A stretch of DNA of 64,000 bases from the NCBI RefSeq assembly GCF_006716645.1, contig NZ_VFPL01000001.1:2480001-2544000 (forward strand). The letters are read 5' to 3'. Position 1 is the stretch's first letter. Each line of letters begins with the position of its first letter. Positions 1 through 64,000 of this stretch are shown one piece after another. Both the position numbers and the translations under genes were made by a program. The stretch is from Arcticibacter tournemirensis (GTDB taxonomy: Bacteria > Bacteroidota > Bacteroidia > Sphingobacteriales > Sphingobacteriaceae). The notes beneath the pieces were generated by a model. It worked only from the letters and a program-made list of their open reading frames with translations, was not told the origin of the DNA and searched no databases.

Positions 1-644
1 AGGATTTTTTCGGATCTGAAAAAATTGCCGAGAGCATGCTGAATCTTTGAGCGGTCATAGATCTTACCCGCCTGCAAACGTTCAATCAGCTCATCTGCCG
101 TGAGATCAATGTTAACAATCTCATCGGCTATCTCGAGAACGCTGTCGGGCACGCGTTCCGTAATTTTTATACCTGTTATCTCTTCAGTCTCCTCGTTCAG
201 ACTTTCAATGTGCTGGATGTTAAGTGCAGAGATGACGTTGATGCCGGCTTCCAAAATATCCACCACATCCTGCCATCTCTTTGCATTCTTGCTGCCCTCT
301 ACATTGGAATGAGCCAGCTCGTCAACAATAACCACCTCGGGGTGACGGCTTAAAACAGCTGCCACATCCATTTCTTCAAGCGACTTTCCCTTGTAAAAGA
401 GGCTGCGGCGGGGAATTAGGGGCAGGCCCTCCAACAGGGCGTGCGTATCTGCCCGTCCATGCGTTTCAACATAGCCGAGCTGAATGTCTATACCATTCTT
501 CTGCAATGTATGAGCCTCCTGTAACATACGGTATGTTTTACCTACCCCAGCACTCATGCCTATATAGATCTTGAATTTTCCCCTTCTTGATCTTTTTATA
601 AGATCAAGAAACTGTTTGACGGAATTGTCTCTGTCCTGGTCCAT
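1..644 (-). CDS. kdpD: KdpD, potassium sensor, N-terminal part (truncated by window edge)
   Basis: Reading the minus strand from the ATG at 644 gives an open frame of 214 codons running off the left edge. It carries the KdpD N-terminal domain: Walker A GMSAGVGKT at residues 29-37, then VETHGRADTH, a Walker B-like VVIVDELAHSN, and NVISALNIQHIESLNEE, all typical of KdpD. This domain senses potassium or turgor stress and governs the Kdp pump. The gene lies 9 bases after the porin gene, as the last visible gene of the kdp operon. Whether the histidine-kinase half follows in the same protein cannot be seen; in many Bacteroidota the KdpD domain is a separate shorter protein. Family assignment is certain; full architecture is not. 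Confidence 0.93.
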   Translation of the reverse strand, partial: MDQDRDNSVKQFLDLIKRSRRGKFKIYIGMSAGVGKTYRMLQEAHTLQKNGIDIQLGYVETHGRADTHALLEGLPLIPRRSLFYKGKSLEEMDVAAVLSRHPEVVIVDELAHSNVEGSKNAKRWQDVVDILEAGINVISALNIQHIESLNEETEEITGIKITERVPDSVLEIADEIVNIDLTADELIERLQAGKIYDRSKIQHALGNFFRSEKI

Positions 645-653
645 CTCCAAATT

Positions 654-1721
654 TTAGAATGATATCGCAATACTTGCCGTTACCAGTGCATTATGATTTA
701 CAACAGCATCCCCGCTTTGGAATATCTTGTCTTTACTATCATAAACCTTGCCTTCCAGACGGACTAGCGCATTCGTTACTGGCGAATAGTCGATATTTAA
801 GGAATACCCAGTAGTCTTAAAGCCATGGGGTGTGCCGGTCGAAATAATCATCCCATCCCCGTCCTGATAATATTCAATTCTGGTCGCCATAGCAAGCTTA
901 GCAGCCACCTGATAACGCAGAATACCAACCGCTGAAATGATATGATTGTAATCGTTACTTCCTTTTTCCTTTTGTTGTATCCCGTAATCGAAACCTGCAA
1001 TGAGTCCAAGCTTTTCGTTTAACTGAAAAATTCCGTAAAAATTATTGTAAAATCGCCTGGTCCTTATGGAGTCGGCACCTTCAGACCCAAGGTAGTTACT
1101 GTAATTTAGTGTTAACACAGCCGCAGGTTTCCATGTGAACTGGATACCGCCTGCCGGCTGACTATTGCTATCCTGCCGGTTAATGCGCTGCCAGCCATTA
1201 AGGTATAAGACCGCTGCGGTGAGCTTACCATCCGGTGTACCATAAGTTACCCTGGCTCCCGATTCATAGTATGGCGTATTCTCAGAGGCTATGTTCCTGG
1301 TCAATACCCAGCAATCCTTTGAAACTGCGCTTTCGAAACCAATATGCGAAGAGAATACCCCTGCATCCAGCCAGAGGTTGTCTTTTTGCGACAGCTTTAT
1401 ACCGGCATTAGTCTCGAAGATATTTTTTAATACCCCGGGCTCGGCAGAGAGGTTAGCGTTGCTGTAAGTTCCAGTCATTAAAGCCAGATTAGCCCTGACG
1501 CTCCCATCATCGTAAGTAGCCTTGATAAAACCGAGATTGAGGTTCACTTCGTTATGCCTGTTGTGTGAATATACGAAACCAGGACGGTTATTATTTGAGG
1601 GTTTATTGAAATCAAAACCGTAGTATGTTTCCAGGTATCCGGAGATCTTTAAAGGAGATTGCTGTGCTAAAGAGCTGTTTGCTACTCCGATAGCAGCAAT
1701 AAGAATTAAACTTTTTTTCAT
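654..1721 (-). CDS. Outer-membrane beta-barrel porin of the kdp operon
   Basis: The 355-residue protein starts with a signal peptide (MKKSLILIAAIGVANSSLAQ) and ends in a phenylalanine (SIAISF), the usual C-terminal signal of outer-membrane barrels. The mature part alternates polar and hydrophobic residues and opens with LKISGYLETYYGFDFNKP, which resembles the BBP2/OmpL-like putative porin family. It sits between kdpC (22 bases upstream) and kdpD, an arrangement often found in Bacteroidota, so it is probably co-transcribed with the pump. A role in letting potassium across the outer membrane is inference from position only. The start is the only ATG in front of the signal peptide. Confidence 0.85.
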   Translation of the reverse strand: MKKSLILIAAIGVANSSLAQQSPLKISGYLETYYGFDFNKPSNNNRPGFVYSHNRHNEVNLNLGFIKATYDDGSVRANLALMTGTYSNANLSAEPGVLKNIFETNAGIKLSQKDNLWLDAGVFSSHIGFESAVSKDCWVLTRNIASENTPYYESGARVTYGTPDGKLTAAVLYLNGWQRINRQDSNSQPAGGIQFTWKPAAVLTLNYSNYLGSEGADSIRTRRFYNNFYGIFQLNEKLGLIAGFDYGIQQKEKGSNDYNHIISAVGILRYQVAAKLAMATRIEYYQDGDGMIISTGTPHGFKTTGYSLNIDYSPVTNALVRLEGKVYDSKDKIFQSGDAVVNHNALVTASIAISF

Positions 1722-1743
1722 TGTTTTAGAAGCCTGTAGTTAT

Positions 1744-2313
1744 TCAGTTGTTGTTTAGCCTGTCAAGTGAAACATTCAGCTTAAGAACGTTTACCCTGGA
1801 AGGTCCCAGAAGACCAAAGAGCGGCCCTGAAGTAGCCTGGGCCACTAAAGACGCTACCTGTTCTGGTTTTAAATTGCGGTTTTTTGCTATGCGCGAAACC
1901 TGCATCATGGCACCCTCGACCGATATATTTGGATCCAAGCCGCTTCCTGAAGCAGTTACCATGTCGGTAGGAATATCACTTTTCTTCAAACCAGGGTGGT
2001 ATTTGACTAAAGTGTCGATACGGTTTTTTACTTCCTGAAGATAGTCGGGATTGGTAGGACCTTTATTTGATCCGGCTGAACCGGCGGCATTATAACTCAC
2101 CGCGGAGGGTCTGCCCCAAAAGTATTGCGGAGCAGTGAATGATTGTCCCACCAAAGCATATCCAACGACCTTACCATTCACTGTCACGGTCTCGCCATTG
2201 CCTTTGCCCGGAGAAAAACGGGCTATAAATGCAACGGTCAATGGATAGATGACGCACAGAAGCACCAGCAGCACAAGCGTCATACGGATAGCGGATAAAA
2301 AATAACTCTTCAT
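1744..2313 (-). CDS. kdpC: Potassium-transporting ATPase subunit C
   Basis: KdpC (189 residues, normal length) is the single-span subunit that supports assembly of and ATP binding by the KdpFABC pump in the inner membrane. A hydrophobic segment lies at about residues 8-30. Family motifs are visible: YFWGRPSAVSYNAAGSAGSN, GPTNPDYLQEV and TASGSGLDPNISVEGAMMQV. It starts 17 bases after kdpB and is followed by the porin gene, in the order A-B-C. No unusual residues were noticed. Confidence 0.96.
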   Translation of the reverse strand: MKSYFLSAIRMTLVLLVLLCVIYPLTVAFIARFSPGKGNGETVTVNGKVVGYALVGQSFTAPQYFWGRPSAVSYNAAGSAGSNKGPTNPDYLQEVKNRIDTLVKYHPGLKKSDIPTDMVTASGSGLDPNISVEGAMMQVSRIAKNRNLKPEQVASLVAQATSGPLFGLLGPSRVNVLKLNVSLDRLNNN

Positions 2314-2330
2314 GATATTTGATACTGTCG

Positions 2331-4370
2331 TTAAAAGAATAAAGTAATGGCAAGGTCGATGATCTTAATTCCGATAAAAGGAGCAATAACGCCGCCAATC
2401 CCATATATAAGCAGGTTCCTTCGTAAGAGGGCGCTTGCCCCAATGGGCTTGTAAGCCACACCCTTAAGCGCCAGGGGGATGAGGATGGGAATAATGATAG
2501 CATTGAAAATTACCGCCGATAAGATGGCGCTTTCGGGGCTATGCAGACGCATGATATTTAAACCCTGCAATGCGGGGATCGATGCGATAAACAAGGCCGG
2601 CACGATGGCAAAATACTTGGCAACGTCATTGGCTATTGAAAAGGTGGTAAGCGTTCCGCGGGTAATGAGCAGTTGCTTGCCGATTTCGACGATCTCGATC
2701 AGTTTGGTGGGATCATTATCCAGGTCTACCATATTCCCGGCTTCTTTAGCTGCCTGTGTGCCGCTATTCATAGCCACGCCGACATCTGCCTGTGCCAGGG
2801 CCGGCGCGTCGTTTGTTCCGTCACCCATCATAGCCACCAGTTTGCCGTTAGCCTGTTCCTGCTTGATGTAGTTCATCTTGTCTTCTGGCTTAGCCTCTGC
2901 AATAAAGTCGTCTACACCGGCTTTTTGCGCGATATACTTCGCGGTTAAAGGGTTATCACCGGTCACCATAACCGTTTTTACACCCATTTTGCGCAGCCGT
3001 TCAAAACGTTCGCTGATGCCGGGTTTAATGATATCCTGCAATTCGATCACTCCGAGTATCGCTCCATCTTCTGCAACTACCAGTGGGGTACCGCCATTGG
3101 ATGATATTTCCTTTACTATAGCCTCAGTTTCAGTAGGGAAGGCCTTACCCGCCTTCGCCGAGATGTTCCTTATAGAGTCAAATGCTCCTTTCCGGATCTG
3201 CCTGCCGTCGCTCATATTCACACCGCTTGATCTGGTTTCAGCGGTGAAGCCAACAAAATCAGTATTCTGAAATTCCGGGAGGTTAAATACTCCTACAGGT
3301 ATTTCCGTTTTTGCCAGTTCCACGATCGACTTCCCTTCGGGCGTTTCGTCTGACAGAGATGCCAGGAGGCTGCTTTTAATAAAATGATCGCGACTGGTGC
3401 CAGGTGCAGGATAAAAATTAGTCGCCTTCCGGTTTCCTATGGTGATTGTTCCCGTTTTATCCAGCAGTAAGGTGTCAATATCTCCAGCGGTTTCCACCGC
3501 CTTCCCCGATTTAGTAATTACATTGGCTCTTAACGCCCTGTCCATGCCGGCAATACCGATTGCCGAAAGCAGTCCGCCGATGGTAGTTGGAATAAGACAT
3601 ACAAATAAGGAAATAAGCGCAGCAACAGTAATCGGTGTATTCGCGTAATCGCCAAAGGGCTTTAGCGTTACACATACAATGATAAAGATCAGCGTAAAGC
3701 TGGCCAGCAGGATGGTGAGGGCGATTTCGTTTGGAGTTTTCTGCCTGCTTGCACCTTCAACCAGTGCAATCATCTTATCCAGAAAACTTTCACCCGGTTC
3801 AGTGGTCACGCGAACTTTAATCTTATCAGAAAGGACTTTGGTTCCGCCGGTTACAGACGACTTGTCGCCGCCAGATTCCCTGATTACCGGAGCGGACTCG
3901 CCGGTAATTGCCGATTCGTCCACCGTAGCGATACCTTCAATAATCTCTCCGTCGGTGGCAATAATATCCCCGGTTTCGCAGACGAAGACATCACCCTTGC
4001 GTAAGATATTCGACGACTTGACTTCTATTTTGCCGTTTGCCAGCAACACTTTTGCGGGTGTGTCTTCACGGGTTTTGCGAAGGCTGTTAGCCTGTGCCTT
4101 GCCCCGTGCCTCAGCTAACGCTTCAGCAAAATTGGCAAACAATACAGTTAACAGCAGGATCAGGAAGATCAGGAAATTGTATACAGGAGAGCCCTGGTCG
4201 TCATGACTGAGCGAATAAAAAGTAACATATGCCATAATCAGTGTCCCGATTTCAACGGTAAACATCACAGGGTTACGGAACATGATCCTGGGATCCAGTT
4301 TCAGGATAGATTGCTTCAGTGCCGCACTCACAAGAGCCGGTTCAAAAAGTTTATTGGAAGTTGTTTTCAT
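2331..4370 (-). CDS. kdpB: Potassium-transporting P-type ATPase subunit B
   Basis: KdpB (679 residues) is the ATP-hydrolysing P-type ATPase of the high-affinity potassium pump. The phosphorylation motif [10 protein letters not shown] has its aspartate at residue 304. The actuator motif TGES (in AITGESAPV) and the hinge [19 protein letters not shown] are present. Membrane helices occur at the N terminus, before and after the cytoplasmic loops, and at the C terminus. The start codon lies one base after the kdpA stop, so the two are translationally coupled. Length and motifs fit an intact enzyme. Confidence 0.98.
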
Positions 4371-4371
4371 T

Positions 4372-6090
4372 TTACTTAATCATGGTAAAGTATTCAGCGA
4401 TAGGACCCAGCACCAGTGCAGGGAAATAGGAGAGAGCGTTAAGGACAATAATTATTACCAGTGTCATCGCACTGAACGTCACTGTATCGACACGGAGTGT
4501 TCCCGCAGACTCCGGAATATATTTCTTCTGAGCCAGCAGTCCGGCGATGGCGATTGGTCCGATAATAGGCAGGAAGCGGCCAAAGAACAGTACCACGCCT
4601 GTAGACACATTCCAGAATACATTATTATCACCGAGGCCCTCAAAGCCCGACCCATTGTTCGCGTTCGCGGATGTCATCTCATACAACATCTCAGAGAAGC
4701 CGTGAAAGCCAGGGTTATTTAACCAGTTTGCCGGTTTAACGGCCCATTCGGCATCGGCATAGTTCACATTCACGAAAGCTGCCAGGGCGGTACCAGCCAT
4801 GATCAGGAAGGGACTAAGCAGTGTTACCAGTGCGGCGATCTTGATTTCCCTGGCTTCCACTTTATGCCCGAGAAATTCAGGTGTACGCCCCACCATCAGT
4901 CCGGATATGAAAACCGCTACGATGAGGTAAATAAAGTAATTGAGAATACCAACGCCGCAGCCGCCGAAGAACGAATTGATCATCATTCCAAGCATTTGCC
5001 ACAGCCCGGTAAGCGCCATGGCGCTATCGTGCATGCCATTTACAGAACCGGTAGAAACTATCGTGGTGATGGTGCTCCAATAGGCCGTTGCTGCTGCGCC
5101 AAAACGCACTTCTTTTCCTTCCATCGATCCCGCAGACTGCGTGATTCCCATCTTTGCTATTTCCGGATTCCCGCCAATTTCGCTTGAAAGAGAAAGGGCC
5201 AGCAACAGGAACATCCCCAGGGTCATCACCCCGAAAATCGACCAGGCCAGTTTCTTCCTTCGGATAAAGAAACCAAAGGCAATGATCATAGCCATTGGAA
5301 TAATCATTTGGGAGACCGCCTCCGTCATATTGGTAATATAGTTCGGGTTTTCCAGCGGATGAGCCGAGTTGGCACCAAAGTATCCACCTCCATTAGTGCC
5401 GAGGTGTTTGATGGCGATCAGTTGTGCCGCCGGTCCCCGCGATACATTGACCGTATCACCCTGTAGTGAAATTAACCGATCTTTTCCCGCGTAACTTGCA
5501 GGCGATCCATTGAAAGCCAGGATAAGAGCCACTATCAATGCGAGCGGAAGCAGGAGACGGGTGATCGCTTTGATGAAATACTCCCAAAAGTTACCGAGTG
5601 AGACAGTCGATTTATCACGGAATGCCTTGAAGACCACCACTGCGCTGGCGATGCCGGTCGCCGCACTGGTGAAATGCAGGAACATCAGCACAAAATGCTG
5701 GGTCAGATAACTTACACCTGTTTCGCCGGAATAATGCTGAAGATTACAGTTAACCACAAAGCTGATGATGGTGTTAAATGACAGGTCGGGTGTCATTCCC
5801 GGGTTCCCATCAGGATTCAAAGGAAGTTTGTCCTGATAAATGAGAACAAAGAAACCATATACGAGCCACACAGAGTTGATAGTGAGCAGCGCCTTCATGT
5901 GCTGCTTCCAATTCATTTGCTCTTTAGGATTCACGCCCGATAAGCTGAAGATGCCCCTTTCTAAGGGTTTTAGAAAGTCCGTCCAGACTTTTTCCCCCGC
6001 GAATACTTTCGCCAGGTACTTTCCGAGCGGGATTGCGATTACTAACGTTAAGACGTAGGTACTTATGATTCCAAGTAGTTCCGAATTCAT
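4372..6090 (-). CDS. kdpA: Potassium-transporting ATPase subunit A
   Basis: KdpA (572 residues) is the potassium-binding and channel-like subunit of the Kdp pump, related to the Trk/Ktr channels. The four filter regions of the family can be found: [36 protein letters not shown] and [10 protein letters not shown]. About ten hydrophobic segments are visible. It is preceded at a 4-base interval by a tiny kdpF and followed directly by kdpB. The cytosine in CNLQHYSGE versus the more usual tryptophan-containing form of the first filter is ordinary variation in this phylum as far as can be judged. Confidence 0.97.
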
Positions 6091-6094
6091 ACGA

Positions 6095-6172
6095 TTAAAA
6101 TTTTTCTGGTTTTAGCAATACATATATCATGTAGATAAATACTGCGATTGTGACAATGAAAAGTGTGATCAT
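6095..6172 (-). CDS. kdpF: KdpF, small stabilising subunit of the Kdp pump
   Basis: This 25-codon ORF on the minus strand starts at the ATG at 6172 and ends at TAA 6095-6097. It encodes one hydrophobic helix (MITLFIVTIAVFIYMIYVLL) followed by a short polar tail KPEKF. KdpF in E. coli is a 29-residue single-helix peptide that stabilises KdpABC, and its gene is always directly upstream of kdpA, as here. Size, topology, tail and position all agree. It is too short for ordinary gene finders. Confidence 0.85.
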   Translation of the reverse strand: MITLFIVTIAVFIYMIYVLLKPEKF

Positions 6173-6184
6173 GATAACATTGAA

Positions 6185-6268
6185 TTAGATTTTTTCGAAC
6201 CAATCAACTGATTTAAACATCAGCCGGCAGAAGGCCAGCAAAGCGAGTAATAGTAATATCGTAAGCAT
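6185..6268 (-). CDS. 27-residue single-helix membrane peptide ORF, first in kdp operon
   Basis: An ORF from ATG 6268 to TAA 6185-6187 encodes 27 residues: a leucine-rich helix (MLTILLLLALLAFCRLMF) and an amphipathic tail KSVDWFEKI. It lies 12 bases before kdpF in the same direction and would be the first gene of the operon. It resembles KdpF in size and topology but not in sequence. It may be a second small Kdp subunit, a leader peptide, or a chance ORF. The membrane-helix composition and operon position argue for a real gene; no family was recognised. Confidence 0.5.
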   Translation of the reverse strand: MLTILLLLALLAFCRLMFKSVDWFEKI

Positions 6269-6288
6269 ATCAATTATATTTTCGCAAC

Positions 6289-6306
6289 GCATACCAATTG
6301 GCATGC
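6289..6306. promoter_or_regulatory. Imperfect 18-bp palindrome upstream of kdp operon
   Basis: The sequence GCATACCAATTGGCATGC is a dyad with a single mismatched pair around a central CCAATTGG. It lies about 20 bases before the start of the first small ORF of the kdp operon, in the 5' region of the transcript or over the promoter. It could be an operator or part of an RNA structure. No recognised binding consensus was matched. Confidence 0.3.
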
Positions 6307-6373
6307 CGTGTTATTTAATTGATTGTTAATTGATTGATATTAAGAATATTGTGTGCTTTTGGTAGAAATGATC

Positions 6374-6405
6374 AAAAAAAAAACCCTTTCAAAATGAAAG
6401 GGTTT
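6374..6405 (-). terminator. Intrinsic terminator after the sigma-54 regulator gene
   Basis: On the minus strand a 10-bp perfect stem (AAACCCTTTC and GAAAGGGTTT, 5-base loop) runs straight into a tract of about ten U. It lies 36 bases after the stop of the response regulator and about 110 bases before the first kdp-operon ORF, so it separates the two transcripts and implies that kdp has its own promoter within roughly 6269-6373. Confidence 0.9.
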
Positions 6406-6440
6406 TTATCATATCGGGATGATTGGTTTTTGAGCAGGTA

Positions 6441-7787
6441 CTATTGAATCTTGTATTCCTCCAGTTTCCGGTATAGGGTTGTCAGGCCGATGCCGAGCAG
6501 GCGGGCAGCTTCTGTCTTATTTCCGTGCGTATAATTGAGCACCTTCCGGATGTGCTGTTTTTCCATCATCTGCATATTCAGGGAAGTATGGACGCCTAAA
6601 TCATTCTGAAATTCAAAAGGCAGGAGTGAAGGGTCGATGATATCCTTTTCAGCCAATATCACAACCCTTTCGATCACATTCTTCAATTCCCGTATATTTC
6701 CCTTCCAGGTGTGTTCTTTCAATATCTTCAGAAAAGCTGAATCGAACTGAAGGTTTAGCCGATTTGCTTTCCTTCCATATTCTTTTAGAAAGAATTCTGC
6801 AAGCAATTCAATATCTCCAAGTCGTCCCGAGAGCGAAGGAAGTGAAATAGTAAAGACCGAAAGGCGATAATATAAATCCATTCTGAACTTGCCTTCTTCG
6901 GATTCGACCTGAAGATTTCTGTTCGTAGCTGCGATGATCCTGACATTCACCCTGGTAGTCGACGTATCGCCCAGTTTAATAAAGGTTTGGGTTTCCAGTA
7001 CCCGGAGCAACTTAGCCTGAAGGTCCAGATTCATCTCGCCTATTTCGTCCAGGAAAATCGTTCCGCCGTTAGCTTCCTCAAAAAGTCCTTTTTTGTCTTT
7101 ACCGGCACCTGTAAAGGCGCCCGCTTTATATCCAAACAGTTCACTTTCGAGCAATTCAGAGTTAAATCCACTGCAATTCAGAGCAACGAAGCGCTGGTGC
7201 TTTCTGTTACTTTCGAAATGTATAGCCTGCGCAAAAACCTCTTTGCCCGTCCCGGTCTCGCCAAGCAGCAATACCGTTGTATCGGTCTGCGCAACCTTCC
7301 GCGCCAGCTGAATACTTTCTTTGATTTGAGGGGAGTTTCCAATGATAGCGTCGAAGTTTGGTTTATCGGCATTAACCCTGTCGAGATCAAACGCTCGCTT
7401 TTGTAACAACGCCTTTTCGGAAGCTTTGCAGAGTAAAGGAATTATTTTGTCGTTATCGTCTCCTTTGGTGATGTAATCAAAAGCTCCGTTCTTGATAGAC
7501 TGTACACCGTCAGGGATATTCCCGTATGCTGTCAGATTGATTACTTCAACGTATGGCTTTCTCTTTTTAATCTGTTCAACAAGTTCTACACCATTTGCAT
7601 CCGGAAGTTTAACATCGCTCAATACTACGTGAACGTCCTCCTGCGACAGGATCCGTAAGCCCTCTCTGCCATTGTAGGCCTGTTTCACCTTAAAGCCCTC
7701 CAGGCTGATAATCCTGCTGAGCAGATTATTCAGCTTTTTCTCATCATCAATAATAAGCACACAAACGTTCTCATGATTCTGTTGCAT
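6441..7787 (-). CDS. Sigma-54-dependent response regulator (NtrC type)
   Basis: The 448-residue protein has a receiver domain at residues 8-125 with acidic pocket D14/D15, phosphoacceptor D58, T86 and K108. An AAA+ sigma-54 activator domain follows (about 148-380) with Walker A GETGTGKE at 176-183 and the sigma-54 contact loop GAFTGA at 223-228. A Fis-type helix-turn-helix ends the protein (NKTEAARLLGIGLTTLYRKL). It would bind upstream sites and activate sigma-54 promoters after phosphorylation by a partner kinase. It is directly upstream of, but terminated before, the kdp operon. In enterobacteria kdp is controlled by the OmpR-type KdpE; here this NtrC-type protein is the likely regulator, by position. 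Confidence 0.93.
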   Translation of the reverse strand: MQQNHENVCVLIIDDEKKLNNLLSRIISLEGFKVKQAYNGREGLRILSQEDVHVVLSDVKLPDANGVELVEQIKKRKPYVEVINLTAYGNIPDGVQSIKNGAFDYITKGDDNDKIIPLLCKASEKALLQKRAFDLDRVNADKPNFDAIIGNSPQIKESIQLARKVAQTDTTVLLLGETGTGKEVFAQAIHFESNRKHQRFVALNCSGFNSELLESELFGYKAGAFTGAGKDKKGLFEEANGGTIFLDEIGEMNLDLQAKLLRVLETQTFIKLGDTSTTRVNVRIIAATNRNLQVESEEGKFRMDLYYRLSVFTISLPSLSGRLGDIELLAEFFLKEYGRKANRLNLQFDSAFLKILKEHTWKGNIRELKNVIERVVILAEKDIIDPSLLPFEFQNDLGVHTSLNMQMMEKQHIRKVLNYTHGNKTEAARLLGIGLTTLYRKLEEYKIQ

Positions 7788-7987
7788 GTCAGGCAGGAAT
7801 TTTAGGGCAAATATGCAAATTATCCATCAGGTAAGGAGGGTTCTATTAAATCAACAGCGAACAGATTACCTCTTTCTCTGTAAGCGCAGGCCGTGCCGGT
7901 TTTTATAATTGTTGCATTGTTCTGAACCATTATAATTTGATTGCGTAGAAAAGAAAATTGAACTATAATTACTATATTATAACCCGT

Positions 7988-9316
7988 ATGACCAGATTGT
8001 TTGGACGCGAACTTCTGCACAACTTTTTTTGGATTTTAACTTTAACAATTGTTTTAGCGGGTTGTGTAAGAGTAAATGTGCAAAACAAGGAGCAAAAGGT
8101 ATCCATAACAAAAAAGGAATCCGGATTTGATCTGTATAAGGATAATAAGCCTTTTTTCATTAAAGGGGCTGCCGGATTCACCTATATGGATATATTAGCC
8201 AGGTCTGGTGGAAATGCAATAAGAACATGGGATGCAGATAATATAGCCGCCATTTTAGATAGTGCCCGTAAACATAATCTTGTTGTAATGATAGGCTTAT
8301 ATGTTGTTGATCCCGAAAAGGATCACTCCTTTTATAAGCAGCCTTCAAAAGTGAACAGACAGTTCAGGACGATAAAGAGTATTGTAAATAAATACAAAGA
8401 TCATCCTTCTGTACTCATGTGGTGCGTTGGTAATGAACTTAATTTTCCAAATCCCCTTATTCCCGATAAATTCTATCCAGCATATAATAATATAGTAAAC
8501 ATGATTCACAAGGATGATCCTGATCATCCGGTAACAACTGCTGTGTTAAATTTTAGCAGGCGGATGATCGTAAGTCTGAAACTGCGGTGTAATGTTGATC
8601 TAATATCATTTAACATATTCAATAACATAACTCACTTAAAGGAGGATTTAAAGAAATTTTCGTGGTTTTGGAACGGACCATACATTGTAAGTGAATGGGG
8701 CGTAGATGGTCCCTGGGAGGGCACTGAAAAAACGATCTGGGGTACGCACATTGAAGCTACAAGTACAAAGAAGGCCGAAATTTATTCTACAAGATATTCT
8801 GTGCACATGCCCCTTGATGATGATAGATTTTTAGGATCATTTGTTTTTTACTGGGGGAATAAACAAGAGACAACCCAAAGCTGGTTCAGCCTTTTCGACA
8901 AAAACGGATGTCCTTCGGAAGCCGTTGGAACAATGCAGTATTTATGGACCCAAAAACAACCTCCTCATCGTGCCCCTCAAATTAATTACATGCTTGTTAA
9001 TAATAAAGGGGCAAAAGACAATATATTGCTTTCCACCAACGAACGAGCGTTTGCAGACGTTTCGCTCCTCCAACCCGACACAGCCATTAGTAAGGTGGTA
9101 TGGCAGATTATGCAGGAAGACTGGTTTAAAAAAGGATCAGCCAGCAATACTACTTATTTTAAATCACTCGATGAATTGATTTTATCTTCAAATGGGCTTA
9201 GATTGAACTTTATCGCCCCCCGGCGGGAGGGCCCTTATCGGATCTTCGCTACTATATATGATAAATATGGTAATTTTTCTACTTGTAATACACCTGTTTA
9301 TGTTTTAAGCAAATGA
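7988..9316 (+). CDS. GH2-like TIM-barrel glycoside hydrolase, lipoprotein
   Basis: The ATG at 7988 gives a 442-residue protein; a TTG at 7958 in the same frame is less likely because the signal peptide begins at MTRLFGRELL. The lipobox is LAGC with C26 as the lipidated residue. A TIM barrel like the catalytic domain of GH2 enzymes spans about residues 40-310. The acid/base candidate is E150 in WCVGNELNFP and the nucleophile candidate is E236 in YIVSEWGVDG. A C-terminal beta domain follows (about 330-442). It therefore looks active, probably as a retaining beta-glycosidase or transglycosidase at the periplasmic face. Its stop overlaps the start of the GT2 fusion gene by 4 bases (ATGA), so the two are coupled. 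Substrate is unknown. Confidence 0.8.
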   Translation: MTRLFGRELLHNFFWILTLTIVLAGCVRVNVQNKEQKVSITKKESGFDLYKDNKPFFIKGAAGFTYMDILARSGGNAIRTWDADNIAAILDSARKHNLVVMIGLYVVDPEKDHSFYKQPSKVNRQFRTIKSIVNKYKDHPSVLMWCVGNELNFPNPLIPDKFYPAYNNIVNMIHKDDPDHPVTTAVLNFSRRMIVSLKLRCNVDLISFNIFNNITHLKEDLKKFSWFWNGPYIVSEWGVDGPWEGTEKTIWGTHIEATSTKKAEIYSTRYSVHMPLDDDRFLGSFVFYWGNKQETTQSWFSLFDKNGCPSEAVGTMQYLWTQKQPPHRAPQINYMLVNNKGAKDNILLSTNERAFADVSLLQPDTAISKVVWQIMQEDWFKKGSASNTTYFKSLDELILSSNGLRLNFIAPRREGPYRIFATIYDKYGNFSTCNTPVYVLSK

Positions 9317-12300
9317 AGCAGGAACCAGATCCGGTTAAATCGCCCTCAAAAAGAGAGAAGTTCACTTTACGCCTGATGATCTTTTTAGGTCTCATAAGTA
9401 TGGGTTTTTTCTTCAGGAGCTTGTTCGATCCCTCTGTTATCTCAAATCCTTTCTTGTATTGGATGCTCGCCATCGGCCTGATATTCAATTGTCTGACCGT
9501 ACTTCATGAGTGGTATCATTACTATAGCATTGTAGTCCCGGAAACTCCGCCGAAAACAAAAGTATATACCGTTGATATCTTCACTACATTTTGTGCCGGT
9601 GAGCCTTACGAGATGATCGAGGAAACACTCGTTGCAATTCAAGCTATAAAATACCCTCATAAGACTTATTTATGTGACGAAGCTAATGATCCATATCTGA
9701 TAGATTTATGTAAACGTCTTGGAGTTAATCACGTTACGCGTACAGTAAAGATCAATGCTAAAGCTGGAAACATCAATAATGCATTGAAGCAGTCGGATGG
9801 CGAATTATGTGTGGTTCTGGATCCGGACCATGTACCCTTTCCCGGTTTCCTTGACCCGATAGTATCTCACTTTAATAATCAGGAAGTTGGATTTGTCCAG
9901 ATAGTTCAGGCCTATAAGAATTATAACCATGGTTTAATCGCCAAAGGGGCCGCACAGCAAACTTTTCAGTTTTATGGACCGATGATGATGACCATGAACA
10001 GCTATGGCACAGTACAGGCGATCGGTGCTAACTGCACCTTTCGGAGAACAGCTTTGGAATCTATAGGAGGGCATGCAGCCGGTCTTGCCGAGGATATGCA
10101 CACCGCAATGCAGCTACACGCCAGGGGCTGGAAATCGGTATATGTGCCGGCGGTACTTGCCAGAGGTCTGGTTCCTACCACATTGTCTGCTTATTATAGT
10201 CAGCAGCTCAAATGGTCGCGCGGTGTATTTGAGTTATTGGTCGCTACTTATCCAAAACTATTCAGGAAATTTACCTGGCGGCAAAAGCTTCATTATTTCA
10301 CAATTCCGTTCCACTACCTCTCGGGATTAATCTTCCTGATGAACTTTTTAGTACCCATCATAGCGTTGACATTTAGTATCAGTCCGGTAAATCTGGATCT
10401 CAGGGACTTTTGCTTTATTGGTTTACCGCTGCTTACTGCCATCGTTTTGATCAGGCATTTTGTGCAATGGTGGGTTATGGAAGACGAGGAACGGGGATTT
10501 CATGTTGTTGGAGGGCTTCTTATGATCGGCACATGGTGGATATATATACTTGGCTTGTTCTATACCATAGTAAGGAAAAAGGTGCCTTATAATCCTACTC
10601 CGAAGGACGGTAATGAAGCAAATAACTGGCCGCTAAATATTCCAAACCTTTGTGTAATAGGATTATCTCTTATTGCTATTGTTTACGGTTTATACAATGA
10701 CTATAACCCCTATAATCTTGCCATGGCTGGTTTTGCGCTGATCAATTGCTTTATTATGTTTTTTAACATCATTGCAAGCAGGCAAGTCCAGTTTCGTCAT
10801 ATCAGAAAATATCATCCTTATCTTGACAGGGTTATGTACCAGGTTCACCTTTTAAAAAGCGTATTCTGGGTAATGAGGCGTCGTATCTATAGCGGAATAC
10901 GAAGTACAGCCCTGCTCATTACCATTTTGGCCACCTGCATTATCCTTTATTTCCTGAATACCGGCCATCCGGAACGGGAGTATGGTTTCAAAGGACTTAA
11001 ACCTGCGGACCTGCTTTACGGAATCTATTACCCACAAGGTACAAACGGAATAAGCTCAGTTCGCCGGGTGAAACAGTATCAGGAACAATACCACCACGGA
11101 GCATTCGATATTATATCATTATATATTTCCTGGGGAGACCAGAAGCAATCGTATTTGCCTGAAGCTACAATAGATTCTATCTATAACAACGGCTCAATTC
11201 CGATGATTACATGGGAGCCATGGCAAACGCTGTTTGATCATAATGCAGCCAGCCATGAGAGTGATAAAGAAAACAAGGTGTTTTCACGAATATTACACGG
11301 CGACTATGATCAATACATTCATAAGTTTTCAATGCAGCTTAAAGCGCTGAATCGGCCAGTATACCTAAGGTTTGCACACGAAGCAGATAATCCATTTTAT
11401 CCGTGGTCTGTAACAGGTGGCAACACTGCTTCTGAATTTAAGGATGCATGGAAGTATGTTCATAACTATTTCAGTAAAAATCATATTTATAATGTAATAT
11501 GGGTTTGGAATCCCTGGAAACCGGGTGCGGTTAATGCTTTTTTCCCAGGTAAACAATATGTTGACTGGATTGGTGTAACGAATCTGAACTACGGAAAAAA
11601 AGCAGGAGGGAAGGGTTGGTTTACCATGGAGGATATGTATGCCCAATTTCATAACAGCCCGGTGTTCAGAAGTGGCGTTCCTGTAATGCTGGCAGAAATG
11701 GGTTCTTCCAGGACCGCCGATAGACAAAGTGAGTGGTTCAAAAAAGCCCTTAACTCAATTAAAGCGAAATTTCCGGAGATCAGGGCGCTGGTTCTGTTTA
11801 ATAACAAATCCGATCTTAATATACCCAGCGGCTCCAATTCGGGTAAGATTGACTGGACTATTTCTGACCCAAATGCCCTGAAAGAGCTTCTTCATCGTGA
11901 TGGTGAATCCAATATGCAAGTCTCCGCATTATCATCAGTTCCTGTGCGCAGAAACAGAGTCCGCGATCTAAACAATGCCGGCTTCTTTAGGGGAGTAAAA
12001 GGCGTGAATTACACCAAAGGCACTTCCTGGCACAAGAGTCATAGTCCTTTCAGAAAAAAAGAGCTAATCCATGACTTTAAAGAAATAAAACAGTGTGGCT
12101 TAAATGCCATTATGTATTACGGCCCGTCGATATACGACCGGAATATATTGAGCGCAGCTGGAGAGTTGGATATAAATATCCAGTATGGATTTTGGATATC
12201 TGATCAGTTTGACTTCGTTCAGGATAAAAAGCAGCTGGATAAGCTGTCCAAAGACATATTATCTACAGTATCAGATCTGAAAAGCAACCCAAATATAATT

Positions 12301-13119
12301 TCCTGGAAAATAGGCAATCCTGTATTGCAAAGGCTGGCAGTGCATTATTATAAGCCGATGCTGATCTACCAGCAGGAGGCTTATCTGACCTGGATCGGAA
12401 AGTTGATGCAGGCGATGAAGAAGGAGGATCCTTCCAGAATTATATCCCTTGAGATGGAAGTTAGCCCTGATCTTCCCAGTGTAATTGAAATGACAGAGAG
12501 TTACGTGCCATTTGTTGATTCATATGGGCTTATCCTGCCGGATATTACTACAAATAATAGTGACGATATAGTCAAACAGCTTCATGTTCCTTATTACTTA
12601 AGTAAAGCAAACGTTAATAGTTATCTTGCTCAGGAGCAGGAAACTACCGGTTTCTTTATTTCCAGCTGGCAGGATGAGGAAACATCAGACCGGGCTCTGT
12701 TTAGCGGATTAAAGGATTTGCCTGGTAGAAATAAACCAGAGTTATATAGACTGAAGAATCATTTGCTGGGTTCGGCCATACCTGGTATGCCGCTGATAAA
12801 AATACTTCGGCCCGCCGGAGCTACAGACGTCCGTTCAATGCGGACATATCATGCGGTTGTTTTCATAAACAATAAATGGAAACTGTCCTCCGAACTGCCC
12901 GAATGGAAATATGAATGGCGGCTGGTTAAAAACAATAAATATCGTGAACCTGTTTCGGTGAAGTATTTAGGTGAGGGGAACTTCATAAGAATCAGTATCC
13001 CCGAAAACCCGGAGTTTTACAAACTGCATTTATCAGCATACCGGGACGGGAAAGTAGTAACGGTATCGTCGCCGCTAAATACACCGTTATATGAAATGAT
13101 GAATGAACTGAAGTTTTAA
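9313..13119 (+). CDS. Cellulose-synthase-like GT2 fused to GH26 and a degenerate GH2-like domain
   Basis: A 1268-residue membrane protein in three parts. Residues about 1-560 form a processive GT2 synthase: two N-terminal helices, D122 in CDEAND, DxD at D170/D172, D261 in AED, and QQLKW at 297-301 in place of QxxRW, followed by further membrane helices. After another helix at about 535-552, residues about 565-850 resemble GH26, with E690 in RFAHEADNP and E795 in LAEMGSS as candidate catalytic pair. Residues about 890-1268 resemble the preceding GH2-like lipoprotein including its C-terminal beta domain, but the acid/base position is P1003 (WKIGNP) and the nucleophile position is K1098 (LSKAN), so this part is probably inactive. 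The hydrolase parts would sit outside the membrane. It likely makes and edits an exported polysaccharide, perhaps a beta-glucan; the product is inference. Confidence 0.85.
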   Translation: MKQEPDPVKSPSKREKFTLRLMIFLGLISMGFFFRSLFDPSVISNPFLYWMLAIGLIFNCLTVLHEWYHYYSIVVPETPPKTKVYTVDIFTTFCAGEPYEMIEETLVAIQAIKYPHKTYLCDEANDPYLIDLCKRLGVNHVTRTVKINAKAGNINNALKQSDGELCVVLDPDHVPFPGFLDPIVSHFNNQEVGFVQIVQAYKNYNHGLIAKGAAQQTFQFYGPMMMTMNSYGTVQAIGANCTFRRTALESIGGHAAGLAEDMHTAMQLHARGWKSVYVPAVLARGLVPTTLSAYYSQQLKWSRGVFELLVATYPKLFRKFTWRQKLHYFTIPFHYLSGLIFLMNFLVPIIALTFSISPVNLDLRDFCFIGLPLLTAIVLIRHFVQWWVMEDEERGFHVVGGLLMIGTWWIYILGLFYTIVRKKVPYNPTPKDGNEANNWPLNIPNLCVIGLSLIAIVYGLYNDYNPYNLAMAGFALINCFIMFFNIIASRQVQFRHIRKYHPYLDRVMYQVHLLKSVFWVMRRRIYSGIRSTALLITILATCIILYFLNTGHPEREYGFKGLKPADLLYGIYYPQGTNGISSVRRVKQYQEQYHHGAFDIISLYISWGDQKQSYLPEATIDSIYNNGSIPMITWEPWQTLFDHNAASHESDKENKVFSRILHGDYDQYIHKFSMQLKALNRPVYLRFAHEADNPFYPWSVTGGNTASEFKDAWKYVHNYFSKNHIYNVIWVWNPWKPGAVNAFFPGKQYVDWIGVTNLNYGKKAGGKGWFTMEDMYAQFHNSPVFRSGVPVMLAEMGSSRTADRQSEWFKKALNSIKAKFPEIRALVLFNNKSDLNIPSGSNSGKIDWTISDPNALKELLHRDGESNMQVSALSSVPVRRNRVRDLNNAGFFRGVKGVNYTKGTSWHKSHSPFRKKELIHDFKEIKQCGLNAIMYYGPSIYDRNILSAAGELDINIQYGFWISDQFDFVQDKKQLDKLSKDILSTVSDLKSNPNIISWKIGNPVLQRLAVHYYKPMLIYQQEAYLTWIGKLMQAMKKEDPSRIISLEMEVSPDLPSVIEMTESYVPFVDSYGLILPDITTNNSDDIVKQLHVPYYLSKANVNSYLAQEQETTGFFISSWQDEETSDRALFSGLKDLPGRNKPELYRLKNHLLGSAIPGMPLIKILRPAGATDVRSMRTYHAVVFINNKWKLSSELPEWKYEWRLVKNNKYREPVSVKYLGEGNFIRISIPENPEFYKLHLSAYRDGKVVTVSSPLNTPLYEMMNELKF

Positions 13120-14826
13120 TCAGTTAGATAAAGCTTCAACAAAATTTTCAAACGTTGTTTCGCTGATGCCCCAGTCGGGCGCGGGGATTTTACCCCAAAC
13201 CTTAGGGTTATCCGCCTGATTAAAATAACATACTCCGGCAATGATGTTGCTTTTTCTGATAGTGAAGGCGGCGTCCTTAAGCCAGTTATTCTGGAATGAT
13301 TCAGATCCCTTTACACCAAATTCAGTGATGAAAAGAGGCTTATCCACCAGTCGCATTCTATAGCTTTTACGTTTAAAGATTGTCGAAAACGACTCTTGTA
13401 GCCGGGGATCTGTAATGTTCTTATCCGGAAGCCCGTAGATTGCTATGCTCGTATAATCAACCACGTCGTCTCCAGGCCACCACTCAAGAGACCCTCTGTC
13501 GCCTGCTGGTCCCCACACCCTGCGTATGTTTTTAAGATGAGCTCCGAATCGCATAAAATACCGGTATGCTTTTATATATGTAACAGGGTCCTGGCTTTGC
13601 CATGGATAACGCATTGTAGGTATTTCCATTTCGTGGGCAAATCTTAAAAAAACAGGATGTTTCGCTCTTGAAATAATACGGTATGTTGTTTCGATGATTG
13701 GATCATACATCCCTTTAACCATATCCTTCAAAACATCTCTGCTGGTTGGCCATCTTTTTCCTCTCCATGGTTCGACCGTTATTATCATCGCTCTGCCCCT
13801 TGAATTGATACTGTCGATCTGTCGTTCGAGAGTTCCGTCTTCAATAGCGCCCCAATCAGCAAATAAATGTTCAACCGATACCGCTTTTTCATTGATAAGC
13901 AATTTTCGGGGATCGTATACGCCAATTAACATTCCGCGATCAGTATTTTTCAATCCCGATACCTGGGGGGCTGCTTCTTTTTTTAAAGGCTGTATACTAT
14001 GCCAGTCATCCCCAATAGTTTTAGCCGCAATTTCAAAAAAAGCTCTGTTTTTAGCGTTTGAAGGAATCTTCTCCGAGCCCAAAACAATGATCGGTTTATA
14101 AATCATTCGCATGCGATGGATTTTTCTCCTGATCAATGTTGTAGTATTGTTTACAAGGGGGTAATTATTACATGCCCGTTCTGATTCTCCCAGAAGAGAG
14201 ACACTGATAAGGTCGGCAAACGTATCTCCCGGCCAGTATTCGTCGGCTCCGGGATAACCAGCAGGCGACCATACTATTTTGATGCGGGGAAGAAGCTTTT
14301 TCACCAGTCCGGAAAAATGGCGGAAAGCTTTTATATATTCCACGGGCGATTGATATTGCCAGGGATATTTTTTTACAGGCACCTCCATATCAGGATTAAA
14401 ACTCAATAGTACTTTATCCTGTACTCCGGACAGACCATCGCAAAGCTTTTTGATCTTGTCGTCGTATGCCCCACTAATTACATCCCCTAAAACATTTATC
14501 TGTTGATTTCTTTCGTTATATCCAGCCCAGGTTTCAACAGAGAGGACCGCGGTTTCATGATGTGATAAGGAATCAATCAAGCGATTGTTTTCAACCGTGT
14601 CCTGATCGGTATTCATCCATTGTAAGGAGTAATGGGCGATTGCGGGCATCGTCACATAAGACGAGTCGCTCCCGTGATAGAAGATACCCAGTGCCTGTTG
14701 TTTGGAATCTTTGATGATGATGTCTTTGCTCTCAGTCCTATTCTTAATAAAGACATGTCGTTTCGAATAAAGAACAACACCCATTAAAAAGAATAAAGAT
14801 AAGTACAATGTATATCTTTTGCCCAT
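13120..14826 (-). CDS. Tandem GH26-like protein, one degenerate and one intact half
   Basis: The 568-residue protein has an N-terminal anchor or signal (about residues 5-20) and two repeated GH26-like units, about 44-280 and 296-568. They share obvious blocks: YPWQYQSPVEYIKAFRHF against YPWQSQDPVTYIKAYRYF, and IVWSPAG against RVWGPAG. The second unit keeps both glutamates (E399 in RFAHEMEIP and E502 in ITEFG). In the first unit the equivalents are D146 (SFNPDMEVP) and G250 (IVLGSE), so it is probably non-catalytic and may bind glycan. The gene is convergent with the GT2 fusion, whose stop it abuts directly. GH26 enzymes hydrolyse beta-mannan, mixed-linkage beta-glucan or xylan; which applies cannot be told. 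Confidence 0.82.
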   Translation of the reverse strand: MGKRYTLYLSLFFLMGVVLYSKRHVFIKNRTESKDIIIKDSKQQALGIFYHGSDSSYVTMPAIAHYSLQWMNTDQDTVENNRLIDSLSHHETAVLSVETWAGYNERNQQINVLGDVISGAYDDKIKKLCDGLSGVQDKVLLSFNPDMEVPVKKYPWQYQSPVEYIKAFRHFSGLVKKLLPRIKIVWSPAGYPGADEYWPGDTFADLISVSLLGESERACNNYPLVNNTTTLIRRKIHRMRMIYKPIIVLGSEKIPSNAKNRAFFEIAAKTIGDDWHSIQPLKKEAAPQVSGLKNTDRGMLIGVYDPRKLLINEKAVSVEHLFADWGAIEDGTLERQIDSINSRGRAMIITVEPWRGKRWPTSRDVLKDMVKGMYDPIIETTYRIISRAKHPVFLRFAHEMEIPTMRYPWQSQDPVTYIKAYRYFMRFGAHLKNIRRVWGPAGDRGSLEWWPGDDVVDYTSIAIYGLPDKNITDPRLQESFSTIFKRKSYRMRLVDKPLFITEFGVKGSESFQNNWLKDAAFTIRKSNIIAGVCYFNQADNPKVWGKIPAPDWGISETTFENFVEALSN

Positions 14827-14946
14827 TGCTGTTTAAATCTTAAAAATAGCGAAAAAACCATCAGCAAGAAGAAATTTAACATCGGTGTATGGTTCATAAC
14901 TGATCCAAACAGAACGCTGTAATTCAAGACGACTTTGCTTCTGAAA

Positions 14947-16218
14947 TTAAGACATGTTGCCTTGGTTATTAAACAGATAGCCGCTGTATGCCAGTCCGTT
15001 AGCAACGCTGATGAAGTTGTCTCCCGAATTAAGGGGAATATCCGGGAATTTCGATTTAAAAAGATTTCTTATTGCCGGAACCAGAGATGTTCCACCTGTA
15101 AGAAACAGGCAGTCAATGTCTTTTGCATTTATACCGTTTGTTGCCAGGAATTGATCAAGGTAATCGCTGATCCGGGTAAGGTCACTATTTATAATGCCTT
15201 CATATTCCTCTACCGAAATTAGCTCATTGATTTCAATGTTCGATTTAGAGTATGTGAAGTAGGAAGTGTGAAGGCTGGATAACGCAATCTTTGTTTGCTC
15301 AATTGCATGAAACACAGTATAACCCAGATTTTCATCTACCAGGGTGATCAGGTTTTTAAACTTAGGATCATTGTCAGAGAAGTAATAATAATCTTCTATC
15401 TCTCTCCTGATCCGGGCACCGTTAAAAAAATTCATCTTATCCCAGGAGCAAATATTGGAAAACAAGGATTTAGGGACAGTCAGATACTTGCCAGGTGCGA
15501 CTTTATACCGCGTGTTCTTTCCAAAGTAAGGAGTTCCTTTTTCCCACATAAATGCCGAGTCAAAGCTGTCGCCACCGATGTAGATACCGCCGGTGCCCAG
15601 AAATTTGTCCTTTCTGTTTTGCTTTCCCGCGTTTTCGGGATCGAGTACGAGACAGGTAAAATCTGTTGTACCGCCGCCTAAGTCTGCCACCAGCACCGTC
15701 TTTTTCTGGAGAAGCGTTTTCTCGTAAGCAAACGCAGCCCCTATAGGTTCAAACTGGAAGCGCACCTGTTCAAAGCCCGCTATGTCAGCCGCTTTCTCCA
15801 GGCGGCTTTGTGCAAGACTGTCCTTTTGCATATTATCGTCATCAAAGAAAACAGGACGGCCGATAACGGCCTTGCGGCAGTCTTGCCCCGTTATCTTATC
15901 TGCCCGTGACTTCAATTCTCTGAGGATCAATGCCACCAGTGCAGGAGCATTGTATCTCTTTTTACCAATAAGGGTTTCCGTAAAGCTGCTTCTGGAAAGA
16001 ATTTGCTTTACGGACTTGATAAAGCGCCCCCTCATTCCATCGTCGAGGTATGCAGAGATCGCTTCGTTGCCGATAACACAATCTTCACCCCGGCCTTCAG
16101 GGAAATAAATAAGAGAGGGGAGGATGATGGAATCAACGATTTCACCCTTTTCCTCATCAAAAATAGATAATGCAGAGTTTGTGGTTCCGAAATCAATGCC
16201 GTATAAAAACTTTTTCAT
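14947..16218 (-). CDS. Short Hsp70-family protein (YegD-like), nucleotide-binding domain only
   Basis: A 423-residue actin-fold ATPase of the Hsp70 family. Phosphate loop 1 is at GIDFGTTNSALSIF (residues 8-21), phosphate loop 2 at VADLGGGTTDFTCL, and the adenosine motif at LFLTGGTSLVPAIRNLF. There is no room for the substrate-binding and lid domains of DnaK (about 640 residues). Length and motifs match the E. coli YegD type, whose client and role are poorly known. It is a single gene after a 120-base gap from the tandem-GH26 gene in the same direction. A part in envelope polysaccharide assembly is possible from position only. Confidence 0.82.
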   Translation of the reverse strand: MKKFLYGIDFGTTNSALSIFDEEKGEIVDSIILPSLIYFPEGRGEDCVIGNEAISAYLDDGMRGRFIKSVKQILSRSSFTETLIGKKRYNAPALVALILRELKSRADKITGQDCRKAVIGRPVFFDDDNMQKDSLAQSRLEKAADIAGFEQVRFQFEPIGAAFAYEKTLLQKKTVLVADLGGGTTDFTCLVLDPENAGKQNRKDKFLGTGGIYIGGDSFDSAFMWEKGTPYFGKNTRYKVAPGKYLTVPKSLFSNICSWDKMNFFNGARIRREIEDYYYFSDNDPKFKNLITLVDENLGYTVFHAIEQTKIALSSLHTSYFTYSKSNIEINELISVEEYEGIINSDLTRISDYLDQFLATNGINAKDIDCLFLTGGTSLVPAIRNLFKSKFPDIPLNSGDNFISVANGLAYSGYLFNNQGNMS

Positions 16219-16477
16219 CTAAATAGCAGGATGTAAACAGTGGCGGTTCGTTTTACCGGGCGGCGAAACTATGAAAAAAAAATAAAAGAGCAAGAATCAT
16301 TTACGAAGTAGAGACCAGGTCGTTCGGATGTAGCCATAGATATAAATTGAGACAATTAGGCAATAGGTTGAACAAACTATATAACTCAGATTCTTTTAAT
16401 TTGGCTATAAATAAAACCCAATAGTTAACCCGCTATTAAACCGTTACCAGCAATTATTACATCAATATTCTTTTTTT

Positions 16478-17824
16478 ATGGAGAAACGACGAGATTTTAT
16501 TAAAAAAATGGCTATTACATCGGCCGGAATAATGGCTGGCAATAGCCTGTTTGGCATGAGCGCTAAAAGCTATCGCAATATTATTGGCGCCAACGAACGC
16601 ATAAACCTCGCCATCATCGGCCTGAATGGCCGCGGCTCTACCATGGCAGGCACTTTCGCGCGGCAAAAGAATGCAGAGATATCGACACTTTGCGACGTGG
16701 ATACCCGAGTTTTCGTCAAAGCACTGAAATCTGTAGCCTCAAATAAACAAATAAGCGTCCCTAAAACCGAAGGCGACTGCCGCAAGGTGATGCAGGATAA
16801 GAATATTGACGCTATCTATATCGCCACGCCCGATCATTGGCATACGCCTCTTACCATTATGGGATGCCAGGCTGGGAAACACGTATATGTAGAAAAGCCA
16901 CTAAGCCACAACCCGCATGAGGGCGAATTAGCTATTGCCGCTGCCCGTAAATATGACAGGGTGGTTCAAATGGGAGCACAGCGCCGTTCGGCACCGGTAC
17001 TGACCGAGGGTATACAGCAGTTGCACGAAGGGATCATTGGCCGCGTTTACTATGCCAAAACCTGGTATACTAATGACCGTAAAGCTACTTTCCTGACCCC
17101 AGGTACAGCGCCTGCAGAGTTAAATTACGACCTGTGGCAGGGCCCGGCACCGCGTTTGGCTTATCAAAATGGGCTGATCCATTACAACTGGCATTGGTTT
17201 TGGCATTGGGGGACGGGCGAAGCGCTGAACAATGGTACCCACGAAGTTGATATAGCCCGCTGGGGATTAGGGGTTGATTATCCCGTAAAAGTAAGCTCCT
17301 CGGGCGGACGTTACGCGTTTAAGGACGATTGGCAAACCCCGGATACGCAGGTGGTGACACTAGAATATCCCGACAGGAAAATGATTATGTGGGAAAGCAG
17401 CAGTGCAAACGGGCGCAGAATTGAAGGTGATGAGCGCGGGGTTATTTTTTACGGCGAGAATGGAAGCCTGAGCACCGGGAACGACGCTTACAAGGTTTTC
17501 GACCTGAAGGGAAAGCTCACAAAAGAAGTGGCCTCCAAAGATAAGGAAGAAGCCATGCAGGGGCGTAATACAGCCACTGTCAGTTTGAGTCTGGATAGTA
17601 TGCATGCAGCTGATTTCCTGGATGCAATACGTCAGAATCGCAAACCAAACTGTGATGTAGAGATTGGACATAAAAGCATAGTCGGTATGCAGCTCAGCAA
17701 CATCGCCTGGCGAGTGGGCCGCGAACTGCATCTTGACCCCAAAAACGGTCACATCCTGAATGATCCGGAGGCAGAAAAGCTATGGAAACGCAGTTATGAA
17801 CCGGGTTGGGAACCTAAAGTTTAA
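16478..17824 (+). CDS. Tat-exported Gfo/Idh/MocA-family oxidoreductase
   Basis: The 448-residue protein starts with a twin-arginine signal (RRDFIKKMAITSAGIMAG), so it folds in the cytoplasm and is exported. A Rossmann NAD(P) domain follows (INLAIIGLNGRGSTMAG), then DAIYIATPDHWHTP and the catalytic-region motif HVYVEKPLSHNPHEGELA, all typical of Gfo/Idh/MocA enzymes. C-terminally it has the oxidoreductase alpha/beta domain with GEALNNGTHEVDIARWGL. Such exported members are common in Bacteroidota and oxidise or epimerise sugars, often through 3-keto intermediates. It is followed 31 bases later by a secreted sugar isomerase-like gene, so the pair probably acts on one sugar. Exact substrate unknown. 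Confidence 0.9.
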   Translation: MEKRRDFIKKMAITSAGIMAGNSLFGMSAKSYRNIIGANERINLAIIGLNGRGSTMAGTFARQKNAEISTLCDVDTRVFVKALKSVASNKQISVPKTEGDCRKVMQDKNIDAIYIATPDHWHTPLTIMGCQAGKHVYVEKPLSHNPHEGELAIAAARKYDRVVQMGAQRRSAPVLTEGIQQLHEGIIGRVYYAKTWYTNDRKATFLTPGTAPAELNYDLWQGPAPRLAYQNGLIHYNWHWFWHWGTGEALNNGTHEVDIARWGLGVDYPVKVSSSGGRYAFKDDWQTPDTQVVTLEYPDRKMIMWESSSANGRRIEGDERGVIFYGENGSLSTGNDAYKVFDLKGKLTKEVASKDKEEAMQGRNTATVSLSLDSMHAADFLDAIRQNRKPNCDVEIGHKSIVGMQLSNIAWRVGRELHLDPKNGHILNDPEAEKLWKRSYEPGWEPKV

Positions 17825-17855
17825 TTGATAAAAACTAATATATCCATTTCGCAAT

Positions 17856-18725
17856 ATGATCCGTCACCTAATAAAAGGATTACTAACGCTGGGTCTGATA
17901 GCCGGTTTAGCTAACGGCCAGACCTTTGCCCAAAAACAACTATTCCCGGAAGCGCCGGGTATGGTTTCGTATACTTACCGAAATCAGTTTGCCCAGGATG
18001 TGCCCGGCACGCTGGACATCTTAAAAGGCCTCGGGATAACTGACATCGAATTTTCGAGCCTGTTTAAACAAACCCCTGAAGACTTGCGCAAAATGTGTGA
18101 TGCAAGGGGCCTCAAATGTTCATCATACGGTGTAAGTTATGAAGATCTGGTAAATAAGACTGATGAAGTGGGAAAGGTAGCTTTAACCCTGGGCGCAAAG
18201 TATGTCAGGGTATCCAGTATTCCGCACAAAGGCGCTTTTACATTAGACAATGCTAAACAGGCAGTTGCCGATTTCAATAAGTCCGGAAAGCTGTTAAAAG
18301 ATAAGTATGGCCTTACTTTCATTTATCATAATCATGGTTTCGAATATGAGCCTTACGAGGATGGTACGCTATATGACTATCTGCTGAAAAATACAGACCC
18401 CAAATATGTAGGCATGGAACTTGATATCCTTTGGGCATTTTTACCGGGGCAGGATCCGGCGCAATTACTGGCAAAATACGGAAACCGCTATAAAGCCCTC
18501 CACATGAAGGATCTGAAGAAAGGAGTTGAACGCGGCAGCCTTTCCGGTAGTACCCCGAAGGATAATGATGTGACTTTAGGAACCGGCCAGATTGATATTC
18601 CCGCCGTGATTAAAGCAGCGCGCAAAGCCGGCGTAAAACATTACTATATCGAGGACGAAAGCAGTTCAGCCCTTACACAGGTGCCTGAAAGCATAAAATA
18701 TCTCCATGGCTTAAAAAAGGACTAA
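17856..18725 (+). CDS. Exported sugar phosphate isomerase/epimerase-like TIM-barrel protein
   Basis: A 289-residue protein with a signal peptide (MIRHLIKGLLTLGLIAGLANG) and an AP-endonuclease-2-type TIM barrel of the sugar isomerase/epimerase family. Metal-ligand regions are visible: FIYHNHGFEY, GMELDILWAF, LHMKDLKKG and YYIEDESS. The gene follows the Tat-exported oxidoreductase gene in the same direction with a 31-base gap. Together they suggest a periplasmic route acting on a sugar or keto-sugar. The residue set looks complete; the substrate cannot be named. Confidence 0.88.
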   Translation: MIRHLIKGLLTLGLIAGLANGQTFAQKQLFPEAPGMVSYTYRNQFAQDVPGTLDILKGLGITDIEFSSLFKQTPEDLRKMCDARGLKCSSYGVSYEDLVNKTDEVGKVALTLGAKYVRVSSIPHKGAFTLDNAKQAVADFNKSGKLLKDKYGLTFIYHNHGFEYEPYEDGTLYDYLLKNTDPKYVGMELDILWAFLPGQDPAQLLAKYGNRYKALHMKDLKKGVERGSLSGSTPKDNDVTLGTGQIDIPAVIKAARKAGVKHYYIEDESSSALTQVPESIKYLHGLKKD

Positions 18726-18846
18726 AGCAGTAAATAATACGCCTCTGCTTATAAAAGATGGAAGCCACGATGATTTACCACTCATTGCAGGATGACGGAT
18801 GGCAAATTGAAGTGTGGTACCCGCCCCGTTTTTGATGGGGAGACGG

Positions 18847-19272
18847 TTAACCAGGATCAAACTCCACAATCCATTCAATGCCATATTTGTCCCTGAACAT
18901 TGCTGCATAAGTGCCCCAGGGGCTGTCGCCAATAGGGCCTTCTACTTCTCCGCCGGCAGATAGTCCATTGAAAATATTATCTGCCTCTTCCCGGCTTTCG
19001 GCATTCACATATATCTTAGACCTGTTTTCATTTTCGCTTACGCGTCCCATAAATTCGGGAACATCATTGGCAATTAACACATTGTTCCTGCCAAGCGGTA
19101 AGGCGATGTACATTATTTTATTTGCTTCGTTTTCATCAACCTGAAATTCAGGACCCGCCAGATCCTTGTAGCGAATGATTTTTGTAAACTCACCGCCAAA
19201 AACTGATTTGTAAAAGGTGAATGCTTCTTCGGCATTGCCGTTAAAATTGATCCATGGATTGATTGCTCTCAT
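18847..19272 (-). CDS. VOC-family protein (PhnB/glyoxalase-like)
   Basis: A 141-residue protein of the vicinal oxygen chelate fold, recognisable by PWINFNGNAEEAFTFYKSVF and, near the C terminus, SPWGTYAAMFRDKYGIEWIV. This PhnB-like group is widespread and usually without known function. It is convergent with the isomerase gene and stands alone before the AraC regulator gene. A start at 19272 fits the conserved first beta strand. Confidence 0.9.
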   Translation of the reverse strand: MRAINPWINFNGNAEEAFTFYKSVFGGEFTKIIRYKDLAGPEFQVDENEANKIMYIALPLGRNNVLIANDVPEFMGRVSENENRSKIYVNAESREEADNIFNGLSAGGEVEGPIGDSPWGTYAAMFRDKYGIEWIVEFDPG

Positions 19273-19354
19273 AACGATGTATTAAAGTATAGACGCTACG
19301 CATAATCTGCTTTCGCTTCCTAAATATACGATAATATACGATGCAAAGTGCCTA

Positions 19355-20251
19355 TCAGTTAAATGTTTGCCGGAATTCAAGTGGCGACAAACTGGTTTTC
19401 TTCTTAAAAAGCGTACTGAACGATTGTGCATGTTCAAAGCCTAGCGTATAGGCAATTTCACTTATCGATAAGTTTGTTGTCGAGAGTTTTTCCTTCGCCT
19501 TTTCAATGAGCCTCTCATGAATATGCTGCTGCGTGTTCTGCCCTGTATGCATGCGCAGCAGATCGCTCAGGTAGTTTGGAGACAAATTCATGAGTTCAGC
19601 GATGCGCTGTACCGTTAACAGTTCCGGTTGCCTTATCGTACTGCTGTCAAAATATTCGTCAACAAGGCGCTCAAATTTGGCAAGCAGATGATGGTTGTGA
19701 TTTTTCCGGGTGATAAACTGCCGCTCGTAAAACCGATTGGAATAATTGAGCAGCAACTCGATTTGCGACAGGATGATCTCCTGAGTGTATTTATCAATAT
19801 GCAGGCATTCCTTATCGATCTTGTTCAATATGGTAATAAGGTCATCTTCTTCTTCAGCAGAAAGATGCAGCGCCTCATTTACCGCGTAAGAGAAGAAGTT
19901 ATACCGATTGATATTGTTTGCCAGGGGATGGGCCAGCAAAAAGTCGGGATGGAAAACGAGCAGGTAGCCTGATCCGCATTCTACGTTGTTCAGGTCGAGG
20001 TATTGTACCTGGTTAGGTGCAGTAAAGCTCAGAACCCCCTTGTCGTAATCGTAATGTTGCTGACCATATCGTACTTTACCTCTGGCTTCCCTTTTCAGGG
20101 CTACGCAATAAAATCTGTTCACAAAACCTTTCCATACATCATCTTCCAGGAAAACAGTTTCGTCGAGGTTAATCACACTTACCAACGGATGGCGCGGCTC
20201 GGGCAAGGAGAGAAATCGGTGAAATTCTGAGACAGACCTGATGGCATTCAT
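19355..20251 (-). CDS. AraC-family transcriptional regulator
   Basis: A 298-residue regulator with an N-terminal cupin-like sensing region (about 15-180) and a C-terminal AraC helix-turn-helix pair (about 200-298). The second recognition motif ISEIAYTLGFEHAQSFSTLFKKKTS is split here as ISEIAYTLGFEHAQSF and STLFKKKTS and fits the AraC signature. It starts 9 bases after the aldo/keto reductase stop in the same direction, so the two form an operon and the regulator probably controls it. The effector is unknown. Confidence 0.92.
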   Translation of the reverse strand: MNAIRSVSEFHRFLSLPEPRHPLVSVINLDETVFLEDDVWKGFVNRFYCVALKREARGKVRYGQQHYDYDKGVLSFTAPNQVQYLDLNNVECGSGYLLVFHPDFLLAHPLANNINRYNFFSYAVNEALHLSAEEEDDLITILNKIDKECLHIDKYTQEIILSQIELLLNYSNRFYERQFITRKNHNHHLLAKFERLVDEYFDSSTIRQPELLTVQRIAELMNLSPNYLSDLLRMHTGQNTQQHIHERLIEKAKEKLSTTNLSISEIAYTLGFEHAQSFSTLFKKKTSLSPLEFRQTFN

Positions 20252-20260
20252 AATGCTAAT

Positions 20261-21265
20261 TTAATCAATTAACCCCATACTAAACTCATCGTAAGGATTA
20301 CCTGTATCAGTACCAAGGGGCACAATGCTTTCGAGTTTCGACAGATCAGCTTCGTTTAGTTCAATTTCGCCAGCCGCTATGTTTTGCTCCAGATACTTTC
20401 TTCGTTTGGTACCCGGAATAGGGACGATGCCCTTATTTATAATCCATGCCAGCGCCAACTGTGATGCGGTTATTTTTTTCTCTTCAGCCATTACCTCAAT
20501 GGCTTTAACCAACTCAATATTCCTGTAAAAGTGAGCCTCCTGGAAACGGGGAATTGCCCGGCGAAAATCATTTTCCGGCAGGTCATCGATGGTTCGGATC
20601 TGTCCGGATAAAAAACCACGTCCTAATGGCGAATAAGCGACAAAACCTATCCCAAGTTCCTTCAGGGTATTCAGTATGCTGCGTTCTTCTGCTGTACGCT
20701 CAAATAAAGAATATTCACTTTGTACCGCCGTAATGGGGTGTACTGCGTGAGCTCTTTTAACCGTTTCAGACGATACTTCCGACAGTCCGAGATAACCCAC
20801 TTTTCCTTCCTTCACCAGCCCGCTCATCGCCTCAACGGTTTCTTCGATGGGCGTGTTTTTATCAAGCCTGTGCATATAGTACAGGTCAATATACTCCGTG
20901 TTAAGATTTTTAAGAGATCGTTCCACCGCTTTTCTTACATATTCTTTTTTGCCGTTAATCGCCCAGGTCACTTTGTTGTTATCATCTATTTCCCAGCCGA
21001 ACTTTGTGGCGATAATATATTTGTCCCTGTTACCTTGTATTGCCTTCGCAATCAACTGCTCATTTTTGAATGGGCCGTACAAATCGGCAGTATCCAAGAA
21101 ATTGCCACCTAATTCGAGCGATCGGTGAATGGTGGCAATAGCTTCCTGCTCATCTGCCTCTCCATACATATTTCCTTCTTCAAAACCTGTCATACCCATA
21201 CAGCCCAAACCTATGATTGGTACAACGGGGCCTTCGCTTCCTATATTTATTTTTTTCATTGCCAT
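20261..21265 (-). CDS. Aldo/keto reductase
   Basis: A 334-residue NADPH-dependent aldo/keto reductase. Motifs: GLGCMGMTGF near the N terminus, the catalytic-region block GGNFLDTADLYGPFKNEQL with D and Y, DLYYMHRLD, and the cofactor region IPIPGTKRRKYLEQN split as IPGTKRRKYLEQN. These place it near the YajO/Tas-type AKR13-like enzymes. The AraC regulator gene follows in the same operon. Substrate is not predictable; this group reduces many aldehydes. Confidence 0.93.
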   Translation of the reverse strand: MAMKKINIGSEGPVVPIIGLGCMGMTGFEEGNMYGEADEQEAIATIHRSLELGGNFLDTADLYGPFKNEQLIAKAIQGNRDKYIIATKFGWEIDDNNKVTWAINGKKEYVRKAVERSLKNLNTEYIDLYYMHRLDKNTPIEETVEAMSGLVKEGKVGYLGLSEVSSETVKRAHAVHPITAVQSEYSLFERTAEERSILNTLKELGIGFVAYSPLGRGFLSGQIRTIDDLPENDFRRAIPRFQEAHFYRNIELVKAIEVMAEEKKITASQLALAWIINKGIVPIPGTKRRKYLEQNIAAGEIELNEADLSKLESIVPLGTDTGNPYDEFSMGLID

Positions 21266-21685
21266 GCTATTAATTTTAATAGTTCAAAGTTCGCTAAGAA
21301 CACTTTAATGGCTGTATGCAAAGCCCTGAAAGTTGTATGCAAATCAAGGATGGGTTAATTCTTGAAGCGACTCCATCTTCAATTTAAGGTTACCAGCTTT
21401 CCTGATTTTATTAATTATCCTGGATACGGACAAAGGGAGAGGGAAGCAGAACCCAAAGTAACAATATAATCAGGTGAATGCCTGGGATATTTATTAGTCT
21501 TTTCCGTAAGAAGTAGTACATTGCATCTATTATAAACATTGTATGTTAAATCCTAAGCTTAACGAACCTCTATCGACTTCATGCGCTTTCTCTCGTTTAT
21601 TTACCTCTTAGTCTACAACTTTACGGATTGATCCCAAGTATTCCGCTTGATCCTCTTTTTTTAGGACACCGAATTAATTAGAATC
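21266..21685. other. Gene-free stretch
   Basis: About 420 bases between the aldo/keto reductase start and the candidate small RNA. No ORF with coding character, repeat or terminator was found. The first part should hold the promoter of the aldo/keto reductase-araC operon. Confidence 0.5.
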
Positions 21686-21766
21686 AAAAAAAAGGTCAGA
21701 CACAATTAATATGTCTGACCCTACATCTACCTATGAAAAATGTTGCCTTGGGGCAGCAACAATTAC
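21686..21766 (-). ncRNA. Candidate small RNA of about 80 nt with own terminator
   Basis: On the minus strand a transcript could start near 21766, behind a Bacteroidota-type -7 element CATATTTG (21772-21779; consensus TAnnTTTG), and end at a strong terminator: stem GGTCAGACA/TGTCTGACC at 21694-21720 followed by eight U at 21686-21693. A second hairpin, GTTGC and GCAAC around a GC-rich loop, lies near the 5' end (21742-21760). No ORF fills it. The preceding gene on this strand has its own terminator at 21852-21887, so this terminator must serve a separate transcript. No known RNA family was recognised. Confidence 0.5.
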
Positions 21767-21851
21767 TGATACAAATATGCACGCATCGCAGGTAGAAAAA
21801 AATGATCGTCATTTGAAAAAAACATGATCGTAATCATTAAGGGCATAAAAA

Positions 21852-21887
21852 CAAAAAAACCGGTCGTTTTATATTAAAACTGACCGG
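21852..21887 (-). terminator. Intrinsic terminator of the 78-residue membrane protein gene
   Basis: On the minus strand the arms CCGGTC and GACCGG, continued by GTTTTA and TAAAAC with one unpaired base, are followed by a run of seven U. It lies 26 bases after the stop codon at 21913. Confidence 0.88.
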
Positions 21888-21912
21888 CATGGAATCATCA
21901 AAAAGAGAATGT

Positions 21913-22149
21913 CTAGTCGTGTCCTTCTACTTTAACTATCTTATTATATATCCCCAGCAGCAAAAATGGTGCGGCCCATTGCCCAACAAATAATGCTGTA
22001 TGTTTTTTGCCGAGGCATTTAAGGGTAAGGGAAACTCCCATTGATGCGAGAGATGCCCATAAAAATACATCAGACGGAACCTTTGCTGTCTGTTCTTCAA
22101 TAGCTGTTGCTACTTTACCTTCGCTGTGTTGCGGATTGAAATTTGCCAT
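21913..22149 (-). CDS. Small two-helix membrane protein of unknown function
   Basis: A 78-residue protein with a polar N terminus (MANFNPQHSEGKVATAIEEQ), two hydrophobic helices at about residues 26-43 and 50-68, and a short charged tail KVEGHD. No family was recognised, though small proteins of this shape are common in Bacteroidota. It is divergent from the GlgE operon, across a 184-base gap, and has its own terminator, so it is probably a single-gene transcript. That terminator supports it being a real gene. Confidence 0.7.
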   Translation of the reverse strand: MANFNPQHSEGKVATAIEEQTAKVPSDVFLWASLASMGVSLTLKCLGKKHTALFVGQWAAPFLLLGIYNKIVKVEGHD

Positions 22150-22333
22150 AATCGTTTTTCTTATTAGATGTATTCTTTTAACATCACTATACAGATATTG
22201 TTGGCTGTTTTTTCATTTAATGGAAGATGGCACAACTTGATTCTGAATTGCTTCATTTAATATTCATTCAAACTTTTCAGTCTTAAACGGGGTTGTGAAA
22301 ATAATACTTCATTAAAATTGAAAATCTACCTGT

Positions 22334-24286
22334 ATGATTCAATCTAATGGCAGAAAGAGAGTTGTTATTTCCAACGTTTCCCCCCAGATAGAAGGCGGGC
22401 AGTATCCTGCAAAAGCAGTAGAAAATGAAACTATAACCGTTTCGGCTGATGTGTTCAGTGACGGACACGATGAAATAGATGCCCGGGTGTTGTTCAAGCA
22501 TCAGGATGAACAGGAATGGAGCTCAGCGTCCATGGCCTTCACTGTAAATGACCGCTGGGTGGCTGTATTGAAGTTGGAAACCACGGGGTTTTATCAGTTT
22601 AAAGTTCAGGGCTGGGTAGATCATTTCACTACCTGGCAAAAAGGGCTTCAAAAAAAGTACGAAGCGGGACAGGATGTAAACGTAGAACTTCAGATAGGAG
22701 CCGGTCTGATCCGGCAAGCAGCTGAATATGCAGCTGACTCCGATAAGGTTGAATTGTTAAATTACCATGCCGGGTTGCAGACGCAAGGCGACACTGCCTC
22801 AGCAGTATTGACGGCTCTAAGCGGGGAGCTGAGTGCGGTAATGAGAAGGTACAGGGATGAAGATCTTGTAAGCACATATCCTCAAACCATGTTGATAGAG
22901 GTTGAAAGGAAGAAAGCAGCATTTAGTACATGGTATGAACTTTTCCCGCGTTCAGCAGCTCCCGAGCCGGGTAAGCACGGTACCTTTAACGATGTTAAAA
23001 AATTGCTGCCAAGGGTTGCGAAGATGGGCTTCGATGTATTGTATTTTCCTCCTATACATCCGATCGGCGAAAAGAACCGCAAGGGGAAAAACAATACCCT
23101 GACGCCGGGATCGGAAGATCCGGGTTCGCCATGGGCAATAGGCAACCGTACCGGCGGACATAAAGCGATTCATCCTCAGCTGGGCACTCTTGCTGATTTT
23201 AAGAGCCTTGTAAAAGAGGCCAAAAAGCTCAATATTGAGGTTGCAATGGACATCGCATACCAGTGCGCGCCCGATCATCCCTATGTTAAAGAACATCCGC
23301 AATGGTTCAGGTGGCGGCCCGACGGGTCTGTTCAATATGCAGAGAACCCTCCCAAGAAATATGAGGATATTCTTCCGATAAACTTCGAAACGGAGGATTG
23401 GGAGAACCTTTGGAAGGAGCTGAAAAGTTTGGTGGACTACTGGATCGCTCAGGGAGTGACTATCTTCAGGATCGATAATCCGCATACCAAGGCTTTTTCC
23501 TTCTGGGAATGGATGATCCGTGAAGTTAGAAAGACCAATCCCGATGTTATATTTCTGGCAGAAGCCTTTACCCGTCCTCTGCTCATGGAAAGGCTCGCAA
23601 AGGCTGGTTTTAACCAGTCGTATACGTATTTCACCTGGAGGAATACGAAATATGAGCTGGAAGAGTATATGAGGGAGCTGACCAAAACCGATATGCGATA
23701 TATATTCCGTCCGAACTTTTGGCCAAACACTCCCGATATCCTTTCTCCTTTTCTGAGCTGGGGAGGGGAGAATGCTCATATCCTCCGGTTGGTACTGGCG
23801 GCTACACTTTCTTCGAGTTATGGGATTTACGGGCCGGTGTATGAGTTTTGCGTCAATACGCCCCATCCGGGAAAGGAAGAGTATACCGATAATGAGAAAT
23901 ATGAAATTAAGCACTGGGACTGGGATCAGTACACCCGCATAAAGGAGATAATCGCCAGAGTAAATATTATACGGAAAAACAACCCCGCACTGCACACTAC
24001 CTGGAACCTTGAATTTGCAGAAAGTAGCAGTGATCAAATTATTTGTTACGGGAAGGCCGATCCCGAATCGAAGAATAACCTCATTGTAGTGGTTAACCTC
24101 GATCCTTATAATACTCATGGTGCTCACGTGAAAATACCCCTGTGGCAACTGGGTATCAGGCCCGGCGTTCCATATACAGTGCGCGACTTGTTAAGCGGAA
24201 GCAGGTACCGCTGGCAGGATGAGTGGAATTATGTTCAGCTTAATCCTTACGAAATGCCTGCGCATATTTTTAGAGTTGAACAATAA
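22334..24286 (+). CDS. glgE: Alpha-1,4-glucan:maltose-1-phosphate maltosyltransferase
   Basis: GlgE (650 residues, normal length) transfers maltose from maltose-1-phosphate to the end of an alpha-1,4-glucan. An N-terminal domain is followed by a GH13 barrel. The nucleophile is D381 (FRIDNPHTK), the acid/base E410 (FLAEAFTRP) and the third acidic residue D468 (NTPDIL); their spacing of 29 and 87 agrees with that in Streptomyces GlgE. It opens a three-gene operon with the trehalose synthase/maltokinase and the branching enzyme, which supplies its substrate and branches its product. The translation start at 22334 is the first ATG before the conserved N-terminal region. Confidence 0.95.
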   Translation: MIQSNGRKRVVISNVSPQIEGGQYPAKAVENETITVSADVFSDGHDEIDARVLFKHQDEQEWSSASMAFTVNDRWVAVLKLETTGFYQFKVQGWVDHFTTWQKGLQKKYEAGQDVNVELQIGAGLIRQAAEYAADSDKVELLNYHAGLQTQGDTASAVLTALSGELSAVMRRYRDEDLVSTYPQTMLIEVERKKAAFSTWYELFPRSAAPEPGKHGTFNDVKKLLPRVAKMGFDVLYFPPIHPIGEKNRKGKNNTLTPGSEDPGSPWAIGNRTGGHKAIHPQLGTLADFKSLVKEAKKLNIEVAMDIAYQCAPDHPYVKEHPQWFRWRPDGSVQYAENPPKKYEDILPINFETEDWENLWKELKSLVDYWIAQGVTIFRIDNPHTKAFSFWEWMIREVRKTNPDVIFLAEAFTRPLLMERLAKAGFNQSYTYFTWRNTKYELEEYMRELTKTDMRYIFRPNFWPNTPDILSPFLSWGGENAHILRLVLAATLSSSYGIYGPVYEFCVNTPHPGKEEYTDNEKYEIKHWDWDQYTRIKEIIARVNIIRKNNPALHTTWNLEFAESSSDQIICYGKADPESKNNLIVVVNLDPYNTHGAHVKIPLWQLGIRPGVPYTVRDLLSGSRYRWQDEWNYVQLNPYEMPAHIFRVEQ

Positions 24287-24303
24287 ATCTAACCTGTTTT
24301 AAC

Positions 24304-27300
24304 ATGCCCGAAATAAGCACAAAACTCGACGATAAACTTCACTGGTATAAAGATGCCATAATCTATGAATTACACATTAAGGCGTTCAGAGATGGTAACT
24401 GCGATGGAATAGGAGACTTTAAAGGTTTGATGGAGAAACTGGATTATCTTCAGGACCTTGGTGTAACAGCAATATGGCTTCTCCCGTTTTATCCATCGCC
24501 CTTAAAAGATGATGGTTACGATATTGCCGATTATTATCATATCAATCCGTCATACGGAGACATCAGAGAATTCAGGCAGTTTCTGAAGGAGGCTCATAAA
24601 AGAAATCTGAAAGTCATTACCGAACTGGTAATTAATCATACTTCTGATCAGCATCCATGGTTTCAGCGGGCAAGAAAGGCACCGAAAGGGTCTTCTCACC
24701 GCAACTACTATGTTTGGACAGATGATCCTCATCAGTATAAAGATGCACGTATAATATTTCAGGACTTTGAAGCTTCGAACTGGAGCTGGGACCCGGTGGC
24801 TAAACAGTATTACTGGCACCGGTTCTTTTTTCATCAGCCCGACCTGAATTACGATAATCCCGAAGTGCAGGAGGAAGTGTTTAAAATGATAAATTACTGG
24901 TGTAAGATGGGCGTAGACGGCTTCAGGCTGGATGCTGTCCCTTATCTTTTTGAACGCGACGGAACCAATTGCGAGAACCTTCCCGAAACGCATGCCTTCC
25001 TGAAAAAGCTAAGGAAATATGTCGACGATAATTTCCCCGGGACATTGTTGCTTGCTGAAGCAAATATGTGGCCTGAAGATTCGGCGGCTTATTTTGGCGA
25101 CGGCGACGAGTGTCAGATGAACTATCATTTTCCGGTGATGCCCCGCATGTTCATGGCCCTTCAGATGGAGGACCGTTATCCGCTGACGGATATTTTCGAT
25201 CAGACACCGCAGATACCAGATACCTGCCAATGGGCGATATTCCTGCGTAATCATGACGAGCTGACGCTCGAGATGGTAACAGACGAAGAGCGGGATTATA
25301 TGTATAAGGTGTATGTAAAAGACCCGAAGGCTCGCATTAATCTGGGAATCCGACACCGGCTTGCCCCCCTGATGGAAAATGACCGTAAAAAGATTGAGCT
25401 GCTTAATTCGCTGCTGTTTACTCTGCCTGGTACGCCGGTGGTCTATTACGGCGATGAAATAGGCATGGGCGATAACTTTTACCTGGGCGACCGCGACGGA
25501 GTGCGCACACCGATGCAATGGGGCGCCGACCGTAACGCTGGCTTTTCTCAGGCGAATCCTCAACGGCTATATCTGCCTCTGATCCTTGACCCGCAGTTTC
25601 ATTACGGTTCGGTAAACGTAGAGATACAGTCGCGCAATACATCTTCTCTGTTGTGGTGGACCAAGCGTATCATCAGCATGAGGAAGAAATACAGAGCATT
25701 CAGCAGAGGAGATATGAAATTTGTCGATTCTGAAAATGCCAAGGTACTTTCCTTTACCCGTACTTACGGTGATGAAATAATACTGGTAATAGCCAACCTT
25801 TCAAGGTTCTCGCAGGCGGTAGAGCTGGATCTCGATGCCTATACCGGTTACGTTCCGGTGGAGATTTTTAGCAGGAACCATTTTCCTATAGTGAAAGATG
25901 CGAATCCCTATTTCGTTACGCTGGGGGCTTATTCCTGCCAGTGCTTCCTGCTTCAGAAAGAACGACCCGAGCTGCTTGAGCAACAAACCAGGCATGTACT
26001 CGAGCTGGAGCGATGGAAAGATCTGGTGGAACCTTCGAACCTTGAACAACTGGAAAATTCTATCCTTCCTACGTACCTTATGAAGATGAGGTGGTTTGGT
26101 GGAAAAAGCCGTGGGGTAGAGCGAATCGCTGTTACAGATCATGGTATAGTGCCTCATGAGGATATGAGTATTATCTTTTTGTTAATAGAAGTTTCTTATC
26201 AGAGCGGTCTGCCCGACACGTATCAGTTACCTGTTGCTTTTGGACGAGGCGACTTCTCTTACAGGGTAAAGGAAACGTGTCCTCAGTCTGTTATATCGGG
26301 AATAAGTGTTGCCGGCGAAGAAGGGGTTCTATATGACGCTATTTATGGTCTTGATCTTCAGATGGCTATTATAAAACGAATGGCTACTAACCACGATGCC
26401 GGTTTAAGGACCAGTGAGATCGATTTTTCGGGGAACAAGTTGCTGAGGAAGTATGTTCAGGAGCACGATAAGATTAAGCCGAGGGTATTGTCCGCTGAAC
26501 AAAGCAATACCTCAATTACTTACGATAATTTGTTCTTCCTTAAAATATACAGGAAGGTTGATTTGGCCATTAATCCCGATCTGGAAATAACTCACTTTCT
26601 TACAAAACATGCCAGATTCAAGCACATACCGGCCTTTGTTGGGGCTATAGAATGGAAATTCAGTAAGGGAACGATGGTGTTGGGTATGATGCAGGAGATG
26701 GTAAAGAGCAATAGTGACGCCTGGGAATATATGCTTGATCGTCTCAACGATTTTAATGATAAGATCCTCACGCATAGCGATCCATCCATCCTCACTAAAG
26801 ATCTGAAAGGGAGCTTGCTTGAGCCGGTTGTTTATGAAGATGTTCCGGAGAATATCAAGGAGCTGCTGGAAGGATCAGTTGCTGAAGGCTGCCGGTTGCT
26901 TGGCATACGCACTGGTCAGATGCACCTGGCGCTGGCATCGGGAAAGGATCTTGATGCATTCAAACCTGAGGAGTATTCGCTTCATTACCAGAGATCGGTG
27001 TTTTCTTCATTACAGACGCTGGTGCGTGCCACATTCCAAAGTCTCAACCGCAATTTGAAGAAACTTCCTGCCGATGTCAGAGAGGAGGCTGTTTCGCTAT
27101 TAGGCATGAAGGAACAGATTTTGACCGTATTGAAACGGATATATAGCAGGAAGATTGATGTTACCAAGATCCGCATTCATGGCGATTATCATCTGGGACA
27201 GGTGCTGTACACCGGGAAAGATTTTATAATTCTCGATTTTGAAGGTGAGCCGGCACGCAGCTACAGCGAACGGCGTTTAAAATATTCACCCTTAAGGGAC

Positions 27301-27645
27301 GTAGCTGGTATGATCCGCTCCTTTCACTATGCTGCATATGGCAGCTTATTTCTTGATAATCAAATTCGCCGGGAAGACATTGCAAAGCTGTTGCCTTTTG
27401 TGGAACAGTGGTATCATTACATGAGCGGCTTCTTTATGCATGCTTATCTCGACGAGGTTCGGGGCTCACATTTTATACCTGAGGATAAGGATGATCTTGA
27501 AATCCTGCTGCAAACTTTCCTGTTACAGAAAGCTATTTATGAACTTAATTACGAACTGAATAACCGCCCGAATTGGGTGATTGTACCACTGCGGGGAATT
27601 AAAGCGATATTGGCATTTAGTAAAACTGCGGCTGTCAATAAATAG
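24304..27645 (+). CDS. treS: Trehalose synthase fused to maltokinase (TreS-Pep2/Mak)
   Basis: An 1113-residue bifunctional enzyme. Residues about 10-560 are trehalose synthase (GH13), which interconverts trehalose and maltose, with D210 (GFRLDAVPYLFERDG), E252 (LLAEANMWPED) and D318 (FLRNHDELTLE). Residues about 590-1100 are a maltokinase with an aminoglycoside-kinase-like fold: KIYRK in the ATP-binding lobe, the catalytic motif IHGDYHLGQ with D961 and the metal motif DFEGEP with D978. It therefore turns trehalose into maltose-1-phosphate, the GlgE donor. The gene lies 17 bases after glgE and 44 bases before glgB. This fusion is known from several bacterial groups. Confidence 0.95.
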   Translation: MPEISTKLDDKLHWYKDAIIYELHIKAFRDGNCDGIGDFKGLMEKLDYLQDLGVTAIWLLPFYPSPLKDDGYDIADYYHINPSYGDIREFRQFLKEAHKRNLKVITELVINHTSDQHPWFQRARKAPKGSSHRNYYVWTDDPHQYKDARIIFQDFEASNWSWDPVAKQYYWHRFFFHQPDLNYDNPEVQEEVFKMINYWCKMGVDGFRLDAVPYLFERDGTNCENLPETHAFLKKLRKYVDDNFPGTLLLAEANMWPEDSAAYFGDGDECQMNYHFPVMPRMFMALQMEDRYPLTDIFDQTPQIPDTCQWAIFLRNHDELTLEMVTDEERDYMYKVYVKDPKARINLGIRHRLAPLMENDRKKIELLNSLLFTLPGTPVVYYGDEIGMGDNFYLGDRDGVRTPMQWGADRNAGFSQANPQRLYLPLILDPQFHYGSVNVEIQSRNTSSLLWWTKRIISMRKKYRAFSRGDMKFVDSENAKVLSFTRTYGDEIILVIANLSRFSQAVELDLDAYTGYVPVEIFSRNHFPIVKDANPYFVTLGAYSCQCFLLQKERPELLEQQTRHVLELERWKDLVEPSNLEQLENSILPTYLMKMRWFGGKSRGVERIAVTDHGIVPHEDMSIIFLLIEVSYQSGLPDTYQLPVAFGRGDFSYRVKETCPQSVISGISVAGEEGVLYDAIYGLDLQMAIIKRMATNHDAGLRTSEIDFSGNKLLRKYVQEHDKIKPRVLSAEQSNTSITYDNLFFLKIYRKVDLAINPDLEITHFLTKHARFKHIPAFVGAIEWKFSKGTMVLGMMQEMVKSNSDAWEYMLDRLNDFNDKILTHSDPSILTKDLKGSLLEPVVYEDVPENIKELLEGSVAEGCRLLGIRTGQMHLALASGKDLDAFKPEEYSLHYQRSVFSSLQTLVRATFQSLNRNLKKLPADVREEAVSLLGMKEQILTVLKRIYSRKIDVTKIRIHGDYHLGQVLYTGKDFIILDFEGEPARSYSERRLKYSPLRDVAGMIRSFHYAAYGSLFLDNQIRREDIAKLLPFVEQWYHYMSGFFMHAYLDEVRGSHFIPEDKDDLEILLQTFLLQKAIYELNYELNNRPNWVIVPLRGIKAILAFSKTAAVNK

Positions 27646-27689
27646 AGCCGGTAACTACGTATAATTTACACGTATAACTTATAACATAC

Positions 27690-29615
27690 ATGACTACTGA
27701 TCTGAATTTTTCGCTTTTCACTGATTTTGATATACAGTTATTCAAAGCAGGAAAACACTATCATTTATATAATAAACTTGGATCTCATGTAGCCGAACAT
27801 CAGGGACAAAAGGGAGTCTACTTCGCTGTTTGGGCGCCAAACGCGCGCTTTGTCTCTGTCGTGGGGAACTTCAATCTTTGGGATCGGCAGAGCCATCCAT
27901 TGAAGGTAAGATGGGATGGATCCGGAATCTGGGAGGCGTTTCTTCCTGGAGTACAGGAGGCTGAATATTATAAGTATTTCATAGAATCGAATAATGGTTA
28001 TTCTGTGGAAAAAGGAGATCCTTATGCTTTTCATTGGGAAAATCCTCCGCATACGGCAACCATCACATGGGATATAGACTATGCATGGAATGATCAGAAA
28101 TGGTTGGCTTCCCGTGCCGGAAAAAATCCGCTAAGTAAGCCCATTTCTGTTTACGAAGTACATATCGGGTCGTGGCGAAGGGTGCATGAGGAGGAAGGCC
28201 GCTTTATGACGTACAAAGAGCTCGCCAATGAGCTACCTGCTTACTGCAGTTATATGGGTTTTACACATGTTGAGTTTATGCCTGTAATGGAGCATCCTTT
28301 TTATGGTTCATGGGGGTATCAGCTGACAGGCTATTTTGCTCCTTCAAGCCGCTACGGGACGCCCCAGGAGTTCATGTTCCTGATAGATAAGCTCCATGAA
28401 TCGGGAATAGGAGTGATACTCGACTGGGTTCCTTCTCATTTCCCTACCGATGAACACGGCCTCGGCTACTTTGATGGTACCCATCTTTATGAATATGATG
28501 ACCCCCGGAAAGGATTTCATCCGGATTGGAAAAGCAATATTTTCAATCTCACCCGCAATGAAGTACGGGCATTTTTAATATCTAATGCGCTGTACTGGCT
28601 GGATAAATACCATATTGACGCCTTAAGGGTCGACGCAGTGGCATCGATGTTGTATCTCGATTATTCCCGTAAGGAAGGTGAGTGGATCCCTAATCAATAT
28701 GGTGGAAGAGAAAACCTGGAGGCAATAAGCTTCCTTCAGGAGTTTAACCAGGCTGTTCATACGTATTATCCTGACGTGTTCACTGTGGCAGAGGAATCCA
28801 CAGCCTGGCCCGGAGTTACAAGTAGTGTGGAATCCGGCGGACTGGGTTTTGATATGAAGTGGATGATGGGATGGATGCATGATACTTTGGACTATTTTGC
28901 GAAAGAACCTATTTATCGTAAATATCATCAGGGACAACTTACGTTTAGTTTAGTGTACGCATATTCGGAAAAGTTTACGCTCCCTTTGTCGCACGATGAA
29001 GTGGTGTATGGCAAGGCATCCCTCCTTGATAAAATGCCCGGCGACAGGTGGCAAAAATTTGCGAACCTCAGGCTTCTTTTTTCCTATATGTACGGACATC
29101 CGGGAGCAAAGCTGATTTTTATGGGCGGTGAGTTCGCACAGCAGCATGAGTGGCAGCATGACTATAGCCTGGACTGGCACGAGAACAACGACCCGCTAAA
29201 TAACGGTGTCCAGAAACTGTTAAGAGACTTGAATAGCCTTTATAAAGAAGAACCTGGGCTCTACGAACGCAATTTCGATCCGGGAGGGTTTGAATGGATT
29301 GATATTAGTGATGCATCAAATAGCGTGATCAGCTGGATAAGAAAGGGAAACAACAGGAAGGATGATCTTATTTTTATTGCGAGCCTCGTTCCTGTAGTAT
29401 ATGAGAATTACCGCATAGGTGTTCCTGAAATTGGTTTTTATAAAGAGATATTCAATTCAGATAATCTCAAATATGGAGGGAGCGATGTATTGAATGACCC
29501 GGAGATAGAAGCATTCCCTATTCCAATGCACGGAAGAACACATTCCGTTCCGCTGATACTTCCCCCTTTAGGGCTCATCGTTCTTAAATATGTGCGCAGT
29601 AATCCTATAATATGA
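27690..29615 (+). CDS. glgB: 1,4-alpha-glucan branching enzyme
   Basis: GlgB (641 residues) makes alpha-1,6 branches. A CBM48 domain is at about residues 25-125 (GVYFAVWAPNARFVSVVGNFN) followed by a GH13 barrel with nucleophile D315 (LRVDAVASMLYLDY) and acid/base E368 (TVAEESTAWPGV), plus LPLSHDEVVYGKASL. It is the last gene of the GlgE operon, so here it branches the glucan made by GlgE. No glgA or glgC is visible nearby. Confidence 0.97.
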   Translation: MTTDLNFSLFTDFDIQLFKAGKHYHLYNKLGSHVAEHQGQKGVYFAVWAPNARFVSVVGNFNLWDRQSHPLKVRWDGSGIWEAFLPGVQEAEYYKYFIESNNGYSVEKGDPYAFHWENPPHTATITWDIDYAWNDQKWLASRAGKNPLSKPISVYEVHIGSWRRVHEEEGRFMTYKELANELPAYCSYMGFTHVEFMPVMEHPFYGSWGYQLTGYFAPSSRYGTPQEFMFLIDKLHESGIGVILDWVPSHFPTDEHGLGYFDGTHLYEYDDPRKGFHPDWKSNIFNLTRNEVRAFLISNALYWLDKYHIDALRVDAVASMLYLDYSRKEGEWIPNQYGGRENLEAISFLQEFNQAVHTYYPDVFTVAEESTAWPGVTSSVESGGLGFDMKWMMGWMHDTLDYFAKEPIYRKYHQGQLTFSLVYAYSEKFTLPLSHDEVVYGKASLLDKMPGDRWQKFANLRLLFSYMYGHPGAKLIFMGGEFAQQHEWQHDYSLDWHENNDPLNNGVQKLLRDLNSLYKEEPGLYERNFDPGGFEWIDISDASNSVISWIRKGNNRKDDLIFIASLVPVVYENYRIGVPEIGFYKEIFNSDNLKYGGSDVLNDPEIEAFPIPMHGRTHSVPLILPPLGLIVLKYVRSNPII

Positions 29616-29623
29616 TTTAAGAA

Positions 29624-29654
29624 ATATCGTCTTGTGCAGAGTGCAGGACGATAT
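29624..29654 (+). terminator. Hairpin after the GlgE operon, possible terminator
   Basis: An 8-bp perfect stem (ATATCGTC and GACGATAT) with a 15-base loop that itself contains TGCA twice lies 9 bases after the glgB stop. The T tract after it is poor (GTTCTATTC), so termination is plausible but not certain. Confidence 0.45.
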
Positions 29655-29676
29655 GTTCTATTCAGGAGATCCTTGT

Positions 29677-30054
29677 TTAAAATATGGTAATTGTATATTT
29701 TACCGCCTCTAGTTGATCCTCCTCGCGTCCTTCCATAAAAAGTACAACCTTGTATTCGGTAAGGTTATCATTAAACCCCAGGAACATTCGTCTTAAGCAA
29801 CGTTGAATGATAGGAGCCAGGTGCATATAAAGGTTTTCGCAATACAATGGAAATTTGTTCCGGATCACTTTTTCGTAAAAATCATTCCGGTTGAAATCAG
29901 ACATATTTACTGTGAGGATTCCGGCGTTGTAAAAGCCGTTGATAAATTCGTTTCTAACATCAGCAGACAATCTTTCCAGCCATTCTTCTGAAAGCTCTTC
30001 GAAGATTGTATTATTAAGATTATTACTGATCAGTTGCCGGTAAAGATTTAGCAT
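29677..30054 (-). CDS. Hypothetical protein, 125 residues
   Basis: A 125-residue soluble, mostly helical protein without signal peptide or membrane segment. It is rich in charged residues (NLNNTIFEELSEEWLERL at the N terminus) with a beta-like end (YKVVLFMEGREEDQLEAV). No family was recognised. It is convergent with the GlgE operon and separated from it by a hairpin. The gene downstream on the other side (TspO-like) is 190 bases away. Reading frame length and composition suggest a true gene. Confidence 0.6.
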   Translation of the reverse strand: MLNLYRQLISNNLNNTIFEELSEEWLERLSADVRNEFINGFYNAGILTVNMSDFNRNDFYEKVIRNKFPLYCENLYMHLAPIIQRCLRRMFLGFNDNLTEYKVVLFMEGREEDQLEAVKYTITIF

Positions 30055-30243
30055 AACGTTAACATCGTTTTCAGCTCAGTGTGTAACTATATCATTTTCA
30101 ATTAAGGCTTTATTCAAATGTTTCATCAAATCCCCTTTTCGAATAAATGCTGCATAGTAGAAGAACCTAAAAATGGTAATAAAGTTTTAAAAAACCACTT
30201 CTATTAGAAAATAATGATGATCCCTGTCTCAATGTATAATAGA

Positions 30244-31005
30244 TTATTGTTCACGTTGCCGTTTTAAATTTCTTAGTTGTAAAACCGCAATAATGACCAT
30301 TATGATGGAAACGATTGAAATTGCCAGTGCTCCATACGCAATGTCTGTATGATCGTTTTTCCGGGCAGATGCGATGGCGATAGTGGCCCAGGCGATAACA
30401 GCCGGATATACAGCATTTTTAAAGCGAAAGCTTACGATGATCGCCGCCAAACCCGCAATTGCCAGCATTATAAAAGCAAGCATAGGATTTCCTTTTCCTT
30501 GTTGTTCGGCAACGAACACCGAAAGATTGGCCAGAAAGGCAACGGAAAGCCATCCAAAGAATAAGCTGAACGGAAACTGGAGCCACCAGCTATGTTTCGA
30601 CTGCCGCGCAGCCTTTCCAGTGACTATGAACATTTCAATACTCAGGAAAAGCAAAGCCAATATTATAACTACGCTCAATAACAGCATTTCATTCGTGTAT
30701 ACCCAAATCCACAGTCCTGCCAGCAGGTTTGATAGTAATAGTGGAAGGCTTACCTGGTTATATAATTTTTTTGGGAGCCGCGATCTTTGCAGCTGAATGA
30801 TGCAATAGAAAATAAAGGATATATAAATAAGTCCCCATATGGAAAAGGCGTATCCGCTCGGAGTAAATAAACTGGGGTAGCGGGCTGATACCTCTCCCAT
30901 GCTGGCCTGACTGAAGATCTTTACGTAAGAGTAGTTAAATAAAACGTTTAAAATGACTGCGAAAAGCGTTGCCCATCGCAAAATGGCTGAGTTTAATGTG
31001 TCCAT
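30244..31005 (-). CDS. TspO-like tryptophan-rich membrane protein
   Basis: The ATG at 31005 (MDTLNSAILRW) gives 253 residues; an in-frame ATG at 31068 would add 21 polar residues that do not look like part of the protein. At least seven hydrophobic segments are visible, with FTPSGYAFSIWGLIYISFIF, which is the TspO/MBR-type signature region, and further tryptophans. Bacteria have both short TspO and longer tryptophan-rich relatives like this one; they are linked to tetrapyrrole or stress responses, but function here is uncertain. The gene is divergent from the metallophosphoesterase. Confidence 0.7.
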   Translation of the reverse strand: MDTLNSAILRWATLFAVILNVLFNYSYVKIFSQASMGEVSARYPSLFTPSGYAFSIWGLIYISFIFYCIIQLQRSRLPKKLYNQVSLPLLLSNLLAGLWIWVYTNEMLLLSVVIILALLFLSIEMFIVTGKAARQSKHSWWLQFPFSLFFGWLSVAFLANLSVFVAEQQGKGNPMLAFIMLAIAGLAAIIVSFRFKNAVYPAVIAWATIAIASARKNDHTDIAYGALAISIVSIIMVIIAVLQLRNLKRQREQ

Positions 31006-31095
31006 TGCATCGGAATGACTTAACAAATGTATGATAAAATTAGATGTGTTCCTGAGTTTTGTCAACAATCTTTACATATATTGCGTTTATACAAT

Positions 31096-32160
31096 ATGCC
31101 CTCTCTTAATCTTGATTCTGCCCCTTTTGAGATATTCCTGATTGGCGATACCGGCGATATTTCTCCGGTACGTCCGGATCCGGTACTGCAGACCCTATGT
31201 GCGCATTTGGATCCATCGCAACCTTCTGCGGTTGTATTCCTTGGCGATAATATTTATCCCCGGGGACTCCCTCCGAAGGGAAATATACTGCGTAAGAATG
31301 CTGAAAATACGCTTATAAGACATCATGAAGCGCTCAAAGATTATCAGGGCAAAGTGATATTTATTGCAGGGAATCACGACTGGAACAAAGGAAGAAAAGA
31401 TGGCTATGAGTATATTTTAAGGCAAGAGAAGTATATACAGGAATTATTCGGAGGCAAGAATGTATTTCTTCCGTCTAATGGCTGTCCCGGGCCGGCAAAA
31501 GTCAATATAGGCGACAATATAACTATTGTAGCCATAGATACACAGTGGTGGTTACAGAAGGGGCTGCGGCCGATAGGGGCACAGTATGGTTGTCGTGTTA
31601 ACTCTGAAGACGATTTTTTTGAACAGCTTGAGAAAATTCTTGAAGAGAATAAACACAAGCATCTGCTTGTTCTGGGGCACCATCCGGTTTACAGCTATGC
31701 CATTCATGGAGGTCGCTTTAAGCTGAAGCATCATATCTTTCCCCTCACACTATACGACAAGGACGCCTGGATCCCCTTACCTGGCATTGGTTCGCTTCTG
31801 CCATTATACCGGAAATTTCTCGGAGCCCGCGAAGATATGTCGCACCCCCGGTATAGAAGGCTGCGGTCCAGGCTGAAGGAAATCTTAGGCCGGTACCCAA
31901 ACCTCATCTACGCGGCAGGCCATGAGCATAACCTTCAGTATATTTGTAAAAACAAGAACCATTTTATCGTAAGCGGATCTGGCTCTAAAGTAAAATACGT
32001 GGTTCAATCGGGTAAGTATCTTCGTTTTGGTATAAAATGCAAGGGCTTTTTTAAGCTTCGCTTTGAGGCTGATGGTTCCGTATATCTTTCAGCATGGTCG
32101 GTAGATACTACAAAAGTTCTTGCTAAGGGGAAAGTGATCTACGAGGAACAGATCATCTGA
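31096..32160 (+). CDS. Calcineurin-like metallophosphoesterase
   Basis: The ATG at 31096 gives 354 residues. An in-frame ATG at 31027 would overlap the promoter region of the divergent gene and is less likely. The five metallophosphoesterase blocks appear in order: LIGDTGD, FLGDNIY, GNHDWNKG, VLGHHPVYSYA and AAGHEHNLQ. It thus binds two metal ions and cleaves phosphoesters. There is no signal peptide, so it should be cytoplasmic. A similarity to acid phosphatase/5'-nucleotidase-type members is likely. Substrate unknown. Confidence 0.9.
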   Translation: MPSLNLDSAPFEIFLIGDTGDISPVRPDPVLQTLCAHLDPSQPSAVVFLGDNIYPRGLPPKGNILRKNAENTLIRHHEALKDYQGKVIFIAGNHDWNKGRKDGYEYILRQEKYIQELFGGKNVFLPSNGCPGPAKVNIGDNITIVAIDTQWWLQKGLRPIGAQYGCRVNSEDDFFEQLEKILEENKHKHLLVLGHHPVYSYAIHGGRFKLKHHIFPLTLYDKDAWIPLPGIGSLLPLYRKFLGAREDMSHPRYRRLRSRLKEILGRYPNLIYAAGHEHNLQYICKNKNHFIVSGSGSKVKYVVQSGKYLRFGIKCKGFFKLRFEADGSVYLSAWSVDTTKVLAKGKVIYEEQII

Positions 32161-32242
32161 ACTTGCTTGCATGTAAAATACACTTGGCTGCCACCTGGAT
32201 AAACTTATATATTTGCCCTATAACCCAATATATAAATAAGAC

Positions 32243-32533
32243 ATGACACAATATTTAGTTACAGGAACAGATTACACGGATGAGAATGCGCTCGAAAGGC
32301 GAATGGCTGTGAGAGAAAAACATCTGGAAGGCGCCCGCGCGTTAAAAGCGAATAATAATTTTATAGTTGCAGGCGCTGTACTCAATGAGGAGGGGAAGAT
32401 GACTGGTTCGACTATGGTAGTGCAGTTTGAAACTAAAGACGATTTGAATGCCTGGCTTGAAAACGAACCCTACATTAAAGAGAAGGTCTGGGAAACGGTC
32501 GACGTGAAACCATTCCGCGTTGCGAATGTATAG
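32243..32533 (+). CDS. YciI family protein
   Basis: A 96-residue ferredoxin-like protein of the YciI family, seen from YLVTGTDYTDENALERRMAV, HLEGARALKANNNFIVAGAV and the acidic C-terminal block AWLENEPYIKEKVWETVDV. Family members carry a conserved His-Asp pair; H and D are present in the first half (REKHLEG, YTDEN). It sits 6 bases before the potassium channel gene and is probably co-transcribed. Function of the family is mostly unknown. Confidence 0.9.
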   Translation: MTQYLVTGTDYTDENALERRMAVREKHLEGARALKANNNFIVAGAVLNEEGKMTGSTMVVQFETKDDLNAWLENEPYIKEKVWETVDVKPFRVANV

Positions 32534-32539
32534 TTATTG

Positions 32540-33346
32540 ATGCAACGCCGCAGGAGCAACCTTAGAAATAAGATTTATATTATCGTTTTTCGTTCTGATA
32601 CCAGGGCCGGAAGATTCTTTGATATTGTTCTTCTGTGGCTTATTATCCTGAGCATTCTCCTGGTTTTTATGGAGAGTGTGGAAGGTTTCAGGCGGCTTTA
32701 TCAACCGCAGATCAGGTTGCTGGAGTGGGTCTTTACTTTCACCTTTACTATAGAATATATCCTGAGGATATACAGCACAAGGAATACCAGGCGCTATGTC
32801 TTTAGCTTTTACGGAATGGTGGATCTGCTTGCCCTGCTCCCGGGTTACTTTGCTTTGCTTCTCCAGGGCGGCCAATACTTCATTGTTTTGCGTGCTATAC
32901 GTTTGCTGCGGGTTTTTAGAATACTTAAGCTAACGCGTTATCTGTATGAAGGAAACATCCTCGGCAAAGCCGTGAAGGCGAGTCTTTATAAAATCACAGT
33001 TTTTCTTTCAGCAGTTATAACCCTTGTGACTATAGTGGGTACTTTAATGTATGTCATTGAAGGAGAGCAGCACGGATTTAACAGCATTCCCGAAAGTATT
33101 TACTGGGCTATTGTTACCGTTACTACTGTCGGTTATGGAGATGTATCGCCAGCTACTCCCCTTGGGCGTTTAGTCGCGAGTATGCTTATGATCATAGGCT
33201 ACGGAATTATTGCAGTGCCAACGGGCATTGTTTCAGTGGAGATGGCACGCGCTACCAATGATGCCCAGGAACCCTGTCCCCAATGTAAAGCACCCGTAGA
33301 GAAAGGCAAGGCAAACTACTGCAGCAACTGCGGAAGCAAACTGTGA
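32540..33346 (+). CDS. Voltage-gated potassium channel with C-terminal zinc ribbon
   Basis: A 268-residue channel with six membrane segments. S4 is rich in arginine and lysine (VLRAIRLLRVFRILKLTRYL), and the selectivity filter TVGYGD is at residues 196-201. After S6 the protein ends in a short zinc ribbon with two CxxC pairs (CPQCKAP and YCSNCGSK), an unusual cap in place of an RCK domain. The preferred start is the ATG at 32540, 6 bases after the yciI-like stop. The channel probably equilibrates potassium across the inner membrane; together with Kdp and KUP in this window it adds to potassium handling. Confidence 0.92.
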   Translation: MQRRRSNLRNKIYIIVFRSDTRAGRFFDIVLLWLIILSILLVFMESVEGFRRLYQPQIRLLEWVFTFTFTIEYILRIYSTRNTRRYVFSFYGMVDLLALLPGYFALLLQGGQYFIVLRAIRLLRVFRILKLTRYLYEGNILGKAVKASLYKITVFLSAVITLVTIVGTLMYVIEGEQHGFNSIPESIYWAIVTVTTVGYGDVSPATPLGRLVASMLMIIGYGIIAVPTGIVSVEMARATNDAQEPCPQCKAPVEKGKANYCSNCGSKL

Positions 33347-33350
33347 GGGA

Positions 33351-33408
33351 GTTATGAGTTATGAATTACTGTTTATAAACTCATAATTCATAACTCATAA
33401 TTCAATAA
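33351..33408. repeat. Heptad word array with 13-bp inverted repeat
   Basis: Between the convergent channel and ettA genes. Units of seven bases recur: GTTATGA twice at 33351-33364, and TCATAAT, TCATAAC and TCATAAT at 33381-33401. The two sets are complementary and form a perfect 13-bp stem (33356-33368 with 33384-33396). It may act as a two-way terminator. Confidence 0.7.
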
Positions 33409-33412
33409 CAAC

Positions 33413-35095
33413 TTACGCTCCCAGCTTCTTATACTTGATCCTTTTAGGTGCGTTATCTCCGAGGCGTTTCTTTTTGTTCTCTTCGTATTCAGAGTAGTTT
33501 CCTTCAAAGAAATAAACCTGCGATTCGCCCTCAAAGGCCAGGATATGCGTACAGATGCGGTCGAGGAACCAGCGGTCGTGAGAAATGATTACAGCGCATC
33601 CCGCAAAGTTTTCCAGTCCTTCTTCGAGGGCCCTCAGGGTGTTTACGTCAATATCATTGGTTGGCTCATCCAGAAGAAGCACATTTGAGTCTTTTTTTAG
33701 CGTAATGGCCAGATGAACACGATTACGCTCCCCTCCGGAAAGAACAGAAACTTTCTTTTGCTGATCACCGCCATTGAAATTGAACTTTGAAACATAAGCC
33801 CGGGAATTAACCGGCCGGTTGCCTAAAAGGATCGTCTCTTGTCCGTCGGTAATATTCTCCCATACCGATTTATCCGGGTTCAGGTCGTTGTGCAGTTGGT
33901 CGACATATCCGAGAGCGACCGTTTCACCGACCCTGAAAGTTCCCGAATCAGGAGTTTCCTGACCCGTGATCAGGCGGAATAAGGTGGTTTTACCAGCACC
34001 GTTAGGGCCGATAATACCCACGATTCCGGCAGGCGGCAGTGAGAAGCTGAGATTCTCGAAGAGGATCTTGTCGCCGTATGCTTTCTTTACATTTTGAGCT
34101 TCTATTACAACGTTCCCAAGACGAGGACCGGGTGGAATGAAAAGCTCCAGTTTCTCTTCACGCTCTTTTCCTTCTTCAGACGCCATCTTCTCATAATTTG
34201 CCAAACGTGCTTTCGATTTTGCATGTCTTGCTTTAGGAGCCATTCGCACCCATTCAAGCTCTCTTTCAAGCGTTTTCTGGCGTTTACTTTCCGATTTCTC
34301 CTCCTGCGCCAGGCGTTTTGATTTTTGATCCAGCCATGAAGAATAATTCCCCTTCCATGGAATTCCCTCCCCACGGTCCAGTTCAAGGATCCAGCCCGCT
34401 ACATTGTCGAGGAAATAACGGTCGTGCGTAACCGCTATTACCGTTCCTTTATATTGTTTAAGATGCTGTTCGAGCCAGTCAATTGATTCAGCGTCGAGGT
34501 GGTTCGTTGGTTCGTCCAGTAGCAGTACATCCGGTTCCTGTAATAAAAGCCGACATAAAGCCACTCTCCTTCGTTCACCCCCTGACAAAGTGGCAATCTT
34601 CTCGTCTGGATCCGGCGTCCTCAGTGCGTCCATTGCTCTTTCCAGCTTCGTGTCCAGTTCCCATGCTTGTGTAGCATCGATTTTATCTTGTAGTTCACCC
34701 TGCCTGGCCAGCAGTTTATCCATTGCATCCGCATCTTCATAAACCTCGGGTAAACCAAACTTTTCATTGATCTCTTCGTACTCTTTGAGTATTGCAGTGA
34801 TCTCTGCTACCCCTTCTTCTACTACCTCCCGTACCGTTTTATGAGGATCCAGCTCGGGTTCCTGCGCTAAATAACCTACGGTAAAGCCGGGTGAAAAAAC
34901 TACCTCTCCCTGAAAGGATTTATCGAGCCCGGCGATAATTTTCAATAAAGAAGACTTACCAGAGCCATTCAAGCCGATAACTCCAATTTTTGCTCCATAG
35001 AAAAAGGATAAATAGATATTCTTGAGAACCTGTTTTTGAGGCGGGTAAATCTTATTTACGCCGGCCATTGAAAAGATTATTTTTTCGTCTGCCAT
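33413..35095 (-). CDS. ettA: Energy-dependent translational throttle protein EttA (ABC-F)
   Basis: A 560-residue ABC-F protein with two ATP-binding cassettes and no membrane segments. Walker A motifs are GLNGSGKSS and GPNGAGKTT; signature motifs are LSGGERRRVALCRL and LSGGERNRVHLAI; the linker between them holds a long charged helix (about residues 240-315). Length and the overall pattern fit EttA, which binds the ribosomal E site and restrains translation at low energy. It is a single gene, divergent from clpC. Confidence 0.93.
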   Translation of the reverse strand: MADEKIIFSMAGVNKIYPPQKQVLKNIYLSFFYGAKIGVIGLNGSGKSSLLKIIAGLDKSFQGEVVFSPGFTVGYLAQEPELDPHKTVREVVEEGVAEITAILKEYEEINEKFGLPEVYEDADAMDKLLARQGELQDKIDATQAWELDTKLERAMDALRTPDPDEKIATLSGGERRRVALCRLLLQEPDVLLLDEPTNHLDAESIDWLEQHLKQYKGTVIAVTHDRYFLDNVAGWILELDRGEGIPWKGNYSSWLDQKSKRLAQEEKSESKRQKTLERELEWVRMAPKARHAKSKARLANYEKMASEEGKEREEKLELFIPPGPRLGNVVIEAQNVKKAYGDKILFENLSFSLPPAGIVGIIGPNGAGKTTLFRLITGQETPDSGTFRVGETVALGYVDQLHNDLNPDKSVWENITDGQETILLGNRPVNSRAYVSKFNFNGGDQQKKVSVLSGGERNRVHLAITLKKDSNVLLLDEPTNDIDVNTLRALEEGLENFAGCAVIISHDRWFLDRICTHILAFEGESQVYFFEGNYSEYEENKKKRLGDNAPKRIKYKKLGA

Positions 35096-35283
35096 TATTG
35101 CTTAAAAGTCGGTCAAATATCGCGAATTTGTATGTTTTGATCTAATTTTTATTATCTTAGAGCATCAGGCAACGTTTTTCTCAAGAATGGCGTAATTGTT
35201 GATAAAATTATTACACAGATGCCCGTTGGATTTAACAAACAAATTAATACATTAGGGCGTTTTCAACGTAGAAAGGTTTATAA

Positions 35284-37845
35284 ATGGAAGCTAAATTTTC
35301 ACCCCGTGTCAAAGACGTAATTTCATATAGCAGGGAAGAAGCATTGCGGCTGGGACATGATTATATTGGCACCGAACACTTGTTGCTTGGTCTGATCCGT
35401 GAAGGGGATGGCATGGCAATTAAAGTATTAAAAGCGTTGGGTGTAGATACAGCACGTTTGCGTCGCTCTATAGAAGATGCGGTCAAAGGCACATCGGGGA
35501 CAACAGCAAATCTGGGGAACATTCCCCTTACTAAACAGGCAGAGAAAGTATTGAAAATTACATATCTTGAAGCAAAGATCTTTAAAAGCGATGTAATTGG
35601 TACAGAACACCTTCTGCTTTCCATCCTTCGGGATGATGATAATATTGCATCGCAGATATTATTGCAATACAATATTAATTACGATGTTTTCAAAGCTGAG
35701 GTAGAACAGAACAAGGAGGATTTCAGAGATGAAGCTCCCGGATCTGCTGCAGGGGATGACGATTTCCGTGAAGAAGAGTCATCTTTCAGCCAACCCAAAA
35801 AGGTTTCTGATATCAAATCAAAAACTCCGGTTCTTGATAACTTCGGACGTGACCTCACAAAGGCCGCAGAAGACGGCAAGCTCGATCCGATTGTTGGCCG
35901 TGATAAAGAAATTGAACGGGTGTCGCAGATCCTGTCCCGCCGAAAGAAGAATAATCCAATTCTGATTGGTGAACCAGGGGTTGGTAAATCAGCTATCGCT
36001 GAAGGACTTGCGCTAAGGATCATCCAGAGAAAGGTATCACGTGTTTTGTTTAACAAAAGAGTGGTTACCCTGGATCTCGCTTCCCTGGTAGCAGGTACAA
36101 AATACCGTGGTCAGTTTGAAGAAAGAATGAAGGCTGTAATGAATGAGCTTGAAAAATCTCCCGACGTGATCCTTTTCATCGACGAGATTCACACGATTGT
36201 TGGTGCTGGAGGTGCTTCAGGATCACTCGACGCTTCCAATATGTTCAAACCGGCTCTTGCCCGTGGTGAAATTCAATGTATAGGAGCTACTACACTAGAT
36301 GAGTATCGCCAGTACATTGAAAAAGATGGAGCGCTTGACCGTAGGTTCCAGAAGGTAATGGTCGAACCGGCCACTCCGGATGAAACTATTGAGATCCTTA
36401 ACCGCATAAAGGAAAAGTACGAAGAGCACCACGCTGTAACCTATACTCCCGAAGCGATTAATGCTTGCGTTAGTTTAACTTCGAGGTATATTACAGACAG
36501 GTTCCTTCCTGATAAAGCCATCGATGCGCTGGATGAAGCAGGTTCCAGAGTTCACCTTACCAATATCCATGTCCCTCAGGAAATCATAGATATTGAACAG
36601 AAGATTGAAGAAATCAAGGTTGAAAAGAACAAGGTAGTCCGCAGTCAGAAATACGAGGAAGCTGCAAAGCTCCGTGATACTGAAAAACACTTGCTGGAGG
36701 AACTTGATCGTGCCAAGACTTCATGGGAAGCAGAAACACGTACTAAACGATATACCGTTACAGAAGATAACGTGGCAGAAGTTGTATCGATGATGACTGG
36801 TATCCCGGTACAGAGAGTAGGGCAGACCGACAGTCAGAAATTGCTTGCCATGCCCGAAACTATGGCTGGCAAAATTATCGGACAGGAAGATGCCATTAAA
36901 AAGCTTACAAAAGCAATTCAGCGTACCAGAGCAGGACTCAAGGATCCTAAGAAACCAATCGGTTCGTTCATCTTCCTCGGTCCTACAGGAGTTGGTAAAA
37001 CAGAGTTTGCCAAAGAACTGGCCCGTTTCATGTTCGATACCGAAGATGCGCTGATCCAGATCGATATGAGTGAATACATGGAGAAATTCGCTGTATCACG
37101 ACTCGTTGGAGCGCCTCCGGGATATGTGGGATATGAAGAAGGCGGACAGCTAACTGAAAAAGTGCGCCGTAAACCGTATTCGGTAGTACTGCTTGATGAA
37201 ATTGAGAAAGCACATCCTGATGTGTTTAATATCCTGCTTCAGGTACTCGACGAAGGTCAGCTTACTGATAGTCTTGGAAGAAAAGTCGACTTCCGCAATA
37301 CTATCGTGATCATGACTTCCAACATCGGTGCCCGTCAGCTTAAAGACTTCGGACAGGGGGTAGGGTTTACCACTTCAGCGAAATCAGTACAGGCGGATAC
37401 TTACTCAAGAGGGGTTATTGAAAACGCTTTAAAACGTGCTTTTGCTCCTGAGTTTCTCAACCGTATTGACGATGTGATCGTGTTTAACTCGCTTACGAAG
37501 GAAAACATCTTCAAGATTATTGATATCGAACTGGCCGCACTTTTTGCAAGGGTACAGGCTCTCGGATATAGTATCGTCCTGACAGAGGCCGCCAAAGAGT
37601 TTATTGCCGAAAAAGGTTACGACTCTCAGTTTGGCGCCCGTCCGTTAAAGAGGGCCATTCAGAAGTACCTCGAAGATCCTGTCGCCGAAGAGATCCTTAA
37701 AGGCGAGATAGCTGAAGGTGGGGAAATGGCGGTTGACTTCGATAAAGAGGCTCAGGAGATCCGCATAGCTCCCGCCGCTGCGAAAAAGGAAAAAGAAGCG
37801 CAAATGCCCGACGGAAATCAGGAAAATAAAGCTGATGGCGAATAA
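35284..37845 (+). CDS. clpC: Clp protease ATPase subunit ClpC
   Basis: An 853-residue Hsp100 unfoldase. The N-terminal double Clp-N repeat (about 1-145) is followed by AAA+ module 1 with GEPGVGKSAIAEG, a coiled middle region holding a UVR motif (QKYEEAAKLRDTEKHLLEEL), and AAA+ module 2 with GPTGVGKTEFAKEL. A VGF tripeptide in QGVGFTTSAK fits the loop that docks ClpP. The tail is acidic and low-complexity. The middle region is that of ClpC rather than ClpB. The gene ends before a clear terminator at 37911. Confidence 0.96.
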   Translation: MEAKFSPRVKDVISYSREEALRLGHDYIGTEHLLLGLIREGDGMAIKVLKALGVDTARLRRSIEDAVKGTSGTTANLGNIPLTKQAEKVLKITYLEAKIFKSDVIGTEHLLLSILRDDDNIASQILLQYNINYDVFKAEVEQNKEDFRDEAPGSAAGDDDFREEESSFSQPKKVSDIKSKTPVLDNFGRDLTKAAEDGKLDPIVGRDKEIERVSQILSRRKKNNPILIGEPGVGKSAIAEGLALRIIQRKVSRVLFNKRVVTLDLASLVAGTKYRGQFEERMKAVMNELEKSPDVILFIDEIHTIVGAGGASGSLDASNMFKPALARGEIQCIGATTLDEYRQYIEKDGALDRRFQKVMVEPATPDETIEILNRIKEKYEEHHAVTYTPEAINACVSLTSRYITDRFLPDKAIDALDEAGSRVHLTNIHVPQEIIDIEQKIEEIKVEKNKVVRSQKYEEAAKLRDTEKHLLEELDRAKTSWEAETRTKRYTVTEDNVAEVVSMMTGIPVQRVGQTDSQKLLAMPETMAGKIIGQEDAIKKLTKAIQRTRAGLKDPKKPIGSFIFLGPTGVGKTEFAKELARFMFDTEDALIQIDMSEYMEKFAVSRLVGAPPGYVGYEEGGQLTEKVRRKPYSVVLLDEIEKAHPDVFNILLQVLDEGQLTDSLGRKVDFRNTIVIMTSNIGARQLKDFGQGVGFTTSAKSVQADTYSRGVIENALKRAFAPEFLNRIDDVIVFNSLTKENIFKIIDIELAALFARVQALGYSIVLTEAAKEFIAEKGYDSQFGARPLKRAIQKYLEDPVAEEILKGEIAEGGEMAVDFDKEAQEIRIAPAAAKKEKEAQMPDGNQENKADGE

Positions 37846-37910
37846 AATGGTCGGAACAGGTTGCTGCTGATTTGGTCAGCGATAGCAAGTTTCCCCCGAA
37901 TATAGAATAG

Positions 37911-37937
37911 AAAACCCGGTTTAGGCCGGGTTTTTTT
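37911..37937 (+). terminator. Intrinsic terminator of clpC
   Basis: A 9-bp perfect stem (AAAACCCGG and CCGGGTTTT, 6-base loop) is followed by a T tract at 37931-37937. It lies 65 bases after the clpC stop and 34 bases before the next start codon, so that gene must have its promoter overlapping or inside clpC-terminal sequence, or depend on read-through. Confidence 0.92.
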
Positions 37938-37971
37938 GTATATTTACGCGTCCCAGAGTTTAGAAAAAAGG

Positions 37972-40707
37972 ATGAGCGACGAATCTATTGATACTACGAA
38001 CGAAAGCAACGATAAATTACAAAATGTCACCACGCTTAACGGCTTATACGAAAACTGGTTTCTTGACTATGCATCCTATGTAATACTGGATAGGGCCGTA
38101 CCCCATGTAAACGACGGTTTTAAACCAGTGCAGCGCCGTATTCTTCATTCGCTGAAAGAAATGGATGATGGCCGCTTTAATAAAGCTGCCAATGTGATAG
38201 GAAATACCATGAAATATCACCCGCACGGTGATGCCTCCATTGGAGACGCCATGGTACAGATCGGTCAGAAAAACCTTCTTATCGATACACAAGGTAACTG
38301 GGGAGACCCAATGACGGGGGATTCTGCAGCAGCGCCCCGTTACATTGAAGCACGGCTTTCAAAGTTTGCCAATGAAGTTGTTTTTAATCCCGACACTACG
38401 GTATGGCAATCCAGTTATGACGGACGTAACCGCGAACCGGTTACCCTTCCTGTAAAGTTTCCTTTGCTGCTGGCTCAGGGAGCTGAAGGTATTGCCGTCG
38501 GACTGGCAACAAAAATCCTCCCACATAATTTTATTGAGTTAATTGATGCTTCTATTGAAGTGCTCAAAGGGAACAGGCCCAATCTGGTGCCCGACTTTCC
38601 TACCGGCGGTATGGCAGATTGCTCGAACTATAATGAAGGCCAGAGGGGTGGAAGGGTAAGGGTGCGCGCCCGTATCCTGGAGAGAGACAAGAAGACGCTC
38701 GCGATTACCGAGATTCCTTTCTCTACCACTACAGGAAGTTTAATAGACAGTATTATTTCGGCAAACGACAAAGGTAAGATCAAGATCAGGAAGATTGAAG
38801 ATAATACCGCTCAGAATGTCGAGATAATGGTTCATCTTGCTCCCGGTATTTCGCCAGACGTGACCATTGACGCCCTGTATGCCTTTACAGACTGTGAAGT
38901 TTCCATTTCTCCTAATACTTGCGTTATCCGCGACGATAAGCCTCATTTTATGAGTGTTAACGATATACTTATCGAGAACACTGTTAATACAAAGGACTTA
39001 TTAAAGCAGGAGCTGGAGATAAAGCTAGCTGAGCTGAAGGAGAAAATATTTTTCAGCACCCTGCTTAAGATATTTATCCAGGAAGGGATGTATAAGAATC
39101 CTGAATACGAAAATTCAGGAGCGTTCGACGCTGTAGTAGAGGTGTTGAATCGTTTGTTTGAACCTTTCTTTCCTCAGTTCTACCGTACGATAGAGCCTGA
39201 AGATTATAAAAAACTTATAGACAAGCCTATGAGCAGCATCACCCGCTTTGATGTGAAGAAGGCTGATGAGCAGATGCGGGCCCTTGAAGACGAAATTAAA
39301 GATGTTTCTCTTAAATTAAAACACCTTACAGATTATGCTATAAGCTGGTTTGAGCGTATCAGGGAAAAATACGGCAAAGGCCGTGAACGAAAAACCGAAT
39401 TACGTACATTCGATAAGGTGGAGGCAGCTCAGGTTGCCCTGGCTAACGTAAAACTGTATGTAAATAAAGCGGACGGCTTTATCGGCTCGGGACTGAAGAA
39501 GGATGACTTTGTATGCGACTGTTCGGACCTTGACGAAATCATTGTATTCAGGGAAGACGGCCGCTTCCTGGTTGTGAAAATCCAGGATAAAATATTCGTA
39601 GGTAAGGATATTGTCCATGTAGGTGTGTTCAAAAAAGGGGATGAGCGTACTGTTTACAACATGATCTACAAAGATGGTCAGAGCGGTACATCTTATATAA
39701 AACGATTTTCGGTACTCGGCGTTACCCGCGATAAGGAGTACGACCTCACAAAAGGTTCTAAAGACTCTAAGGTGCTCTACTTTACAGCTAATCCGAACGG
39801 AGAGGCTGAGGTGGTTAATGTGCAGCTGAAGCCTCATACGAAGCTTAAAAAGCTGAATATTGATATTGACTTCTCGGAGATTGCCATTAAAGGCCGGAGC
39901 TCTATGGGTAACATCGTTACCAAGTATCCTGTTAAGAAAATTCTGTTGAAGTCTAAAGGTATTTCTACTCTTTCCGGCAGGAAGATATGGTTCGACGATG
40001 TACTCAGACGACTGAACGTAGATGGAAGAGGTAAGTATCTTGGAGAGTTTGATGGGGCCGATAAAATCCTAACCGTTCTTAGTACAGGCGCTTATGAACT
40101 GTCGTCATTCGACCTGACCAATCACTTCGACGACAAGATGACCCTCATAGAAAAGTATGATCCTGAGAAGGTTTATACGGTGATCCATCTGGACGGGAAG
40201 TCGAAGAACTATTATGTAAAGCGTTTTACCTTCGACGATCTGGCCATTGGCAGGCAGATGAGCATCATCAATGAAGAACCGGGCTCGAAGATGATCCTGA
40301 TATCGGGAGCTGCGCAGCCCGTTGTACATCTTGATCTGCTAAAAGGAAAATCGTTGACTCCTGAAACGGCAGAGATCAACCTTGCTGATGCTATTGACGT
40401 GAAAGGTATGAAGGCGCAGGGTAATAAACTCTCGCCGCATGAGGTGAAGAAAATTGAACTTATTGCCGAACACGATGATGAGGAAGATGTACCAGATCCT
40501 GTAGCGGAGACTCCATTAAAAGCGGTAGTACTTGCTGAAGAACAGGATATCGAGGCTGAAAAAGAGGTTGTAACGAAAGATGATGACACGGCAGCGCCCG
40601 TGGTAAGTCCTGAAGTTGAAGAGAAGCCGAAGAAGAAAATTGATTTCGAAATAACCAACCCTGACGATATCGATATTGACGACAAGGGGCAACTGGGCTT
40701 ATTCTGA
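37972..40707 (+). CDS. parC: DNA topoisomerase IV subunit A (type IIA, GyrA/ParC family)
   Basis: With the ATG at 37972 the protein has 911 residues; an earlier in-frame TTG at 37936 lies in the clpC terminator. The catalytic tyrosine is Y124 in APRYIEARLS. The winged-helix region (VPHVNDGFKPVQRRILHSL, YHPHGDASI) and tower domain are followed by a beta-pinwheel (about 480-790) and an acidic tail. Together with a ParE subunit not seen here it decatenates DNA. The pinwheel lacks an obvious GyrA box, in keeping with ParC rather than GyrA. The stop codon lies inside a 12-bp inverted repeat. Confidence 0.9.
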   Translation: MSDESIDTTNESNDKLQNVTTLNGLYENWFLDYASYVILDRAVPHVNDGFKPVQRRILHSLKEMDDGRFNKAANVIGNTMKYHPHGDASIGDAMVQIGQKNLLIDTQGNWGDPMTGDSAAAPRYIEARLSKFANEVVFNPDTTVWQSSYDGRNREPVTLPVKFPLLLAQGAEGIAVGLATKILPHNFIELIDASIEVLKGNRPNLVPDFPTGGMADCSNYNEGQRGGRVRVRARILERDKKTLAITEIPFSTTTGSLIDSIISANDKGKIKIRKIEDNTAQNVEIMVHLAPGISPDVTIDALYAFTDCEVSISPNTCVIRDDKPHFMSVNDILIENTVNTKDLLKQELEIKLAELKEKIFFSTLLKIFIQEGMYKNPEYENSGAFDAVVEVLNRLFEPFFPQFYRTIEPEDYKKLIDKPMSSITRFDVKKADEQMRALEDEIKDVSLKLKHLTDYAISWFERIREKYGKGRERKTELRTFDKVEAAQVALANVKLYVNKADGFIGSGLKKDDFVCDCSDLDEIIVFREDGRFLVVKIQDKIFVGKDIVHVGVFKKGDERTVYNMIYKDGQSGTSYIKRFSVLGVTRDKEYDLTKGSKDSKVLYFTANPNGEAEVVNVQLKPHTKLKKLNIDIDFSEIAIKGRSSMGNIVTKYPVKKILLKSKGISTLSGRKIWFDDVLRRLNVDGRGKYLGEFDGADKILTVLSTGAYELSSFDLTNHFDDKMTLIEKYDPEKVYTVIHLDGKSKNYYVKRFTFDDLAIGRQMSIINEEPGSKMILISGAAQPVVHLDLLKGKSLTPETAEINLADAIDVKGMKAQGNKLSPHEVKKIELIAEHDDEEDVPDPVAETPLKAVVLAEEQDIEAEKEVVTKDDDTAAPVVSPEVEEKPKKKIDFEITNPDDIDIDDKGQLGLF

Positions 40708-40729
40708 CAGCTGGAAGAGCTGTCAGAAT
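40701..40729 (+). terminator. Perfect 12-bp inverted repeat spanning the parC stop codon
   Basis: Arms ATTCTGACAGCT and AGCTGTCAGAAT with a 5-base loop; the stop TGA at 40705-40707 lies inside the left arm. There is no T tract, so termination is uncertain. A heptad word array begins 4 bases later. Confidence 0.6.
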
Positions 40730-40733
40730 AAGC

Positions 40734-40835
40734 TGCGGTTAGCAGTCGGCTATTGGCAGTTGGCTTTTTGAAATCGCTAAATAATAATCAGCTAAAACAA
40801 GCCAATTGCCAACCGCCAATTGCCAACAGCTATTT
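40734..40835. repeat. Two complementary heptad word arrays between parC and msrA
   Basis: Seven-base units sharing G and C at positions 2-3 occupy 40734-40768 (for example GGCTATT, GGCAGTT). A second run at 40801-40835 has GCCAATT twice, GCCAACC and GCCAACA, the complement of the first. The second run reaches the msrA stop codon. About 30 AT-rich bases lie between them. Confidence 0.7.
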
Positions 40836-41366
40836 CATTATTTTCTCCCTGAAGCTTTCTGTGAATTTCGCGAGCTTGGGTTGAATTACAAACAAGCAGT
40901 AGGGCTTTGCTGTATTTTGTATGTAATAGTTCTGATGATACTCTTCGGCCCGGTAAAAATCGGTTACCGGCGCAATCTCGGTAACTATCGGTTTGTCGTA
41001 TACGAGTTCTTTGGTAAGATCATCAATCATTTTCAGTGAGGCCTCCTTCTGTTCCTGATTATGGAAAAAGATAACCGAGCGGTACTGTGTGCCGGTATCA
41101 TTCCCCTGCCGGTTAAGCGTGGTAGGGTCGTGGGTTTTAAAAAAGACAAGCAGTAGATCTTCAAAAGAAATGATTTCAGGATCATAATCAAGTTGAATGA
41201 CTTCAGCATGACCTGTGGTGCCACTGCACACGTCCAGGTACGATGGGTCGGGCGTTTCTCCCCCCATGTATCCTGATACTACATTCGAAACACCCTGAAG
41301 TGCCTGGAAAACTGCTTCGGTACACCAAAAACATCCGGCTCCAAAAGTTGCTTTTTCTAACGCCAT
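40830..41366 (-). CDS. msrA: Peptide methionine-S-sulfoxide reductase MsrA
   Basis: A 178-residue MsrA with the catalytic motif GCFWC (C12) followed by TEAVFQALQGV and GHAEVIQLDYDPE. It reduces methionine-S-sulfoxide in proteins. There is no signal peptide, so it should act in the cytoplasm. It is a single gene, convergent with parC, and its end lies in the heptad array. Confidence 0.97.
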   Translation of the reverse strand: MALEKATFGAGCFWCTEAVFQALQGVSNVVSGYMGGETPDPSYLDVCSGTTGHAEVIQLDYDPEIISFEDLLLVFFKTHDPTTLNRQGNDTGTQYRSVIFFHNQEQKEASLKMIDDLTKELVYDKPIVTEIAPVTDFYRAEEYHQNYYIQNTAKPYCLFVIQPKLAKFTESFREKIMK

Positions 41367-41454
41367 TTCTATTGTTTTAACAGATGATATTTAAACTCAC
41401 ATCAATGGCTCAAGAACCGCGCCAGTCAGCCGCATTCACCCTTCCTCTATAGCC

Positions 41455-43782
41455 TCATTTTCGGGCATCCTGCATTGGATTCGAACCTTCAGAAGAACCT
41501 CTTATAGACTGCTTTTGTTTGAACAACTCAAATCTTGATGGCTGATACTGGCGGGGCCAGCTGTTATTGGATTCATCAATGTCTGCCGTTTCCCTGTAAG
41601 GGTCCAATTTTACCGATACCACGTCTTTATCTTTAGCAAATACCCTGGTTACGTTATTCTCATCTTTTCGCCAGATATAGGCCGGAATACGTTCTACCTC
41701 CTTTGATCCGTCTGCATATGTCCATTCAATGATTATAGGCATTACCAGGCCTCCTATATTAGAAAAGCTTAGTTCGTAGAAGTTCTTTTTGCTGTTATAC
41801 AATTCTTTTTCTTCGGCAGTCAGAGAGTTATAATAGTCATTAAAGCTTTCCACCGAATTGGCCCTAACTTCGAAGCGGTCGAACTTGTTGTAAAAATCCT
41901 TCAGAGAAGTGTCCTGATCAATTGCAAACTTTATTCCTGCCGCGCGGTTGCGTTCTCTGCCGATATCATAAAGCCCGCTTTCATATTCTTTCTTGTCTTC
42001 CTTGTTCTCAATGGCCGGATCCTTCGTATTCATCCTATAATGCTTTACATTATCAATTGCAATATCCACAGGGTCAATGCCGTAAAACCAGCCACGCCAG
42101 AACCAGTCGAGGTCAACCGCAGACGCATCTTCCATTGTCCTGAAGAAGTCGGAAGGAGTGGGGTGTTTAAACTTCCATCTTCGTGCGTATTCCTTAAATG
42201 CATAATCGAACAGTTCACGGCCCATCACAGTCTCTCTCAGGATGTTCAAAGCGGTGGCCGGTTTGGCATAAGCATTCGGACCAAAATTTATAATGTTCTC
42301 GGAGTTCGTCATGACGGGCTCAAGCTGATCTTTAGGGAGCTTCATATAATCTACGATCTTATGAGCAGGCCCGCGTTGCGAAGGATAGTTGTTGTCCCAT
42401 TCCTGTTCAGTCAGAAACTGGCAAAAAGTATTCAGTCCCTCGTCCATCCAGGTCCACTGCCGCTCATCCGAATTAACGATCATTGGAAAGAAGTTGTGTC
42501 CAACTTCATGAATGATCACGCCGATCATTCCATATTTTATCGCTTCAGAGTAGGTGCCATCTTTCTCTGCTCGGCCGTAGTTAAAACAGATCATCGGGTA
42601 CTCCATACCATTAGCCGCTTCCACAGATATTGCTACAGGGTAGGGGTAAGGAACAGTATATTTTGAATACGTTTTAAGGGTGTGAGCCACCACTTTCGTG
42701 GAATATTTGCGGTAAAGAGGATATGCTTCGGGACCATAATACGACATAGCCATGGTTTTTTTACCATCTATGTACGTAGCCATGGCATCCCATACCAGCC
42801 GTCTTGAAGCCACAAACGCGAAGTCTCGAACGTTAGTAGCCACGTAGGTCCAGGTTTTCTTAGCCTTTGATTTTTGTCCCATCGCCTTTTTAGCTTCGGT
42901 GAGATTCACTATTTCTACAGGTTCCTTAGCCGACTGTGCAGATTTCCAGCGGCTAAGTTGTGTTGACGAAAGTACCTGTGCATAGTTCTGACACTCACCT
43001 GTTGCACCAATAACGTGATCTGCAGGTACAGTGATATTTACCTTGAAGTTGCCGAATGGCAATGCGAACTCACCGGCTCCGATAAACTGCTTGTTCTGCC
43101 ATCCCTGAAAGTCGGAGTAAACCGCCAGACGCGGATACCATTGTGTTATAGTATACAGATAGTTTCCATCTTCGGCAAAGTATTCATACCCACCGCGGCC
43201 GCCGACGGTCATTCTGTTAGGAATATTATAATACCACGAAATCTTAAACTGGATCCTGCTGTTCGGCTGAAGTGTAGAAGGAAGGTCGATGCGCATCATT
43301 GTGTGGTTTATAACATACTTCAGCGCGTTCCCCCGTTCATCGCTTACTTTCAGTATTTTAACTCCCAGATCTTCGTTGAACCCGATGATCCGTTTCAGAT
43401 CCATGTAGTTCATCTGTTCTTTGAGGCTACTGCTGTTTATCTTATTGTTATCGTTATTCGGATCATGCTGATTTTCGTCCAACTGGATCCATAAGTAAGT
43501 TAGCGGATCAGGCGAGTTGTTAAAGTATGTGATCGTTTCATTTCCTGTGATGCGCTGCTTGCTGTCGTCAAGTTCAACATCGATCAGATAATCTGCACGC
43601 TGTTGCCAGTAATGCGGACCGGGAGCTCCCGAAGCAGAGCGGTACATATTCGGGTCCTGAAGTATCTGTCCCAACTGCTCGAACTTATTTCCATGATTTG
43701 ATCCCGGATTGTTTTGACTCTGTGAGAACGCGGCATCCCAGATCAGAATACCAAGTAGAATAGATAGAATACGTTGCTTCAT
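41455..43782 (-). CDS. M1-family metallopeptidase, secreted
   Basis: The ATG at 43782 gives 775 residues with a signal peptide (MKQRILSILLGILIWDAAFS); a longer frame from 43869 runs into the upstream gene and is rejected. The zinc site is HEVGHN (H425, E426, H429) with the third ligand E448 in WMDEGLNTF, the classical spacing of M1 aminopeptidases. The GAMEN-like exopeptidase motif is seen as NGMEY. The C terminus (about 590-775) is beta-rich with no recognised domain. The start lies 3 bases after the HupE/UreJ gene, so the two are co-transcribed. Confidence 0.92.
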   Translation of the reverse strand: MKQRILSILLGILIWDAAFSQSQNNPGSNHGNKFEQLGQILQDPNMYRSASGAPGPHYWQQRADYLIDVELDDSKQRITGNETITYFNNSPDPLTYLWIQLDENQHDPNNDNNKINSSSLKEQMNYMDLKRIIGFNEDLGVKILKVSDERGNALKYVINHTMMRIDLPSTLQPNSRIQFKISWYYNIPNRMTVGGRGGYEYFAEDGNYLYTITQWYPRLAVYSDFQGWQNKQFIGAGEFALPFGNFKVNITVPADHVIGATGECQNYAQVLSSTQLSRWKSAQSAKEPVEIVNLTEAKKAMGQKSKAKKTWTYVATNVRDFAFVASRRLVWDAMATYIDGKKTMAMSYYGPEAYPLYRKYSTKVVAHTLKTYSKYTVPYPYPVAISVEAANGMEYPMICFNYGRAEKDGTYSEAIKYGMIGVIIHEVGHNFFPMIVNSDERQWTWMDEGLNTFCQFLTEQEWDNNYPSQRGPAHKIVDYMKLPKDQLEPVMTNSENIINFGPNAYAKPATALNILRETVMGRELFDYAFKEYARRWKFKHPTPSDFFRTMEDASAVDLDWFWRGWFYGIDPVDIAIDNVKHYRMNTKDPAIENKEDKKEYESGLYDIGRERNRAAGIKFAIDQDTSLKDFYNKFDRFEVRANSVESFNDYYNSLTAEEKELYNSKKNFYELSFSNIGGLVMPIIIEWTYADGSKEVERIPAYIWRKDENNVTRVFAKDKDVVSVKLDPYRETADIDESNNSWPRQYQPSRFELFKQKQSIRGSSEGSNPMQDARK

Positions 43783-43784
43783 TA

Positions 43785-44375
43785 TTATTGATGTATAAAA
43801 CTTGTTAAACGCTCCGCCGCCATATAAAAGGCAACTCCAAAGATTATCGTCGATAAGGTCACGCTCCATTTGCTCCGCGGCACCTTTAGTAGGTGAATAA
43901 TAGCGTACGTTAATAGCAGTACCGTAACAACTATTGCCACCTGGCCCGCTTCCAGTCCCAGATTGAAAGCCAGGAGCTCTGCAACAATATTATTGCTTTT
44001 TCCCAGGAGACTTTTAAGATAGTTAGAAAACCCCATTCCGTGAATTAATCCAAATAGGAGGGCCATGACGTATTTAAACGAAAAATAAGCCGATCTTTGC
44101 TCTCTGTTAATAATATTGTATAGAGCTGTCAGTATGATCGTTACCGGTATTAAAAACTCTGTTATTGTTGCGGGTACACCGATCCGGTCGAAAACACTGA
44201 GTGCGAGGGTGACGGTATGTCCTACTGTAAAAGCGGTAACAAGGATCAATACCTTACGCCAGTCTTTTAAGGAGTATATGCCGCACAAAGCTGCCACAAA
44301 CAGTATATGGTCATAGCCCTGCCAGTCGAGTATATGCTGCCAGCCCAGTTCAAAGTATAGAGGAAAGTCCTGCAT
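43785..44375 (-). CDS. HupE/UreJ-family membrane protein
   Basis: A 196-residue protein with six to seven hydrophobic segments and the family block WQHILDWQGYDHILFVAAL at the N terminus, followed by GHTVTLAL and GLIHGMGFSNYL with conserved histidines. HupE/UreJ members are thought to move nickel or related metals, but no hydrogenase or urease genes are near; here it sits between a DUF6702 gene and an M1 peptidase, an arrangement seen in several Bacteroidota. The role is therefore open. Confidence 0.88.
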   Translation of the reverse strand: MQDFPLYFELGWQHILDWQGYDHILFVAALCGIYSLKDWRKVLILVTAFTVGHTVTLALSVFDRIGVPATITEFLIPVTIILTALYNIINREQRSAYFSFKYVMALLFGLIHGMGFSNYLKSLLGKSNNIVAELLAFNLGLEAGQVAIVVTVLLLTYAIIHLLKVPRSKWSVTLSTIIFGVAFYMAAERLTSFIHQ

Positions 44376-44455
44376 TCGCTGTTCTTTTCGTATTTTTGCG
44401 TTAATAATACTACTTTTTTAAGAATCTGTAATTAATAAATCTCTTTTTTTTGAAT

Positions 44456-44929
44456 ATGTTACATGTACTTCTGCTTTTTATAAATTTTTTACATCCGTTT
44501 TATGTTAGTGTTACCGAGATAAGACACAACGAACGAAATAAAACACTTGAAGTGAGCAGCAGAATGTTCTTTGATGATTTCGAAGCTGCACTCGAGAAAC
44601 AATATCATGTTAAGATCGATATTTTAAAGCCGTCGGATAAAAAGGTAGTTGATAAGCTGATTGATGACTATATCAGAAAACATTTGGTCCTGACGGTTGA
44701 GGGGAAAAAGGTATCCCTTCAATATACAGGCTATGAAATAGAAGAAGACGGAGCGTGGTGCTATTTCACCGTCCCAAATGTGAATAAGTTAAACAAGGTG
44801 GTCGTCGTCGATAATATTCTGTTTGAAGAGCATTCATCCCAGATTAATATGATCCACGTTATTGCCGCCGGTACCCGAAAAAGTACCAAGCTAGATAATC
44901 CAAAAGATCAAGCGGTATTTTCATTTTGA
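44456..44929 (+). CDS. DUF6702-family secreted protein
   Basis: A 157-residue protein starting at ATG 44456 (an earlier in-frame TTG is at 44450). A signal peptide-like N terminus (MLHVLLLFINFLHPFYVSVT) is followed by TEIRHNERNKTLEVSSRMFFDDFEAALE, split here as TEIRHNERNKTLEVSS and RMFFDDFEAALE, the pattern of DUF6702. It is divergent from HupE/UreJ, with which this family commonly occurs. Function unknown, presumably periplasmic. Its stop is inside a 19-bp inverted repeat. Confidence 0.8.
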   Translation: MLHVLLLFINFLHPFYVSVTEIRHNERNKTLEVSSRMFFDDFEAALEKQYHVKIDILKPSDKKVVDKLIDDYIRKHLVLTVEGKKVSLQYTGYEIEEDGAWCYFTVPNVNKLNKVVVVDNILFEEHSSQINMIHVIAAGTRKSTKLDNPKDQAVFSF

Positions 44930-44967
44930 GTGTAGCAGACAGATGTCCGCTACACTCAAAATGAAAA
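44918..44967. terminator. Perfect 19-bp inverted repeat spanning the DUF6702 gene stop
   Basis: Two perfectly complementary 19-base arms lie at 44918-44936 and 44949-44967, separated by 12 bases. The stop codon at 44927-44929 is inside the left arm. The right arm is followed at once by a heptad array. The arm ends in four A or T, so it could work as a two-way terminator. Confidence 0.75.
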
Positions 44968-45079
44968 GCTGTTGGCTGTTGGCAATTGGCTTCAGCTAAC
45001 AGCCAACAGAACTTTAATCTCTCCACTTTAAACTTTAAACTCTACCCTGCAACTCACGTCCTGCAACCCACAACTTACT
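44968..45079. repeat. Heptad word array, 16 units in one register
   Basis: From the end of the preceding inverted repeat to the stop codon of the next gene, seven-base words keep one register over about 112 bases. The first six are GC-type (GCTGTTG twice, GCAATTG, CCAACAG), the remainder ACT-type (AACTTTA, CACTTTA, AACTCTA, CCCTGCA, ACCCACA). Exact repeats are rare; the phase and a partly conserved ACT are what persist. Confidence 0.7.
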
Positions 45080-46115
45080 GATACTGAATATAAATCGGCT
45101 GCGGTTTTAGTTTGAGGAGCTCCTCAGGCGTCATCATCCTATGAGGAGCCTTTTTAATGTCATTTTTGTAAAAGAGTTTAAATCCTGTGAACTGTACAGG
45201 CTCGGGAAAGATCCAGTGTCTGTAGGTCCCCTTTTTCAATTCAGGCTCACCCCATCCATCCATATGCATCACTATCTGCACTTCCGGTCTCAGTTTGATG
45301 TTTTGAGAGTTGGTAACCATCTTTTTGGTGAAGCGGTGAACGGTAAATACTTTTGGAGGAAGATTATTGTCGCGCACCAATTTAGCAAGGTATTCAGAGC
45401 AGTAATTGATATCGGCAGCGTCAAAAGTGCCGATTCTGGTTCCTGGCTTTGCTCCTGTTTTCATTGAGAACTCAGGATCTATGCCAAGATGGACGTGAGG
45501 CATCTTTAGATATTCTTCCAGCAACGGAAGTTCTGCTTTGATGTTACTTAATGCAACCTGTATGTCAAGGAATACGATGGCTTTACCCTTTTCGGCTATC
45601 TTTAAAACCGAGTCAATTTGCTTATGAGGCATGCGGGTCCGGTATTTTCCATCTTTACCGCCATCACCCTGTGCAACGACCGCGATATAGTGCAGCGCTG
45701 GCTGTACCGGTGTTTTAGGATCAGCCTTTTCCCAGCGTTTTACCTCCGCGTTGAGCCGGGAAAGCATTTCCTTAGGAGGATATTCACCCAAAGCGCCCAT
45801 TCTCTTCGAATAGAGATTCCCGTAATAAGCCACAATACGTTTAAATGGAAGGATTGCACCTGCGAGCGGATACGGTTGTTTTATTACAGGCCAGCGACCA
45901 GTAGTGTCACCGTTTGCAATTTCTTTCAGCTTCTGATTATAGGCAGCGGTATCAACGGGTTTTGACTCTTCTTCTTCTTTTGCAGAAGTGCTGTCAGAAG
46001 CAGTTGTTAAGGCATTTTCGGACTTCTTCCCGTTTGTATTGCCCGACTTCTGGCCGCATCCCAAAGAAACAATACCTATCGCCAGTGTAATTAAAAACGT
46101 ATTCTTATATGTCAT
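45075..46115 (-). CDS. Lipoprotein of unknown function
   Basis: From the ATG at 46115 the product has 346 residues, starting with a lipoprotein signal MTYKNTFLITLAIGIVSLGC with lipid cysteine at 20 (lipobox SLGC). A charged low-complexity stretch (about 21-60) leads to a globular domain with FKRIVAYYGNLYSKRMG, HYIAVVAQGDGGKDG, IVFLDIQVALSNIKAELP and HVHLGIDPEFSM. Patterns look like a TIM-barrel-type alpha/beta domain, and VHLGIDPEF and HMDGWG hint at an enzyme active site, but no family was recognised. It ends inside a heptad array. Confidence 0.75.
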   Translation of the reverse strand: MTYKNTFLITLAIGIVSLGCGQKSGNTNGKKSENALTTASDSTSAKEEEESKPVDTAAYNQKLKEIANGDTTGRWPVIKQPYPLAGAILPFKRIVAYYGNLYSKRMGALGEYPPKEMLSRLNAEVKRWEKADPKTPVQPALHYIAVVAQGDGGKDGKYRTRMPHKQIDSVLKIAEKGKAIVFLDIQVALSNIKAELPLLEEYLKMPHVHLGIDPEFSMKTGAKPGTRIGTFDAADINYCSEYLAKLVRDNNLPPKVFTVHRFTKKMVTNSQNIKLRPEVQIVMHMDGWGEPELKKGTYRHWIFPEPVQFTGFKLFYKNDIKKAPHRMMTPEELLKLKPQPIYIQYQ

Positions 46116-46553
46116 ATAATGTAGAATTTGCAGCAAAATAAATAAAAAGTATCTAGTATCAAGTATCTATCGCTTGTTAATCGCATAATGGCTAATAAAA
46201 ACTTTTCAGCCACCCTATTGAAAATCTAACCAACAACTCACCCCATTGCTAGCCCCGTGCTTGTTTCACCTGCGAAGACAAAGGATCGCATCGCCTTTTT
46301 AGCATCCAGAACAGGTCCAATATCGAAGCAGTTCCGAAGGGGATGGCTTGTTGGTTAGATCATGGTTACTTTTCGGTGAATCACATTTTTAATACCCGGA
46401 TTTTCGTACATAATAATGGAATCGATAGATACTTTATATATATTTGAAGTAGCCAATTGAACTTAAATGACTATCCTTATCTTTGAATCAACCGACCTGA
46501 TAGATACTGACAAACTAAACTAACTGTACTTGAACCAACTTGCCAAACGCCAG
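46116..46553. other. Gene-free stretch with short repeats
   Basis: About 440 bases without a convincing ORF. It holds three heptads AGTATCT, AGTATCA and AGTATCT at 46148-46168, a MITE-like dyad at 46224-46360, and AT-rich sequence up to the first exported-protein gene, where that gene's promoter should lie. Confidence 0.6.
46224..46360. repeat. 137-bp element with 13-bp terminal inverted repeats (MITE-like)
   Basis: Both ends carry ATCTAACCAACAA as a perfect inverted repeat (46224-46236 and 46348-46360), and the next bases inside are also partly matched (a CCCC block in each). The interior is richer in GC than its flanks and has no ORF. No target-site duplication was seen. It may be a non-autonomous mobile element or a structured RNA; without other copies it cannot be decided. 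Confidence 0.45.
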
Positions 46554-47093
46554 ATGATGCTACTCAAAAATAAGAGGATACATGGTATTCATATGTTACT
46601 CCCGTCAGTGCTGTTAAGCCTTTTAATCAGCTCATGCTCCACTGTAAAAACCAATCGAAGTATGGAGGAAGAACAATCCGATGTTTGGTTTAACAATTGC
46701 GCCGGCTATACTTTAAATTATACCAATAAAGTGAGTGAAGAGCGGGATAGCATCACGATTTATGGAATAGTGAAGTTCTGCTCATCAAATAAAGCGATCC
46801 AGGGAGCCGAAATTAGCTTCTATGGGAATAGTGATTCCGTAATGTTCCGCACAAAAACGGATGCTAAAGGATATTATGAAATTAAAATCAAAATAGGCCA
46901 CTATCGTCGAATACAAGCCGATTGTTGGGGAGGCGGACTAACTATACCCGACGTTGACTTAGGTGATGTGGGCGATGCGGGTGGCGCTATGAATATTGAT
47001 ATAAAGCTCCTTCGCCGATATTTGTTAATTAATTCATTTCCGCTAACGAGGAAAGATATCAGACAAATCAAGAAGAACAGGAAAGAAAAATAA
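46554..47093 (+). CDS. Small exported lipoprotein, family A copy 1
   Basis: From ATG 46554 a 179-residue protein with a lipoprotein signal ending in LLISSC (a later ATG at 46593, in front of LLPSVLLSLL, is also possible). The mature part has WFNNCAGYTLNYTNK, then SITIYGIVKFCSSNKAIQGAEISFYG and GYYEIKIKIG, a beta-rich pattern like carboxypeptidase-regulatory/peptidase-associated domains, and a C-terminal PLTRKDIRQIKKNRK. It is strongly similar to the gene at 47690. No function is known. It opens an A-B-A'-B' array. Confidence 0.75.
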   Translation: MMLLKNKRIHGIHMLLPSVLLSLLISSCSTVKTNRSMEEEQSDVWFNNCAGYTLNYTNKVSEERDSITIYGIVKFCSSNKAIQGAEISFYGNSDSVMFRTKTDAKGYYEIKIKIGHYRRIQADCWGGGLTIPDVDLGDVGDAGGAMNIDIKLLRRYLLINSFPLTRKDIRQIKKNRKEK

Positions 47094-47141
47094 ACATTAA
47101 TCACGTTAAACCTAAGACCCGTTATTAATAAAACCTCAAAC

Positions 47142-47672
47142 ATGAAAACTCTTTTAGTGACAGTTTCTTTGCTTTTATTCAGTAATGTGTTTTTATACAG
47201 TCAAACGACAGGAAATACTTCTGAGAGGAAAGCCTCAAAATCTGTTTATGTATATTATGTATATAAGGCAGATACAAAACAGACGAGAGTCTTTGTGCAT
47301 AAAAAGAATTCCATCCCTCCTGAGTATTTGAAACCTGACCTTAAATTAAAACGAGTTGATCAATTTTCCCTGAAGGACGATAAGGCCTATTCTAAGTCGC
47401 TCTTCAAGGTGTTTAGTAAGAGCAGGCTGCGCGATTTGCAACAGGCTTCCATCGCCATAACAATGTACCTTGACATGAACGGTAACATACGATCAGTATC
47501 ATTTTATTCAAGTCCTGAAATTACCGTCTACGAGCTTGAGAAATTAGAAGATTCCCTAAAGAAGAACGTTGCCTTTTCTTTTAAGGTCGAAGATGACCGG
47601 GGGGCTGTTTTAGAGCCCTGCATAATAAATATCCGAATTCAGAAAGTTCTCGACGGATCTTTTCCTTATTAA
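47142..47672 (+). CDS. Small exported protein, family B copy 1
   Basis: A 176-residue protein with a signal peptide (MKTLLVTVSLLLFSNVFLYS). The second half, IAITMYLDMNGNIRSVSFYS followed by a helix and VAFSFKVEDDRGAVLEPCII, recalls the C-terminal domain of TonB-like proteins, in which a beta strand with NG is followed by SxxSS; this is weak. It lies 48 bases after family A copy 1 and 17 bases before A copy 2, all in one direction, so probably one transcript. Confidence 0.7.
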   Translation: MKTLLVTVSLLLFSNVFLYSQTTGNTSERKASKSVYVYYVYKADTKQTRVFVHKKNSIPPEYLKPDLKLKRVDQFSLKDDKAYSKSLFKVFSKSRLRDLQQASIAITMYLDMNGNIRSVSFYSSPEITVYELEKLEDSLKKNVAFSFKVEDDRGAVLEPCIINIRIQKVLDGSFPY

Positions 47673-47689
47673 AGATAACGAAGTTTGTC

Positions 47690-48259
47690 ATGTTAGAAAG
47701 TACGAAAAATGATAGTCAGGGACAAGCAGAGCGCGCTGAACGGAGGCCACATGTTAATATGCTCGTTTTGTTACCATTATTGAGTCTGTTAATCTGTTCA
47801 TGTTTTACGAGAAAAGCGGATCGGGAACGCGACGATCAATCCCGTATTTGGTCCGATAACTGTTCTGGCTACACCTTCAATTATACCGATAAATTTAATA
47901 ATGAGGATGATTGCAGAAATGACAGTGTAACAATTTATGGGAAAGTTAGATATTGTTCAATGCACAAAAAACTTCCCGGCAGTACCATTTGCTTTTTGGA
48001 AGGCGACTCCTTAAAGTTTAGCACGAGGGCCGACAAAAGGGGTTATTATGAGATTAAAATCAAAAGAGGGGTCTATAGTATTATAGCTGAGGGTTCGAGA
48101 GGTTCTCTGTTGATTCCCAGGGTGCTGTTAGGACAAATGGGGTGTTCAATGAATATTGACATGAAGCTGTTGCGCCACTACGTATTCATTCATTCGATGC
48201 AGTTGACCAGAAAGGATATCAGGCAAATCAAAAAGAACCGTAAGCGGAGTAAACACTAA
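47690..48259 (+). CDS. Small exported lipoprotein, family A copy 2
   Basis: A 189-residue protein similar to the gene at 46554: WSDNCSGYTFNYTDK, SVTIYGKVRYCSMHKKLPG, GYYEIKIKRG, SMNIDMKLLRHY and QLTRKDIRQIKKNRK all have counterparts there. The lipobox is LLICSC. The first 23 residues (MLESTKNDSQGQAERAERRP) are polar and the true start may be the ATG at 47759 just ahead of LVLLPLLSLL. Together with copy 1 it shows a gene duplication. Confidence 0.75.
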   Translation: MLESTKNDSQGQAERAERRPHVNMLVLLPLLSLLICSCFTRKADRERDDQSRIWSDNCSGYTFNYTDKFNNEDDCRNDSVTIYGKVRYCSMHKKLPGSTICFLEGDSLKFSTRADKRGYYEIKIKRGVYSIIAEGSRGSLLIPRVLLGQMGCSMNIDMKLLRHYVFIHSMQLTRKDIRQIKKNRKRSKH

Positions 48260-48271
48260 GAAATACAAAAG

Positions 48272-48778
48272 ATGGCTTTGGAATTGAGACCGACAATAAC
48301 CACACTATTATTGATTTGGGCTTTAAGCGGTAGCACCCAATCAGTTTCTACAGTAAAACAAGAAGTTGAAAAATCTATTTCGGACTTTTTCATGGGAGAT
48401 AAGGGTATTTTTGAACGCGTTCCCGATTCAGGTAAGGTGTATAGGTTCTTTTTTCAAGTCGACGTTAGCCGAACTGGTAACAGGAGGCTTTCTGTTACAT
48501 CGATAAAAGCAAGCGATACAATTGCTTACAAACTTTATCCTGACAGCCATTTTCTGAAAACTCTTCAATGGAATGTTTATATGCATAAGAGGAAAAAAGC
48601 TAGCTTTATTATTCCTGTTGTACTGGACGTAATAAGCTCTAAAGGGAAAACGCATAAAAACGAACGATCCGATCAATTAAAGGCTTTTCGTTCGCTTTTT
48701 AAGAATGACGGGAATATTGAAGATTATATTTACTTCCGGCCTGTAGTATTTGTGATTAGTAAGCAGATGTTTGATTGA
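48272..48778 (+). CDS. Small exported protein, family B copy 2
   Basis: A 168-residue protein with an N-terminal hydrophobic stretch (TITTLLLIWALSGSTQS) likely to be a signal peptide. The middle reads FFFQVDVSRTGNRRLSVTS followed by LQWNVYMHKRKKASFIIPVV, which matches the strand pattern of the gene at 47142 although sequence identity is low. It starts 12 bases after family A copy 2, so the order A-B repeats. No function recognised. Confidence 0.65.
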   Translation: MALELRPTITTLLLIWALSGSTQSVSTVKQEVEKSISDFFMGDKGIFERVPDSGKVYRFFFQVDVSRTGNRRLSVTSIKASDTIAYKLYPDSHFLKTLQWNVYMHKRKKASFIIPVVLDVISSKGKTHKNERSDQLKAFRSLFKNDGNIEDYIYFRPVVFVISKQMFD

Positions 48779-48835
48779 AAAGAAGGCCTGAACATTCGGT
48801 TTGAGCGGATCCTGGATAGCCCCTTTCGTCATTGA

Positions 48836-48922
48836 GATAGCGGATGTGCTGTGAATATCAATATGCTGCTATTGCGTCAATATTTGTTAATTCAGTCAAT
48901 TCCGCTAACGAAGAAAGGATAG
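48836..48922 (+). pseudogene. Relic of a third family-A gene, C-terminal fragment
   Basis: Frame 48836-48922 reads DSGCAVNINMLLLRQYLLIQ then SIPLTKKG and a stop. It aligns with the C-terminal end of the two intact family-A genes (GCSMNIDMKLLRHYVFIHS and PLTRKD), and the DNA TATTTGTTAATT is shared with copy 1. A stop (TGA) precedes it in frame at 48833 and another cuts the tail that the intact copies have. This is a decayed copy, not a functional gene, and supports the A-B array once having had another unit. Confidence 0.75.
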
Positions 48923-49807
48923 CTACCCTATTTTTCTCACTTTACCAAATACCCCCAGAGGAAGCTTGCTTCCGGCGGTCGCCTGGAGATACAGTTCGCC
49001 GGTCTCAAGGTTTTGCGGATCGGAGAGGGGGCCCCGGAGAAGATTTTCGACGATAACCGAGGAAAAGCCAAGAGAGTAGGTGTTCAGTATCAGGAAGTGC
49101 TCTTCCTCATCGAGAAGTCCGGCCACGTCCTGCATCATTTCGAGAATATGGTCCTCGAGCTTCCACTTTTCGCCGTTTGGTCCGTGACCATAAGCAGGAG
49201 GGTCGAGAATAATGCCATTGTATTTTTTTCCGCGTTTAATTTCACGTTTTACAAACTTGAGAGCATCCTCAACTACCCAGCGGATATCCTTTAGTCCCGA
49301 AATCTCCTGATTCTCGTTTGCCCACGTTACCACCTGTTTAATGGAATCAACGTGCGTGGTGTCGGCGCCTGCCGCTTTTGCGGCGAGAGAAGCGCCTCCG
49401 GTGTAGGCAAAAAGATTCAGTATCCGGGGTTGTTCCGTTTTAAACTGCCCGATCGTTTCCGAAATATAATCCCAGTTAACGGCTTGTTCGGGGAATACCC
49501 CTACATGTTTAAATGACGTAAGAGCAAGGCGAAGCTTTATAGAAATGTCATCATTTTTATAAGTGATATGCCAGCGGTCTGGTGTCCGTGCATTCTTCTT
49601 GATCCACTCACCCGAAGTGGCCGAACGCCCTTTAAAGCGGATGTCGTGCAGCTTTTGCCACTCCGACTCCGGTAATTGCTTCGCCCATACAGCCTGAGGT
49701 TCAGGTCGTATAAGAGTGATGTTTCCAAAGCGTTCAAGCTTTTCAAAATCGCCGCAATCTATCAGTTCGTAATCTTTCCAGTGCCGGGGAGTAAGTAATG
49801 AGATCAT
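48923..49807 (-). CDS. Class I SAM-dependent methyltransferase (RlmI/RlmK-like)
   Basis: A 294-residue protein with the SAM-binding motif LNLFAYTGGASLAA, the acidic ribose ligand in THVDSIKQVVTW, and the catalytic-region LDPPAYGHG followed by a LILNTYS strand. The pattern fits the Methyltrans_SAM group of rRNA cytosine methyltransferases such as RlmI. The N-terminal PUA-like domain of RlmI is missing; residues 1-100 are unique to this shorter form. Exact RNA target is unknown. It is convergent with the family-A relic. Confidence 0.88.
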   Translation of the reverse strand: MISLLTPRHWKDYELIDCGDFEKLERFGNITLIRPEPQAVWAKQLPESEWQKLHDIRFKGRSATSGEWIKKNARTPDRWHITYKNDDISIKLRLALTSFKHVGVFPEQAVNWDYISETIGQFKTEQPRILNLFAYTGGASLAAKAAGADTTHVDSIKQVVTWANENQEISGLKDIRWVVEDALKFVKREIKRGKKYNGIILDPPAYGHGPNGEKWKLEDHILEMMQDVAGLLDEEEHFLILNTYSLGFSSVIVENLLRGPLSDPQNLETGELYLQATAGSKLPLGVFGKVRKIG

Positions 49808-49859
49808 TTAAGTGAAAATCTTAAGGCACCAAAGGTAAGGATTCGCCGCCAGCAATCTT

Positions 49860-50612
49860 CTACAATTTTTCCTTTGCTGCCTGTGTAAACTTGCTGGCAA
49901 ATACAAAGTCGTTCACCTCGCGGTTGTCTGTATGAGCAATTTCCTTGTTCGATCCTTCCCATTCCTTCATGCCGTTGAAAAGGAAAATGATATGTTCGCC
50001 GATACCCATTACCGAATTCATGTCGTGAGTAACTACCACCGTGGTGATGTTATATTCGGCGGTAATCTCATTAATAAGCTCGTCGATCAGGATGGCAGTC
50101 TTTGGGTCGAGGCCCGAGTTTGGCTCGTCGACAAAAAGATATTTAGGCTGCATGGAAATGGCTCTCGCAATGCCGACTCTTTTTTTCATACCGCCCGAAA
50201 GCTCGGCCGGATACAGTTTATTTTTTCCGCTCAGATCAACCCTTTCAAGACAGAAGTTTACTCTTTCGAGTTTTTCCTCCCGGGATTGAGTCGTAAACAT
50301 ATTAAGCGGAAACATCACATTTTCCTCAACGGTCATGGAGTCGAACAACGCAGAGTTTTGAAAAAGCATCCCAATTTCTTTGCGTATATCAATGCGTTCT
50401 TCAGTATTCAGGCGCGTGAAATCCCGACCGTCGTATATAACAGATCCCTGATCAGGCGCATGAAGTCCCACCATGCATTTCAGCAACGTGGTCTTTCCTG
50501 AACCGGAGCCCCCGATGATCAGGTTGTTCATGCCATCTTTGAAGGTAGCAGATATTCCCTTAAGAACATAGTTGTCGTCGAATGATTTATGAATGTCTTT
50601 TATTTCTATCAT
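49860..50612 (-). CDS. mlaF: Phospholipid ABC transporter ATP-binding protein (MlaF type)
   Basis: The start at 50612 is supported by a 4-base ATGA overlap with the permease gene; this gives 250 residues. Walker A is GGSGSGKTT, the signature is LSGGMKKRVGIAR, and Walker B is YLFVDEPNSGLD. It energises MlaE-type permeases that move phospholipids between membranes and so maintain outer-membrane asymmetry. The MlaD substrate-binding partner is not in this window. Confidence 0.93.
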   Translation of the reverse strand: MIEIKDIHKSFDDNYVLKGISATFKDGMNNLIIGGSGSGKTTLLKCMVGLHAPDQGSVIYDGRDFTRLNTEERIDIRKEIGMLFQNSALFDSMTVEENVMFPLNMFTTQSREEKLERVNFCLERVDLSGKNKLYPAELSGGMKKRVGIARAISMQPKYLFVDEPNSGLDPKTAILIDELINEITAEYNITTVVVTHDMNSVMGIGEHIIFLFNGMKEWEGSNKEIAHTDNREVNDFVFASKFTQAAKEKL

Positions 50613-51340
50613 AGCATCAGGCCTGTAATAACATAATCGGCACAAAGAATAGCAATACAGCTGGTAACAACGGTCTTGGTGCTCGCCCTGCCTACTTCCA
50701 GCGCGCTGCCTTTTACGTAAAATCCCTGGTAAGACGACACCGAAGTGATAATGAATCCAAAAAAGAAAGCTTTTACGAGGGCCACAACGATCGTGTAAGG
50801 ATTAAAGCCTTCGGTGATACCCCTGTAGTAATCGGCTCCCGAAATTGCGCCCGAAAAAGCACCTCCAAGATATCCTCCCAGGATAGCCAGGCCTATAGAT
50901 ATGATCACAAGTAATGGGATCATTGTTACGCCGGCGACTATTTTAGGAAGGATCAGGTATCCCGGTGCATTGATGCCCATGATCTCTAAAGCGTCGATCT
51001 GCTCGGTTACGCGCATAGTCCCTATTTCAGAAGAGATAGATGATCCAATTTTCCCCGCAAGCACAAGGGCGCTGATAGTCGGGCTCAGTTCAAGAATGGC
51101 CGAGTCTCGGTTAACTGAACCGATAATCGTGCGGGGGATTAAGTCGCTTTGAAGCTGAAACGCAATCTGCAATGTCATTACCGCTCCAACAAACGTAGAT
51201 ATGATGCCAATCAGATATAACGAATCGACGCCGATGTAAACCATCTCGTTTGAAATGTTCGTTAAATAGATTCTCCACTTTTCAGGGCGTCTGAAAACGG
51301 CCTTTAGTAACAGGATATACCGTCCGAAATGTGTAAACAT
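50609..51340 (-). CDS. mlaE: Phospholipid ABC transporter permease (MlaE type)
   Basis: A 243-residue permease with five to six hydrophobic segments and the family motifs FVGAVMTLQIAFQL, LVLAGKIGSSISSEIGTM and EQIDALEIMGINAPGYLILP. It precedes and overlaps mlaF. The pair forms the membrane part of the Mla-type transporter. The start is the first ATG ahead of the long N-terminal amphipathic region of the family. Confidence 0.94.
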   Translation of the reverse strand: MFTHFGRYILLLKAVFRRPEKWRIYLTNISNEMVYIGVDSLYLIGIISTFVGAVMTLQIAFQLQSDLIPRTIIGSVNRDSAILELSPTISALVLAGKIGSSISSEIGTMRVTEQIDALEIMGINAPGYLILPKIVAGVTMIPLLVIISIGLAILGGYLGGAFSGAISGADYYRGITEGFNPYTIVVALVKAFFFGFIITSVSSYQGFYVKGSALEVGRASTKTVVTSCIAILCADYVITGLML

Positions 51341-51577
51341 ATTTTGTTGTTAAATAATTCCTTTAGAACCTCTCAGCTGACTGTTCTTTGCAATGAAAGC
51401 AATTAAGGAGGCAATTTACTGATTCTGTACAACAACACAATCGGCGTAGCGATGTTTTAATAAATATTTGAAGTAGCGGAAATTGGACGTTTTGAACGTA
51501 TGTAACAAATTGTTGTTCTCACACTCTAATTAATAAAGAATAATTTAATATAGATTACACACATTAATAACATAGTA

Positions 51578-52171
51578 ATGGAAAAGAAATTGCAACGCGA
51601 CGAAAACAACAAGATGCTTGCAGGAGTAGCTGCCGGTCTTGGTGAGTATTTTGACGTAGATGTCACCTGGGTAAGGGTGATATTCATATTAATGGCCATT
51701 TTTGGCCTCTCAGGCGTTTTGATCTACATCATTTTGTGGATAGTGGTTCCTCCCAAACCCTTTTTTGCCGACTTCAGGAAATATGATGCTGACTACCGGG
51801 TAAACGACGACCCGGCGGCACCTTTCCAGCCCGGGCAACCTTTCCAGTCAGGGCAGCCTTTTCAGCAGGGACAACCTTTTATGTATCCAAGAGAAAAGAA
51901 GGAGGGAAAAGGAAGGTTCGTTGCAGGGATTATTCTGGTTGCTCTTGGAGCCTTTTTCCTGGTAGATGAGTTTTTTTATATCCCTTACTGGTTCTCCTTC
52001 GAAAAGCTATGGCCCGTCATACTGATAGTGGTTGGTATCGTTATTCTTGGAAAGTCGGGCAAGAAAAGTACCTTTAGCGGAGTTAATGATCAACAGTCCG
52101 CGGCGGATGTATTTGAGAAGAAGGAAAAAGAAAAGGAAGATGATAAGTCGGACGATCAACCATTAGCATAG
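51578..52171 (+). CDS. PspC-domain membrane protein with GQPFQ repeats
   Basis: A 197-residue protein. A PspC domain (about 1-62: LQRDENNKMLAGVAAGLGEY and FILMAIFGLSGVLIYIILWI) is followed by a run of QPGQPFQ-type repeats at about 84-104, then two membrane helices of the LiaF/DUF5668 type (about 115-165), and a charged tail. PspC proteins answer membrane stress. It starts an operon with a LiaF-like and an RDD protein, with gaps of only 4 and 2 bases. Confidence 0.88.
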   Translation: MEKKLQRDENNKMLAGVAAGLGEYFDVDVTWVRVIFILMAIFGLSGVLIYIILWIVVPPKPFFADFRKYDADYRVNDDPAAPFQPGQPFQSGQPFQQGQPFMYPREKKEGKGRFVAGIILVALGAFFLVDEFFYIPYWFSFEKLWPVILIVVGIVILGKSGKKSTFSGVNDQQSAADVFEKKEKEKEDDKSDDQPLA

Positions 52172-52175
52172 CGTT

Positions 52176-53111
52176 ATGAAAACAGAAAAAATTATTTGGG
52201 GGCTCATCCTGGTTTTTATCGGAGGCATCCTGTTGCTTCAGAACTTTGGCGTGATTGATTTTCAATGGTTCGTGATATGGCGCTTCTGGCCACTTATCCT
52301 TATCCTTATTGGAGCCAATATGCTTTTTTCGCGCGAAAACTCGAAAACAGGCGCTATTATCTCAGTTTTCCTAACAGTTGGTGCCCTTGTTTTTATTGGC
52401 TGGCAGGGGACGAGGGACCATCACGAGGGGAAATCGCGCTGGTTCTTCTACGAGTGGGAAAACGAACCTAAAAGCGATGTGAAAACCAAGTCAGGATATT
52501 TCAGCGAAGCCTATTCGGCGAGCACAACCAGTGCAATATTGAATATCTCGGGTGGAGCAACAACTTACAAGCTGGAAGATACCACCTCAGAATTGTTTAA
52601 TGCCAAGGTGAGTAGCAGCTTCGGAAATTATTCGCTGGTAAAGATCTCCAACGATAGTTCTGAAACCCTAAATTTCAAGATGTCGGGAAAAGCCGAGTGG
52701 GATATGCGCGAGAAAGGTCCGAATGAAGCGGTAATGGCACTTAATACAAATCCCCTGTGGACCATTAACGTCGAAACCGGAGCCGGCAAGGCTTGGTTTG
52801 ATCTATCTAAATTTAAAGTTGAGAGCTTTAACTTTGAGGGAGGAGCAACTAAACTGGATGTGAAATTGGGCGCGCCACAAGCAATAACCAACGTAAACGT
52901 TGAGACCGGCGTCTCGCAGATCCATATTTCAATTCCTGCCAATGCAGCTTGTAAGATAAACACAGATTCAGGACTTTCATCAAGCGATTTTAAAGGTTTT
53001 GATAAACAAGGCGACGGGTCCTATATCACTCCAAACTTCAGTACGGCCAAACAGAAATTTATTATTAAACTTGAAGGCGGTCTTTCTAAATTTGATGTAG
53101 ACCGCTATTAA
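52176..53111 (+). CDS. LiaF-like membrane protein
   Basis: A 311-residue protein with membrane helices at about residues 7-23, 31-48 and 57-77 (GLILVFIGGILLLQNFGVI, FWPLILILIGANMLF) followed by a soluble beta-rich domain (about 115-311) with repeated ISGGAT/FEGGATKLDVKLG motifs, as in the toast-rack or LiaF C-terminal domain. LiaF proteins take part in sensing cell-envelope stress. It is second in the PspC operon. Confidence 0.85.
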   Translation: MKTEKIIWGLILVFIGGILLLQNFGVIDFQWFVIWRFWPLILILIGANMLFSRENSKTGAIISVFLTVGALVFIGWQGTRDHHEGKSRWFFYEWENEPKSDVKTKSGYFSEAYSASTTSAILNISGGATTYKLEDTTSELFNAKVSSSFGNYSLVKISNDSSETLNFKMSGKAEWDMREKGPNEAVMALNTNPLWTINVETGAGKAWFDLSKFKVESFNFEGGATKLDVKLGAPQAITNVNVETGVSQIHISIPANAACKINTDSGLSSSDFKGFDKQGDGSYITPNFSTAKQKFIIKLEGGLSKFDVDRY

Positions 53112-53113
53112 AT

Positions 53114-53725
53114 ATGGAAGATGAATATCTCGTAGTTATTGACGGAAAGCCGCAAGGTCCTTTTACAATAGAACAACTAAAAGGTTTAAACATTGGTCCC
53201 GGTACTTTCGTAAAGACCAGGACAATGAAAGACTATAAAGAAGTCGGCGAAGTTGAAGAACTTTGCCGGCTTTTTGGCTTTAGTCACCAGGCCATAGCAC
53301 GCCCTCAATATTATGCTTCTCCCGACGTCAGGATGCTGGCTGTGGTCATAGACTACCTGCTTATTCTTGTTGTGTATGCGGTGATCCTTGTCATCGTCGT
53401 TTCTTTTATAGAATCGAAATACCTGAAGATTGCTGTTTCGCTATCTGGATTGCCCTTAGTCCCAATTACAAAAATCATTATGGGGATCTTCATGGAGGCA
53501 TCTTCAAGGCAGGCTACCTTCGGGAAAAGCTGGCTTGCGATAAAAGTAACCGATGAACAGGGCCGGAGGATAAGTTTAGGAAGGAGCGCAGCGCGCAACA
53601 TATTCAAAATCGTTCCGGTACTAACCCTCGGAATTGGCTATCTCTCAGGCTTCTTCAGTAAACGACAACAATGCCTTCATGATAAACTTGCCGGTACGCT
53701 GGTTATTAAGGGACGCTTAGTATAG
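53114..53725 (+). CDS. RDD-family membrane protein with N-terminal GYF_2 domain
   Basis: A 203-residue protein. Residues 1-55 form a GYF_2-type domain (YLVVIDGKPQGPFTIEQL), and an RDD domain with three to four helices follows (about 72-203; MLAVVIDYLLILVVYAVILV and LGRSAARNIFKIVPVLTLG). Both domain types are common membrane-protein modules without clear function, and their fusion is found in Bacteroidota. It is third in the PspC-LiaF operon and likely linked to envelope stress. Confidence 0.88.
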   Translation: MEDEYLVVIDGKPQGPFTIEQLKGLNIGPGTFVKTRTMKDYKEVGEVEELCRLFGFSHQAIARPQYYASPDVRMLAVVIDYLLILVVYAVILVIVVSFIESKYLKIAVSLSGLPLVPITKIIMGIFMEASSRQATFGKSWLAIKVTDEQGRRISLGRSAARNIFKIVPVLTLGIGYLSGFFSKRQQCLHDKLAGTLVIKGRLV

Positions 53726-53728
53726 ATC

Positions 53729-54172
53729 TTAATTGTCGGCAGTGCTGCATTTATCACATACTCCGCTTACAATAAGGCTGACTGATTTGGCCTTAAAACC
53801 TGCCGGTAAATTGATAGGGGGGAGATGGGTACCATTAAGACAAAACAGCTTTCCGCAAACCGTGCAGTTGAAATGTAAGTGTTCATCGTGATGCTCGTGC
53901 TCTTTGCACTCCGACTGGCACAATGCATAATTGGCGGTGCCGTTCAAGTCGATGATCTTATGAATAATTCCCTTTTCTTCAAAGGTCTTCAAAATACGGT
54001 ATAGCGTTACACGATCAATTTCCTTGCCTAATACTTCTTCGAGATCCGGCTGCGAGGTAGCCATCTCGCGTGAAGAAAGTATGCCCAATACACTGTAGCG
54101 TGGCGTTGTTTTCTTAAGGTTATGTTTCTCCAGTAACTGATCAAATTTCCTGTCCATCTTTTTGTCCTTCAA
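53729..54172 (-). CDS. Fur-family transcriptional regulator
   Basis: A 147-residue regulator with winged helix (about 10-80: TTPRYSVLGILSSREMATSQPDLEEV split as TTPRYSVLGILSSREM and ATSQPDLEEV, DRVTLYRILKTFEEKGII) and dimerisation domain with metal-ligand sites: HEHHDEHLHFNCTVCGKLFC and CDKC. The two CxxC pairs would hold structural zinc. Which metal it senses, iron, zinc or peroxide via manganese, cannot be told. It is divergent from ispG and convergent with the RDD gene. A start at the inner MDRKF is possible. Confidence 0.93.
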   Translation of the reverse strand: MKDKKMDRKFDQLLEKHNLKKTTPRYSVLGILSSREMATSQPDLEEVLGKEIDRVTLYRILKTFEEKGIIHKIIDLNGTANYALCQSECKEHEHHDEHLHFNCTVCGKLFCLNGTHLPPINLPAGFKAKSVSLIVSGVCDKCSTADN

Positions 54173-54332
54173 TGCCGATCTCCGAACCGCAGAGATACAA
54201 ATTATCTATCGGACTATAAAAATAAACAAATAATCTCAATTATTGGTGGCTGGCGAGTGTTTTGCAGGAAAGCCTCACACCTTCTCTCATCAGAACAATT
54301 AAATCTGTAAATTTGCGTCCTTTAGAGATCTT

Positions 54333-56294
54333 ATGAATACAGCTGAAACGAATACTGCGCTGAAAGGTACTTACTGTAATTCTTTAACTGAATATTCCCG
54401 CTTCTTAACAAGGGAAGTGTCGATTGGAAACATTCCGGTTGGAGGCAAAAATCCCATCCGGATTCAGAGCATGACCACAACTGATACGATGGATACGATA
54501 GCCACTGTAGAGCAAACGATCCGGATGGTAGATGCGGGTTGTGAGTACGTACGTATTACAGCGCCCAGTATAAAGGAGGCATTGAACCTTGCTGAAATAA
54601 AGAAGGAGCTAAAGTACAGGGGATACGACGTGCCCCTGATTGCTGATATTCACTTTACGCCCAATGCCGCTGAAGCTGCAGCTCGTATCGTTGAGAAGGT
54701 CCGCATTAACCCTGGCAATTATGCCGACAAAAAGCGTTTTGATCAGCTTGAATATACGCCTGCAGAGTACGAAGCCGAACTTGGCCGGATCTATCAGAAG
54801 TTTGCACCTCTTGTGAAGGTATGCAAAGAATATGGTACGGCGATGCGTATTGGCACAAACCATGGCTCACTCTCCGACAGGATCATGAGCTACTACGGCG
54901 ACACGCCACGTGGTATGGTTGAATCGGCGATGGAGTTTATCAGGATGTGTGAGAGTCTCAGCTACTATAATCTTGTGATCTCTATGAAAGCCAGCAACCC
55001 TCAGGTGATGGTTCAGGCTTACCGCCTGCTGGTAGAAACAATGCAAAAAGAGGGGATGAACTACCCTCTCCATCTCGGTGTTACAGAGGCTGGCGACGGC
55101 GAAGATGGGCGCATAAAGTCTTCCGTGGGTATTGGTACTTTACTTGAAGACGGTCTTGGTGATACAATCCGAGTTTCTCTGACAGAGGACCCCGAGCTTG
55201 AAGCTCCTGTTGCTATTGCACTGGCAAAACGATACGAAGAAAGGCCCTCCCTCAGCGTGGGGCCAGACATCTCTTTGCCTGCAGGATTTTCACCCTATTC
55301 TTATCAGAAACGGGAGTCGGCAGAACTCAATACGTTCATTGGCGGTCACCAGGTACCCCGGGTCGTCTTGGATATATCATATTCCAATCTTCGCGACCCG
55401 CAGGTGTTGTCGGCAGCAGGATATGAGTATTCTGCTCTTTTAGATAAGTATAATATGGCCGAACAGTCGGTCGACTTTGTGTACCTGGCTGATGAACTTC
55501 CTTCTTTCACAATGCCCGGCAATCTAAAACAGGCATATAATTACCCCACATGGCTCAAACTGGCTAATAAAAAGAACTGCCACCCTGTGTTTACCTTGCA
55601 CGAATATAAAGAAGCCGGGGAGAAGGACCTGTCTTTAAACCTCGTTAGGATAACAAACGAGGACCTTCATAACGGATTCTTTTCTGAAGACCTTATAGAT
55701 CAAACGCTTGTTTTGGTACTCGAAACCAGCAAAGGCCATGGAATGGCCGATCAGCGCCAGTTCTTTTTCTCCCTGATGAAGGCTGGGATAAATGTACCCG
55801 TAATTGTACGGAGAGGCTATTCGGAAGGCAGCGAATCCGATTTTCAGCTATATGCAGCTACTGATGCAGGCGCCTTACTAATCGACGGCTTCGGCGACGG
55901 GATATGGCTTGATGCTCCTCATATTTCCCCTAAAGCCGTAGTGAGCACCGCGTTCGGAATTCTTCAGGCAACACGCTCACGAATCTCAAAAACTGAATAT
56001 ATCTCCTGTCCCAGCTGCGGAAGGACTTTATTCGACCTGCAGGAAACTACTCAAATGATCCGGAGCCGGACCAGTCATTTGAAGGGGGTGAAAATAGGGA
56101 TCATGGGATGCATAGTAAACGGTCCTGGCGAAATGGCCGACGCCGATTACGGCTATGTAGGAACTGGTCCCGGTAAGATCACTCTGTATCGCGGTAAGCA
56201 GGTAGTCAAGAAGGCTGTAAATACGGAGAATGCGCTTGACGAATTAATAGAGATTATTAAAGAAGATGGCAACTGGCGGGAAGTTGACAGTTGA
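54333..56294 (+). CDS. ispG: 4-hydroxy-3-methylbut-2-enyl diphosphate synthase (long form)
   Basis: A 653-residue IspG (GcpE) of the long type with an extra central domain between the N-terminal TIM barrel (about 1-300: VKVCKEYGTAMRIGTNHGSL, LGVTEAGDGEDGRIKSS) and the C-terminal iron-sulfur domain (about 540-653: SCPSCGRT and GCIVNGPGEMADADYGYVG). The cysteines hold a [4Fe-4S] cluster. It performs the penultimate step of the MEP pathway to isoprenoids. The long form is typical of Bacteroidota, Chlamydiae and plants. Confidence 0.97.
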   Translation: MNTAETNTALKGTYCNSLTEYSRFLTREVSIGNIPVGGKNPIRIQSMTTTDTMDTIATVEQTIRMVDAGCEYVRITAPSIKEALNLAEIKKELKYRGYDVPLIADIHFTPNAAEAAARIVEKVRINPGNYADKKRFDQLEYTPAEYEAELGRIYQKFAPLVKVCKEYGTAMRIGTNHGSLSDRIMSYYGDTPRGMVESAMEFIRMCESLSYYNLVISMKASNPQVMVQAYRLLVETMQKEGMNYPLHLGVTEAGDGEDGRIKSSVGIGTLLEDGLGDTIRVSLTEDPELEAPVAIALAKRYEERPSLSVGPDISLPAGFSPYSYQKRESAELNTFIGGHQVPRVVLDISYSNLRDPQVLSAAGYEYSALLDKYNMAEQSVDFVYLADELPSFTMPGNLKQAYNYPTWLKLANKKNCHPVFTLHEYKEAGEKDLSLNLVRITNEDLHNGFFSEDLIDQTLVLVLETSKGHGMADQRQFFFSLMKAGINVPVIVRRGYSEGSESDFQLYAATDAGALLIDGFGDGIWLDAPHISPKAVVSTAFGILQATRSRISKTEYISCPSCGRTLFDLQETTQMIRSRTSHLKGVKIGIMGCIVNGPGEMADADYGYVGTGPGKITLYRGKQVVKKAVNTENALDELIEIIKEDGNWREVDS

Positions 56295-56303
56295 CAATTC
56301 CGG
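56283..56303. repeat. Short heptad doublet at the ispG stop
   Basis: GTTGACA occurs twice in direct succession (56283-56296) across the ispG stop codon. With only two units it is weak, but it matches the words GTCAATT and ATGGACA seen near 58.4 kb. Confidence 0.3.
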
Positions 56304-56450
56304 TCTTCTGCGCCTTAATTAACCCTGTCTTTCGATAAATCGCAAACCTGCGGATATGGTAAATTCACGAATGGGTTTGTCTGTTAAATGTCAATTAAAC
56401 ACTTTTCTCTTTCAACTTAATTTCCTATTTTAGTCGCTTTCCAATTAAAA

Positions 56451-57296
56451 ATGAAAGCTGATATTGAAAAATTAACCGGCGTCGCGAAGCAGGTTCGCAG
56501 GGATATTGTTAGAATGGTACATCAGTGCCAGTCTGGACACCCTGGAGGGTCGTTGGGATGCACGGACTATTTTGTTGCTCTTTACTTCCACGTACTGAAG
56601 CATAATCCCGAGTTTAAAATGGATGGGGTCGGAGAGGACTTATTCTTCCTTTCGAACGGTCATATTTCTCCCGTTTGGTATAGTGTACTGGCACGTTCGG
56701 GGTACTTTGATGTTAAGGAACTCGGTACTTTTCGTAAGATTAATTCCAGAATTCAGGGCCACCCTACGACACACGAACATCTTCCCGGAATCCGGATCGC
56801 TTCAGGATCACTCGGACAGGGTATGTCGGCCGCGATAGGCGCTGCTCTTACAAAAAAGCTGAATAAAGATACTTCTCTTGTTTTTTCTCTTCATGGCGAC
56901 GGCGAGCTTCAGGAAGGACAGATCTGGGAGGCAGCCATGTTTGCTCCTCACAATAAGGTAGATAACCTGATCTCTACTATTGATGTTAACGGACAGCAGA
57001 TTGATGGTCCTACAGAGAAAGTACTTTCCTTAGGTAATCTCAGGGCTAAGTGGGAAGCTTTTGGATGGGAAGTCCTCGAAATGAATGGTAACGACATGGA
57101 AGATGTGATCAAGGTACTCGAGCTTGCTAAAACAAAGACATTTAGAGGAAAACCGATCATGATCCTGATGCAAACCAATATGGGGCACGGTGTTGACTTT
57201 ATGATGGGTTCGCACAAATGGCATGGTGTTGCTCCGAATGACGAACAGCTTGCCCTTGCGCTTGGACAGCTGGAATGCACATTGGGCGATTATTAA
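56451..57296 (+). CDS. Transketolase, N-terminal subunit
   Basis: A 281-residue protein covering the thiamine-diphosphate-binding half of transketolase: HQCQSGHPGGSLGCTDYFVA, GSLGQGMSAAIGAALTKK and the TPP motif HGDGELQEGQIWEAAMFA. The other half is the next gene, 36 bases downstream. Together they act in the pentose phosphate pathway. Such split transketolases are common. The start at 56451 is in front of a conserved N-terminal helix. Confidence 0.96.
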   Translation: MKADIEKLTGVAKQVRRDIVRMVHQCQSGHPGGSLGCTDYFVALYFHVLKHNPEFKMDGVGEDLFFLSNGHISPVWYSVLARSGYFDVKELGTFRKINSRIQGHPTTHEHLPGIRIASGSLGQGMSAAIGAALTKKLNKDTSLVFSLHGDGELQEGQIWEAAMFAPHNKVDNLISTIDVNGQQIDGPTEKVLSLGNLRAKWEAFGWEVLEMNGNDMEDVIKVLELAKTKTFRGKPIMILMQTNMGHGVDFMMGSHKWHGVAPNDEQLALALGQLECTLGDY

Positions 57297-57332
57297 TACG
57301 ACAGATAATATAACGCAGGATTAGATATTCTA

Positions 57333-58292
57333 ATGAAAAAATATACTTTCACAGAAAAAAAAGATACACGTTCGGGCTTCGGAGCCGGCTTACTGGAAGC
57401 TGGTAAAAGAAACGAGAACGTGGTGGCGCTCTGCGCCGACCTTGTAGGCTCTCTTAAAATGGAGGCCTTCATCAAAGAATTCCCTGAGCGCTTTTTCCAG
57501 ATGGGGATTGCCGAAGCGAATATGATGGGTATTGCAGCAGGTATGACAATAGGAGGTAAAATTCCTTTTACCGGAACATTTGCTAACTTCTCAACCGGGC
57601 GGGTATACGACCAAATCCGTCAGTCGATTGCCTATTCGGATAAAAACGTAAAAATATGTGCGTCACACGCCGGCTTAACTCTGGGCGAAGATGGTGCAAC
57701 ACATCAGATCCTCGAAGATATCGGGCTAATGAAGATGTTGCCTGGCATGACCGTGATCAACACCTGCGACTATAATCAAACTAAGGCTGCTACGATTGCT
57801 ATTGCAGAATACGAAGGTCCGGTTTATTTACGGTTCGGACGGCCTGTTATGCCCATCTTTACTGACCCTGATCAGAAGTTTGAAATCGGGAAAGCATGGA
57901 CAGTCAACGAAGGTAAAGACGTGAGTATTTTTGCTACCGGCCACCTTGTATGGGAAGCTATCCTTGCCGGTGAGAAACTTGCAGAAATGGGCATAGATGC
58001 TGAGATCATCAACATTCATACGATTAAACCACTCGATGAAGAAGCTGTGTTGAAATCGGTTGCTAAAACCGGATGTGTGGTTACCGCAGAAGAGCATAAC
58101 CGTCTTGGCGGACTAGGTGACAGCATCGCCCAGTTACTGGTGAAGAATCATCCTGCTCCCCAGGAATATATAGCTGTAGACGACTCTTTTGGCGAGAGTG
58201 GTACACCTGCCGAACTGATGAAAAAATACGGCCTCGACAGCGATCATATTATCGCCGCCGTGCAAAAAGTAATAGCCCGAAGAAAAGGCTGA
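57333..58292 (+). CDS. Transketolase, C-terminal subunit
   Basis: A 319-residue protein with the pyrimidine-binding and C-terminal domains of transketolase: TRSGFGAGLLEAGKRNENVV, ERFFQMGIAEANMMGIAAGM and SHAGLTLGEDGATHQILEDI, and C-terminally AEEHNRLGGLGDSIAQLL. It pairs with the preceding gene to form the active site. A strong palindromic terminator begins right after its stop. Confidence 0.96.
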   Translation: MKKYTFTEKKDTRSGFGAGLLEAGKRNENVVALCADLVGSLKMEAFIKEFPERFFQMGIAEANMMGIAAGMTIGGKIPFTGTFANFSTGRVYDQIRQSIAYSDKNVKICASHAGLTLGEDGATHQILEDIGLMKMLPGMTVINTCDYNQTKAATIAIAEYEGPVYLRFGRPVMPIFTDPDQKFEIGKAWTVNEGKDVSIFATGHLVWEAILAGEKLAEMGIDAEIINIHTIKPLDEEAVLKSVAKTGCVVTAEEHNRLGGLGDSIAQLLVKNHPAPQEYIAVDDSFGESGTPAELMKKYGLDSDHIIAAVQKVIARRKG

Positions 58293-58340
58293 TAACAAAC
58301 AAAAAGGGAGACTGCTGGCAGTCTCCCTTTTTGTTTGTTA
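58293..58340. terminator. Two-way terminator, 23-bp perfect arms, after transketolase
   Basis: Arms at 58293-58315 and 58318-58340 are perfectly complementary with a 2-base centre; the core is GGGAGACTGC with its complement and is flanked by A5 and T5 runs. It begins at the base after the transketolase stop. It should terminate transcription from both sides. Confidence 0.93.
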
Positions 58341-58410
58341 ATGGACAATGGACAGTTGAAAATGGACAATTATTTATCAACTGTCCATTATCAATTATCA
58401 ATTGTCAATT
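58341..58410. repeat. Heptad word array, ten units in one register
   Basis: Beginning at the base after the terminator arm, units such as ATGGACA (three times), GTTGAAA, ATCAACT, GTCCATT and ATCAATT (twice) keep one seven-base register. The first and second parts are complementary, forming a 13-bp perfect stem at 58347-58359 with 58377-58389. The array runs through the bcp stop codon. Confidence 0.72.
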
Positions 58411-58862
58411 AACTCAAGCACCTGCTGTGAGGAATTCGCAGTATCAACCTTGCTGATAATCTTGCGAATGCTGCCATCTTTCGCTATAACGAAGGTTTTG
58501 CGGGCAGTACCCATGTACTTCTTGCCATACATATTTTTCTCAACCCACGAACCATATGCCTCGACGATCTTCTTTTCATCGTCTGAGATTAAGGTAAATG
58601 GCAGATCATACTTTGCCGAAAACTTCTGATGCGATTTTTCATCATCAGTGCTCACACCGATAACCACATAACCCTGTTGCTGAAGGGCCTGATAATTATC
58701 CCTGAAATTGCATGCTTCGGCTGTGCAACCCGGTGTATCATCTTTAGGATAAAAATAAAGAATTACATCTTTACCAGCATGGTCGCTAAGAGAAACACTT
58801 TTGCCATTCTGGTCTTTTGCTGTGAAATCAGGAGCTTTATCCCCTTCTTTTAATTCTGACAT
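58398..58862 (-). CDS. bcp: Thioredoxin-dependent peroxiredoxin (Bcp/PrxQ)
   Basis: A 154-residue peroxiredoxin with peroxidatic C46 and resolving C51 in PGCTAEACNFRD, preceded by ILYFYPKDD. It reduces hydrogen peroxide and organic peroxides at the expense of thioredoxin. Its last codons lie in the heptad array: the tail ends LELIDN. It follows the M23 peptidase gene by 4 bases and may be co-transcribed with it. Confidence 0.96.
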   Translation of the reverse strand: MSELKEGDKAPDFTAKDQNGKSVSLSDHAGKDVILYFYPKDDTPGCTAEACNFRDNYQALQQQGYVVIGVSTDDEKSHQKFSAKYDLPFTLISDDEKKIVEAYGSWVEKNMYGKKYMGTARKTFVIAKDGSIRKIISKVDTANSSQQVLELIDN

Positions 58863-58866
58863 AGTT

Positions 58867-60648
58867 TTACTTATAAAATATAGCGTTAAACGTTCTGGAA
58901 TTCATCATCATATCAGTAACCACCAATTGAAAATGATGTTTTCCGGGAGCGGTTTTATCATCAAAAACATGCCACAGGCTGGCTGTTTTCGGATCAAATT
59001 CCATCAATACCCATTGCCCGTCTATTGTTCCGTTGAACGATCGGATGCCTGAAAGGTTGTCTGAGATCTTAAAGCTAATCTTGCTCAGTTCCTTCATCGA
59101 CTTGCCTTCGCTGATGTTGACAGGCCGGATCGAGGGAGGAATTGTATCGACGGTAATATAAAAATCGCCGAAAACCCGCGGATTCCCTTTGACATAACCG
59201 TTCTCATAAACTCCGCCCTGTGATATACCTCTTGAATCAACAATCAACGCCTTACGATGTAAATGAACTGGTAGGGTAGAGTCGGCCTTAATCCAGAGTT
59301 CATAATTGCTGTGCAGCGGAATTAGCCTGGTATGCAACTTATGAACAGGCGAATAGGTGCCACGCTTCCGCGGCGTCAGCTGGTACCGGAAGTTGATATC
59401 GCTATACAATACTCCCTTAGGGAAAACGGCCCTCATGGCCTGGGTACTATATTCATTCGCCTGGTTATACAGAAACTTTTTTACACCAGGCTCTTCCTTT
59501 GATTCAATTACAGACTGCCGGTTATACTTTATCTTAAATTCCAGCGTACTGGTGTTTCCTTTTGCGTCTTTCACAATATAGGTCATATTGTGAATTTTAT
59601 CGTCTGTTACATTAATTAAGCCTCGGTTTACCGCGGTTTTGTAGATGCCGAGAGGATTGCCGGGTTCAATAAAACTTTTTTGAATGGTTCTGCCATACAG
59701 AAGAAGTGATGGATAGTCAATATGAGAATTAACTGCCCTGCTGTTGTTAAATGCAAAGCGTTCCATGGCCGATAGAAAGATGGTAACGCTGTCCATCTTC
59801 AACTCAATCGAATAAACGCCGTTCTTATTGCCGGCCGGTTGGGGATCATCAGTGATGATTCCGAATCCAACATCACCGCTGTAATTAATTACGGGCGACT
59901 GGTATAGGCGATATTTACCTCCGGCTCCTGTAATCCTGAAATACTGCCTCGGCGTATTTTCGCTGAAAGGCTGTCCGTTTAGCCGGTACATATACAGTCC
60001 CCCGATACTAGGTTTAATCCTGTCGGGTATATCTATCCCAAAGAGCTGCGGATTTATTATCTCCTCGGTTTTACTATCTCTTACTTCAAAATGAAGGTGC
60101 GGACCGCCGCTGCTGCCAGTGTTGCCCGACCAGGCAATGACTTCGCCTTTTTTTACAGGGATTTCTATAGCCATTAGCGGAAAGTCAACATCATACGATT
60201 GCCGTCTGTATTGATAGTCTTTCATTACCCTTTCGATCCGGCTGTTAAAACGTTGGAGATGAGCGTAAACAGTGGTGTAGCCATTGGGGTGATTGAGGTA
60301 GACGGCATTTCCAAAACCGCCCACCTGTACCCTGAGCCTCGACACAAAGCCATCTGCTACAGCATATACAGGGTAGCCTTCTCTCTGGTTGGTGCGATAG
60401 TCTAAGCCCGAATGAAAATGGCCGCTTCTGATTTCTCCGAACGATCCTGCCAGGGAGGGAGGCAATTCAATAGGGGGTATAAAGTCAGTTGCAGGGTACT
60501 TGTTACTCACTGGAATGTCCTGAGCGGATGCAGTGATTGCCAAAAACAGAAAGGATGAAGCGAATTGTATTTTTCTAAATATGTGTCTATTTAATCTCAA
60601 AATCAAGCAGTTTTTCGTTCTCAATATAACCGTTAAGCCGGTCGCCAA
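58867..60648 (-). CDS. M23-family peptidase, secreted
   Basis: Up to 593 residues. The M23 domain is near the N terminus (about 60-200): GHFHSGLDYRTN supplies the first histidine and aspartate of the zinc site, and SGGPHLHFEVRD the HxH pair, so it looks active on peptidoglycan or related peptides. The long C-terminal part (about 220-593) is beta-rich without recognised family. The ATG at 60648 lies 61 bases inside the FAH-family gene and gives about 25 residues before the signal peptide RKIQFASSFLFLAITASAQ; a TTG at 60600 would give a normal-looking start and a short overlap. The start is uncertain, the rest is not. Confidence 0.88.
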   Translation of the reverse strand: MATGLTVILRTKNCLILRLNRHIFRKIQFASSFLFLAITASAQDIPVSNKYPATDFIPPIELPPSLAGSFGEIRSGHFHSGLDYRTNQREGYPVYAVADGFVSRLRVQVGGFGNAVYLNHPNGYTTVYAHLQRFNSRIERVMKDYQYRRQSYDVDFPLMAIEIPVKKGEVIAWSGNTGSSGGPHLHFEVRDSKTEEIINPQLFGIDIPDRIKPSIGGLYMYRLNGQPFSENTPRQYFRITGAGGKYRLYQSPVINYSGDVGFGIITDDPQPAGNKNGVYSIELKMDSVTIFLSAMERFAFNNSRAVNSHIDYPSLLLYGRTIQKSFIEPGNPLGIYKTAVNRGLINVTDDKIHNMTYIVKDAKGNTSTLEFKIKYNRQSVIESKEEPGVKKFLYNQANEYSTQAMRAVFPKGVLYSDINFRYQLTPRKRGTYSPVHKLHTRLIPLHSNYELWIKADSTLPVHLHRKALIVDSRGISQGGVYENGYVKGNPRVFGDFYITVDTIPPSIRPVNISEGKSMKELSKISFKISDNLSGIRSFNGTIDGQWVLMEFDPKTASLWHVFDDKTAPGKHHFQLVVTDMMMNSRTFNAIFYK

Positions 60649-61198
60649 TACTTACTTTACCAACCCCTTCGGGAGTACCTGTAAAGATTAAGTCTCCCTT
60701 TTTTAAAGTGATGTATTGCGAAATGAATGCAATTAAGCGTTCAAACGAAAAAAGAAGGTCTTTTGTGTTGCCTTTTTGAACAAAATTTTCGTTCAGGGCC
60801 AGGCTAAAGTTAATGTTGTACAGATCGGCGAACTGGCTTTTAGAAATAAAGCGGCTTACAGGAGCCGAATTATCAAAAGCTTTGGCAAGTTCCCAGGGTA
60901 GTCCTTTTTCTTTATGTTTCTGCTGAATATCACGGGCAGTAAAATCGACCCCCAGACCTATTTCATCGAAGTAATTTCCTGCAAACTTTTCCGATATGTG
61001 TTTGCCCTCCTTTGAGATCTTTAACACCACTTCAACCTCGTAATGAACATCTTCAGAGAAATCAGGATGATAAAATGGACTGTTATCCTTCAAAATAGCA
61101 GTATCAGGCTTCATGAAAATAACAGGTGTAACAGGAACAGGATTGTTTAACTCTTTGGCGTGCTCAGCATAATTGCGCCCTACAGCAATAATCTTCAT
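60587..61198 (-). CDS. Fumarylacetoacetate hydrolase (FAH) family protein
   Basis: A 203-residue FAH-fold enzyme. MKIIAVGRNYAEHAKELNN, the metal-ligand block DVHYEVEVVLKISKEGK, and GLGVDFTARDIQQK are typical. Short members act as acylpyruvate hydrolases or oxaloacetate decarboxylases; the exact substrate is unknown. It overlaps the following M23 gene, so the two are co-transcribed. Confidence 0.92.
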   Translation of the reverse strand: MKIIAVGRNYAEHAKELNNPVPVTPVIFMKPDTAILKDNSPFYHPDFSEDVHYEVEVVLKISKEGKHISEKFAGNYFDEIGLGVDFTARDIQQKHKEKGLPWELAKAFDNSAPVSRFISKSQFADLYNINFSLALNENFVQKGNTKDLLFSFERLIAFISQYITLKKGDLIFTGTPEGVGKVSIGDRLNGYIENEKLLDFEIK

Positions 61199-61219
61199 GA
61201 AGCGAAGGTAAGAGATAAT

Positions 61220-61408
61220 GTTCCGTGTTGCAAGTTGTACGTTGCGGGTGGTGAGATGTTATGGGTTATGAACGTTTTAAATTATGAACTATTAATTATT
61301 AATTATTAATTATTAATAATTAATTGGCTGCAAGAATAATCAATCGTTAGTAATTAGAAGTTTTGGTAAACGCCTCACAACCTTCAACCTTACCTGCAAC
61401 CCAATTAC
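61220..61408. repeat. Heptad word array, clearest up to 61324
   Basis: Upstream of the FAH gene, seven-base words hold one register: GTTGCAA, GTTGTAC, GTTGCGG and GTGGTGA near the start; TATGAAC; then TATTAAT four times at 61290-61317. A further set at 61374-61408 (CTCACAA, CCTTCAA, CCTTACC) is in the same phase, exactly 22 units from the first. The middle (61325-61373) is less clear. Confidence 0.65.
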
Positions 61409-61974
61409 AAAACAGAGATTCGCTTTATAATAGTTTCGTTGCCTGCGATCAATCGTATGAAATAATAGCCGCTGTTAAGTCTCGACGTAATGGCGAAGCT
61501 ATGGTTCTGTTCGCCTGAAGGCAAACGCTGGGATAGTAAAGTCGCAATTTCATTCCCCAGAACATCCATGATTTTGATAGTCACATTCGCGTCTTTGCTC
61601 AGAGTATAGGAGATATTTATCTGATCTTCAACGGGATTGGGGAATACTTTAACGTTACTTAATGCTTTAAAATCAGGAGCAGCAACTTTTTGCGGAGAAG
61701 CAGCGGATGAAGCTGCACTGCCAGATCCTGATCCGGAAGAGGCGCTGCCTGACGGCCGGGAGCTTATGGGTTTAAAGGGAATTATGCTGATCCCTACATC
61801 ATTCCTGGAGGGCCTGTTGGGCCGCGTATCTGTGATTTTGCTTGCAGAACGTTGAATTCTTCTTGTAGAATCCGCTAACCCATTCTTCAGCACAACAAAA
61901 CTTCTACTATCAAAAGCCCTGGCTCCTAACAGAATAAAGTAAAACGATATAGCTAACAAGTAAAATTTTTTCAT
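61405..61974 (-). CDS. Secreted protein with T9SS type A sorting domain
   Basis: A 189-residue protein with a signal peptide (MKKFYLLAISFYFILLGARA), a serine/glycine-rich linker (about 80-95) and a C-terminal type A sorting domain (about 110-189): VFPNPVEDQINISYTL, IKIMDVLGNEI and SGYYFIRLIAGNETIIKRIS. The last domain directs export by the type IX secretion system and is then removed. No other domain is present, so the mature protein is small. Its function is unknown. Confidence 0.88.
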   Translation of the reverse strand: MKKFYLLAISFYFILLGARAFDSRSFVVLKNGLADSTRRIQRSASKITDTRPNRPSRNDVGISIIPFKPISSRPSGSASSGSGSGSAASSAASPQKVAAPDFKALSNVKVFPNPVEDQINISYTLSKDANVTIKIMDVLGNEIATLLSQRLPSGEQNHSFAITSRLNSGYYFIRLIAGNETIIKRISVL

Positions 61975-62198
61975 CCTTTATCTCCTCAACAAATCTAATA
62001 ATTAAAACATAATTTAGAGTACTTAGAAGGCCTATTTAACAAAATTTAACAAAATGTTGTATGTACTTATACGAGAGCGCGATAATAAAGTAACAAAGTA
62101 CTTGATTTTCAGTTTCAATTAATTTTTAAAACTACTGATAAACGCCGTTGTTTAATTGTCTGGCATATCTTACTTTTGTGCCCGGTTAAAAAAATAGA

Positions 62199-64000
62199 GT
62201 GGCAAATCATAAAGACATTCACAAACTCTCCGGAGCAGGACTGCTGATAAGTTTAGGGATTATATACGGAGACATAGGCACTTCCCCTCTGTACGTTTTT
62301 AAAGCCATCATCGGAGAACGCGAAATAACCCCTGATCTGATACTTGGAGGACTTTCCTGTATATTCTGGACCCTTACTTTACAAACGACCATTAAGTACG
62401 TAATAATCACCTTAAGGGCCGATAATAGGGGGGAAGGTGGTATATTCTCACTCTTCTCGCTTGTGCGGCGCCGGGCCCGCTGGCTTGCAATCCCCGCGAT
62501 GATAGGGGGCTGCGCACTGCTGGCTGATGGGATCATTACCCCTCCAATTACTGTTTCGTCGGCTATTGAGGGACTTGGACTAAAGTATCCCGGACTTCCA
62601 ACGGTTCCCATAGTCATCGCTATTATAACAATTCTCTTTGTTATTCAGCAATTTGGTACATCGCTCGTAGGAAAAACGTTTGGCCCAATCATGTTTCTTT
62701 GGTTTACCATGATGGGGGTTCTCGGTTTTGTATACGTTTTGCAATTCCCTGAGATCGTTAAGGCGCTGAATCCATATTATGCATGGCATTTACTCACTTC
62801 TTCTCCTGACGCGTTTATTATCCTTGGCGCCGTATTCTTATGTACTACAGGAGCCGAAGCTTTATATTCAGATCTTGGACATTGCGGGCGGGAGAATATA
62901 CGTATCAGCTGGATATATGTAAAAACGTGTCTCGTGCTCAATTATCTCGGACAAGGCGTTTGGCTATGGCAGAGACAGGGCACTATGCTGAATGCAGATA
63001 TCAATGAAAATCCGTTCTATCAGATAATGCCCGACTGGTTCCTGATTTTTGGTATTGCCATTGCAACTGCGGCTGCAATTATAGCCAGCCAGGCGCTTAT
63101 CTCCGGTTCGTTTACGCTTATTTCTGAAGCGGTGCGGCTCAATCTGTGGCCAAAGGTAAAGATCAATTATCCCACAATACAGAAAGGGCAGTTATACGTC
63201 CCTTCTATGAACTGGCTCCTATTAACAGGATGTATCCTCGTCATGCTAATATTCCAGGAATCGGCCAGGATGGAGGCTGCTTACGGACTGTCGATAACGG
63301 TTGCTATGCTGATGACTACCATCCTGGTGGCGGTGTATCTTTACCGTAAAAGATTGCCTTTTTATCTGATTGTGATATTTATTACGATATATGGAATAAT
63401 AGAGCTCACTTTCCTCGCTGGTAATATGGTGAAATTTACGCATGGCGGATGGTTTAGCTTATTAGTCGGATCTATTCTTTTTTCCGTCATGTGGGCGTGG
63501 TCCAGTGCCCGGCGGATAAAAAACAGATATGTCAAATTTGTTGAAATAGAGGACTATTACGACATAATAAGTGAGCTTAGTGAGGACGAAAGCGTCCCGA
63601 AATACTCGTCCCAACTGGTATACCTCACCAGTGCAAATTTTAAATCTGAGATAGAGTCGAAAATTATGTATTCTATTCTTCAGAAACAGCCGAAGCGCGC
63701 CGATCTGTACTGGCTCGTGCATGTAGATGTAACCGACGAGCCTTACACAACAGAATACAAAGTTGATTTTCTGGTTCCGGGCAAATTAATACGGATCGAT
63801 TTTCGTTTGGGTTTCAGGGTAGAACAACGCATCAATATTCTTTTCAGGCTCGTTGTTGAGGAGCTTGTAAGGAAAGGAGAAGTTGATATCACTAGTAAAT
63901 ATCCCTCACTAAATAAGCATAAGATTGTAGGCGACTTTAAATTTGTTGTTTTAGAGAAAGTGCTGTCCCGCTCCAATAAGTTACGTCTTATGGAACGCTT
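62199..64000 (+). CDS. kup: KUP-family potassium uptake protein (truncated by window edge)
   Basis: From GTG 62199 an open frame of 600 codons runs to the right edge. It starts with LSGAGLLISLGIIYGDIGTS, the signature of KUP, and has about twelve membrane helices with ADGIITPPITVSSAIEGL, ALYSDLGHCGRENIRISW and FTHGGWF. KUP proteins take up potassium with protons. The C-terminal cytoplasmic domain is nearly complete; the family is about 620-670 residues. The GTG is the first plausible start; no upstream ATG in frame was seen. A second potassium-uptake system besides Kdp. Confidence 0.95.
   Translation, partial: MANHKDIHKLSGAGLLISLGIIYGDIGTSPLYVFKAIIGEREITPDLILGGLSCIFWTLTLQTTIKYVIITLRADNRGEGGIFSLFSLVRRRARWLAIPAMIGGCALLADGIITPPITVSSAIEGLGLKYPGLPTVPIVIAIITILFVIQQFGTSLVGKTFGPIMFLWFTMMGVLGFVYVLQFPEIVKALNPYYAWHLLTSSPDAFIILGAVFLCTTGAEALYSDLGHCGRENIRISWIYVKTCLVLNYLGQGVWLWQRQGTMLNADINENPFYQIMPDWFLIFGIAIATAAAIIASQALISGSFTLISEAVRLNLWPKVKINYPTIQKGQLYVPSMNWLLLTGCILVMLIFQESARMEAAYGLSITVAMLMTTILVAVYLYRKRLPFYLIVIFITIYGIIELTFLAGNMVKFTHGGWFSLLVGSILFSVMWAWSSARRIKNRYVKFVEIEDYYDIISELSEDESVPKYSSQLVYLTSANFKSEIESKIMYSILQKQPKRADLYWLVHVDVTDEPYTTEYKVDFLVPGKLIRIDFRLGFRVEQRINILFRLVVEELVRKGEVDITSKYPSLNKHKIVGDFKFVVLEKVLSRSNKLRLMER

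Follow-up and report, generated by a model that had tools for sequence, protein, structure and literature searches.

A conserved GH158 and GT2-GH26 fusion gene pair in Bacteroidota as a candidate beta-glucan synthesis-and-editing complex

Introduction

What is made by a glycosyltransferase of family GT2 that carries a glycoside hydrolase in the same polypeptide and adjoins the gene of another? This question is raised by a locus spanning positions 7988-14826 of the window, by which we mean the whole stretch of 64,000 nucleotides of Arcticibacter tournemirensis DNA that was analyzed. Most work on Bacteroidota has dealt with the breakdown of beta-glucans from plants and algae, and if the genes described here make beta-glucan, the GH26 and GH158 genes in Bacteroidota genomes would have to be read differently.

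Organization of the locus

A sequence-only reading of the window had placed a synthase fusion and a convergent tandem-GH26 gene in this locus, beside a further hydrolase gene. All three open reading frames were verified at these positions, and the domain names were changed in part. The features are as follows:

7988..9316, + strand: gene of a GH158 protein, with a lipobox LAGC at codons 8054-8065
8435-8437, + strand: codon of the GH158 acid/base Glu, of the Asn and acid/base Glu motif, mapped from E137 of BuGH158 via alignment
8693-8695, + strand: codon of the GH158 nucleophile Glu, mapped from E220 of BuGH158 via alignment
9313..13119, + strand: gene of the triple fusion (1268 aa), composed of GT2, GH26 and a dead GH158 domain
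9313..10965, + strand: BcsA-like GT2 synthase part, residues 1-551, from motifs and a predicted model
10909..10965, + strand: last membrane helix, residues 533-551, preceded by an Arg/Lys-rich stretch
11011..11898, + strand: fused GH26 domain (residues 567-862), with the lichenase CtLic26A as its nearest solved relative
11938..13116, + strand: C-terminal GH158-like domain of the fusion, with Pro at the acid/base position
13120..14826, - strand: gene of a tandem GH26 protein, an optional third part, with a hydrophobic N-terminal anchor
13123..13938, - strand: second GH26 repeat of the tandem protein, from homologue alignment
13957..14706, - strand: first GH26 repeat of the tandem protein, from homologue alignment

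The ATG at 7988 sits within a longer frame that begins with TTG at 7958. The stop of the GH158 gene (9316) overlaps the next ATG (9313) by 4 bases, and the convergent third frame terminates at 13120, immediately after the end of the fusion gene at 13119.

The separate GH158 protein

The protein encoded at 7988-9316 had been described as a GH2-like lipoprotein. Pfam indeed gave a match to the GH2 TIM barrel (1.2e-6; 28.3 bits, cut-off 21 bits), but GH158 chains in the PDB matched over nearly the whole length (9oro, 1.3e-63; 6pal, 6.6e-48), and the GH2 identity was dropped because these matches are far stronger (1.3e-63 versus 1.2e-6). These data assign the protein to GH158, an endo-beta-1,3-glucanase family; of the earlier description, the lipobox and the coupling of the gene stand. 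The Asn, the acid/base Glu and the nucleophile Glu are kept in 79/79 homologues encoded in operons of this kind. Among 80 such operonic GH158s, sorted automatically with 8 rows then moved and 4 assigned by eye, 55 have a lipobox-like Cys, 23 have a membrane anchor without a lipobox and 2 were unreadable.

A GH158 tree was built from a chosen subset comprising the window, 17 of the 79 loci described below, 7 of 11 further GH158-bearing loci of a phylum sample and 14 of 29 places without GT2. In this tree, the 14 GH158s without GT2 are separated from a single clade of 22 operonic GH158s (100/100), and the GH158s adjoining three GT2 relatives (L026-L028) fall with the non-operonic ones, not with the 22. 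The genome of the window itself contains two other GH158 genes, one beside a SusD gene (L138) and the other beside TonB-receptor, SusD and GH3 genes (L139).

The GT2 synthase part

The N-terminal part of the fusion matched the cellulose synthase model TIGR03030 at 4.9e-49, yet its 167 bits did not reach the cut-off of 699.1 bits. It contains the motifs DEAND, DPDH and AEDMH, QQLKW (10201-10215) and a gating-loop-like VPYNPTPK. The D, DxD, ED signature was found in 80/80 proteins, whereas the QxxRW signature was not, its Arg being replaced by Lys in 80/80; therefore, BcsA does not allow donor and linkage to be deduced. In a Foldseek search with a predicted GT2-GH26 model, BcsA was the best match (1.5e-25) and the mannosyltransferase PcManGT scored far lower (1.2e-12). 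By our reading of a predicted model (pTM 0.66), with helix limits chosen by us, the GT2 part has seven membrane helices. The last of these (533-551) is predicted from the model to place GH26 in the periplasm; residues 490-532 ahead of it contain 10 Lys and Arg and 1 Asp or Glu.

In a GT2 tree, which included the rhizobial GT2s L116 and L117 (product unknown) and neither a proven CrdS nor RiGT2, the GT2 of the fusion was separate from both the BcsA and BgsA clades, indicating that the locus is not an ordinary cellulose operon. Locus L112, which we take to be bgsBA from its HlyD and glycosyltransferase layout, encodes the GT2 of the BgsA clade, which has no hydrolase domain. A Pfam scan found neither PilZ nor GH17 in the fusion, and searches of the genome from which the window comes detected no homologue of BcsB or OpgG/MdoG. 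Membership in the BcsA group was thus rejected on signature, score, PilZ and BcsB, in the BgsA group on clade and in the GT2-GH17 group on the absent GH17. The earlier statements that the locus has no bcsB partner and does not match known cellulose operons agree with these results.

The fused GH26 and GH158-like domains

The domain following the last membrane helix matched Pfam GH26 at 4.3e-11. Its nearest solved relative is CtLic26A, at 2e-23 versus 3.8e-8 for the next GH26 in one comparison and 4.2e-25 versus 5.4e-9 in another, where the E-values differ by some 16 orders of magnitude, and CtLic26A is nearest by fold too. The acid/base E690 (codon 11380-11382) is kept in 78/80 proteins and the nucleophile E795 (codon 11695-11697) in 75/80, being missing in 5/80; the domain is degenerate in L026-L028. 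Fold, Glu pair and nearest relative together place the fused domain in the lichenase branch of GH26.

The C-terminal domain is a GH158 homologue according to hhalign (99.3%, E 5.1e-20). Its predicted model had 6pal as the best Foldseek match and a VIA Z of 27.0 to GH158(Pro) versus 22.2 for the best non-GH158 chain, and its GH2 identity was dropped on this homology and fold. Pro replaces the acid/base Glu in the window (codon 12319-12321), the acid/base Glu occurs in 0/80 proteins and Glu at the nucleophile position in 18/80. As the GH158 fold is kept and the catalytic acid/base is lost, the domain is a pseudoenzyme that probably holds the glucan chain as a clamp. The GT2-GH26-GH2-like fusion proposed earlier is therefore confirmed in its first two domains, which lie in one protein, and changed in its third, a dead GH158 homologue.

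Conservation of the gene pair

The best 80 of 393 relatives, ranked by similarity to the full fusion, yielded 79 loci, all of which encode triple fusions, partly because they were chosen in this way. In 79/79 fetched loci a GH158 gene, which was not in the query, lies directly upstream of the fusion on the same strand, and the 4-bp overlap occurs at 41/81 junctions, the window included. Such recurrence indicates that the arrangement is not due to chance. Within a phylum sample, GH158 was found in 33/296 genomes (E<=1e-20) and adjoins GT2 in 12/14 GT2 loci, with gene orientation changed in three, and the unit occurs in six families. This GT2 was not seen at the 14 opened of 29 other GH158 places in the sample. 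No GH158 was seen in the 20 kb retrieved for two GT2 relatives, L029 and L030; the GT2 of L029 is unfused and adjoins an independent GH26 gene. The GH158 gene and the fusion gene are a conserved unit, as the claim that synthase and hydrolases belong together had anticipated.

The surroundings vary. Besides GH158, no annotated gene family recurs in more than 16/79 loci; SusD-like genes lie within 10 kb in 15/79 and TonB-receptor-like genes in 12/79. The kdp operon and sigma-54 regulator near the locus are not conserved among relatives, and ten other window proteins (P0004-P0013) had no match above 35% over 120 aa in the 79 loci. An osmotic role suggested by the adjoining kdp operon was dropped because this neighbourhood is not conserved.

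The tandem GH26 protein

The convergent gene encodes a protein without a Pfam match, whose second half matches CtLic26A at 2.7e-8 and whose homologues align to both halves, in either order. The catalytic Glu pair of the second repeat is kept in 16/16 homologues, while the nucleophile Glu of the first repeat is absent in 16/16. The name tandem-GH26 protein thus holds for two repeats of the family, the first of them without a nucleophile. Such a gene was found near the fusion in 16/79 loci, some with short flanks; L073, in which the protein is split over two frames, is excluded from the 16. Whether the fusion occurs without the other two genes, as the sequence-only reading had asked, was thereby answered differently for each, since GH158 accompanies it in 79/79 loci and the tandem GH26 gene in only 16/79. 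In the phylum sample the tandem protein (E<=1e-100) was found in 5/296 genomes, all 5 among the 11 pair-bearing ones (Fisher 2.5e-8, with related genomes treated as independent). A 333-aa GH26 match (4.7e-37) in G130, a genome that does not have the pair, was not counted here, since it spans just one of the repeats. In L024 and L025, which are without the fused GH26, the tandem-GH26 gene comes next in the operon. The tandem GH26 protein is therefore predicted to be an optional helper that can substitute for the GH26 domain of the fusion.

Proposed pathway and alternative explanations

We consider it fairly likely that the GH158 and fusion genes encode an inner-membrane complex for the synthesis and editing of a beta-glucan. 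The GT2 part would polymerize a sugar on the cytoplasmic side, most likely glucose from UDP-glucose, and, judging from motifs, fold and topology, guide the chain across the membrane by a channel of its own, as BcsA does. The extra membrane helix would bring GH26, as part of one polypeptide, to the periplasmic end, and there this domain, with a catalytic pair kept in nearly all members, could cut or transglycosylate the emerging chain while the C-terminal dead GH158 domain holds it. The membrane-tethered separate GH158 would cleave or rearrange the chain in a second way, acting on beta-1,3 bonds as its family suggests, and trimmed chains or oligosaccharides would be released into the periplasm. 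Membrane tethering on the periplasmic side is predicted for GH26 and GH158 as well as for the tandem protein. Since one hydrolase is lichenase-like and the other belongs to a beta-1,3-glucanase family, the most economical product would be a glucan containing beta-1,3 linkages, possibly of the mixed beta-1,3;1,4 type. The earlier proposal that the locus makes and trims an exported glycan is borne out in the pairing of synthase and hydrolase; as to export, the hydrolases look tethered to the periplasmic side of the membrane, and no family besides GH158 recurs above 16/79.

Alternatively, the product could be a secreted exopolysaccharide, a long beta-glucan leaving by an unlinked export route, with the hydrolases merely clearing stalled periplasmic chains. 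Exopolysaccharide operons commonly include a hydrolase gene, such as pgaB or, in E. coli, the bcsZ gene of the bcs operon, and BcsZ and PgaB act in the periplasm during export; the best match of the GT2 fold to BcsA also fits. However, no linked exporter is conserved among the annotated gene families, no BcsB was found in the genome, and for clean-up alone two or three tethered hydrolases, including a fused one, would seem excessive, so that we regard this account as rather unlikely. That the GT2 makes mannan or another polymer which GH26 trims is improbable. GH26 enzymes are described as mostly annotated mannanases, the rest being xylanases (PMC7157769), PcManGT is among the Foldseek matches, although well under BcsA, and the QxxRW motif is altered; against this stand the lead of the lichenase over the next solved GH26 (4.2e-25 versus 5.4e-9) and the invariant GH158 partner, whose family has as its solved members one laminarinase and one protein to which laminari- and mixed-linkage oligosaccharides were added by soaking. 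A catabolic beta-glucan island that captured a GT2 gene by chance would explain why the other GH158 genes of this genome adjoin SusD or TonB-receptor, SusD and GH3 genes and why some relatives have SusD-like or TonB-receptor-like genes within 10 kb. It is nevertheless very improbable, given that GH158 and GT2 are paired in 79/79 loci and that no other gene family is common to all of these, that the sampled operonic GH158s form a separate clade and that 23/80 look inner-membrane anchored.

Some Bacteroidota thus probably produce a beta-glucan that is trimmed at the inner membrane, with degrading-type enzymes apparently recruited to a synthase, which would offer a compact system for beta-glucans of set length. 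More speculatively, and with much less confidence than in the complex itself, GH26 and GH158 might act as transglycosylases with the dead GH158 as clamp, releasing defined short or cyclic mixed beta-1,3;1,4-glucans into the periplasm as a Bacteroidota counterpart of osmoregulated periplasmic glucans.

Comparison with known systems

The proposed complex would be a further mode of joining a glucan synthase to an editing enzyme, beside GT2-GH17 and Cgs, with a pseudoenzyme in the same chain. Among the matches listed in open-licence literature (titles and starts of abstracts), none announced a GT2-GH26 or GT2-GH158 protein. In the "orphan" cyclic beta-1,3-glucan synthases of Pseudomonas (NdvB), as described in PMC10237404, GH17 precedes a BcsA-like GT2 and there is no PilZ. 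The fusion likewise joins a BcsA-like GT2 without PilZ to a predicted periplasmic hydrolase at the channel exit in one membrane protein, but here GT2 comes first, followed after an additional membrane helix by GH26 and the dead GH158; the fusion also has a separate GH158 gene next to it, and GH17 is absent. Cgs, the cyclic beta-1,2-glucan synthase, is similarly a single polypeptide that polymerizes and processes a glucan, by a GT84 domain with a modified GT2 fold; it is reported to differ in its GH144-like processing domain, its product and its tyrosine-linked intermediate (PMC10901819). BcsA shares the GT2 core D/DxD/ED, a gating-loop-like (V)PYxPTPK and the membrane fold, whereas the fusion has QQLKW for QxxRW, no PilZ, fused and coupled hydrolases and a genome without BcsB. 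BgsA of S. meliloti and RiGT2 are described as GT2 synthases for beta-1,3;1,4-glucan, the product most compatible with the GH26/GH158 pair; RiGT2 differs in carrying PilZ (PMC10374906).

BuGH158, GH158(Pro) and CtLic26A are alike in fold and catalytic pair to the enzymes discussed here. BuGH158 belongs to a utilization locus (PMC7157763), and a second known GH26 lichenase, which also cuts xyloglucan, belongs to a cellulosome (PMC7157769); as described there, neither is tied to a synthase, in contrast to the present locus. GT2 and GH26 genes also share an operon in an alphaproteobacterium, S. meliloti, with the order galE-GT2-DUF995-GH26-DUF995 (L113). This operon differs in being unfused, in its motif QEFQW and in lacking an annotated GH158 across the 7 kb retrieved; its GH26 is 28% identical, and its GT2 forms a sister branch in the GT2 tree (92/86) with a branch length of 3.44.

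Architecture and conservation of the GH158-fusion unit

The three ORFs that the sequence-only reading had claimed at 7988-14826 were borne out at those coordinates. They and other genes in the window are as follows:

1744-6090, minus strand: potassium-pump genes kdpA, kdpB and kdpC
6441-7787, minus strand: sigma-54-type response regulator
7988-9316, plus strand: first ORF, a GH158 protein with a lipobox
9313-13119, plus strand: second ORF (the fusion), 1268 residues made up of a GT2 synthase, a GH26 domain and one more domain, overlapping the first ORF by 4 bases
13120-14826, minus strand: third ORF, with two GH26-like repeats, convergent with and abutting the second
14947-16218, minus strand: Hsp70-like protein (nearest model chaperone PRK11678, 220.6 of 331 bits, below cut-off)
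22334-24286, plus strand: protein upstream of the next gene
24304-27645, plus strand: trehalose synthase fused to maltokinase

Neither GH26-like repeat of the third ORF was detected by the Pfam scan. The kdp genes and the sigma-54-type regulator are divergent from the GH158 gene and have no counterpart near the fusion in 79 related loci. The protein at 22334-24286, which we take to be alpha-amylase-like, had no NCBIfam match at 1e-20. The genome is 5.66 Mb in size and is placed in Bacteroidota by its relatives; in the GT2 tree, the nearest entry to the GT2 of the window was that of Pedobacter ginsengisoli (84% over the core).

A broader search yielded 393 relatives; the best 80 of these, representing 79 loci from Pedobacter, Chitinophaga, Larkinella, Dyadobacter, Runella, Arenibacter, Robertkochia, Balneolaceae and others, were fetched. 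In 79/79 loci the gene immediately upstream of the fusion, on the same strand, is that of GH158, with junction offsets from -155 to +55 bases and a 4-base overlap at 41/81 junctions, a count that takes in the window and a double locus. These two are the only gene families common to all 79 loci. After them, the most widespread are the tandem GH26 gene (16 loci) and, at scattered positions, SusD-like and TonB-receptor-like families (15 and 12 loci, respectively), the last two assigned by typing one member per family among partly annotated neighbour families. In L049 (Chitinophaga japonensis), two GH158-fusion units stand in tandem.

Among 296 genomes sampled from the phylum, 13 carry this GT2 (E<=1e-60), at 14 loci in all, comprising 7 triple fusions, 2 GT2 with a dead GH158 and no GH26, 3 GT2 with a degenerate GH26 and 2 GT2 alone. 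GH158 adjoins the GT2 in 12 of these loci (11 genomes), and GH158 of any kind occurs in 33/296 genomes (E<=1e-20). Overall, this is a genuine locus, both conserved and coherent.

The synthase and its fused domains

The GT2 part is alignable to bacterial cellulose synthases, and BcsA was the first Foldseek match of the GT2 + GH26 model (mean pLDDT 87.7, pTM 0.66); it scored 167 bits vs the BcsA cut-off of 699.1 bits. It carries QQLKW at the position of the QxxRW motif, and all checked GT2 positions, including the Lys of QQLKW, are invariant in the 80 fusions from the 79 loci. No PilZ domain was found in the fusion by the Pfam scan. The model, together with a charge count over stretches whose limits were set by the analyst, suggests seven membrane helices, and the Arg/Lys-rich stretch preceding the last of these suggests that the GH26 domain would be periplasmic.

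CtLic26A, a lichenase, was nearest to the fused GH26 both by sequence (4.2e-25 vs 5.4e-9 for the next GH26) and by fold (Foldseek). The acid/base is kept in 78/80 fusions and the nucleophile in 75/80. Both profile comparison (99.3%, E 5.1e-20) and fold (Z 27.0 to GH158(Pro) vs 22.2 for the best other chain) identify the C-terminal domain, modelled at a mean pLDDT of 91.2, as a GH158. A Glu is present at its acid/base position in 0/80 and at its nucleophile position in 18/80, while a neighbouring Asn persists in 72/80 and a Trp in 75/80; retention of these two residues is compatible with what might be a binding domain.

The operonic GH158 and the tandem GH26 protein

The separate GH158 retains N, E and E in 79/79 homologues, truncated copies being left out of this count. 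A tree of 39 GH158s places 22 operonic members in a single clade (100/100). The GH158s of L026-L028, which adjoin a GT2 in another orientation, group outside this clade next to 14 others from loci where no such GT2 was seen; two of the 14 come from the genome of the window itself, where one neighbours a SusD gene and the other lies with TonB-receptor, SusD and GH3 genes. At 5444-11854 of another fetched locus, L147, the neighbours of a GH158 are a sugar-family MFS transporter and a 1153-aa protein with no Pfam match at 1e-5; the setting in L149 looks similar.

By automatic sorting, then partly reassigned by eye, 55 of 80 operonic GH158 N-termini have a lipobox-like Cys, 23 a membrane anchor without a lipobox, and 2 are unreadable. 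The editing enzymes would thus be expected to face the periplasm, with the anchored ones held at the inner membrane.

The tandem GH26 gene was found near the fusion in 16/79 loci, some with short flanks. The Glu pair of the second repeat is retained in 16/16 proteins; the first repeat is without the nucleophile in 16/16 and has a Glu at the acid/base position in 12/16. A hydrophobic stretch lies within the first 60 residues in 16/17 tandem proteins (the start of the L044 protein is uncertain). At E<=1e-100, the protein occurs in 5/296 genomes, all among the 11 bearing the GT2-GH158 pair (Fisher 2.5e-8, with related genomes treated as independent), and was not found in the other 6 at this threshold; in 2 of the 5 it is encoded away from the pair.

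Proposed working and product

We rate the locus as a putative GT2 glucan synthase whose editing enzymes are in part covalently attached to it and in part coupled through the operon. In the proposed inner-membrane complex, the chain would exit the GT2 channel toward the fused GH26, the fused dead GH158 would hold the emerging chain, and the active GH158, docked at the complex, would also meet it. The layout has a precedent in the Pseudomonas GT2-GH17 synthase, for which cutting and cyclisation of a beta-1,3-glucan have been proposed (PMC10237404), and Cgs is another synthase with built-in processing (PMC10901819). No announcement of the present combination was found in the literature, judged by titles and abstract starts among the matches listed.

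BuGH158, an endo-beta-1,3-glucanase, strongly prefers laminarin and has low activity towards mixed-linkage glucan (PMC7157763). CtLic26A is a lichenase, as is one other GH26, which also cuts xyloglucan (PMC7157769). A glucan with beta-1,3 bonds, possibly of mixed-linkage form, would be most compatible with GH26 plus GH158. Since no conserved linked exporter family was found among the partly annotated neighbour families of the 79 loci, and no BcsB or OpgG homologue in the window's own genome, a periplasmic product seems no less likely than a secreted one.

Interchangeable parts and relatives

The synthases of L024 and L025 lack a GH26 domain; in both loci the tandem GH26 gene comes next in the operon. 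Behind the unfused GT2 relative of L029 stands a separate GH26 gene, whose product shares 31% identity with the fused domain. A GT2 of S. meliloti, sister to this clade on a long branch, shares one operon with a GH26 gene and has the motif QEFQW. That operon, at 1772-6722 of the fetched plasmid locus L113, comprises the unfused GT2 and GH26, galE and two DUF995 genes.
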